Below are positions 1-34,147 of a stretch of 34,147 bases of DNA, in pieces. Every line of letters begins with the position of its first letter. Within the stretch, counting starts at the first letter, position 1. Below the pieces are notes generated by a model. The model was not told where the DNA came from and did no database searches. It saw only the letters and a program-made list of their open reading frames with translations. Source of the DNA: an uncultured Spirochaetota bacterium (GTDB lineage Bacteria; Spirochaetota; Spirochaetia; Treponematales; Rectinemataceae). The DNA lies in assembly GCA_903821875.1 (NCBI GenBank), contig CAIJMU010000005.1:1-34147 (forward strand), read 5' to 3'. Made by a program: the position numbers and the translations under genes.

Positions 1-158
1 CGGAATATGTCCGTCAGGAAGATGTCGCTGTACTCAGTGAGGAAACGGCCAATTTCAAGCTCTTCAAGAAGCTCATCGACAAATGGGTTGAACTCGAACT
101 CGCCGCATCAAAGCTTCGCATAAAGAGCGGACGGGAAAAAACACCTAAAAGGGCTTAA
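1..158 (+). CDS. 3' end of an unrecognised gene (partial)
   Basis: An open frame enters from the left edge (codons start at base 3) and stops at TAA 156-158, giving 51 C-terminal residues. They are charged and probably helical, with a KLFKKL-like middle and a basic tail ending in TPKRA. I do not recognise the family. The neighbouring remnant and the phage-type lipoprotein make a mobile or phage-derived gene possible, but nothing in this fragment proves it. It may also be spurious. Confidence 0.4.
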   Translation, partial: EYVRQEDVAVLSEETANFKLFKKLIDKWVELELAASKLRIKSGREKTPKRA

Positions 159-293
159 GAACTCGGTACTCTCAAGATCGTAAGAATGGAAGAAAAAAGG
201 CTGGTTGAGGATTTCGGAAGAGAGTATCAAGAATACAGAAAGCGAACTTCCATGTTTATTCCATGGGTAAGCCGCAAAATGGAAAATGAATGA
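159..293 (+). pseudogene. C-terminal remnant of an isoprenylcysteine/phospholipid methyltransferase-like gene
   Basis: After the TAA at 156-158 the same frame stays open to TGA 291-293. It encodes a tail of the pattern EEKRLVEDFGREYQEYRKRT followed by MFIPW. This spacing (EE..L...FG..Y..Y..R...IPW) is the usual C-terminus of the ICMT/PEMT-like membrane methyltransferases, which are normally about 150-220 residues with several membrane helices. Here only some 35-45 residues remain, with no upstream membrane segments, so it is probably a broken gene end. An ATG at 186 lies in frame but has no convincing ribosome site. The family call rests on motif memory only. Confidence 0.5.
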
Positions 294-340
294 TGCAGGT
301 GTTTTCTTGAATATACAAGGTATCCTGGTATATATATCGC

Positions 341-370
341 CATCCATGGCGAGGGAATACCATCCATGGC
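341..370 (+). repeat. 10-bp direct repeat CATCCATGGC, 20 bp apart
   Basis: The decamer CATCCATGGC occurs at 341-350 and again at 361-370, directly upstream of the acetyltransferase gene. The two copies are separated by GAGGGAATAC. It could be a small duplication left by a recombination event or half-sites of a binding protein. The sequence alone does not distinguish these. Confidence 0.45.
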
Positions 371-406
371 ACGCAAAGCAAGCCGTATTTCAACAGAGGA
401 GTCTGA

Positions 407-1048
407 ATGAGTATTACCATTAGAAGAGAGACTCCAAATGACTATATCAAAGTGGAGGAAGTCACAAGAGAGGCCTTCTGGAATATGCATCGCCCGGGAT
501 GTGATGAACACTATCTGGTTAACTCTATGAGATCTCATCCCGATTTTATTTCTGAACTTGATTATGTTCTTGAAGCGGACGGAGAGGTCATAGGCAGTAT
601 CATGTATACCATGGCAAAGCTTCACTCAGAAGAGGGGCATACTTTGGATATCTTGACCTTTGGGCCTCTGAGCATCCATCCAAAATACCAGCGAAAAGGA
701 TTCGGAAAGCACCTGATGGAGTATTCTATGGCAAGAGCCAAAGAGCTGGCATATCCGGCCATAGTGATCTACGGAAACCCGAATAACTATCTAGGAGCGG
801 GTTTTAAAAGCGCCCATAGGTTTGGCATTTCCTCCATGGACGGCACCTTTCCCGCTGCCATGCTGGCTGTAGTCTTTGATCAAGGAAAACTCAGAAACGG
901 CAAATGGAAATATGTTGAAAGTAGTGTATATGAAGTCGATAAAATAAAGGCTGAAATGTTCGATCGCTCATTTGAGCCAAAGCAAAAGGAATATGCCATT
1001 AGTCAAGAAGTATTCTATATCTTGAGCAAATCTCGAATAACGGGTTAA
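407..1048 (+). CDS. GNAT-family N-acetyltransferase (YhbS-like)
   Basis: This 213-residue protein has the GNAT fold, which transfers an acetyl group from acetyl-CoA to an amine; the substrate is unknown. The acetyl-CoA pyrophosphate-binding motif A is clear: PLSIHPKYQRKGFGKHL, with QRKGFG at residues 95-100. It is preceded by the strand DILTFG. The product is cytoplasmic, with no signal peptide. The ATG at 407 follows GAGGAG with good spacing. A 14-codon frame (366-410) ends in ATGA over this start, so the gene could be translationally coupled to a leader. Codon and base use are visibly AT-richer than in genes after 1.9 kb, consistent with acquisition. It is probably transcribed alone. Confidence 0.85.
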   Translation: MSITIRRETPNDYIKVEEVTREAFWNMHRPGCDEHYLVNSMRSHPDFISELDYVLEADGEVIGSIMYTMAKLHSEEGHTLDILTFGPLSIHPKYQRKGFGKHLMEYSMARAKELAYPAIVIYGNPNNYLGAGFKSAHRFGISSMDGTFPAAMLAVVFDQGKLRNGKWKYVESSVYEVDKIKAEMFDRSFEPKQKEYAISQEVFYILSKSRITG

Positions 1049-1352
1049 GGTCAAAGTATGAGCTTTGCCGAGTGACAGGGACTTTAAGCTGCGCGCGAAG
1101 CCTTCATCGGAAATCGCGAAAGTGACGATTTTTCTGATTATCTTCAGTAACGGCCAGGGCTTCGCGAAAATCGCCGATGATCACAAAATAGCTAGATATC
1201 AGCGTTGATTTGTCACCTCCACTGTCACGCTTTCTGGATTCGCTTTGACTGTTACAAACGGCAGACTAGGGTATCGAAACTTCCTATTGGCAAGGTATAC
1301 TGGTTCTTGGGTGCATAATGCACAATACTAGCACAGGTTCAGGAGGGATGGC
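1049..1352. other. Intergenic region with a degenerate inverted repeat
   Basis: No gene is seen in these 304 bases. They contain a large imperfect dyad. CGCGAAGCC (1094-1102) is matched by GGCTTCGCG (1158-1166). The block TCATCGG...TCGCGAA (1104-1120) is matched by TTCGCGA...CCGATGA (1161-1180). The two sets of arms overlap, so several hairpins are possible. No poly-T follows, so it is not a classical terminator. It could be a decayed repeat element. AGGAGG just before 1353 belongs to the next gene. Confidence 0.45.
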
Positions 1353-1736
1353 ATGGGAAAGGCATTTCTAGCGTTGATGGCGACTGCTGTTATCGCCTTG
1401 TTCTTTTCTGGATGCGACGATGCTTCGGTGGCGCGGAGCAATCTAGAACGAGCAGAACAGAACTTTGAAGTCCACCGACGCGTTGTATTCTACAATGGAA
1501 TTACCGGCGAATATATCCTTTCTATCGAAGGGCGGCTTGCAATCATCGTTGATTCCGATGGAGACCTTGTAGTTACCGTGAAAACGGATAGCGGAAAGTA
1601 CTTGAAGCATTACCTTGGATTATCAGACAACGTCACCTATTTTTCTGAGGCTCTTGAGGCAAATGACGTTTCGACTAGTGGATATAGAGTAGTATTCAAG
1701 CCTTCAGTCATAGCTCCTACTATCGAAATGAAGTAG
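1353..1736 (+). CDS. Phage-type beta-sandwich lipoprotein
   Basis: This 127-residue protein begins with a lipoprotein signal peptide: MGK, a hydrophobic stretch, then lipobox FFSGC with Cys21. It should therefore be lipid-anchored. The mature part has the pattern RSNLERAEQNFEVHRRVVFY, then NGITGEYIL, KHYLGLSDNVTYF and YRVVFKPSVIAP. I recall this pattern from small 'beta-sandwich lipoproteins' carried by tailed phages and prophages. Function is not established; phage lipoproteins are sometimes superinfection-exclusion factors. The ATG at 1353 has AGGAGG about 7 bases upstream. No other phage gene is adjacent, so it is likely an orphan left from a prophage or a domesticated gene. Family memory could not be checked by search. 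Confidence 0.7.
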   Translation: MGKAFLALMATAVIALFFSGCDDASVARSNLERAEQNFEVHRRVVFYNGITGEYILSIEGRLAIIVDSDGDLVVTVKTDSGKYLKHYLGLSDNVTYFSEALEANDVSTSGYRVVFKPSVIAPTIEMK

Positions 1737-1917
1737 TTTCCCTGGGCGATGCTGAAGCTTTTCAGAATCATGAAGGAGAGGAAAACGAGGCACGGTGAAC
1801 CTGCATTGCCCGCTTCGCCCCACCGATATCCTGCGAATTGCCTTGCGGTATATGCTTTGACAGCAGTGGAGCCAAAAAGGATACTATCGCCGTTATGCAT
1901 ATCAATTATTGAAGAAG

Positions 1918-3534
1918 CTATGATTTGATTTTTCCGCTTTTTTCAAGGTAGTAGTCATAATTACCTTCATAGGTACGCAGGACTCCCCGGTCAACCTCGA
2001 AAACCCTGGTGACCAAGTGCCGCAAGAACCATCTATCATGGCTTACGATCATGAGGGTACCTTCGAACGATTGGAGTGCATCGAGGAGGACCTCACGGCT
2101 GGCAATGTCGAGATGGTTTGTCGGTTCGTCAAGGATGAGGAAATTGACTGGCGAGGAGATGAGGATGGAAAGCACGACCCTGGTCTTTTCTCCGCCTGAA
2201 AGCACCGATATCCTTTTTTCAACATCGTCCCCGGAAAACTGGAAAGCACCAAGGAGGTTCTTGATGGTTGCTGGCGATTCAGCAGGCATTCGCTCCGCAA
2301 GTTCTTGATAGATCGTACTTTTCGGCCGGAGAATATCTCCGGAATACTGGCTAAAATATCCCTGTACCACTCCTGCGCCGAGTCCGCAGCTGCCGGAGCT
2401 CGCATCGGCTTCTCCCGCAATTACCTTCAGCAGGGTTGACTTTCCTGCACCATTTATGCCGGTAACGGCGATCTTGTCTCCCCTGGATACGATACCGTTT
2501 ATTCCAGTAAATACCGGATGTATGCCACCGTCGGATCTGGTCCATGATTTTCCCAGGCCTGTCATTTCGACTACCACGTCACCGCTTCGCCTGGCTGGCT
2601 TCCAGCGCAGCTTGATGGGCTTCGGCTCTTTCGGTACCTCGATGCGCTCGATCTTTTCGAGGGTCTTTACACGTGACTGGACCTGGGCTGCGTGGGATAC
2701 GCGTGCTGCAAAGCGCGCGATGAATTCCTCTTCCTTTGCGAGCATCGCTTGTTGCCGGCGGTATGAGGCAAGCAATTGCTCCCTTCGTATCTCTCGCTCA
2801 CGGAGGTAGAAGTCGTAGTCGCCAGAATATGCCGTGATCGCCCCATCGACTTCCACTGTGCGGTTACATAGTCTTGTCATGAACTCTCGATCGTGGCTCG
2901 TCATCACGATTGCTCCAGGGAAGTCGCGGAGCCAAGCTTCAAGCCAGACGATCGATTCTACGTCAAGATGGTTGGTCGGCTCGTCTATGAGGAGGACCTG
3001 AGGCGCCTTTAGGAGGATCTTTGCCAAGGCTATGCGCATCTTCCATCCCCCCGAAAAGGCCTCGACTGCTTCGCTTTGTCGTTCGATGGCAAATCCCAGG
3101 CCCGTGAGTATGGTTTCTGACCTTGTTCCGAGCTCATAGCCGCCATGGTGCATGAAATCCTGTTGAGCTTCTCCGTAGCGCTCCATCTCCCTGGCGGAAA
3201 GGGTTTCGCCTTCGGACATCCGATGCTCGAAGGTACCGAGTTCCTCTCCAAGCGCGTGGATGAAGCCAGCACCAGCGAGTACTTCCTCCATGACACTGCG
3301 CCCTTGCATCTCGCCAACATCCTGGGAGAAATAGCCGACTTCGATGCCAGGATCACTCGAAACCTGTCCGGAATCAGGACTCTCAAGTCCGGCCAGTATT
3401 CTGAATACGGTGGTTTTTCCCGAGCCGTTCGGGCCTACCAGGCCAATGCGGTCGCCGGGTCGCACAAGAAATGCTGCATCGGAAAAAAGCACTCGGTCGC
3501 CATATGCAATCTTCACGTCGGAAAAGCTGAGCAT
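1918..3534 (-). CDS. ABC-F family ATPase (ribosome-associated type)
   Basis: This 538-residue protein has two ABC nucleotide-binding domains and no membrane segment, the ABC-F arrangement (EttA/Uup/YkpA relatives acting on ribosomes, some giving antibiotic protection). NBD1 has Walker A GPNGSGKT (34-41), signature SGGWK (161-165) and LLIDEPTNHLD. NBD2 has Walker A GINGAGKST (359-367), signature LSGGEK (445-450) and LILDEPTNHLD. A charged, coiled linker (about 245-300) corresponds to the P-site tRNA interaction motif of the family. The start at 3534 is preceded on the minus strand by AAAGGA. It is divergent from the dehydrogenase gene at 3705. The exact ABC-F subgroup, and whether it protects against antibiotics, cannot be told here. 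Confidence 0.9.
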   Translation of the reverse strand: MLSFSDVKIAYGDRVLFSDAAFLVRPGDRIGLVGPNGSGKTTVFRILAGLESPDSGQVSSDPGIEVGYFSQDVGEMQGRSVMEEVLAGAGFIHALGEELGTFEHRMSEGETLSAREMERYGEAQQDFMHHGGYELGTRSETILTGLGFAIERQSEAVEAFSGGWKMRIALAKILLKAPQVLLIDEPTNHLDVESIVWLEAWLRDFPGAIVMTSHDREFMTRLCNRTVEVDGAITAYSGDYDFYLREREIRREQLLASYRRQQAMLAKEEEFIARFAARVSHAAQVQSRVKTLEKIERIEVPKEPKPIKLRWKPARRSGDVVVEMTGLGKSWTRSDGGIHPVFTGINGIVSRGDKIAVTGINGAGKSTLLKVIAGEADASSGSCGLGAGVVQGYFSQYSGDILRPKSTIYQELAERMPAESPATIKNLLGAFQFSGDDVEKRISVLSGGEKTRVVLSILISSPVNFLILDEPTNHLDIASREVLLDALQSFEGTLMIVSHDRWFLRHLVTRVFEVDRGVLRTYEGNYDYYLEKSGKIKS

Positions 3535-3646
3535 CGGAATTGTCCTTTATTGGCAGATCGTCTCTGATGGTACAGGGAAGGTCGGCTCTTCGAGAATGGG
3601 GGATCCTGGTTCTGCATGCCATTCGCAGGTTGATGTGGGCCTCCGG

Positions 3647-3676
3647 TTGCTCCCATGCCATTCTCCGGGGTAGAAT
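3647..3676 (+). promoter_or_regulatory. Candidate sigma70-like promoter for the dehydrogenase operon
   Basis: TTGCTC (3647-3652) and TAGAAT (3671-3676) are spaced by 18 bases. This would start transcription near 3683, upstream of the AAGGA ribosome site and the ATG at 3705. It is a fair consensus match in the divergent gap between the ABC-F and dehydrogenase genes, and is judged by eye only. Confidence 0.35.
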
Positions 3677-3704
3677 TGCGAAACCCCAGTAAGGACGGTA
3701 CCCA

Positions 3705-4604
3705 ATGGGAGCGACAAAGGAAGCGGTAGGATTCATCGGCACGGGAGTGATGGGTGCCAGCATGGCGGGACACCTGCTAAAGGCTGGATACGATGTGCAT
3801 ATCCACACCAGGACCCAGGCTCGCGCGTCAGCCCTCATTTCCGCAGGAGCCATCTGGGAGCCCTCGGCCAAGGCCGTCGCTCGTTGTTGCCAGCGCATCG
3901 TCACGATGGTCGGCTATCCCCACGATGTGGAGGAAGTCTATCTCGGTGAATCCGGCCTCATTGCGAACGCCCTCCCCAGTGCCGTATTCATCGATACGAC
4001 GACTTCGCGTCCCGACCTCGCGGTGCGCATCGCTGCCGCGGCCAGGGGAAAGGGCCTGGGGTCCATCGATGCACCGGTTTCTGGCGGTGACATTGGAGCG
4101 AAAAACGCCACCCTCACGATCATGGTGGGAGGCCAGCTAGGCGACTTTGAAGAGGCAAAACCCCTTCTGGAACTTCTGGGCAAGACTGTAATCCTCCAGG
4201 GAGGACCAGGGGCGGGCCAGCATACCAAGATGTCCAACCAGATCGCCATCGCCGGCAACCTCCTGGGGGCGGTCGAGGCTATCAGCTATGCCAAGGCCGC
4301 GGGTCTCGATCCCCGCCGCGTGATCGAGAGCATCGGCATGGGATCGGCTGGTTCGTGGCAGCTCATCAACATGATCCCCCGGATCCTCGATGGCAATTTC
4401 GAGCCAGGTTTCTATGTGAAACATTTCCTCAAGGATCTCCGCATAGCCCTCGATGCTGCCCGGGATATGAAATTGGAACTTCCCTTCCTCTCGATGGCGG
4501 AGAAGCTTTTTGCCCTCCTCGAGAAAGATGGCTACGGAGAAAAGGGTACCCAAGCCATATGGCTCCTCTATGAGAGGGGGCTTCTCCCGGGCCTGGGGAA
4601 TTGA
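3705..4604 (+). CDS. 3-hydroxyisobutyrate dehydrogenase / beta-hydroxyacid dehydrogenase family protein
   Basis: This 299-residue NAD(P)-dependent oxidoreductase belongs to the family that oxidises beta-hydroxyacids or reduces tartronate semialdehyde. An N-terminal Rossmann motif GFIGTGVMG (about 9-17) binds the cofactor. The substrate-binding motif DAPVSGG and the catalytic-lysine motif GAGQHTKMSNQ are both intact. The C-terminal helical domain includes KDLRIALDAA. Length is typical. The start ATG 3705 has AAGGA upstream. The TGA (4602-4604) shares a base with the ATG of the DUF2804 gene, so the two are probably co-translated. It lies close to the sugar-acid cluster but is separated from it by a terminator, so a role in that pathway is only possible. 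The true substrate cannot be told. Confidence 0.88.
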   Translation: MGATKEAVGFIGTGVMGASMAGHLLKAGYDVHIHTRTQARASALISAGAIWEPSAKAVARCCQRIVTMVGYPHDVEEVYLGESGLIANALPSAVFIDTTTSRPDLAVRIAAAARGKGLGSIDAPVSGGDIGAKNATLTIMVGGQLGDFEEAKPLLELLGKTVILQGGPGAGQHTKMSNQIAIAGNLLGAVEAISYAKAAGLDPRRVIESIGMGSAGSWQLINMIPRILDGNFEPGFYVKHFLKDLRIALDAARDMKLELPFLSMAEKLFALLEKDGYGEKGTQAIWLLYERGLLPGLGN

Positions 4605-5671
4605 TGGGAGTGTCCTTCCCCCCGGCCCCCCACGATACCGTTGCAGACGGCGATTTCAGTTTCGGATGGTTCAGAGGGCCTTTCGAGCGCGTGAACTTCC
4701 TGGACATCCGCAGGTTCTGGAGGCGCGGAACTCCAGGCTGGATCAAGACCTGGCGGCTCAAGGAATGGCGTGCCTTCCTCATGGGCGATGCGCGTTGGTC
4801 GGTCATGACCGCCCTCTTCAACGCCAAACTCTTCACGATTGCGTATTTCCACGCATGGGACCGCCAGGAAGGCCGGAGCGTGGGCTTCACGAGAATACTC
4901 CCCGGCAACATCGTCGCCATAGGAGAAAGGCTTTCGCTATCGCATAACGCGTACCACGGACAGCATGCGCGGATCGATTTCGATTTCAATCTGGCGATTG
5001 GCACAATCGCCATAGTGGTGAACTGGAAGCCAGGGAAGGGCCAGCCAGGGTTCCATGGAGCATTCACCCTTCCTTTCAATGTGTCCAAGGCCTGTCCTGC
5101 CTCGGTGGTAATGCCCTTGGGCGGCAAGCGCGCCATGTACTCGACCAAGATAGTCCTTCCGATGGAAGGCAGCCTGGATCTCGCAGGGACGCTGTACCGA
5201 TTCGATCCAAGGACTGCGAGCGCCCTCGTCATCGATCATAAGGGCTTCTATCCCTTCGGTTTCCACTATGACTGGATCGGGGCGGTAGGCATCGATGCAG
5301 CTGGCCGCCGAGTCGGTTTCAGCCTTGCGGCCTCCACCAACCGCGAAGCGGGAGCACCGGTCCACGCAGCGGGATCATCCAACGAGAATTGCGTCTGGAT
5401 CGGCGAGCGTGTGTGGACCCTCCCATCGGTTCGCATAACGCGTGCCGCAGGTTACCAGGGCGACTGGGTCATCCAGGACACTGAAGGGCTCGTCGATCTG
5501 GTGTTTACTCCGAAAGACCATTCCGACATCAGCTTCCACCTTGGCATCATTGAAAGCGACTGGCACGGCCCCTTCGGCGCGTTCAAGGGAACCGTGAAAA
5601 ACGGGGAGGGTGAGACGATCGAAGCCGAAAAGCTGGTAGCCATGGGAGAAGACATGTATCTACGGGCTTGA
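4604..5671 (+). CDS. DUF2804 family protein
   Basis: This 355-residue protein of unknown function matches DUF2804 as I remember it. It has an N-terminal block FSFGWFRGPFERVNFLDIRR, a central beta-rich part with HYDWIGAVG, and the ending FGAFKGTVKNGEGETIEAE then MGEDMYLRA. No signal peptide or membrane helix is seen. The ATG at 4604 overlaps the preceding TGA (TGATG), the best start given the coupling; an in-frame TTG at 4601 is an alternative. It is the second and last gene of an operon with the beta-hydroxyacid dehydrogenase and is followed by a strong terminator. A small-molecule-binding or enzymatic role alongside the dehydrogenase is inference only. Confidence 0.75.
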   Translation: MGVSFPPAPHDTVADGDFSFGWFRGPFERVNFLDIRRFWRRGTPGWIKTWRLKEWRAFLMGDARWSVMTALFNAKLFTIAYFHAWDRQEGRSVGFTRILPGNIVAIGERLSLSHNAYHGQHARIDFDFNLAIGTIAIVVNWKPGKGQPGFHGAFTLPFNVSKACPASVVMPLGGKRAMYSTKIVLPMEGSLDLAGTLYRFDPRTASALVIDHKGFYPFGFHYDWIGAVGIDAAGRRVGFSLAASTNREAGAPVHAAGSSNENCVWIGERVWTLPSVRITRAAGYQGDWVIQDTEGLVDLVFTPKDHSDISFHLGIIESDWHGPFGAFKGTVKNGEGETIEAEKLVAMGEDMYLRA

Positions 5672-5696
5672 AAACATGGAAGGGTCATGATGAAAG

Positions 5697-5728
5697 GGCC
5701 GCCGCGAGACAACTCGCGGCGGCCTTTT
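5697..5728. terminator. Strong bidirectional intrinsic terminator
   Basis: A perfect 12-bp stem, GGCCGCCGCGAG against CTCGCGGCGGCC, closes an ACAA loop. It is followed by TTTT and preceded by AAAG on the plus strand, so it can work both ways. It sits between the convergent DUF2804 and Ldh_2 genes. Confidence 0.9.
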
Positions 5729-5757
5729 CCATTTCCGGGCCTGACGACAGTGGCCGG

Positions 5758-6864
5758 TCAGAAAGGCAGTTTGTGCGGCAATCCCAGCTTGTCCTTGACT
5801 GCCTTGAACGAAGCTTTGAGCGGCTCGTTGAAGGGCACTCCCTTGTCTTTTCGGAACAGCATGATCTCGTATTCCTTTTCCCCGGGAGTCCATATGCGCG
5901 CTGCACCAGGAGCCTTCTTCGAGGCCCGGAGCTGGCGACAGATTTCTCCGACCTGCTTCCTGAAAATGGCGGGATCGACGAAGCTCTCGACTTTTATGGC
6001 CATGAAGGAATGTCCAAGCTCGATGGGCGTGGGTTTTCCCTCGGGTGACATGCCGACGAGGGCCTTCATGAAATTGGCCTGCGACAGGCATGCGGAGAGG
6101 ATTTCCACGGTGAGGGCGTTGCCGTAACCCTTGTAGCCGGCGAGGTCTTCGCCGAGGCCTCCGAGGGGGGTGAGGGCCGCCTTGTCCTTGGTCAGGTCAA
6201 TTAGTACTTGTTTGGTATCGTTGCGGTACTGGCCGTCCTGGCCTATCACCCAGCCGTCGGGAAGGTCCTTCCCGATCCGGTCGTAGAGTTCGAGCTTCCC
6301 CCGCTGGGTGACCGAGGTTGCGTAGTCGGGCATGTAGGGAAAGGGCTCGTCCGAGGGCATGCCCCAGGTCATGGGGTTGGTGCCGAGCATGGGTTCGACG
6401 CCCCAGGTAGGGGCGATGGAAGGACGTGCGCTCGTCGTTGTCATTCCTATCATGCTGTGTTCGACGGCCATGGCTGGATAGTAGAACGCTGCGCCGTAAT
6501 GAGTGGAATTCCGTACGACTGTCATTCCCATGCCGAATTTTTCGGCCTTGTCGATAGCCATCTGCATGGCGCGCTTGGCAATGTAATGACCCATGCCATT
6601 ATGGCCGTCGATGACGGCGGTGGTGGGACCCTCGCGCACGATCTCGAAATTCGTCTTTGGATTCTGTGTGCCTGCCCATATCCGGTCGAGGTAGATGGGC
6701 TTGAAGCGGCCGACACCGTGGGAGTCCACCCCCCGCCGGTCGGCCGCAACGAGGACGTCGGCGCAGACCGCAGCTTCTTCCGTCGGGACGCCGATCGCCT
6801 CGAATCCCGCTCGCATGAAGGCTTCTACTTCGTCGAAGGCCCACCAGGTAACTTTGTCATCCAT
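5758..6864 (-). CDS. Ldh_2 family NAD(P)H oxidoreductase (YiaK/YlbC/AllD-like)
   Basis: This 368-residue protein belongs to the malate/L-lactate dehydrogenase-2 family, which uses an unusual NAD(P)H-binding fold and reduces 2-keto acids. Typical motifs are AADRRGVDSHGVGRF (near 40-54), RNSTHYGAAFYYP, WGVEPMLGTNPMTWG, DYATS, and GYKGYGNALTVEILSACLS. E. coli YiaK of this family reduces 2,3-diketo-L-gulonate to 3-keto-L-gulonate, upstream of the LyxK-SgbH-SgbU-SgbE steps. UlaE/UlaF homologues (the SgbU/SgbE families) and an FGGY kinase lie next door, so a YiaK-like role is a reasoned guess. Malate, ureidoglycolate or another 2-hydroxyacid remain possible. The ATG at 6864 follows AGAGGAG. It is probably second in an operon after the gene at 7005-8054, with a 140-base gap. 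Confidence 0.88.
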   Translation of the reverse strand: MDDKVTWWAFDEVEAFMRAGFEAIGVPTEEAAVCADVLVAADRRGVDSHGVGRFKPIYLDRIWAGTQNPKTNFEIVREGPTTAVIDGHNGMGHYIAKRAMQMAIDKAEKFGMGMTVVRNSTHYGAAFYYPAMAVEHSMIGMTTTSARPSIAPTWGVEPMLGTNPMTWGMPSDEPFPYMPDYATSVTQRGKLELYDRIGKDLPDGWVIGQDGQYRNDTKQVLIDLTKDKAALTPLGGLGEDLAGYKGYGNALTVEILSACLSQANFMKALVGMSPEGKPTPIELGHSFMAIKVESFVDPAIFRKQVGEICRQLRASKKAPGAARIWTPGEKEYEIMLFRKDKGVPFNEPLKASFKAVKDKLGLPHKLPF

Positions 6865-7004
6865 GTCGTGCTCCTCTTGTGCCTACATCGTACCATGGAG
6901 TTAGCATGGATGGATTATGAATGGAGAGTCGGGCGCGACGCGCCGCCGAAGGCAAAGGCAGAGCCGCGGACGCCCCGCGAGAGCCAGAATCCGCAGCTGC
7001 GGAC

Positions 7005-8054
7005 TCAGTCCGTGATGAAATACAGGGCCGCCTCGCCCTTTTCCCGGTTGGCCGAAATGATGATGTCACGGTCCGGCCCGTTGAGCACGGCGACATTGCT
7101 CGGACCGACACCTGTATCAATTGTGACGGCTGTGAGGGAGGGCAATCCGGCTGCATCTGGTGCGGCAGCCTGCACGAGGAACAAGTGCTGGCTTCCCCGT
7201 CTGCAGCCGCCGATGAAGGTGGGGATGTTCCGCAGTCTTGTACCGACGACGACGTGGTAGAACTCCGCGATTTCGGGATGTTCCCATATACGGAGGTATT
7301 TTCCGCCGATGCGCTTGTAGACGCGGAAATACCCGCCGTGCCAAGGCTCGATGGTGGCGTATTCGAGCTCGCCGTCGCCGTCGATGTCGCAGGCGGCTAC
7401 GTCGCTGATCTGCCAGTCCATGAAGCGCTCCACGCTCCAGTCGTCGCCTGCGGCGGCGGGGGGCGTGACCGCGAAGGCGCCCTCGTCGCTCGTGATGAGT
7501 CCCGCTTCCCGACCCTTCCAGGTCGATCGTGCGTAGCCGTGGTTGCGGAAGAGGCCGTCCTTGATCACACGAAGTTCGAGGCGGCTGTCCCAGTCCTTGG
7601 CGAGCTGGCCGACATAGACCTTACCGGCCTTTGACCAGTCATCACGGGTTTCCTTGCTCTCTGCCAGCGTACATCCAAGAAAAAGTACCCTGCCATCGCA
7701 CTCGAAGAGGTCAAAGCGGTGAATGTAGGGCAGCTTGAGTATCTCCCTCGATTCGAAGCTGCCGTCTGCCTGCGGCTTGACCCAGACCACAATGGCCTCG
7801 TCCCACTGGAAGAGCTTGAAGAATTTCTGGATGGCGAGGAATTCCCCATTTTTTCCGGGGATGGGAACGATAGACATGGTGCCGCCAGGGCCATCCCAGA
7901 CGCTCCGTTGCTGTTTAAAATCCGGCCCACTCCAGGAAAGGCAAGCACCCTCGCCCTCTGTAGCTAAAAGAATGGTAGGCTCTCCGTCGATGGGAAATGC
8001 CGCTGTTGCATAGCAACGGGCTAGATTGGCCAGGGCCTTCTTTTCAATCCTCAT
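7005..8054 (-). CDS. Cytoplasmic FG-GAP/VCBS-like beta-propeller protein, function unknown
   Basis: This 349-residue protein has repeated beta-strand blocks. One FG-GAP-like calcium motif is clear: ACDIDGDGELEYATIEPWHG, about two-thirds along. Later strands include VAVLNGPDRDIIISANREKG. It has no signal peptide (it begins MRIEKKALANL), which is unusual for FG-GAP proteins and suggests a cytoplasmic propeller. The ATG at 8054 has AAGGAG six bases upstream. It is the first gene of the leftward operon leading to the Ldh_2 enzyme. It faces the FGGY kinase across an operator-bearing gap, so it is likely controlled with the sugar-acid cluster. A sugar-binding or lactonase-like propeller would suit the setting but is not shown. 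Confidence 0.7.
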   Translation of the reverse strand: MRIEKKALANLARCYATAAFPIDGEPTILLATEGEGACLSWSGPDFKQQRSVWDGPGGTMSIVPIPGKNGEFLAIQKFFKLFQWDEAIVVWVKPQADGSFESREILKLPYIHRFDLFECDGRVLFLGCTLAESKETRDDWSKAGKVYVGQLAKDWDSRLELRVIKDGLFRNHGYARSTWKGREAGLITSDEGAFAVTPPAAAGDDWSVERFMDWQISDVAACDIDGDGELEYATIEPWHGGYFRVYKRIGGKYLRIWEHPEIAEFYHVVVGTRLRNIPTFIGGCRRGSQHLFLVQAAAPDAAGLPSLTAVTIDTGVGPSNVAVLNGPDRDIIISANREKGEAALYFITD

Positions 8055-8106
8055 GCAGCACTCCTTGGATGGACGGCTAAGTATGAGTGATAAGCGATTC
8101 TCGATT

Positions 8107-8119
8107 GATCGAAATGATC
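8107..8119. promoter_or_regulatory. Putative DeoR operator (GATCG-AAA-TGATC)
   Basis: A 13-bp near-palindrome, GATCGAAATGATC, lies in the gap between the divergent gene at 8054 and the kinase at 8168. The same pattern recurs at 12235-12247 and, as a perfect palindrome, at 14584-14596. The two GATC cores are 9 bp apart at each place. The DeoR-family gene at 9708 is the only regulator in the cluster, so it is the likely binder. Confidence 0.65.
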
Positions 8120-8167
8120 TTTAGATGTAGGCTATAAGTATCATTATGTTCCTTTGGGGGTCAAGGC

Positions 8168-9685
8168 TTGAATGGGATTGTGACACTCGATATTGGAACC
8201 ACCAGCCTCCGCGCGACCCTCCATGATGAAGAGGGGAGGGCACTGGCTTCGGATCAACGAGTGAACCTCCCTGTGTATTATCCCGATGGCCGGGTTGAAC
8301 AAGACGCGGAGGCATGGGAAATCCATATTCCCTCGATCCTCCGGGGCATTGCAGGGAAGGCAGGACTGTCTGGAGTTTCGATTGCGGGTCTGTCACTGAC
8401 TGCCCAGCGATCCTCTGTCATTCCAGTCGACAGGGAGGGACAGGCCCTCCGGCCAGCCATCATGTGGCAGGATCTCCGGACGAAGGCTCTCTGTACCGAG
8501 TTGGGTCGCGATGACAGGCTTATTTTCAGCACGACCGGGCTGAGGGTAGGGACGGTCTACTCGGGCATCAAGATGCTCTGGATACGGCGGAACGAGCCCG
8601 AGGTCTTTGCGCGGACCTACAAGATGCTTGGCATCCATGATTTTGTCCTGCATATGTTGACCGGGCGCTTTGTCACCGACCATACGCTCGCTTCCAGGAC
8701 CAATCTCTTCGATCTTGAGAAACTCATCTGGGACGCAGGCCTGACGGCGACCTTCGGAGTCGGGCCAGGAATGCTCTGCGACCTGGTGCCGCCAGGTTCC
8801 GTTGTCGGCGGCCTTCTTTCAGGCATGGCGCGCGAAACAGGGCTCCCCTCGGGGCTTCCCGTCATCAGCGCAGGTGGCGACCAGCAATGCGCTGCCCTCG
8901 GCCTGGGCCTCTTTTCCCAGGACCGGGCGATCACCAACACCGGCACCGGTTCCTACCTGATCGGCCACTCCGACCGGCCCCTCATCGATCCGGAGATGCG
9001 GGTTTCGTGCAATGTGTCAGGTCTTCCCGGGGCCTATATCGTCGAGGCAGCACTTCCCGCTTCGGGCAGCGTTTTCCGCTGGTTCTCGGAGCTTTTCTCT
9101 GCTGGAACGAATGCCTGCGAGGATGACTTCGATTCCCTCTGCGCGGAGGCAGAAGCCTCGGGGCCAGGGGCGAAGGGGGTTCTCCTCATTCCCCATTTCA
9201 ACGGTTCAGGCACGCCGCTCTGGGACTCGGACGCGCGCGGACTCTTTTTCAACCTCTCGCTTTCGACCACCCGCGGGGACATGGCACGCGCCATCCTCGA
9301 GGGAATAGCCTTCGAACTCGGCGGCAGCCTCGGTCTCCTCGAAGAGCTCTGTGGAACTGTTACCTCGGTGAGCGTATCCGGAGGCTTGACCCGCGCTCCC
9401 CTCTTCAACCAGATTCAGGCTGACGTGTTCGGAAAGCCGACCCTCCGCTATCCGGGAGCCGAGGCGACTTCGCTGGGCGCATGGATGGCCGGGGCCGTCG
9501 CTACAGGAATCGCGGCCAGCTATCCGGCTGCCTTCGCGAGCGCGACGAGGGCCGAAGGACCCGTCCGCTTCGAGCCGAGTTCCGAAAATCGCTTACGGTA
9601 CAGGGAACTCCGAGGGCGTGCCCTCGCTGTCTATGCCGCCCTCGCGGCTCCAGAAATCAGGCAACTCTTCGCCCAGGCAAAGTGA
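8168..9685 (+). CDS. FGGY-family carbohydrate kinase
   Basis: This 505-residue ATP-dependent sugar kinase has the two-domain FGGY fold (xylulokinase, L-xylulose/LyxK, glycerol kinase relatives). It starts with the phosphate-binding motif TLDIGTTSLRATL. It continues with a substrate-domain block around AGGDQQCAALGLGL, NTGTGSYLIG, and a C-terminal ATPase part with GSGTPLWDSDARG, RAILEGIAFELGG and VSGGLTRAPLFNQI. The start is TTG 8168 with GGGGG upstream; GTG 8180 is a less likely alternative. In this cluster it probably phosphorylates the imported acid or keto sugar (for example 3-keto-L-gulonate, as LyxK does, or L-ascorbate). That would replace the phosphorylation normally done by the Ula PTS. 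Substrate is inferred from context. The deoR gene follows by 22 bases. Confidence 0.88.
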   Translation: MNGIVTLDIGTTSLRATLHDEEGRALASDQRVNLPVYYPDGRVEQDAEAWEIHIPSILRGIAGKAGLSGVSIAGLSLTAQRSSVIPVDREGQALRPAIMWQDLRTKALCTELGRDDRLIFSTTGLRVGTVYSGIKMLWIRRNEPEVFARTYKMLGIHDFVLHMLTGRFVTDHTLASRTNLFDLEKLIWDAGLTATFGVGPGMLCDLVPPGSVVGGLLSGMARETGLPSGLPVISAGGDQQCAALGLGLFSQDRAITNTGTGSYLIGHSDRPLIDPEMRVSCNVSGLPGAYIVEAALPASGSVFRWFSELFSAGTNACEDDFDSLCAEAEASGPGAKGVLLIPHFNGSGTPLWDSDARGLFFNLSLSTTRGDMARAILEGIAFELGGSLGLLEELCGTVTSVSVSGGLTRAPLFNQIQADVFGKPTLRYPGAEATSLGAWMAGAVATGIAASYPAAFASATRAEGPVRFEPSSENRLRYRELRGRALAVYAALAAPEIRQLFAQAK

Positions 9686-9707
9686 GACGACACATGAAGG
9701 CAGCACT

Positions 9708-10508
9708 ATGAGCGAAGACGCGAAGGCGGACCCCGCCTCGGTATCCAACTACCGCCACAAGAAGATCCTGGAACTCCTCTACCAGAGGAGCGCAGTCTCG
9801 GCCGAGGAGCTGTCCCAGGAATTCGGGGTTTCCAAGATCACGATACGCCGCGACCTTGACGCCCTCGCTGCAGGCAAGCTTCTCGAGCGCACGCGGGGCG
9901 GGGCGACCGTCACGGCCGATCCCCATCTCGAGGCCTACTTCGAGGAGAAGGATTCGATGGCCAAGCGCGAAAAGCGCTTGATTGGCAAGTATGCCTCGTC
10001 CCTGATCTCGGATCGTGACACTGTGTTCCTGAACGCGGGCTCGACCACCCTGGAGGTCCTCCGCCATATCCAGGGGACGAAGGTGAAGGTTGTCACCAAC
10101 AATGCCGCCGCCCTTTCCATCGACCTCGACCCCGATCTCGAGCTCATCATGCTCGGTGGGGAGTACCGGCCTCATTCAAGATCGCTGATCGGTGACCTCG
10201 CCATGGCCAACATCAGGCGCATCTTCTCGAGCAAGACGATACTCGGCATCAACGGCATCAGCCTGGAGCAGGGCTTCACCTCGGCGGTATACCAGGAGAC
10301 TGCGGTGAACGGCGCGATGATCGAGAATTCGAGCTCGCAGATAATCATGGTCGCCGACCATACCAAGATGGACTGTGTTTCGAGCTTCCTCACCTGTCCG
10401 CTTTCGATAATAGACCTACTTGTGACAGACTGGCTGAGCCCTCCGGAATTCCTCGATGAGCTGCGCGCAGCAGGGCTCAAGGTGGCGGTAGTGGGCGAGG
10501 AGGGGTGA
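9708..10508 (+). CDS. DeoR-family transcriptional repressor
   Basis: This 266-residue regulator has an N-terminal winged helix-turn-helix with the DeoR signature (RHKKILELLYQRSAVSAEEL, then FGVSKITIRRDLDAL and LERTRGGA). A C-terminal phosphosugar-sensing domain contains FLNAGSTTLEVLRHI, VVTNNAAALSID and LIMLGGEYRP. Such proteins usually release their operators on binding a phosphorylated sugar. The ATG at 9708 has GAAGG upstream; longer upstream frames lack a ribosome site. It lies just after the FGGY kinase, so it is likely expressed with it and autoregulated through the site at 8107. Predicted targets are the three gaps with the GATCG-AAN-YGATC palindrome. E. coli UlaR is of the same family. 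Confidence 0.9.
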   Translation: MSEDAKADPASVSNYRHKKILELLYQRSAVSAEELSQEFGVSKITIRRDLDALAAGKLLERTRGGATVTADPHLEAYFEEKDSMAKREKRLIGKYASSLISDRDTVFLNAGSTTLEVLRHIQGTKVKVVTNNAAALSIDLDPDLELIMLGGEYRPHSRSLIGDLAMANIRRIFSSKTILGINGISLEQGFTSAVYQETAVNGAMIENSSSQIIMVADHTKMDCVSSFLTCPLSIIDLLVTDWLSPPEFLDELRAAGLKVAVVGEEG

Positions 10509-10530
10509 CGCAGAGGCGGAACGCGGCTTT

Positions 10531-10573
10531 TAGCTGCCCGCGCGGCTATTAGTACTTACTACCCGCGCAGCTA
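10531..10573. terminator. Inverted repeat between convergent genes, possible weak terminator
   Basis: TAGCTGC (10531-10537) pairs either with GCGGCTA (10542-10548, one G-T pair) or with GCAGCTA (10567-10573), which overlaps the ulaF stop. GCGCGG and CCGCGC add a further inner match. T-runs are short. It lies between the convergent deoR and ulaF genes, where a two-way terminator is expected, but the signal is weak. Confidence 0.35.
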
Positions 10574-11269
10574 TTTCTGTCCGTAGTAGGCCCCCGGCCC
10601 GTGCTTGCGGTTGAAGTGCTTGGCCAGGAGGTGGGCAGGCATCGGGCCGAGGCCCGGCGCCAGGGTGAGGGACTGCAGGGCCATACGCGCCACGAGCTCG
10701 GTTACCGCCGCCTTGTGCACTGCCTCTTCGGCGTCCTTGCCCCAGGTGAAGGGACCATGGTTGGCCACGAGGACGGCCGGCATGCGGAGGGGGTCGAGGC
10801 CGAGCTTCTCGAAGCATTCAATTATGACGATGCCGGTCTCCTTTTCGTACTCGCCTGAGGTCTCCGCCTCGGAAAGGAGACGCGTGCAGGGTATGGGGCC
10901 TTCGAAGTAGTCCGCGTGGGTGGTGCCGAGGGCGGGGATGGCCATGCAGGCCTGGGCCCAGCTGGTCGCCCAGGCCGAGTGGGTGTGCACAATGCCACCG
11001 AGGCCGGGCCAGCGGTTGTAGAGTTCGAGGTGGGTGGGGAGGTCGGAGGAGGGGCGGAGCTTGCCGGCGACGGTCTTTCCGCCAAGATCCACGACGACGA
11101 TGTCCTCTGGGCGCATCGATTTGTAGGGTACGCCGCTCGCCTTGATCGCGATGAGGCCGCTCTCTGGATCGCGCGCGCTCACGTTGCCAAAGGTAAAATC
11201 GACAAGGCCGAGCTTCGGCAACTCGAGGTTGGCTTTCAGGACCTCGATCCTGAGTTTCTCGTACTTCAT
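10571..11269 (-). CDS. ulaF: L-ribulose-5-phosphate 4-epimerase (UlaF/AraD family)
   Basis: This 232-residue class II aldolase-fold enzyme converts L-ribulose 5-phosphate to D-xylulose 5-phosphate. It aligns by eye along its whole length with E. coli UlaF/SgbE/AraD, for example [40 protein letters not shown] and ending [11 protein letters not shown]. The metal and catalytic residues are present: Asp76, His95, His97 (HTH), His171 ([11 protein letters not shown]) and the C-terminal Tyr. The start is ATG 11269; its ATGA overlaps the ulaE stop, so the two are translationally coupled. It is the final step to the pentose phosphate pathway. The symbol follows the ula context; araD would be equally valid by sequence. 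Confidence 0.93.
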
Positions 11270-12120
11270 GAAAAGCCTCCCAGCCTGAGCCGCTCTTCGA
11301 TCCAGATCTTTGCCCTGGCGATTTCGGCCAGGGGATCGGGCAATTTCTCCGTCCACATCTCGATGAGGAAGGGTCCAGCATAGCCCAGACGGCTCAGGAT
11401 GGAGAAGCTGCGGACAAAGTCGACGTTCCCTTCTCCAAAGGGGATCTCGCGGAAGGCGCCGGCGAAATCGGGGCCGACCGACCGTGTTTCCTTTATATGG
11501 ACTCCCACTATGTGGTTGATGCCGATCGCCAGTTCGTGGTCCAGGTCGTTGCCCCAGGCGCTGAGGTTTCCGAGGTCGGGATAGACGCTGAACCAGGGCG
11601 AGGGGAGGCGCTCCTTCAGGAGGAGGTATTTGGAGATCGAGTTGAGGAAGGTCGTGTCCATGATCTCGAGGGAGAGCATGACCTGGTAGCGGGCAGCCAT
11701 CTCCAGTGATGTTTCCATTCCCTGCATGTAGCGTTCGCGGCTTTCGGCGCTCGCCTTCTCGTAGTACACGTCGTAGCCTGCAAGCTGGATGACACGGATG
11801 CCGGTATCGGCAGCGAAGTGGATGGCCGCTTCCATGATGCGGAGGGACTCGGCACGGATGGCCGGATCAGCGCTGCCGAGGGGGAACTTCCTGTGACCAG
11901 ACAGGCACATGGTAGGGACACGGATGCCTGTGTTGACAGTAGCCCGGCTGAAATCGAGACGCTCGGCAGGAGACCAGGAAAGGCGGGCAAGCCGCTCGGG
12001 CGACTCGTCCACCGAAAGCTCCATGAAGTCGAAGCCAGCGTCGGCTACTGCCCTGAAGCGATCCTTCCAGGAGAGGTCCTTTGGGAGGGCCTTTTCGTAG
12101 ATCCCCAAGGGATTGGTCAT
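11266..12120 (-). CDS. ulaE: L-xylulose-5-phosphate 3-epimerase (UlaE/SgbU family)
   Basis: This 284-residue TIM-barrel enzyme converts L-xylulose 5-phosphate to L-ribulose 5-phosphate. It matches E. coli UlaE closely throughout: [10 protein letters not shown] at the start, [53 protein letters not shown], and [10 protein letters not shown] near the end. The metal ligands of the family are present (Glu152 in LEIMD, Asp182 in PDLGN, His208 in VHIKE and the Glu of LIEMW). ATG 12120 follows GAGGAG. It is first in the leftward ulaE-ulaF operon, divergent from ulaG, with two operator-like sites in the shared gap. Confidence 0.95.
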
Positions 12121-12204
12121 GGTCTCTCTCCTCTACATCGCCAAGGTTGAAGGCCTAGCATATATATCACAGTGGTCCACGTTTGAGGAAATGGCAAGTC
12201 TAAA

Positions 12205-12217
12205 GATCAAAATGAAC
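12205..12217. promoter_or_regulatory. Degenerate second operator-like site (GATCAAAATGAAC)
   Basis: This 13-mer matches the GATCG-AAN-YGATC pattern with two mismatches and keeps the 9-bp half-site spacing. It lies exactly 30 bp (about three helical turns) from the better site at 12235, on the ulaE side of the gap. It may serve the leftward promoter or cooperative binding. Confidence 0.4.
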
Positions 12218-12225
12218 TTTACATA

Positions 12226-12254
12226 TTGCAAAATGATCGAAGTGATCGTACCAT
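12226..12254 (+). promoter_or_regulatory. Candidate ulaG promoter with operator in its spacer
   Basis: TTGCAA (12226-12231) and TACCAT (12249-12254) are 17 bases apart. The operator GATCGAAGTGATC (12235-12247) fills the spacer, the position expected for direct repression. The predicted start near 12261 leaves a leader of about 40 bases before the AGGAGG and TTG start of ulaG. Confidence 0.4.
12235..12247. promoter_or_regulatory. Putative DeoR operator (GATCG-AAG-TGATC)
   Basis: GATCGAAGTGATC differs from the kinase-side site (8107-8119) by one central base. It lies in the divergent ulaE/ulaG gap. See the entries at 8107 and 14584 for the other copies. Confidence 0.65.
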
Positions 12255-12302
12255 CCACCCTGCACGCTCATTGCAGATAGGGATTCCCCTAGGAGGAACA
12301 GA

Positions 12303-13367
12303 TTGTCGAAGGTCGATGACATTACCCGCGAGTCCTGGATTCTCAGCACCTTCCCCGAGTGGGGAACCTGGCTCAACGAGGAAATAGAAAAGGAAGTGGT
12401 GGCTCCGGGCAGCTTTGCCATGTGGTGGCTTGGCTGTACAGGCATATGGCTCAAGTCAGCGGGTGGAGCGAACATCTCCGTGGACTTCTGGGTCGGTACG
12501 GGCAAGCGCACGGGCAAGGACCCCCTCATGACGCCCCAGCACCAGATGCAAAGGATGTCGGGGGTGAGGAATCTGCAACCCAACCTCCGCAACTCGATCT
12601 TTCCCCTAGATCCCTTCGCCATCAGGCAGATCGACGCTGTCCTCTCGACCCACAACCACAACGATCACATCGATGCCAATGTCGCGGCTGCGGTTCTCAA
12701 GAACTGTCCGGCCGATGTGCCCTTTATCGGACCCAAGGCCTGTGTGGACCTCTGGCTGGGTTGGGGCGTTCCTGCCTCCCGCTGCATTACGGTCCGGCCC
12801 GGAGACTCCGTAAAGATCAAGGACATCGAAATCCTAGCCCTCGACTCCTTCGACCGCACCGTTCTTGTAACTGCGCCCAAAGGCGTCAGCCTCAAGGGAA
12901 AGCCCGTCCTGGACATGGACGAGAATGCGGTCAACTACCTGTTCAAGACCTCGGGTGGCACGCTCTACCATTCCGGCGATTCACACTACGCCAATTATTA
13001 CGTGAAGCACGGGAAGGACTACCCGATCGATGTGGCCTTGGGGTCTTTTGGCGAAAATCCCCGTGGCATCACTGACAAAATGACCTCGAGCGACATTCTC
13101 CGTATGGCCGAGGCCCTGCAGGCTAAGGTCATCATCCCCTTTCACCACGACATCTGGAGCAACTTCCAGGCTGACCCCAAGGAAATCAAGGTCCTCTGGG
13201 AGATGCGGAAGGACCGCCTGGCCTACGGCTTCAAGCCCTTCCTCTGGGAGGTGGGTGGCAAGTTCGTCTATCCCGCCGACAAGGACAAGCTCGAGTACCA
13301 CCACCCACGCGGAGCCTCTGACGCTTTTGAGGTGGACCATGACCTGCCCTTCCTGTCGTTCCTCTAG
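12303..13367 (+). CDS. ulaG: L-ascorbate-6-phosphate lactonase (UlaG)
   Basis: This 354-residue metallo-beta-lactamase-fold enzyme opens the lactone of L-ascorbate 6-phosphate to 3-keto-L-gulonate 6-phosphate. It is nearly collinear with E. coli UlaG from the first residues ([18 protein letters not shown]) to the last (DLPF.SFL). The metal site HNHNDH lies at 117-122, SGDSH at 224-228 and [13 protein letters not shown] from 280. The start is TTG 12303, confirmed by the family N-terminus and by AGGAGG 12291-12296. It is a cytoplasmic enzyme. It is first in a plus-strand unit with the UroD-like gene and divergent from ulaE-ulaF. It is the strongest evidence that the cluster handles ascorbate-type lactones. 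Confidence 0.97.
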
Positions 13368-13390
13368 ATCCCGGCCCCGGAGTTGTATCC

Positions 13391-14518
13391 ATGACGGGTC
13401 ATGAACGGGTAACCGCCGCCTTTGCCCACAAGGAAAGCGACAGGGTTCCCTTCGATTTCGGGGGGCACCTCATTTCGGGCATCCATCGCAATGCCTATCT
13501 TCGGCTTCGCGCGGGGCTGGGCCTGCCCGGACTGGAAACTCCCGCCTTTCACCGAAGGCAGCAGACTATCCTTCCACACGAGGACCTCCTCGTGAAGTTC
13601 GAGGTGGATACCCGCTCCATCGTGTCCTCCTCGCATCGCCATGAGAACTGGGAGGATGCGAGCTATGAGTCCTACCGTGACGAGTTCGGTGCCGAGTGGC
13701 ATAGAAATAAGGAGGGGGGGCTCTATTTCGACCTTTGCAAGTCGCCCTTTGCGGGGGAGGAGGGCCTCGAGCTGGCCAGGAAGACCCCTGCGCCCGACTG
13801 GTCTGAGCCCTTCCGGACGCAGGGCTTGGCAGAACGTTCTGCCGCCGCGGGAACTGCCTGCCAGGTGCTCGACCTCCCCATGGGCCTTGAGGTCCAGGAC
13901 GGCTGTTTTTTTCTCCGTGGCTACATGGATTTCTACATGGACCTGGCCGCTGACGAGGAGGGAGCCGCCTTCCTCATGGACCGGCAGTTGGAGATGCAGC
14001 TGGCCTGGTGGAACTCGGCGCTCGCGAAGTTGCCGGGCATCAGCGTGCTCCGTATCGGTGACGACCTCGGGGACCAGCGGAGCACACTGATCGATCCCGA
14101 GCAGTACAGGCGACTTATCAAGCCGCGGCACGCGAAGCTTTTTTCCACGATCAAGAAAGCCTTCCCGGCTGTATCCATCTTGTTCCACTGCGATGGGGCC
14201 ATCAGGGAACTCATCCCGGACCTCATCGAGACCGGGATCGATGGCCTGAATCCGGTCCAGTACACGCTGCCGGGGATGGATGCTGCCAGCCTGAAGCGGG
14301 ATTTTGGAGCAGACCTGACGTTTTGGGGCGGGGCCCTCGATACCCAGACCGTTCTTCCGAAGGGAAGCCCGGCAGAGATTCGCGACGAAGTCAGGCGCAA
14401 TATCGATATTCTGGCTCCAGGAGGCGGATTTGTATGCTGCCAGACCCACATCATCCAGAGCGATGTGCCCACTGAGAACTTGATAGCCTTTTTTGAGGCT
14501 GTCGATGCCTGCAGATAA
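13391..14518 (+). CDS. Uroporphyrinogen decarboxylase (URO-D) family protein
   Basis: This 375-residue protein has the UroD TIM-barrel fold, shared by heme-pathway decarboxylases and by cobamide methyltransferases such as MtaA. Recognisable blocks are ERVTAAFAHKESDRVPFDFG at the start, RIGDDLGDQRS, LFHCDGAIRELIPDLIETGI, LNPVQ, and FWGGALDTQTVLPKGSPAEI. The HxC zinc motif of methyltransferases is not intact (His is followed by CDG), so a methyl-transfer role is doubtful. It lies 23 bases after ulaG and before the importer. UroD-like genes of unknown function occur in sugar operons. Here it could supply the decarboxylation that UlaD normally performs, but that is speculation. ATG 13391 has GGAG upstream. 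Confidence 0.8.
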   Translation: MTGHERVTAAFAHKESDRVPFDFGGHLISGIHRNAYLRLRAGLGLPGLETPAFHRRQQTILPHEDLLVKFEVDTRSIVSSSHRHENWEDASYESYRDEFGAEWHRNKEGGLYFDLCKSPFAGEEGLELARKTPAPDWSEPFRTQGLAERSAAAGTACQVLDLPMGLEVQDGCFFLRGYMDFYMDLAADEEGAAFLMDRQLEMQLAWWNSALAKLPGISVLRIGDDLGDQRSTLIDPEQYRRLIKPRHAKLFSTIKKAFPAVSILFHCDGAIRELIPDLIETGIDGLNPVQYTLPGMDAASLKRDFGADLTFWGGALDTQTVLPKGSPAEIRDEVRRNIDILAPGGGFVCCQTHIIQSDVPTENLIAFFEAVDACR

Positions 14519-14583
14519 GTACGAAAAACCTCGATATTTAATCTTTTCTGCCTTGCGCGAAGCACATTGTGATTGTAGTGTTG

Positions 14584-14606
14584 GATCGAAACGATCAATA
14601 TGATCG
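14584..14606. promoter_or_regulatory. Double operator: three GATC half-sites at 9-bp spacing
   Basis: Two overlapping perfect palindromes share one half-site: GATCGAAACGATC (14584-14596) and CGATCAATATGATCG (14592-14606). The GATC cores start at 14584, 14593 and 14602. They lie upstream of the binding-protein gene. A possible promoter TTGTAG (14573) - 17 bases - CAATAT (14596) would overlap them. This is the strongest copy of the cluster-wide motif and suggests tight control of the importer. Confidence 0.7.
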
Positions 14607-14655
14607 TTTAATGTGGGTTCTACCGCATTCGCGGTTACTTTAAAGGAGGAACGAG

Positions 14656-15600
14656 ATGTCCAAGACAAAGATTCTGGCAATCCTGATCGCCATTTCCGTA
14701 CTGGTTTCCGGTGCGAACCTGGCAGCGCAGTCCGTCTACAAGATCGGCTACCTCCCCAGCACGCTGGGGCAGGCTGCCACCAAGGCCTGGGGCGTCGGCA
14801 TCGACAATGCCCTCAAGGCTGCCGGCAACATTCCCCTCCAGTCCGTCGATGCCATGATGAAGGCAGAGACCCAGGTTTCCATGATGGATGATTTCATCAA
14901 CCAGGGCTTTGACTTCATCATCCTCCAGCCCATCGACGCTGCCGCCCTCACCGCCAGTGTGAAAAAAGCCGAGTCCAAGGGCATTCCTGTCATTACCCTC
15001 AACACCGATACCCTCGCCCCGCACTTCGCCTGCGTTTCGATGGACGACTATGGAGCCGGCTACAAGGTCGGCGAAGCCATGGCCAAGCAGATCGGCGGAA
15101 AGGGCAATGTCGCCATCATCCAGTCTCCTCCCGGAGCCATCGCCGGCGTCGATCGCGAAAAGGGCTTCCGCGCCGCCATCGCCAAGATTCCCGCCATCAA
15201 GATCGTCGGGGCCCAGAACGCCGAATGGAACAAGGACAAGGCCCTCGCCCTCATGAACGCCTTCCTCCAGGCCAACAAGCAACTCGACGGCGTCTTCGCA
15301 GTCAATGACAACATGGCCGAGGGCGCTGCCATCGCCGCCGAGGCAGCCGGTCGCCTCAAGGACGTGAAGATCTGGGGCTTCAATGGCCAGCTCAGCACCC
15401 TCCTCCAGATCGAGCAAGGCAAGGTAGCCGGCACGGCCTACACCAACGCCTATGAGCAGGGTGCCACCGCTGCGCGCATGGCCCTCGACGTGCTCCGTTC
15501 CGGAACCAAGACCTTTGCCAAGACCCAGGTCATCACGGTTCCTCCCTTCATGGCCACGATCGAGAACGTCGGGCAGATTCCCGCCAACATCCGCTGGTAA
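14656..15600 (+). CDS. Sugar ABC transporter periplasmic binding protein (RbsB-like)
   Basis: This 314-residue protein has a cleavable signal peptide (MSKTK, then a hydrophobic stretch to about residue 25, cleavage near NLAAQ-SVYKIG). It is a type I periplasmic binding fold: two alpha/beta lobes with DFINQGFDFIILQPID, GIPVITLNTDT, GYKVGEAMAKQIGGKGNVAI, FAVNDNMAEGAAIAAE and VAGTAYTNAYEQG. It delivers a sugar-like ligand to the two permeases. It has an excellent AAAGGAGG before ATG 14656. It is first in a four-gene transport operon controlled by the double operator just upstream. The ligand is unknown; the neighbouring enzymes point to ascorbate, a diketo-gulonate or a related acid. Confidence 0.92.
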   Translation: MSKTKILAILIAISVLVSGANLAAQSVYKIGYLPSTLGQAATKAWGVGIDNALKAAGNIPLQSVDAMMKAETQVSMMDDFINQGFDFIILQPIDAAALTASVKKAESKGIPVITLNTDTLAPHFACVSMDDYGAGYKVGEAMAKQIGGKGNVAIIQSPPGAIAGVDREKGFRAAIAKIPAIKIVGAQNAEWNKDKALALMNAFLQANKQLDGVFAVNDNMAEGAAIAAEAAGRLKDVKIWGFNGQLSTLLQIEQGKVAGTAYTNAYEQGATAARMALDVLRSGTKTFAKTQVITVPPFMATIENVGQIPANIRW

Positions 15601-15618
15601 GTCAAGCTTCGAGAACCG

Positions 15619-15659
15619 ACAGGTTCCCAGGAGAGATCCCGGGGCCTGTCTGCCTTTTA
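15619..15659 (+). terminator. Imperfect hairpin between binding protein and permease genes, possible attenuator
   Basis: ACAGG-TTCCC (15619-15628) pairs imperfectly with GGGG-CCTGT (15641-15649), followed by CTGCCTTTT. Such hairpins after a binding-protein gene often stabilise its mRNA end or cut down read-through, giving more binding protein than permease. Stem quality is moderate. Confidence 0.4.
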
Positions 15660-15687
15660 TTCCAGCCAACCCCAAGGGAGGCCGCCC

Positions 15688-16749
15688 GTGCCCATAGCAA
15701 CGCTCAGACGCATGATCCTCATCGGATTGCTCCTTGCCATCGGGGCTGTCCTCTCCTTCCTGAATCCCAGCTTCCTGAAGCTCGACAATCTCATGACCCT
15801 CCTCCAGGAGGCTTCCCAGACTGGCATAGTCGCCATCGGATTCACCCTCGTGTTGATCACGGCTGGCATCGATATGTCCATCGGCGCCGTCATAGCGGTT
15901 ACTGCGATGGTCTGCGTCAATTTCCTTTCCTACACCCCCATTCCCGCCTTCCTCTTCATACCCCTCTCCCTGCTCACTGGCTGTCTCGTGGGCCTCTTCA
16001 ACGGCTACTTCATCACGCACTTCAAGCTGCCTGAGTTCATTGTTACCCTGGCTTCGCGCGGAATCCTCGCAGGCATTGCGCTGATCATAGCAGTCAAGGA
16101 CAGCGACGGTTTCGTTTCCAATGTCTACATCCAGGATCCCGTCTACCTCAGTTTCGGGGGGACGGTAGGTCCGGTTTATATAGTAACGATTGTGTTCATA
16201 GTGCTGGCTTTCCTGACGCAGTTCTTCCTCAAGAGGACGCGGGCGGGGACAAACATCTACGCTACCGGCGCCAATCCCGCCGCGGCCCGCCTTTCTGGCA
16301 TCAATACCGACAGGTCCATCTACGGCGTCTACATGTTTTCCGGCTTCTGCGCCTCGCTGGCAGCCATCTTCATTTCCGCCCGCATGATGACGGCCATGCC
16401 GGAGTTTGGCCTGGGCTCGGAGATGGACGTCATCGCCTCGGTGGTCATTGGCGGAACGCCCTTCACCGGCGGTGTCGGCGATATCTGGGGCACGGTGATA
16501 GGGACCCTCTTCCTGGCGCTCATCAAGAACGGCATCCTGAAACTGGGAATTTCTCCCTACGTCCAGCCCATCGCCATCGGTGGCATCATTGTCGTAGTCG
16601 TCATGTTCGACGTCTGGTACAAGGCCTTCGCCGAGGGCATAGCTAAGCGCTCCGCGTATCGCAGGAAGCAGAGCGGAGAGGCCGCAGCCGCCGTGGCGGC
16701 TGAAGCTGACGCAGTAGCTGGCGGGGACGGGAAGGGGGAGCGGTCATGA
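15688..16749 (+). CDS. Sugar ABC transporter permease 1 (RbsC-like)
   Basis: This 353-residue inner-membrane permease of the ribose/galactofuranose type has about 8-10 hydrophobic segments. Family marks include GIDMSIGAVIAVTAM, GLFNGYFITHFKLPEFIVTLAS, YATGANPAAARLSGIN and DVIASVVIGGTPFTGGVG. The start is GTG 15688 after AAGGGAGG. A charged, alanine-rich C-terminal tail is cytoplasmic. The stop overlaps the ATPase start (ATGA at 16746). It is one of two different permeases in the operon, so the channel is probably a heterodimer, as in YtfT-YjfF. Confidence 0.92.
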   Translation: MPIATLRRMILIGLLLAIGAVLSFLNPSFLKLDNLMTLLQEASQTGIVAIGFTLVLITAGIDMSIGAVIAVTAMVCVNFLSYTPIPAFLFIPLSLLTGCLVGLFNGYFITHFKLPEFIVTLASRGILAGIALIIAVKDSDGFVSNVYIQDPVYLSFGGTVGPVYIVTIVFIVLAFLTQFFLKRTRAGTNIYATGANPAAARLSGINTDRSIYGVYMFSGFCASLAAIFISARMMTAMPEFGLGSEMDVIASVVIGGTPFTGGVGDIWGTVIGTLFLALIKNGILKLGISPYVQPIAIGGIIVVVVMFDVWYKAFAEGIAKRSAYRRKQSGEAAAAVAAEADAVAGGDGKGERS

Positions 16750-18284
16750 GCGAAAAAGCGCTGGCTGATTCCCCGGTGGCCCTCCTCGAGTGCCGCCGGA
16801 TCAACAAGTCCTACAACGGACCGATGGTGCTCTCCGAGGTCGATTTCTCCATGAAGCGGGGCGAGATCCATGCCCTCGTGGGCGAGAATGGCGCCGGAAA
16901 GTCGACCCTGATAAAGATCGTCACGGGTGTGACGAACCGGAATTCCGGCGAAATGCTCTTCGAGGGCAGGCCCATCGGCATCGAGCACTCCAAGACCGCT
17001 GCCCAGGTACTGGGCATCGCGGTCATCTACCAGGAACTCAGCCTCATCCACGGCATGAGCGTAGCCCAGAACCTCTTCCTCACCCGCGAACCCCGGCTTC
17101 CGGGCCTGCCCTTCATCGACATCGGGAAGATGAACTCTCTGGCCCAGGAGCTGATCGACCGCTACGGCTTTACCCTCAAGGCGACGGACGTCATCGATAG
17201 CTTGTCCATCGCCCAGCGCCAGACGGTGGAGATCCTCAAGGCCCTCAACAGCAAGGCGTCCCTCGTCATCATGGACGAGCCGACCAGCTCCCTCACCTCC
17301 ACCGAATCGGCACAATTGTTCGGGATCATCAAGCGGCTCAAGGAAGACGGCATCGGCGTCCTCTACATTTCCCACCGGATGGAGGAGGTCTACGCGCTCT
17401 CAGACCGGGTTACCGTGCTCCGTGACGGCCGCAAGGTCGCGGTGCTCGAGAAGGCCGAGATCCACCCCGAGGAGATCATCCGCCTCATGATCGGGAGGAA
17501 GCTCGACGACAGGGATTCCGTCCATACGATGCGGAAAAGCGACCGCGAGGTGGTGCTCGAGGTAAAGGGGCTTTCATCCGAAGGCAAGTTCAGCGGGATT
17601 GATTTCCAGCTCCACGCGGGCGAGATCCTGGGAATAGGGGGCCTTGTCGGATCGGGAAGGACCGAATTGGTGCGCGCCCTCTACGGCATCGATCCCCACG
17701 ATTCGGGCAGCGTCGAGTACCTCGGCAAACCTTGGGAACCTGGTGTCGCCGGGTCCATCCGGGGCGGCTTTGGCTTTATCCCCGAGGAGAGGCGACTCCA
17801 GGGCATCATGGGCCTGATCAGCATGACGGGCAACATAGGCATTACCAACATCGATGTCATCCGGAAGATGGGCTTCGTGAGCGACAGGAAGGAACTCGAC
17901 CTGGCAAGAAAGGCGATCGGCCTCCTCAACATCAAGCCCGCTGATCCCTCCGTCCTGGTCGGCAACCTCTCGGGCGGAAACCAGCAGAAGATCGTCGTCG
18001 GCAAGTGGCTGATCCGTGACCTCAAGCTTCTCATCGTCGACGAACCTACTGTCGGCATCGACATCGGCGCGAAGGAGGAGATGTACCAGACCTTCGCGCG
18101 CCTGGCGGAGGCTGGGGTTTCCATCATCCTCGTTTCCTCCGACCTGCCAGAGCTTACTCGAATCTCCCACCGCATCCTTGTGCTTCGGAAGGGGAGGATC
18201 ATCAAGGAATTCTCGGAGGGACAAGTGACCGAGGAAGACGTGCTCAAGGCCTCGTCGGGCATCCTCCCGGGCGGTGCAAAATGA
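16746..18284 (+). CDS. Sugar ABC transporter double ATP-binding protein (RbsA-like)
   Basis: This 512-residue protein has two fused ABC domains. The first has Walker A GENGAGKST (46-54), the short signature LSIAQRQ and IMDEPTSSL. The second has the degenerate loop GLVGSGRTE usual for this family, signature LSGGNQQKIVVGKW and LIVDEPTVGIDIG. It powers import of a monosaccharide-like ligand through the two adjacent permeases. Both ends overlap neighbouring genes by four bases (ATGA), so translation is coupled. Length matches the RbsA/MglA/XylG class. Specificity cannot be read from the ATPase. Confidence 0.95.
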   Translation: MSEKALADSPVALLECRRINKSYNGPMVLSEVDFSMKRGEIHALVGENGAGKSTLIKIVTGVTNRNSGEMLFEGRPIGIEHSKTAAQVLGIAVIYQELSLIHGMSVAQNLFLTREPRLPGLPFIDIGKMNSLAQELIDRYGFTLKATDVIDSLSIAQRQTVEILKALNSKASLVIMDEPTSSLTSTESAQLFGIIKRLKEDGIGVLYISHRMEEVYALSDRVTVLRDGRKVAVLEKAEIHPEEIIRLMIGRKLDDRDSVHTMRKSDREVVLEVKGLSSEGKFSGIDFQLHAGEILGIGGLVGSGRTELVRALYGIDPHDSGSVEYLGKPWEPGVAGSIRGGFGFIPEERRLQGIMGLISMTGNIGITNIDVIRKMGFVSDRKELDLARKAIGLLNIKPADPSVLVGNLSGGNQQKIVVGKWLIRDLKLLIVDEPTVGIDIGAKEEMYQTFARLAEAGVSIILVSSDLPELTRISHRILVLRKGRIIKEFSEGQVTEEDVLKASSGILPGGAK

Positions 18285-19285
18285 GTGATACAAAAACAGT
18301 TGGCGGGGGCGGAACCAAACTCCTCCTGGCCCGATTCCGGCTCTTCTTCATCCTCATCCTCCTCATGGCCGTGCTTTCGGTGGTCTCGCCGCGTTTCCTC
18401 TCGCTCGAGAACCTGAGCAATGTCCTGTGGTCGGTTTGCATCATCGGGATCATGTGCTCGGGCTTCATCTATTCGCCCATCACCGGTGGCATCGACCTCT
18501 CGGTCGGCTCCATGGTGGCCCTCGCGGGCATCATCGCAAACGTCCTCATGAACATCGTCCACATGCCGATGCTGCCTGCCCTCCTCTTGACGCTCGTCTT
18601 CGGGCTCCTGGTCGGACTCGTAAACGGGGTCGTGACGACGAAATTCAGGGTGCCACCCTTCATAGTCACGATGGCCGCCAAGACCTATCTCTTTGGCATC
18701 GCGATGTTCGTTTCCAACGGTGACACGATAACCATCATGGGGCCCAAGGACTTCCTGTCCATCGGCGTCGGGAAATTCCTCGGCCTGCCTATCCCGATCT
18801 ATATCATGGTAGTCATGATCATCGCGAGCCACATCCTCCTCAAGCACACGGTCTTCGGACGACGGGCCATCGCGGTTGGCGCGAACGAGGTCTCGGCTAA
18901 ATTGTCCGGAGTGAACCCTGACAGCACGCGCATCCTTGCCTATGTCATTTCATCTGGCACGGCGACTGTCGCAGGCATCGTGATGGCCTCGCTGACCCAG
19001 CAGGCCTACGCACCCAACGCTGCCGGCTACGAGTTCGACGTCATCACTGCAGTCGTCATAGGTGGTACGAGTCTCCTGGGCGGATCGGGCTCGGTGGCCG
19101 GCGCGCTGATCGGCGCGGTCATGGTGGGTTTCATAAACAACGGCCTCAACCTGATGAACATGCCCGCCTCCTTCCATCCCCTGGTGACGGGTATCGTCAT
19201 CCTCATTGCCCTGATCCTGAACCAGGGCTTCACGCTGCCGGCCTGGATGAAACCTAAAAAGAGGGCGGCAGGCGGCCAGGCCTGA
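18281..19285 (+). CDS. Sugar ABC transporter permease 2 (RbsC-like)
   Basis: This 334-residue inner-membrane permease is related to but distinct from the first. Marks include GGIDLSVGSMVALAGI, GLVNGVVTTKFRVPPFIVTMA, VGANEVSAKLSGV, FDVITAVVIGGTSLLGGSG and GALIGAVMVGFINNGLNLM. The start ATG overlaps the ATPase stop. It is last in the transport operon; a strong terminator follows after about 100 bases. With permease 1 it likely forms a heterodimeric channel. Confidence 0.93.
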   Translation: MSDTKTVGGGGTKLLLARFRLFFILILLMAVLSVVSPRFLSLENLSNVLWSVCIIGIMCSGFIYSPITGGIDLSVGSMVALAGIIANVLMNIVHMPMLPALLLTLVFGLLVGLVNGVVTTKFRVPPFIVTMAAKTYLFGIAMFVSNGDTITIMGPKDFLSIGVGKFLGLPIPIYIMVVMIIASHILLKHTVFGRRAIAVGANEVSAKLSGVNPDSTRILAYVISSGTATVAGIVMASLTQQAYAPNAAGYEFDVITAVVIGGTSLLGGSGSVAGALIGAVMVGFINNGLNLMNMPASFHPLVTGIVILIALILNQGFTLPAWMKPKKRAAGGQA

Positions 19286-19382
19286 GCGCTGGGCGGCCCC
19301 AGGCTTGAGCCGCGCTCGCAGGCAGCCAGACCGCATTGGCGGCGGCCCGCATAGGCGGCCCCCCCTGCCTCATGGCACAATC

Positions 19383-19413
19383 AAGGCCTGCCCCTCGGGG
19401 CAGGCCTTTTTTT
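19383..19413 (+). terminator. Strong intrinsic terminator of the ABC transporter operon
   Basis: A perfect 12-bp stem, AAGGCCTGCCCC against GGGGCAGGCCTT, has a TC loop and runs into a T-tract (19407-19413). It marks the right border of the sugar-acid cluster. Confidence 0.92.
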
Positions 19414-19445
19414 CGAGGCGGAACCTGGACATGAGGGAGGTCACA

Positions 19446-19835
19446 ATGGCGAGGAAGGCGATAAGCGCCCCGGGGGCGACGAGCGTGGGGCCATATTCGC
19501 ATGCGGTGGATGCCGACGGGCTTGTATTCCTTTCGGGGCAGACGCCCATCGATCCAGCCACCGGCACGCTGGCGGGTGGTGACATCGGAGCGCGCACCGA
19601 GCGCTGTTTCCTGAATCTCTTTGCGGTACTCACTGCCGCCGGACTCGGGCCCGACGATGTCCAGAAGGTCAACGTATTCCTCACGGACATGAAGGATTTT
19701 GCCGCGATGAACGCTGTCTACAAGACCCAGTTCCGCGAGCCCTACCCAGCCCGGTCGACAATAGGCGTTGCTTCCCTGCCCCTCGGCTCGGATATCGAGA
19801 TCGAGCTGGTAGCCCTTCGACCTGGCGGCAGGTGA
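19446..19835 (+). CDS. ridA: RidA family protein (Rid/YjgF/UK114)
   Basis: This 129-residue trimeric cytoplasmic protein of the RidA family hydrolyses reactive enamine/imine intermediates such as 2-aminoacrylate. Typical blocks are SAPGATSVGPYSHAVDADGL, VFLSGQTPIDPATG, VQKVNVFLTDMKDFAAMNAVY, and PARSTIGVASLPLGSDIEIE. The catalytic Arg of the PARS motif is present. ATG 19446 has GGGAGG five bases upstream and gives the family length; an earlier ATG at 19431 is in frame but less suited. It is followed after two bases by the amidotransferase-fold hydrolase, so the two are probably an operon. Confidence 0.93.
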   Translation: MARKAISAPGATSVGPYSHAVDADGLVFLSGQTPIDPATGTLAGGDIGARTERCFLNLFAVLTAAGLGPDDVQKVNVFLTDMKDFAAMNAVYKTQFREPYPARSTIGVASLPLGSDIEIELVALRPGGR

Positions 19836-19837
19836 CG

Positions 19838-20578
19838 ATGAAGCCACGGATTGGAATCACCTCGTGGAACGATGTCTCGGATCCGGATCAGGGCCAGCTC
19901 TGTCTCAACTCGAATTATGTGGAATCGATCGTTGCCGCCGGTGGAATCCCCCTTGTCCTGCCGGTCACGACCGATGCTGGTGACATCGAGGCTTTACTGG
20001 ACGCGGTCGATGGTCTCCTCGTCACGGGGGGCAGTGACCTCGCGCCGGACTTGTATGGCGAAGCGGATGGAGGTCATCTCGGTTCCGTCATGCGGGAACG
20101 TGACCTCTTCGAACTGGCTCTCGTGATCGAAGCACAGCGCAGGAGGCTGCCGACACTCGGGATATGCCGGGGCCACCAGGTCATCAATGTCGCCCTCGGT
20201 GGCAGCCTCTACCAGGACCTCGGGACGCAGCTTGAAGGCTCCCTCCGACACAGTGGAAATGCCGGTGAGCGTATTGACGGTCTTTCGCATGCGATAGAAA
20301 TCCTGGGCGAGGCACGCCTCCTGTCGAGGGATTCTTTTCCCTGCGACCCGGAGGGCCGCCTTCTCGTGAATTCCTTCCATCACCAGGCGATCAAGGTCCT
20401 CGCTCCCGGCCTTTATGTCACTGCCCGGGCTCCCGATGGCGTAATCGAAGCCTTTGAAACGCGGGAAGACTGGTGGATGTTTGGCGTCCAGTTCCATCCC
20501 GAAAAGGCCATCCAGAGCTATCCCTGTTTCCTCGGCCTGTTCCGCCCCTTCATCGCCGCATCGATTTCCCTGAGATAG
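19838..20578 (+). CDS. Gamma-glutamyl-gamma-aminobutyrate hydrolase-like (peptidase C26, class I glutamine amidotransferase fold)
   Basis: This 246-residue cytoplasmic hydrolase has the complete triad. Cys110 lies in TLGICRGHQ, and the His and Glu lie in [10 protein letters not shown] near the C-terminus. [10 protein letters not shown] at the start, [16 protein letters not shown] and [10 protein letters not shown] are typical of the PuuD/C26 group, which cleaves gamma-glutamyl amides. The ATG at 19838 follows AGGTGA; a GTG at 19832 overlapping the ridA stop is an alternative. It pairs with ridA. No other putrescine-pathway gene is near, so the substrate is open. Confidence 0.88.
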
Positions 20579-20599
20579 CGAATCCTCAGTATATTCGCT
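20577..20599 (+). other. 7-bp hairpin directly before the msrB start
   Basis: AGCGAAT (20577-20583) and ATTCGCT (20593-20599) form a perfect stem with a 9-base loop. The stem ends two bases before the ATG at 20602 and begins in the preceding stop codon region. No Shine-Dalgarno sequence is visible there. It may affect msrB translation or be a weak pause site. Confidence 0.35.
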
Positions 20600-20601
20600 G
20601 C

Positions 20602-21192
20602 ATGAGAATGTACCGAATCACCATACTGAGCCTGTTTGCCCTAGCTCTGCTGGCGGCCTGCCAGTCATCCCGCGACGCTGCGGCTTCGCGGGCCGCTACG
20701 GCGCCGCAGGCGGAAAGGAAGTCTGAATTGATTGCATCACCGAAGGACGGAGCGGCTGTCTGCTACATCCAGCCCACAGAGGAACTCCGCAAGAAACTGT
20801 CGCCCGAGCAGTACGCCGTCCTCGTGCAGTCGGCGACCGAGCCACCCTTCCAGAATGCCTTCTGGAACAACCATGCCGAGGGCGTCTACGTCGATGCCAT
20901 CGACGGCACGCCCCTTTTCCTCTCTACGGCCAAGTTCGATTCGGGAACGGGCTGGCCGAGTTTCTGGACGCCGATCGATCCGGCAGCGCTTCTTTTAGTG
21001 GAGGACCGGAGCCTGGGAATGGTCCGCATCGAGGTACGGTCGAAGAAATCGGGGGGTCACCTGGGCCACCTCTTTGACGACGGTCCCGCTCCGACGGGCA
21101 AGCGCTATTGCATCAACTCAGCGAGCCTCGACTTCATCCCGAGGGCTGAGCTCGCGGCCAGGGGACTTGGCGGACTCGCTTCGCGCTTCTGA
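20602..21192 (+). CDS. msrB: Lipoprotein peptide-methionine (R)-S-oxide reductase
   Basis: This 196-residue MsrB reduces methionine-R-sulfoxide in damaged proteins. A lipoprotein signal peptide (lipobox LAAC, Cys20) places it outside the cytoplasm. The catalytic domain runs from about residue 58: [52 protein letters not shown], and [11 protein letters not shown] with the nucleophile Cys170. The paired CxxC zinc motifs of many MsrB proteins are absent. Electron supply in the periplasm is not evident from the neighbours. The ATG at 20602 was chosen because it gives a proper signal peptide; its ribosome site is poor. Confidence 0.92.
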
Positions 21193-21282
21193 GGCAGAAC
21201 AGCCGGCGTCGTGAATGCGGGGGATCACGGGGGCGGAAAATGCCCCTTTCGCTGTGGCACTGGAGGCATTATCATTGTCTGC

Positions 21283-21849
21283 ATGAAAGCACGAATGATG
21301 ATGACAGTCCTTCTGGCTGCCGCACTGGCGTTTCCGATCCTCGCTGACGAGGCGGCCGACATGCCTGTGACCGAGCGCTGGCCCTCCGCCCTCGGCGTCT
21401 ACGGCTCCCCGCTGGCGGGTCACGCTGGTGGTGGCCTCAATTGGCAGGCTTGGTACGGCCCGCTGGGGCTGTCCCTGGTGGGAGGGGGAATGTATTCGCC
21501 GGCTAGCCAGTACGGCAGCATCCTTGATTACTCGGTGTTCGGGGAGGTCCAGTACCGCGTTCTCCGGGAGGATTTTTCCCGCTGGTTCGCGAGCCAGCTC
21601 TATGTCTGGGTTTTGGCTGGACACCTAGGCTACATTACGGTCGAGACAGTTTATGACAACGCTTCAGCCACTTCTACCAGGACGGTCCATCCCTTTGTCG
21701 CGACGGCTGTCGGAGGCCTGGGCATAGGCATCGAAGCCACCCTTTTCGGTCACTTTTCCGTACCGCTCGAGGTCGGCTACATCGGCCAGTTTCCGAATGA
21801 CCGGATGTTGACGTTCAGTGCCAGCGGCGGTCTCCGCTACCGCTACTAG
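21283..21849 (+). CDS. Probable outer-membrane beta-barrel protein
   Basis: This 188-residue protein has a signal peptide (MKARMMM, hydrophobic to ILA, cleavage before DEAADM). It then has alternating amphipathic strands rich in Gly, Tyr and aromatic residues, ending in an aromatic C-terminal strand (GGLRYRY), as expected for a small outer-membrane barrel. No known family is recognised. The ATG at 21283 gives the signal peptide, but GGAGG lies 16 bases upstream, so the start is not certain. It indicates a diderm envelope. Confidence 0.65.
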   Translation: MKARMMMTVLLAAALAFPILADEAADMPVTERWPSALGVYGSPLAGHAGGGLNWQAWYGPLGLSLVGGGMYSPASQYGSILDYSVFGEVQYRVLREDFSRWFASQLYVWVLAGHLGYITVETVYDNASATSTRTVHPFVATAVGGLGIGIEATLFGHFSVPLEVGYIGQFPNDRMLTFSASGGLRYRY

Positions 21850-21853
21850 CGGG

Positions 21854-22768
21854 ATGGGACTGAGCGCCCGCAGCCCGACTTTGCCTGAAGCGCAGCCTGT
21901 GTTGGAGTCCCTCCTCCTTCTTGCGGAAAATCCGCCCGACGCGGGACTCCGTCCGACTGACGCCTGGGGCCTGCCGGGCGGCCTCCTTGAGCTGCGTGCA
22001 GGGCTCCGGCCCATACTCGTCGGCGATCTGCATGGTGCGGGTACGCACCTGGACGCCATCCTGTCTGATCATCATAATGCTGAGGATATAGCCTCGGGAT
22101 CGGCCTTCCTCCTCCTCTTGGGCGACGCCCTCCACGACGACCGGCCAGGGCGGCTATCCGATTCTGGCAGCTCCATCGCTCTCCTCGACCAGCTTGTCCG
22201 ACTCATGTGCGCCTTTCCCCGGCGGGTCGCCTGGCTCCTGGGCAACCACGACAGCTTCGACCCGGAGCTCAGGAAGACAGGAGTCAGCCAGGGGGTGGAT
22301 TTCGAGAACGGAGTCAGGCTCTGGGGCGGAGAGGCCATGGTGGAGACCCTGCGGAGCTTCCTGGACTCGCTGCCGCTCTTTGCCATCGGGGAGGGCTTTG
22401 TGGCGACCCATGCCGGCCCACCTGCTGGTGGCGCTGACAGGCAAAGCCTCATCGACCTCGCGGGACTTCCCCGCATGCGCGCGCAACTCCTCTGGAACCG
22501 CCTTTCGAAGCGTTGGGGCAAGCGCGAACCGTATACCTATGATGAACCGGACCTCGCGCTGACACTCGAGGCCTTGGACCTGCCCGCAGGAACTCACTTC
22601 ATCGTCGGCCATAGCCCGCGCTGGGAGGAGGGTGACGGTTCGGGGTTCTGGCCCAATGTGAACGGGATCCGCGGCCACCACATCCTTTTTTCAGGGGCCC
22701 GGTCGAAGGCGCCCTGGCTGAGCTTCGAGAACGGCAAGCTCATCCACAGGAACGCGATTCAGTCCTGA
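21854..22768 (+). CDS. Calcineurin-like metallophosphoesterase
   Basis: This 304-residue protein has the metallophosphoesterase motif series: ILVGDLHGAG, LLLGDALHDD (in place of the usual GDxxDR), LLGNHDSF, FVATHAGPP and FIVGHSPRW. All expected metal-binding Asp, Asn and His residues appear present. No signal peptide is seen. It resembles PPP-type bacterial phosphatases (ApaH/PrpA-like), but the substrate is unknown. ATG 21854 comes 5 bases after the barrel gene stop, with a weak ribosome site. It converges on the alpha/beta hydrolase with only 8 bases between stops. Confidence 0.85.
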   Translation: MGLSARSPTLPEAQPVLESLLLLAENPPDAGLRPTDAWGLPGGLLELRAGLRPILVGDLHGAGTHLDAILSDHHNAEDIASGSAFLLLLGDALHDDRPGRLSDSGSSIALLDQLVRLMCAFPRRVAWLLGNHDSFDPELRKTGVSQGVDFENGVRLWGGEAMVETLRSFLDSLPLFAIGEGFVATHAGPPAGGADRQSLIDLAGLPRMRAQLLWNRLSKRWGKREPYTYDEPDLALTLEALDLPAGTHFIVGHSPRWEEGDGSGFWPNVNGIRGHHILFSGARSKAPWLSFENGKLIHRNAIQS

Positions 22769-22776
22769 GCTTGCTT

Positions 22777-23664
22777 TCAGGGCCTGGCCATGAAAGCAGC
22801 TATCTCCTCGCCCATCCTGCGCCATGAGGCGGAGCCGAGGCTCTCCTCGTTGAGGATGATGTGGTGGTAGCCGGAACGGGGGCTGACCCCTTCGTGGGAT
22901 AGCTCGATGAGGGTCCATCTGTCGAGTGTGCCGCGGGAAATGAGGGCCTTGAGGCCATCCTCGCTGACCAGTTCGTCCTGTGGATCGATGAACCACAGGG
23001 TCGGGATGTTGAGCCGCGAGAGTTCACTTCCCTCGATGGAGGTGACCATTTCGAAGAGGGCGGCGTAGGCGGCGACGGTCGCTCCCCCAGTGTTGGCGCG
23101 GTAGGACCGGATAGACAGGGAGGGAACCACGAAGTCCTGCCCGAAGAGGCCGAAGAAAAGAACTGTGCGCATTGCACCTTGTGGAGCAGCTGCCGGCGCC
23201 AGGAGGATCATCCGATCGAAGTCGACGGGAGCCGGGAAATGTTCGGCCAGGAGCTCGAGTCCGACGGCGCCACCGAGGGAGAATCCCATAAAGTAGAGGG
23301 GGAGGCCGGCTGCATCGGCTTCCTCCCGGGCTACGCGATAGGCCTGATACGCTTCATCGAGCCACTTTTCGCGGGTAACGCCGGCAAGGCCAGTCTCCTC
23401 ACCGTTGTGCCCGCTCAGTCCGACCAGGAGGACGTCGGCGCCTCCCGCGTTGAGGAGGGTCCCTAAGTCGCGCATCCAGTCGGGCCGGAGGTTGAGACCA
23501 TGGATGACGAGGGCTACCGAGCTCGCTTGCCCGCTTCCCTCAGTGCCGGCGCTCCGCATCCAGGTTAGGCGTGGGCCTTGCGCCACTTCGCTTGCAGATC
23601 CTTCACTGATGCCGACCGCCATGGCCAGAAAGAGGAGGGGCAGGGTCGCGGAGATGTCTTTCAT
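22777..23664 (-). CDS. Secreted alpha/beta hydrolase (lysophospholipase/esterase-like)
   Basis: This 295-residue protein has an N-terminal signal peptide (MKDISATLPLLFLAMAVG, cleavage near GSAS). The alpha/beta hydrolase core shows the oxyanion-hole motif VIHGLN, the nucleophile elbow GFSLG (Ser129), an acid in WFIDPQDELV and the His of LSHEGV or the later YHH. It is probably a periplasmic or envelope esterase or lipase; the substrate is unknown. Start 23664 was chosen because it gives a clear signal peptide. A hairpin CTTGTA/TACAAG sits immediately upstream. It is divergent from the diguanylate cyclase. Confidence 0.82.
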   Translation of the reverse strand: MKDISATLPLLFLAMAVGISEGSASEVAQGPRLTWMRSAGTEGSGQASSVALVIHGLNLRPDWMRDLGTLLNAGGADVLLVGLSGHNGEETGLAGVTREKWLDEAYQAYRVAREEADAAGLPLYFMGFSLGGAVGLELLAEHFPAPVDFDRMILLAPAAAPQGAMRTVLFFGLFGQDFVVPSLSIRSYRANTGGATVAAYAALFEMVTSIEGSELSRLNIPTLWFIDPQDELVSEDGLKALISRGTLDRWTLIELSHEGVSPRSGYHHIILNEESLGSASWRRMGEEIAAFMARP

Positions 23665-23782
23665 GGCTTGTAAGATACTACAAGCGCGAGTTGCATGGCG
23701 CAGGGCTTCCCAGCTTGGACTGTTTGGCCCTTCGGACGGGTAAAGCGCAGAGGAAATGACTACACTCAAGGGGAAGGCGGCG

Positions 23783-24844
23783 ATGAACGAGCCTGTCATC
23801 AATTCCGTGATCCGGGAAAAGGGAGCAGCCATGGCTGGACAAGATAGTTCTGGAGAACCGCTTTTCAATGGGAGCCTGAATCCCCGTGAAGACGAGTACT
23901 TCACCTATCTCTTCAACAGTGTGCCAGAGGCCATCGCCCTGCTGGACAAGGATGGACGGGTATTTCGCATAAACGAGGAGTTTGAGCGGATGTTTGGCTA
24001 TCCCGCATCGGAGACCCGAGGTCGTCTGATCGATGAGCTTGTCGCCGCGCCCGAACTCCTGGCCGAAGCCAGTTCCTTCACTGAAAGGTCGAAGAAAGGC
24101 GAGATCTTTTCGGCAGAGACTCGCCGTCGCCGCAGGGACGGGACTCCCGTGGAGGTCTCCCTCATCTGCGCGCCGATCCTCGTTCAGGGCAGCCAAGTGG
24201 CTGTCTATGGCATCTATCGCGATATTACTGATCGCAAGATGGCCGAGTTGCGCCTCGAGGAGAGTCGTCGAGATCTCATCACCTCCAATGCGATACTGAC
24301 CGCCCGTTCCCGCCAGCTCGAGGAATCGAACGCCCAGCTCGAGCGCCTCTCGAACCTCGACGGACTGACAGGCATCCCCAACAGGAGATTCCTCGAGAGC
24401 TTTCTCGAGCTGGAAACAAGGCGTGCCGCGCGCGAGGGACGCTGGCTTGCCCTTGTGATGATCGACGTGGACCTCTTCAAGAACTACAACGACCGCTACG
24501 GGCATCTCGCAGGGGATGTCTGTCTCAAGTCAATCGCCCGAGCCCTTCAGATCGTCAATCGTCCAGGCGACCTCGTCGCCCGCTACGGCGGAGAGGAGTT
24601 CGTTGCAGTGCTTGGCGACTGTAACCTGGAAACCGCCCGCCTCATCGCCGAGCGGATGCGCCGCAATGTGCGGGACCTCGCCATTCCCCACGAGGCTTCC
24701 GAGCTTGCACCAGTCGTGACGATCAGCCTTGGCATTGCCGCCTCCCTGCCCACGCCGGAGGACGGGCCTGACAGCGTCCTCCTTGAAGCTGACAGGGCCC
24801 TGTATCGGGCCAAGGAAGCGGGGCGGGACAGGGTGAGGAGCTGA
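23783..24844 (+). CDS. PAS-GGDEF diguanylate cyclase
   Basis: This 353-residue cytoplasmic signalling enzyme makes cyclic di-GMP from two GTP. A PAS domain (about 38-150) runs from YLFNSVPEAIALLDKDGRVF to YGIYRDITDRK. A coiled linker (about 152-190) joins it to the GGDEF domain: LDGLTGIPNRRFL, MIDVDLFKNYNDRYGH, and the active loop GGEEF (269-273). The product-inhibition site RPGD (260-263) is placed five residues before the loop, so feedback control is likely. ATG 23783 has GGAAGG at good spacing; ATG 23756 (9 residues longer) has too close a ribosome site. The PAS ligand is not predictable. Confidence 0.93.
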   Translation: MNEPVINSVIREKGAAMAGQDSSGEPLFNGSLNPREDEYFTYLFNSVPEAIALLDKDGRVFRINEEFERMFGYPASETRGRLIDELVAAPELLAEASSFTERSKKGEIFSAETRRRRRDGTPVEVSLICAPILVQGSQVAVYGIYRDITDRKMAELRLEESRRDLITSNAILTARSRQLEESNAQLERLSNLDGLTGIPNRRFLESFLELETRRAAREGRWLALVMIDVDLFKNYNDRYGHLAGDVCLKSIARALQIVNRPGDLVARYGGEEFVAVLGDCNLETARLIAERMRRNVRDLAIPHEASELAPVVTISLGIAASLPTPEDGPDSVLLEADRALYRAKEAGRDRVRS

Positions 24845-24908
24845 GGTGCTGGGTCGCGGGCCTGGGCCCGGCGCGAAATCGGTCCCTCGCGCGCGACTTC
24901 ATCCATCC

Positions 24909-25739
24909 TCAGCCTGCTTGGGCCGGAGAATCCCGCTCCGCGGAAAAGTCGTAAACCTCTCCCCGGCGCTCGACCTTCAAGGGGATGCCGTAGAGCTCCG
25001 AGAGCAGCTCGGAGCGCAGCAGCTCATCCTTGGGCCCGTCAGCGAAGAGCCTGCCATCCTTGATGCACACAATTCGTTCGATCGCCGCCGGGATTTCGGC
25101 CAGCTCATGCGTCACGAGGACGAGGGCCTTCCCGCTCGCGGCGAGCTTCCCCAGCAGCTGGGAAAAACTCCGCCTGGCGGCGATGTCGAGGGAGGTGAAG
25201 GGCTCGTCGAGGAGGAGCATGCCCGGCTCGTGGACAAGGGCCCTGCCTACCAGGACACGGCGCAGTTCGCCAGAGGACAGGGTCGCCGCGCTTCTCTCAA
25301 GGAGCCGCGAAATCCCGAGGAAGTCGGCCGTTTCGACTACCCGTGACAACATCTCCTCGGTGATGTCCACATAGAGGGGGAGGCCGATGGAGCCGAAAAA
25401 GGCCGACAGGAGGATATCCGCTACCAGTTCTCCCCGGGAGTGTCGCATCTGGAGGCGGTCCGACACGACGCCGAGTCGCTTGCGCAGCTCGTAGAGCTTC
25501 CAGTTCTCCTCGCCGAAGAGGAGGAGGGGGGACGGTTCCTGATAGCGTGCGTGGAGGTCTCCCTCGATCAGCCGCACGATCGTGGACTTGCCCGAGCCAT
25601 TGGGGCCAAGGATGCAGAGGTGCTCGCCCTCGCGGATGGAAAGTGTAAAATCCTTGAGGATTTCAACGCTGTCACGGAAGGCTGAGGCGTGGGTGAATTG
25701 GATTGCGGGGGGATTCCGCGCTGGATTGTCGGGACTCAT
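24909..25739 (-). CDS. Stand-alone ABC ATPase (ModF/COG1119-like)
   Basis: This 276-residue single ABC domain has Walker A ILGPNGSGKST, Q-loop region VVSDRLQ, signature LSSGELRR (variant of LSGGE), Walker B MLLLDEPFTSLD and the H-loop VTHEL. It resembles the ModF/COG1119 ATPases found without a permease. No permease or binding protein of an ABC importer is adjacent, so its partner is unknown. It lies 44 bases downstream of the MtaA-like gene on the same strand and may be co-transcribed with it. Confidence 0.85.
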   Translation of the reverse strand: MSPDNPARNPPAIQFTHASAFRDSVEILKDFTLSIREGEHLCILGPNGSGKSTIVRLIEGDLHARYQEPSPLLLFGEENWKLYELRKRLGVVSDRLQMRHSRGELVADILLSAFFGSIGLPLYVDITEEMLSRVVETADFLGISRLLERSAATLSSGELRRVLVGRALVHEPGMLLLDEPFTSLDIAARRSFSQLLGKLAASGKALVLVTHELAEIPAAIERIVCIKDGRLFADGPKDELLRSELLSELYGIPLKVERRGEVYDFSAERDSPAQAG

Positions 25740-25783
25740 GTGTTGCCCATAGTCCAGAGTTCCGCATAAGCCTGCAAGGAGGG

Positions 25784-26797
25784 TCAGGGAAGCTGACCGC
25801 TCCTCGCGAAATTGCGCATCGCCAGTATGTTTTCGCGGGCTGTGCCCCGGGGGATCTCGCAGCCAGCCCCGACAATCCAGGCTCCCCGGGCCGCAGCGGA
25901 GCAGGCTTCGAGGGCTGCTGCGATGGACGCGGGAGTACCGTCCCGGACTACCCGTACCGGGTCGAGGTTGCCATTGAAGACCTGGGCGGGACCGGCAGCG
26001 CTCCGGGCTTCGGCAATTTCAACCATGGAGTCGAGGTCGATGATGTCGTAGCCGAGCTGAGCCGTCATGGGGAGGAGGGGCCCCGATTTTCCGCAGATAT
26101 GCAGACGCGCGAGGGCTCCGGCCTCGTGGATGGCTGCGACATAGCGACGGTGCCGCTCCAGGATGAAGTCGCCAAAGAGCTCCGGCCCGATGAGGGAAGA
26201 CGCAGCGTCGCCTACGCCGATGATGCCAGCGCCGGCAGCGATCTGGGCACGGGCAAAGGCGATTTCCATTTCGGTCACAAAGTCGAGGAGCTCGATGGCA
26301 AAGGCTGGGTCATCGTAGAGGTCCATCATAAAGCGTGAGAGTCCTCGGAGGTCGGCGGCCTCTGCGCAGGGCCCCTCCACCCAGCCTTCGACGAGGAGCG
26401 CGTTCCCTGCGGCCGCGAGGGCCTCCACCGCTGCGAGGCGATTGGTCATGCGGGGGCCTCCACCGCCGGCAGGCAGTGCGAGCCTCGCCATGGCGGATTT
26501 TTCCATGAGGAGGGAGCGGAGGTCGTCAAGCGATGCCGGTTGATCCTCCGGGGCGATGATGGTCGCGCCAAGATCTGCAGCCTCGACCGCTGGGTCGGAG
26601 ATGACCGAGACAAGATCCGCCCCGAAGGCCCGGGCGAAGGCGAGCTGACCGCGAGCCTGCTGCCGGAAATCCGTGGCGTAGTGCCGGTAGGGCACCCCGA
26701 TCTCGTCGGCGGCGATACTCATCGAAATGGGCATGAAGGCCAGGGGGGCAGCCTGTTCGCCCCTCAGCGTAGCCATGATCCTCTCTTTTCCGGTCAT
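25784..26797 (-). CDS. UroD-family methyltransferase-like protein (MtaA/CmuA group)
   Basis: This 337-residue UroD-fold protein, unlike the one at 13391, keeps the methyltransferase zinc motif. HICG follows the strand LARLH, and a C-terminal Cys lies in VGAGCEIPRGTARENI. This is the MtaA/MtbA/CmuA pattern, in which zinc activates a thiol for methyl transfer from a corrinoid protein. The start MTGKERIMATLRGE is typical. No corrinoid-binding protein or MtaB-like gene is in view, so partners must be elsewhere. It is in a minus-strand run with a TauE-type permease upstream and an ABC ATPase downstream. The substrate is unknown. Confidence 0.83.
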   Translation of the reverse strand: MTGKERIMATLRGEQAAPLAFMPISMSIAADEIGVPYRHYATDFRQQARGQLAFARAFGADLVSVISDPAVEAADLGATIIAPEDQPASLDDLRSLLMEKSAMARLALPAGGGGPRMTNRLAAVEALAAAGNALLVEGWVEGPCAEAADLRGLSRFMMDLYDDPAFAIELLDFVTEMEIAFARAQIAAGAGIIGVGDAASSLIGPELFGDFILERHRRYVAAIHEAGALARLHICGKSGPLLPMTAQLGYDIIDLDSMVEIAEARSAAGPAQVFNGNLDPVRVVRDGTPASIAAALEACSAAARGAWIVGAGCEIPRGTARENILAMRNFARSGQLP

Positions 26798-26930
26798 TGT
26801 CCTGCCTTTTCTGCCTGGGATTGCCCAGTGTTGTGCGTGCCGTGGTTGTTGTCAATTGGGACGAAGGGCCGTCGGGCCCATGCCCCCGTGGCTGCAACCT
26901 TCTGTAGCTGCCCCCTCCAGACTATTCCTC

Positions 26931-27662
26931 TCAGAACAGCAGTTTGACTCCCCCCAGGACGGCAAGTCCCTGCACCAGATTGTTGAAAAAGCGCTGCGAA
27001 ATCCGCTTGATGATCAGAACTCCGAAGAGGCAACCGAGGGCGATGAGGGGCACTAGCATGAGATCGAGCTTGAGGCCTTGCCAGGTGATGAGGCCAAGGG
27101 CTGCGCTGAAGGGCACCTTGACGAGGTTTACGCTGAAGTAGAAATAGGCGCTGGTGCCGATGAACTCCTCCTTGGGCAGGTTCATCGACAATAGGTAGAT
27201 CGTCATTATTGGCCCTGCCGCATTGGCCATCATGGTAAAGATGCCCGCCAGGATGCCAGCTACTGCTGCGAACTTCCGGCTTTCCAGCGCGAATTCCATG
27301 CCCACCCTCCGCCTGAGCAGGTCGAGCCCCACGACGACGAGGATCATCAAGCCAACCATCGGTTTGAAGATCGCTTCGGTGACGAGGCTCATGGCGAGGT
27401 AGCCAATGAAGACCCCGACAAGGGTCCAGGGAAGGATGCGGAAGAGGCGCGGCCAGGCCACCCTGCGGCGCAGGTAGGCGACGGACATGAGGTCTGCCGC
27501 CACAAAAATAAGGAGAAGAAACCCCATCGATGCCATCGCAGGCATGACCAAGGCTACGAGGGGAACGAGGAGCATGCCGAGCCCGGGGATTCCGGTGCGG
27601 GATATGCCCGCCAAGACCGCCGCGACGCAGACAACGATGATTCCAAGAAGATCCAGATGCAT
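26931..27662 (-). CDS. TSUP family permease (TauE/SafE-like)
   Basis: This 243-residue integral membrane protein has about 7-8 hydrophobic helices. Family features include GISRTGIPGLGMLLVPLVAL in the first repeat and ILAGIFTMMANAAGPIMTIY in the second. TSUP proteins export or import sulfite, sulfonates or other organic anions. ATG 27662 follows AAGGA and gives a normal N-terminus; in-frame upstream starts at 27698 and 27725 lack ribosome sites. It is first of a leftward run with the MtaA-like protein and the ABC ATPase. Confidence 0.85.
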   Translation of the reverse strand: MHLDLLGIIVVCVAAVLAGISRTGIPGLGMLLVPLVALVMPAMASMGFLLLIFVAADLMSVAYLRRRVAWPRLFRILPWTLVGVFIGYLAMSLVTEAIFKPMVGLMILVVVGLDLLRRRVGMEFALESRKFAAVAGILAGIFTMMANAAGPIMTIYLLSMNLPKEEFIGTSAYFYFSVNLVKVPFSAALGLITWQGLKLDLMLVPLIALGCLFGVLIIKRISQRFFNNLVQGLAVLGGVKLLF

Positions 27663-27830
27663 AGGCTTCCTTGTCTGCGATTGTTTCTCGGTGCTCATTC
27701 TTGCAAGCCAAGGCGGCTTGGCCAAGGGGGTTTGGCAAGGTCCATGAATAAGACTTTTTTTATATTGAGAAATATTTATTTACCCTTCCAAGCTTTAAGC
27801 CACATGAGAAGGTGCGAGGGTTGGAATAGA

Positions 27831-27871
27831 CTTATCGGTATCGATTGACAGTTATCAATACTGGCGATAAG
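27831..27871 (+). promoter_or_regulatory. Leader hairpin overlapping the nuoA ribosome-binding site
   Basis: CTTATCG (27831-27837) pairs with CGATAAG (27865-27871), and GTATCGAT (27838-27845) pairs with ATCAATAC (27854-27861, one mismatch). There is a three-base bulge and an 8-base loop. The 3' arm includes the first bases of AAGGTG (27869-27874), the probable ribosome site of nuoA. It could mask translation or be a protein-binding dyad. Confidence 0.4.
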
Positions 27872-27881
27872 GTGCAAAAAT

Positions 27882-28256
27882 ATGCCGCAGCTCAGCCATA
27901 CTTCGGGCGATTTTGTGCCCATCCTCATCACCTTGGCCTTGTCTATCTTTGTCGTTGCCGCTGTCCTCATCATAAGCCCCCTTCTGGGGCCGAGCAGGCG
28001 GAATGCGAAAAAGAATGCCAATTTCGAATGCGGCATCCCTTCACAAGGTGATGCCCGTACCCCCTTCAGCGTAAAATACTTCCTTGTCGCCATCCTCTTT
28101 GTCATCTTCGATGTCGAGCTCGTCTTCATGTATCCCTGGGCGGTGAGCTTCCGGGAACTTGGCTGGTTCGGCATTTTCGAAATGGGCATCTTCATTGCCT
28201 TCGTTCTTGTCGGATTCCGCTACATAATCAGGCGCGGCGCCCTCAAGTGGGAGTGA
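27882..28256 (+). CDS. nuoA: NADH-quinone oxidoreductase subunit A
   Basis: This 124-residue small membrane subunit of complex I has three predicted helices. Marks are the conserved loop NANFECGIPSQGDARTPFSV, then YFLVAILFVIFDVELVFMYPW, with the acidic residues of the second helix intact. ATG 27882 has AAGGTG seven bases upstream. It is first of the nuo operon, after an AT-rich 219-base gap that is divergent to the TSUP gene. Its stop lies before the nuoB ATG by 5 bases. Confidence 0.95.
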   Translation: MPQLSHTSGDFVPILITLALSIFVVAAVLIISPLLGPSRRNAKKNANFECGIPSQGDARTPFSVKYFLVAILFVIFDVELVFMYPWAVSFRELGWFGIFEMGIFIAFVLVGFRYIIRRGALKWE

Positions 28257-28261
28257 ACCCT

Positions 28262-28843
28262 ATGGTAAACCCTTCTTCGCTTTTCCAGCCTCTCACCGAG
28301 GCCAATACGCTCTCGCCAGTCGAGCCGCCACCCGGCCTCGAGGGCCAGGGATTCTTTGCGACTACCCTCGACGCGGCTGTCGGACTCGCCCGCAAGGGCT
28401 CGATGTGGCCCCTGCCCTATGCGACCTCCTGCTGTGGCATCGAGTTCATGTCGACTGCGGCCTCCCACTACGACATCGGCCGCTTTGGCATGGAGCGTTT
28501 TTCCTACTCGCCCCGCCAGGCTGACCTCCTCATGGTCATGGGAACCATCTCCAAGAAACTCGGCCCCATCCTGAAAACCGTCTACGAACAGATGGCAGAG
28601 CCTCGTTGGGTACTCTCGGTCGGCGCCTGTGCCTCGAGCGGCGGCATTTTCGACACCTACAGCGTCCTCCAGGGCATTGACCGGATCATCCCGGTGGACG
28701 TGTATGTTCCTGGCTGTCCGCCCCGTCCCGAGCAGATCCTCGATGGAATTTTCCGCGTGCACTATCTTGCGAAACACGAGTCGTATCGTCGTCGCGACAG
28801 CGCTGAGTACAAGGCGCTTCTTGCCCACTACGGAATCGAGTGA
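28262..28843 (+). CDS. nuoB: NADH-quinone oxidoreductase subunit B
   Basis: This 193-residue peripheral subunit carries cluster N2, which passes electrons to quinone. The four cysteine ligands are present: the CC pair at 57-58 (TSCCGIEFM), Cys123 (GACASSG) and Cys152 (PGCPPRPEQIL). ATG 28262 has GGGAG at good spacing; a GTG at 28247 inside nuoA is an unneeded longer start. The N-terminal extension of about 35 residues is slightly long but within the family range. Confidence 0.96.
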   Translation: MVNPSSLFQPLTEANTLSPVEPPPGLEGQGFFATTLDAAVGLARKGSMWPLPYATSCCGIEFMSTAASHYDIGRFGMERFSYSPRQADLLMVMGTISKKLGPILKTVYEQMAEPRWVLSVGACASSGGIFDTYSVLQGIDRIIPVDVYVPGCPPRPEQILDGIFRVHYLAKHESYRRRDSAEYKALLAHYGIE

Positions 28844-28845
28844 AC

Positions 28846-29343
28846 ATGGATGAAGCCCTCCTTGCGGAGCTGGGCCGCGTGCTCGGTGACCGGATGCTGT
28901 CCCACGAGTCCGATGACGTGCCGACGGTATGCATCCGCGCTTCCGATCTCTACGACACAGTCGAAGCCCTCTACAACGATGAAACCCTGGCCTATCGCTT
29001 CCTGACCGACCTCTTCGGGATGCACTATCCGGCTGAAGGCGGAAAGAGCGAGGAACTTGGTCTCCAGGTCCTCCTCTGCAATATGAGGACGAGCACGAGG
29101 CTCAGGCTCAGCTGCCGTTTCTCCATAGACAGTCCCGAGGTCGCCAGCCTGACGCCTCTTTTCCCCGCAGCAAACTGGCTGGAGCGGGAGACCTACGATT
29201 TCTTCGGCATCCGCTTCAAGGGGCATCCCAATCTGAAGCGGATACTCAACATCGAGTCGATGAGCGTCTTTCCGATGCGCAAGGACTTCCCCCTGGAAGA
29301 CCAGTCGCGCGAGGACAAAGACGATCGAATGTTCGGACGTTAA
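28846..29343 (+). CDS. nuoC: NADH-quinone oxidoreductase subunit C
   Basis: This 165-residue 30-kDa-type peripheral subunit is not fused to NuoD. The family signature is clear: WLERETYDFFGIRFKGHPNL, then KRIL, and FPMRKDFPLED near the end. ATG 28846 follows the nuoB stop by two bases; a GTG at 28840 overlapping that stop is possible. The following nuoD gene starts three bases after its stop. Confidence 0.94.
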   Translation: MDEALLAELGRVLGDRMLSHESDDVPTVCIRASDLYDTVEALYNDETLAYRFLTDLFGMHYPAEGGKSEELGLQVLLCNMRTSTRLRLSCRFSIDSPEVASLTPLFPAANWLERETYDFFGIRFKGHPNLKRILNIESMSVFPMRKDFPLEDQSREDKDDRMFGR

Positions 29344-29346
29344 TGC

Positions 29347-30549
29347 ATGGAAACCACGAAGCCCCCCACGGGCCAGGGCAATCCCCTCACCCTCAACCTT
29401 GGACCGACCCACCCGGCCACCCACGGCATCTTTCAGAACGTCCTCACCATGGACGGGGAAATCGTCAAGGACACCGAGCAGACAGTCGGCTACATCCATC
29501 GCGCCTTCGAGAAGATCGCCGAACGCCGCCCCCTCTATCAGATCACGACGCTGACTGACCGCCTCAACTACTGCTCCTCGCCCCTCAACAACATGGGCTG
29601 GCACATGACGGTCGAAAAGCTCCTCGACATCAGGGTGCCGCGCCGTGTCGAGCTTCTCCGCGTCATCATCATGGAGCTTTCGCGCATCTCGGACCACCTG
29701 ATCTGCACTTCGATCATCGGTGTCGACGCCGGAGCCCTCACCGGCTTCATGTACATCTTCCAGTGGCGCGAGCTTATCTACGAGATCTACGAGGCCATCT
29801 GCGGCGCGCGCATGACGACCAACATGGGCCGCGTGGGCGGCTTCGAGCGCAACTTCCCGCCCGAGGCCTGGGAGAAGATCGACAACTTCCTCCGGAAGTA
29901 CATGAAGGACTTCGAGGAGTTCGATTCCATGCTCTCCCGCAACCGGATCTTCATGGACCGGACCATGGGAGTTGGTACGATCTCCGGAGAGCGGGCCCTT
30001 GCCTATGGTTTTACCGGCCCGAACCTGCGGGCAGCCGGTGTCGATTATGATGTTCGTGTCGCCCATCCCTACTCGGGCTACGGGGAATACAAGTTCGATA
30101 TCCCCATCGGTGTCGAGGGCTCGGCCTATGACCGCTTCATGGTGCGCCAGGAAGAGATCCGCCAGTCCTTCTCGATCATCCAGCAGGCTGTGGCCAAGCT
30201 CAAGGACGAGGACCCTGCGGTCTACCGCAGCGAGGTTCCGGCCTGGGTCCTCCCTCCCAAGGAAGCGGTCTACTCGGAGATGGAAGCCCTCATCTATCAC
30301 TTCAAGACCGTGATGGGCGAGACCAGGATGCCGACCCGTGAGGTCTACCATTCCATCGAGGCCGGAAACGGCGAACTTGGATTCTATCTCTTCACCGACG
30401 GCGGCCGGACGCCCGCGCGCCTGCGCTTCCGCCGTCCCTGTTTCATCTACTACCAGGCTTTTCCCGAGATGGTCCGCGGCTGCCTTCTGTCCGACGCCGT
30501 CATCACGCTGTCGAGCCTGAACATCATCGCGGGGGAACTCGATGCCTGA
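29347..30549 (+). CDS. nuoD: NADH-quinone oxidoreductase subunit D
   Basis: This 400-residue 49-kDa subunit forms the quinone pocket with NuoB. Motifs include LGPTHPATHG with the quinone-site His, VGYIHRAFEKIAE, INVxxNNMG-type region SSPLNNMGWHM, MTTNMGRVGGFERN and the C-terminal end with DAVITLSSLNIIAGELDA. ATG 29347 has a weak ribosome site, so it may rely on coupling to nuoC. Its last eight bases overlap nuoE. Confidence 0.96.
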   Translation: METTKPPTGQGNPLTLNLGPTHPATHGIFQNVLTMDGEIVKDTEQTVGYIHRAFEKIAERRPLYQITTLTDRLNYCSSPLNNMGWHMTVEKLLDIRVPRRVELLRVIIMELSRISDHLICTSIIGVDAGALTGFMYIFQWRELIYEIYEAICGARMTTNMGRVGGFERNFPPEAWEKIDNFLRKYMKDFEEFDSMLSRNRIFMDRTMGVGTISGERALAYGFTGPNLRAAGVDYDVRVAHPYSGYGEYKFDIPIGVEGSAYDRFMVRQEEIRQSFSIIQQAVAKLKDEDPAVYRSEVPAWVLPPKEAVYSEMEALIYHFKTVMGETRMPTREVYHSIEAGNGELGFYLFTDGGRTPARLRFRRPCFIYYQAFPEMVRGCLLSDAVITLSSLNIIAGELDA

Positions 30550-31108
30550 TACGCCTGCGTTCTCGCCGGCGGCCCTCGGGGAGTTGGGCCGCATCGTCTC
30601 CCACTATCCGGAGGGCAAGCAGAAGTCCGCGCTGATCCCGGTCCTCCACCTCGCCCAGGCCGAACTCGGGGGCTGGCTTTCCGTGCCCGTGATGGACTAC
30701 GTGGCCTCACTCCTCTCAATTACTCCCATCGAGGTCTACGAGGTCGCGAGTTTCTACACGATGTTCAACAAGGAGCCGGTAGGCCGATTCAAGATCGAGA
30801 CCTGCCGCACAGGCCCCTGCGCCTTGAACGGGGCCGAGGACATCATCGGCCATCTCGAAGCAACACTCGGCATCAGGGACGGCGGGACGACGCCTGACGG
30901 CATGTTCACCCTCCAGAGCACCGAATGCCTCGGCGCCTGCGGGCAGGGCCCGGTGATCATGGTCGGCGAGACCTACCACGAGCTCATGACAGCAGCCAAG
31001 GTCGACGCCCTCCTCGAAGAGCTGCGCCGCCAGGCGGCGACCATGCCTTCGGCGGCGAGCACTGCTACGGCTGCTGCCACAACTGCGGCCACCGCGGGGG
31101 TGAAGTGA
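30542..31108 (+). CDS. nuoE: NADH-quinone oxidoreductase subunit E
   Basis: This 188-residue thioredoxin-fold subunit carries a [2Fe-2S] cluster (N1a). Its ligands are Cys88 and Cys93 (ETCRTGPCALNG) plus Cys129 and Cys133 (ECLGACGQGP). After about residue 165 it has an odd Ala/Thr-rich, low-complexity tail up to GVK, not needed for the fold. The start overlaps nuoD, and the TGA shares a base with the nuoF ATG (TGATG). Confidence 0.96.
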   Translation: MPDTPAFSPAALGELGRIVSHYPEGKQKSALIPVLHLAQAELGGWLSVPVMDYVASLLSITPIEVYEVASFYTMFNKEPVGRFKIETCRTGPCALNGAEDIIGHLEATLGIRDGGTTPDGMFTLQSTECLGACGQGPVIMVGETYHELMTAAKVDALLEELRRQAATMPSAASTATAAATTAATAGVK

Positions 31109-32457
31109 TGGCCCAGCGAAAAATGCTCCTGGAGTATGCTGACAATCCGGAGGCTCGGAGCCTCGAGGGCTGGAAACGCCTCGGTGGCTACGCCCAGGTC
31201 GAGTCCATCCTCAAGACGAGGACGCCAGATTCAATAATGGAAGAGGTCAAGAGTTCCGGTCTCCGGGGCCGCGGGGGTGCGGGTTTTCCCTGTGGCCTCA
31301 AGTGGTCCTTCCTCGACCGCAAGTCCGACAAGCCACGTTACCTTGTCTGCAACGGCGACGAGTCCGAACCGGGCACCTTCAAAGACCGCCACATCATGGA
31401 GCGCCTGCCCCACCAGCTCATCGAGGGCATGATCGTTTCAAGCTTCGCCATCGGTTCGAAGCATTCCTACATCTATGTCCGCGGCGAGTACATGTACATC
31501 CTCCGGATACTCGAAAAAGCCATCGACGAGGCCTACGCCGCCGGTTACCTGGGCAAGAACATCTTCGGCTCGGGCTGGGACTTCGATCTCTCAGTGCATC
31601 CTGGCGCAGGCGCCTACATCTGCGGAGAGGAGACAGCCCTCCTCGAGGGTCTCGAGGGCAGGAGGGGCAACCCACGCATCAAGCCGCCCTTCCCCGCAGT
31701 CAGCGGCCTCTATGGCTGTCCCACCATTGTCAACAACGTCGAGACCATAGCCGCTGTTCCCTACATCATCGCAATGGGAGGCGATGCCTACGCGGGAATT
31801 GGCGTCAAGCCGAGTACGGGCACCAAGCTGATATCCGCCTCGGGCCACATCAGGAAGCCAGGCGTCTACGAGATCGAGCTCGGCAAGGTCAGTTGTGAAG
31901 AGTTCCTCCATTCGGAGGACTACTGCGGAGGGCCCAGCAATGGCCGGCCCTTCAAGGCCGTCATTGCCGGCGGTTCCTCCGTCCCCGTCCTTCCGCTTGA
32001 CCTATTTGTGAAGACTGCGGCCGGTGTTCCCCGGATGATGAGCTACGAGAGCCTGGCCGAGGGCGGTTTCGTTTCGGGCACCAGTCTCGGTTCCGGCGGC
32101 CTCTTCGTGATGGACGATTCCACTTGCATGGTCCGCAACCTCTGGAACCTCGCCCGCTTCTACCGCCACGAATCCTGCGGCCAGTGTTCGCCCTGCCGCG
32201 AGGGCACGGCATGGATGGAGAAGCTCCTCGAGCGCCTGGAGGCAGGCGAAGGAAAGTTGACCGACATCGACCTCCTGGTCGAGATCTCGAAGAAGATCGA
32301 AGGCAATACGATCTGCCCGCTCGGGGATGCTGCCGCCTGGCCCGTCGCGAGCCATATCCGCCATTTCCGCCATGAGTTCGAGCACCACGTTCGCTTCCCG
32401 GAAAAGATCCGGGACCCGAAGCACAATGTCGCCGCGCCAATCCCGCGGCCGTCCTGA
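31108..32457 (+). CDS. nuoF: NADH-quinone oxidoreductase subunit F
   Basis: This 449-residue subunit oxidises NADH and holds FMN and cluster N3. The FMN/NADH glycine loop GRGGAGF lies at 54-60, followed by VCNGDESEPGTFKDR, GAGAYICGEETALLEGLEG and PFPAVSGLYGCPTIVNNVET. Cluster ligands lie in CGQCSPCREG and NTICPLGDAAAWP. ATG 31108 overlaps the nuoE stop and is the family-like start. The unit E-F-G forms the NADH-input module. Confidence 0.97.
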   Translation: MAQRKMLLEYADNPEARSLEGWKRLGGYAQVESILKTRTPDSIMEEVKSSGLRGRGGAGFPCGLKWSFLDRKSDKPRYLVCNGDESEPGTFKDRHIMERLPHQLIEGMIVSSFAIGSKHSYIYVRGEYMYILRILEKAIDEAYAAGYLGKNIFGSGWDFDLSVHPGAGAYICGEETALLEGLEGRRGNPRIKPPFPAVSGLYGCPTIVNNVETIAAVPYIIAMGGDAYAGIGVKPSTGTKLISASGHIRKPGVYEIELGKVSCEEFLHSEDYCGGPSNGRPFKAVIAGGSSVPVLPLDLFVKTAAGVPRMMSYESLAEGGFVSGTSLGSGGLFVMDDSTCMVRNLWNLARFYRHESCGQCSPCREGTAWMEKLLERLEAGEGKLTDIDLLVEISKKIEGNTICPLGDAAAWPVASHIRHFRHEFEHHVRFPEKIRDPKHNVAAPIPRPS

Positions 32458-32463
32458 GGTCCT

Positions 32464-33501
32464 ATGCCCAAAGTCACCATAGACGGACATGAAATCGAGG
32501 TCGATGCCGGAACCTCGATCCTTAACGCGGCACGGAAGATCGGCGGAGCCCTCGTCCCTCCGACCATGTGCTATTACTCAAAGCTCAAGGGCTCGGGGGG
32601 GAAGTGCCGCACCTGCCTCGTGAAGGTCGTTGCCCAGAGCGCGGCCAACCCCAGGCCGATGCCGAAACTGCAGGCTTCCTGCAGCACTCCCGTCGCGGAC
32701 GGAATGGTGGTGCAGAACCTCACGAGTCCCGAGGTCCTCGACGCGAGGAAGGGCATCGTGGAGTTCCTCCTCCTGAACCATCCCCTCGATTGTCCTATCT
32801 GTGATCAAGCAGGCGAGTGCGACCTCCAGGACCTCGCCTACGTCCACGGCCTCTCGGCCTCCCGCAATGACTTTCCCCGCCGCACCTTCGAGACGATAGA
32901 CATCGGGGAGAGGATCGAGCTCAACCGAAACCGCTGTATCCTGTGCTATCGCTGCGTCTACACCGCAAACCAGGTCGCCGGGGCGCGGGTGCATGGCGTC
33001 CTTGGCCGGGGCGACCATGCCGAGATCGGCACCTACATCCGCAGCAGCCTCGACAGTGAAATGAGCGGAAACGTCATCGATGTGTGCCCGGTCGGCGCCC
33101 TCACCGACAAGACGGCCCGCTTCGAGTCGAGGGTCTGGTTCCTGAAGCCCATGGATGTTCATTGCACTTGTGATAAATGCTCCGGCAAGGCAGTGGCCTG
33201 GATGCGCGGAGAGCAGGTGGTCAGGGTCACGGCCCGCCGCGATGCCTACGGCGAGGTGGAGGGCTGGATCTGCGACAGCTGCCGCTTCGAGCGCAAGGAC
33301 AAGGCTGCCTGGACCTTCGAGGCTCCGCGCAGGGTCGAGCGCAATTCCGTCATCGGTCAGAACCATTACACCGGGCTTCGCCAGCTTCTCGCTGTGACGG
33401 AAAAGCATATCGCGGCCCGTGCCGCCGTTTCCGCCGCGGACGAAGCCGCCGGCGGAGCCACAGGCTACGGGGCAGATCCAGCTGCCCTGATTTCGGGGTG
33501 A
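32464..33501 (+). CDS. nuoG: NADH-quinone oxidoreductase subunit G, short form
   Basis: This 345-residue protein is much shorter than the roughly 700-900-residue NuoG of most bacteria. It keeps the [2Fe-2S] ferredoxin domain (Cys36, 48, 51, 73), the His106-Cys110-Cys113-Cys119 cluster, the Cys158-161-164...208 cluster and a further Cys set at 234, 236, 239, 270 and 273. It ends before the long molybdopterin-oxidoreductase-like domain, with an Ala/Gly-rich tail. A similarly short NuoG is known to me from Bacteroidota. The ending is followed at once by nuoH, so it looks like a natural short gene, not a frameshift. ATG 32464 lies six bases after the nuoF stop. Confidence 0.9.
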   Translation: MPKVTIDGHEIEVDAGTSILNAARKIGGALVPPTMCYYSKLKGSGGKCRTCLVKVVAQSAANPRPMPKLQASCSTPVADGMVVQNLTSPEVLDARKGIVEFLLLNHPLDCPICDQAGECDLQDLAYVHGLSASRNDFPRRTFETIDIGERIELNRNRCILCYRCVYTANQVAGARVHGVLGRGDHAEIGTYIRSSLDSEMSGNVIDVCPVGALTDKTARFESRVWFLKPMDVHCTCDKCSGKAVAWMRGEQVVRVTARRDAYGEVEGWICDSCRFERKDKAAWTFEAPRRVERNSVIGQNHYTGLRQLLAVTEKHIAARAAVSAADEAAGGATGYGADPAALISG

Positions 33502-33505
33502 TGCG

Positions 33506-34147
33506 ATGGATGTGATCGATCTCATTATCAAGCTCGTGCTGGGGGTGTTCATCCTCGCCGTGAGCTTCATCATCGCCATGTGGGCTACCTGGGCGGAACG
33601 CAGGGTCGCGGGCTGGATCCAGGACCGCTACGGTCCCAACCGCAACGGTCCCTTCGGTCTCCTCCAGCCCGTAGCCGACGGAGGGAAGCTCTTTTTCAAG
33701 GAAGAGATGATTCCCGCCAAGGCCAACAAGCGCCTCTTCATCCTCGGTCCCGGCATCGCGATGGGTACCGCCCTCCTTACCAGCGCAGTGGTGCCCTGGG
33801 GCAGCGACATCACCGTTTTCGGCCGCACGATCGCCCTCCAGATGGCTGACCTCAACGTGGCGACCCTCTACGTCTTCGCCGTGGTGAGCCTCGGGGTATA
33901 CGGCATCATGGTGGGAGGCTGGGCGAGCAACAACAAGTACTCCCTCATGGGTGCGCTGCGTGCCTCGAGCCAGATGATCAGCTATGAGATGGGCATGGGC
34001 ATGGCAGTCATCGCTGTCGTCATGCTCTCCAACTCCATGAGCCTCCGCGACATCGTCCAGGTCCAGTCCGGCTGGCACGGCGCACAGTGGAATGTCTTCA
34101 TCCAGCCCCTGGGCTTCCTGGTCTTCATCATCTGCGCCTTCGCCGAG
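33506..34147 (+). CDS. nuoH: NADH-quinone oxidoreductase subunit H (partial, cut by window end)
   Basis: The open frame from ATG 33506 runs to the window edge, giving 214 residues of a membrane subunit at the quinone entry and proton path. It is easily recognised by WAERRVAGWIQDRYGPNRNG, GLLQPVADGGKLFFKEE and GGWASNNKYSLMGALRASSQ then MISYE. About two-thirds of the gene is present; the remainder and presumably nuoI-nuoN lie to the right. The start is four bases after the nuoG stop. Confidence 0.96.
   Translation, partial: MDVIDLIIKLVLGVFILAVSFIIAMWATWAERRVAGWIQDRYGPNRNGPFGLLQPVADGGKLFFKEEMIPAKANKRLFILGPGIAMGTALLTSAVVPWGSDITVFGRTIALQMADLNVATLYVFAVVSLGVYGIMVGGWASNNKYSLMGALRASSQMISYEMGMGMAVIAVVMLSNSMSLRDIVQVQSGWHGAQWNVFIQPLGFLVFIICAFAE

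Follow-up and report, generated by a model that had tools for sequence, protein, structure and literature searches.

A predicted beta-propeller protein, encoded on the minus strand at positions 7005-8054 of the window (the whole stretch of 34,147 nucleotides analysed here), is the likely stand-in for UlaD, the decarboxylase that is missing from an otherwise recognisable cluster of genes for the breakdown of L-ascorbate. Its gene lies some 5 kb from, and on the other strand to, that of a UroD-family protein (13391-14518, plus strand), which the preliminary description of this DNA had put forward as a candidate for the same step, an assignment that is probably wrong. The presence, absence and position of the genes, as well as the predicted fold and the invariant residues of the protein, are observed, and it is from these that we infer the reaction. 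Descriptions of bacterial vitamin C fermentation treat UlaD as a fixed step, and in the literature searched we found no report of a propeller replacing it.

The ascorbate cluster and its decarboxylase gap

Genes of the UlaG, UlaE and UlaF types lie together with a DeoR-type regulator in one cluster of the window, the combination by which an ula regulon is recognised. The gene for the L-ascorbate-6-phosphate lactonase, ulaG (12303-13367, plus strand), matches NF008688 with an E-value of 4.4e-193 (641 bits against a cut-off of 306), that for the L-xylulose/L-ribulose-5-phosphate 3-epimerase of the UlaE/SgbU type (11266-12120, minus strand) matches NF009689 with E 1e-120, and that for the L-ribulose-5-phosphate 4-epimerase of the UlaF/AraD type (10571-11356, minus strand) matches NF006047 with E 4e-101 from residue 32 onwards, its true start probably lying near 11263. 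The UlaR-like regulator of the DeoR family (9618-10508, plus strand; Pfam DeoRC and HTH_DeoR) scores 104.5 bits with the UlaR model, below the cut-off of 244. An FGGY carbohydrate kinase (8168-9685, plus strand; Pfam FGGY_N/C) precedes it, and a sugar ABC transporter (14656-19285, plus strand; Pfam Peripla_BP_4, BPD_transp_2 and ABC_tran), comprising a binding protein (14656-15600), a permease (15688-16749), an ATPase (16746-18284) and a second permease (18281-19285), completes the set.

The preliminary description had pointed out that the UlaD step was missing from the window, as we also find, and had suggested a search of the genome for ulaD/sgbH. An OMPdecase-family search of the source genome (4.68 Mb in 193 contigs, 97.2% complete) found neither, the sole gene of that family being assigned to PyrF because it is flanked by pyrC- and pyrK-like genes, as read from the neighbouring ORFs. 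Since ulaG and the ulaE- and ulaF-type genes are present and the only OMPdecase gene is that of PyrF, the gap at the decarboxylase step is real.

Judging from gene context, we consider it quite probable that this is an ascorbate breakdown cluster in which the propeller, and not the UroD-family protein, acts as the decarboxylase. Imported L-ascorbate would be taken up via the ABC transporter and phosphorylated by the FGGY kinase in place of a PTS; UlaG would open the lactone to give 3-keto-L-gulonate 6-phosphate, as is known for the UlaG family; the propeller protein would remove CO2 to yield L-xylulose 5-phosphate, which the UlaE- and UlaF-type epimerases would convert to D-xylulose 5-phosphate. 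Within the propeller, a metal may be held by invariant histidines in the central funnel, and the protein could stabilise the enediolate that results from loss of CO2 by the beta-keto acid.

The arrangement of an operator-like motif is compatible with joint regulation. A site TGATCGAAATGATC (8106-8119, plus strand), which is an exact TGATCRAARTGATC site, lies between the propeller gene and the kinase gene, while a region between ulaE and ulaG (12204-12247, plus strand) contains TGATCGAAGTGATC at 12234 and a copy with two mismatches at 12204, the 14-mer TGATCRAARTGATC being common to the two gaps. Two overlapping copies with two mismatches each stand before the transporter genes (14583-14605, plus strand), and one further, weaker copy is found at 4363. 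The exact 14-mer occurs twice in the 4.68-Mb genome, solely in those two gaps; because the motif was derived from the very gaps that it links, only this uniqueness counts as evidence, and at the level of sequence it suggests that the propeller gene may be under the same control as ulaG.

Near the cluster are also found a DUF2804 protein (4601-5671, plus strand) and an Ldh_2-family dehydrogenase (5758-6864, minus strand); the latter was considered as a YiaK-type 2,3-diketogulonate reductase but not assigned to that type, since its 109.6 bits fall short of the cut-off of 316. Further away, a row of NADH-dehydrogenase-like subunits (30 kDa, 49 kDa, NuoF and NuoG-type) extends over 28840-33498 on the plus strand.

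Propeller and UlaD in ulaG-bearing genomes

Two samples of genomes were compared, namely 98 relatives, of which 15 carry ulaG and for all of which OMPdecase genes were listed, and an even pick of 392 genomes across the phylum, for which OMPdecase genes were listed in the carriers; the search for the propeller gene was extended to the other relatives as well. In the phylum sample the propeller gene is present in 15 genomes, and ulaG in 28 at E 1e-30, of which 24 exceed the model cut-off. The pooled set of 33 ulaG-bearing genomes, which includes one with the gene split over two contigs (G011) and one with a fragment (G086) and leaves out four whose UlaG-like genes fall below the cut-off (G331, G431, G387 and G053), divides into 14 with the propeller and no UlaD, 18 with UlaD and no propeller, one with both and none with neither. 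Fisher's test, applied to the 24 genomes in the phylum sample whose ulaG exceeds the cut-off, gives p = 7.6e-6, a value inflated by relatedness. The raw exclusion is thus strong, yet because the genomes are related only three independent switches are supported: the UlaG tree of 64 rows shows three transitions between the propeller and UlaD states, each required by starred branches, each of the three independent pairs runs in the expected direction, and the phylogenetically corrected sign test gives p 0.25. This tree was built from 69 entries (39 of the best 80 propeller loci described below, 11 further propeller-type loci including the window, and 19 of the ulaD type), from which L145, L159 and L196 dropped out as short and L163 and L170 for want of ulaG.

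Among the relatives, most ulaG clusters resemble that of the window in their transporter, kinase and regulator. The ulaD gene lies near ulaG in five genomes (G006, G009, G012, G040 and G048) and on another contig in two (G005 and G083), whereas in four others (G003, G004, G011 and G042) the genome lacks a UlaD-type gene and ulaG has no UroD gene beside it. In G003 and G004 the binding-protein gene directly follows ulaG with nothing between, and these two and G011 encode propeller homologues with 67-71% identity to that of the window, the homologue in G042 having 35%. The gene order is ulaG, propeller gene, ulaF and ulaE in G011, and ulaG, propeller gene, PTS genes (so named by our own reading) and ulaE in G042. 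The one genome with both genes (G416) has ulaD within 300 bp of ulaG and the propeller gene 0.7 Mb away in a separate kinase-epimerase operon, where it stands after an FGGY kinase gene and between the genes for a 4-epimerase and a 3-epimerase, an order that presumably resembles that of the sgb operon.

A wider survey, in which genome contigs were searched with ten aligned homologues, returned 228 propeller loci. The best 80 of these, which come from Spirochaetota, Bacillota and Pseudomonadota, contain ulaG in 61 cases, UlaE in 56, UlaF in 51 and UlaD in none by blastp; nor did the UlaD HMM match any of them at E<10, although control loci were matched. In 24 of the 80 the propeller gene occupies the position of ulaD, preceded directly by ulaG or a PTS gene and followed directly by ulaF or ulaE. 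The order in Clostridium and its relatives is DeoR-type regulator, ulaG, ulaC, ulaA, ulaB, propeller, ulaF and ulaE, and the propeller gene therefore stands in these operons where ulaD would be. Operons without ulaD but with the propeller gene are distributed over Spirochaetota, Bacillota (Clostridium, Sarcina, Propionispira and Megamonas) and Pseudomonadota. The 61 loci with ulaG are divided between those with only a PTS (28) and those with only a kinase nearby (28), one having both and four neither, a split that fits a kinase doing the phosphorylation of the PTS in clusters of the ABC type. Because the best 80 loci overlap with the samples of relatives and of the phylum, the counts from the 80 loci and from the 33 genomes are not independent. 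Taken together, exclusion and position show the functional equivalence of propeller and UlaD, which is a statement about function and not about chemistry.

Fold and invariant residues of the propeller protein

The propeller protein, of 349 residues, is predicted to be seven-bladed and has no significant family match: it was matched by no Pfam family at E 0.001 and by no NCBIfam model, the FG-GAP_3 profile (PF13517) reaching E 0.031 and 15.3 bits, below the Pfam cut-off of 26.9. The OMPdecase family PF00215, to which UlaD/SgbH belong, gave no Pfam match even at E 10. An AlphaFold2 model built on 47 sequences (the window protein and those of 46 of the best 80 loci) has a pLDDT of 95 and a pTM of 0.92. 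In VIA-align its top match is the propeller of aldos-2-ulose dehydratase (4a7k), with Z 35.8, rmsd 2.5 and 13% identity, 336 of the 349 residues being aligned to residues 20-434 of 4a7k; the next unrelated structure is LGI1 (Z 29.7), followed by integrins (27). Foldseek orders the matches differently, with LGI1 first (E 1e-11) and 4a7k eighth (E 6.8e-9). Since PDB sequence searches, including one with a profile from the propeller alignment, returned nothing significant, the link to aldos-2-ulose dehydratase is a purely structural one.

Seventeen propeller homologues have 23 invariant residues in common, including H112, H172, H239 and H267. All 23 map to the D-A and B-C loops or border on them, and hence lie on one face, by our own assignment of strands to faces from the strand order of the model. 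Such an arrangement in the predicted structure would be that of a metal-containing active-site funnel. We know of no propeller decarboxylase. Dioxygenase-like chemistry on a four-histidine propeller, an idea prompted by comparison with the carotenoid oxygenases, was set aside because many carriers, such as Clostridium, are anaerobes.

Propeller homologues outside ula clusters

Distant homologues (28-32% identity) occur in other sugar-acid contexts, and the family is therefore not specific to ula. At one locus (L176) the homologue adjoins a D-erythronate dehydrogenase and an FGGY kinase; at three others (L173, L183 and L098, the last with about 30% identity) it lies beside dihydroxyacetone-kinase subunits and a dehydrogenase of the tartronate-semialdehyde-reductase type. 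Decarboxylation of 3-oxo-tetronate 4-phosphate in the known tetronate route is the task of an enzyme of the class II aldolase type, the gene for which was not found in L173, L176, L180, L182-L184, L187 or L189. A propeller turning 3-oxo-tetronate into dihydroxyacetone would fit this gene context, as erythronate dehydrogenase and dihydroxyacetone kinase are the neighbours expected if the homologues decarboxylate 3-keto-tetronates to dihydroxyacetone; the tartronate-semialdehyde-reductase neighbours could point to another reaction at those loci. Separately, UlaG-like genes (34-36% identity) are accompanied at two loci (L100 and L101, from G331 and G431; 9-16 kb) by a distant propeller homologue (29-30%) and an ABC transporter of their own, and these genes may form a parallel pathway for a different lactone.

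The UroD-family protein

The ORF at 13391-14518 encodes, from an ATG start, a UroD-family protein of 375 residues, matched by Pfam URO-D with E 5.8e-18 over residues 176-372 only, and begins 23 bp after the stop codon of ulaG. The preliminary description rightly saw a family member without an intact HxC motif directly after ulaG: its metal motif is HCDG, Asp taking the place of the would-be Cys ligand (an HxD variant), while HSCG is found in five of seven aligned paralogues from the same genome. The position of the third-ligand Cys of the MtaA type is taken by His (THIIQ), so that the zinc motif of MtaA/CmuA is lacking, and with the NCBIfam models of that type the protein scores 43.6 bits, far below the cut-off of 235.4. 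A single-query search of the genome-contig collection with this protein gave no match, and among the 98 relatives no UroD match reaches E<1e-90.

Of the two roles that had been guessed for the protein, decarboxylation or an unrelated one-carbon task, the latter is the better. The UroD HMM found a UroD in two of 135 loci, the window and L198, and hence in one of the 134 other related loci. L198 (Megamonas sp. UBA1796, 1331-12601) is a PTS operon of the ascorbate type that also encodes a complete set of corrinoid methyltransferase components, in the order ulaG, zinc-type UroD (HNCG), corrinoid protein, DUF1638, RACo, PTS, HxD UroD (HTDG), propeller, ulaF and ulaE, which suggests growth on methylated ascorbate or a similar compound. 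Contig 56 of the source genome encodes an HxD UroD, RACo and DUF1638 together with a corrinoid protein that shares 63% identity with that of Megamonas, and a sugar ABC transporter is found nearby. It is because of these two gene sets that we read the protein as a methyltransferase, and it may serve, in an accessory role, as a corrinoid-dependent O-demethylase (MT I) that acts on a methylated form of ascorbate or of a sugar, taken up via the same transporter, and so prepares it for the pathway. This is in keeping with the O-demethylases of the UroD superfamily, both with and without zinc, that are known from PMC13222342. We nevertheless stop a little short of being persuaded, as no corrinoid protein or activator was seen beside the ORF in the window cluster, the protein is only 28% identical to its Megamonas counterpart, HxC paralogues are commoner in the source genome and methylated ascorbate is a guess at the substrate.

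UroD paralogues are expanded in the source genome across contigs 12, 16, 56, 68, 176, 178, 182 and others. A second one in the window (25787-26797, minus strand) is of the MtaA type, with an intact HxC (HICG) and third Cys (GCE), and adjoins a gene for a TauE/SafE-family exporter (26934-27725, minus strand).

Alternative explanations

The propeller might instead be an isomerase, epimerase or mutarotase of keto-aldonates, with decarboxylation occurring spontaneously or by a third protein. The protein closest to it in fold is a bifunctional dehydratase that acts on keto-sugars, beta-keto acids by their general chemistry lose CO2 spontaneously, and the D-erythronate dehydrogenase route, suggested by one of the neighbours above, would also need a 2-oxo/3-oxo isomerase; but the exclusion is specific to UlaD and the PTS operons already cover every other Ula step (UlaG, UlaE and UlaF), such that we regard this function as unlikely.

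Decarboxylation of 3-keto-L-gulonate 6-phosphate by the UroD-family protein, as first proposed, has in its favour the position of the ORF directly after ulaG, the altered HxC motif and the fact that the family includes a decarboxylase. Against it, the hemE model TIGR01464 is absent from the matches of the protein at E 0.001, the source genome has 37 UroD-family matches, several of them beside other ABC transporter genes, including those of the sugar type, and UroD is confined to the window and L198 among the 135 loci. The preliminary description had also suggested a check for the absence of ulaD from those ulaG clusters that contain this UroD subfamily; the ulaD-less clusters of G003, G004, G011 and G042 likewise lack UroD and carry a homologue of the propeller instead, with the order of ulaG and binding-protein gene uninterrupted in the first two. 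On such genomic context the proposal is rejected as very improbable.

That ulaD is present in the source genome and hidden in an assembly gap is barely credible even at 193 contigs and 97% completeness, since the gene is absent as well from G001, G003 and G004 and from near-complete genomes such as G042, G341 and G292 (99% completeness).

Implications and comparison with known systems

If the propeller is indeed the decarboxylase, a beta-propeller, whose fold is unusual for decarboxylation, has taken the place of a TIM-barrel enzyme. Genomes now scored as without an ascorbate pathway may have one, and there is a function to be tested for a family that neither Pfam nor NCBIfam names. A more far-reaching proposal, about which we are somewhat more doubtful than about the methyl-transfer role of the UroD-family protein, is that the propeller family might constitute a new class of metal-dependent 3-keto-aldonate decarboxylases, acting on the C6-phosphate of the ascorbate route and on the C4 compounds of erythronate and threonate, that this class would have traded positions with UlaD on three or more occasions across the UlaG tree, and that HxD UroD and corrinoid protein together might open the pathway to methylated ascorbate.

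With the corrinoid methyltransferases of the UroD superfamily (MtaA, CmuA, MtvB, OdmB and CdmB) the protein at 13391-14518 has the URO-D match in common, and its HxD relative in Megamonas stands in an operon with a corrinoid protein and RACo; it differs from them in having HxD for HxC, in a score far under the MtaA cut-offs and in the lack of an adjacent corrinoid protein. The propeller, for its part, has in common with the VCBS/FG-GAP beta-propeller superfamily, as presented in PMC8023676, one DxDGDG motif and a weak FG-GAP_3 match, and differs from it in the sub-cut-off score and in being encoded within metabolic operons.

Closer in structure is aldos-2-ulose dehydratase (PDB 4a7k, 4a7y and 4a7z), a metal-containing enzyme of keto-sugars according to the PDB titles, which has the same seven-bladed propeller fold as that predicted for the window protein; it is, however, a protein of approximately 880 residues with additional C-terminal domains that the 349-residue protein lacks, and its reaction is a dehydration, whereas that proposed here is a decarboxylation. 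From UlaD/SgbH, finally, which are TIM barrels, the predicted propeller differs in fold, with no sequence relation found between them; yet the two have the same operon position and the same slot in the pathway, and in ulaG genomes they are mutually exclusive.
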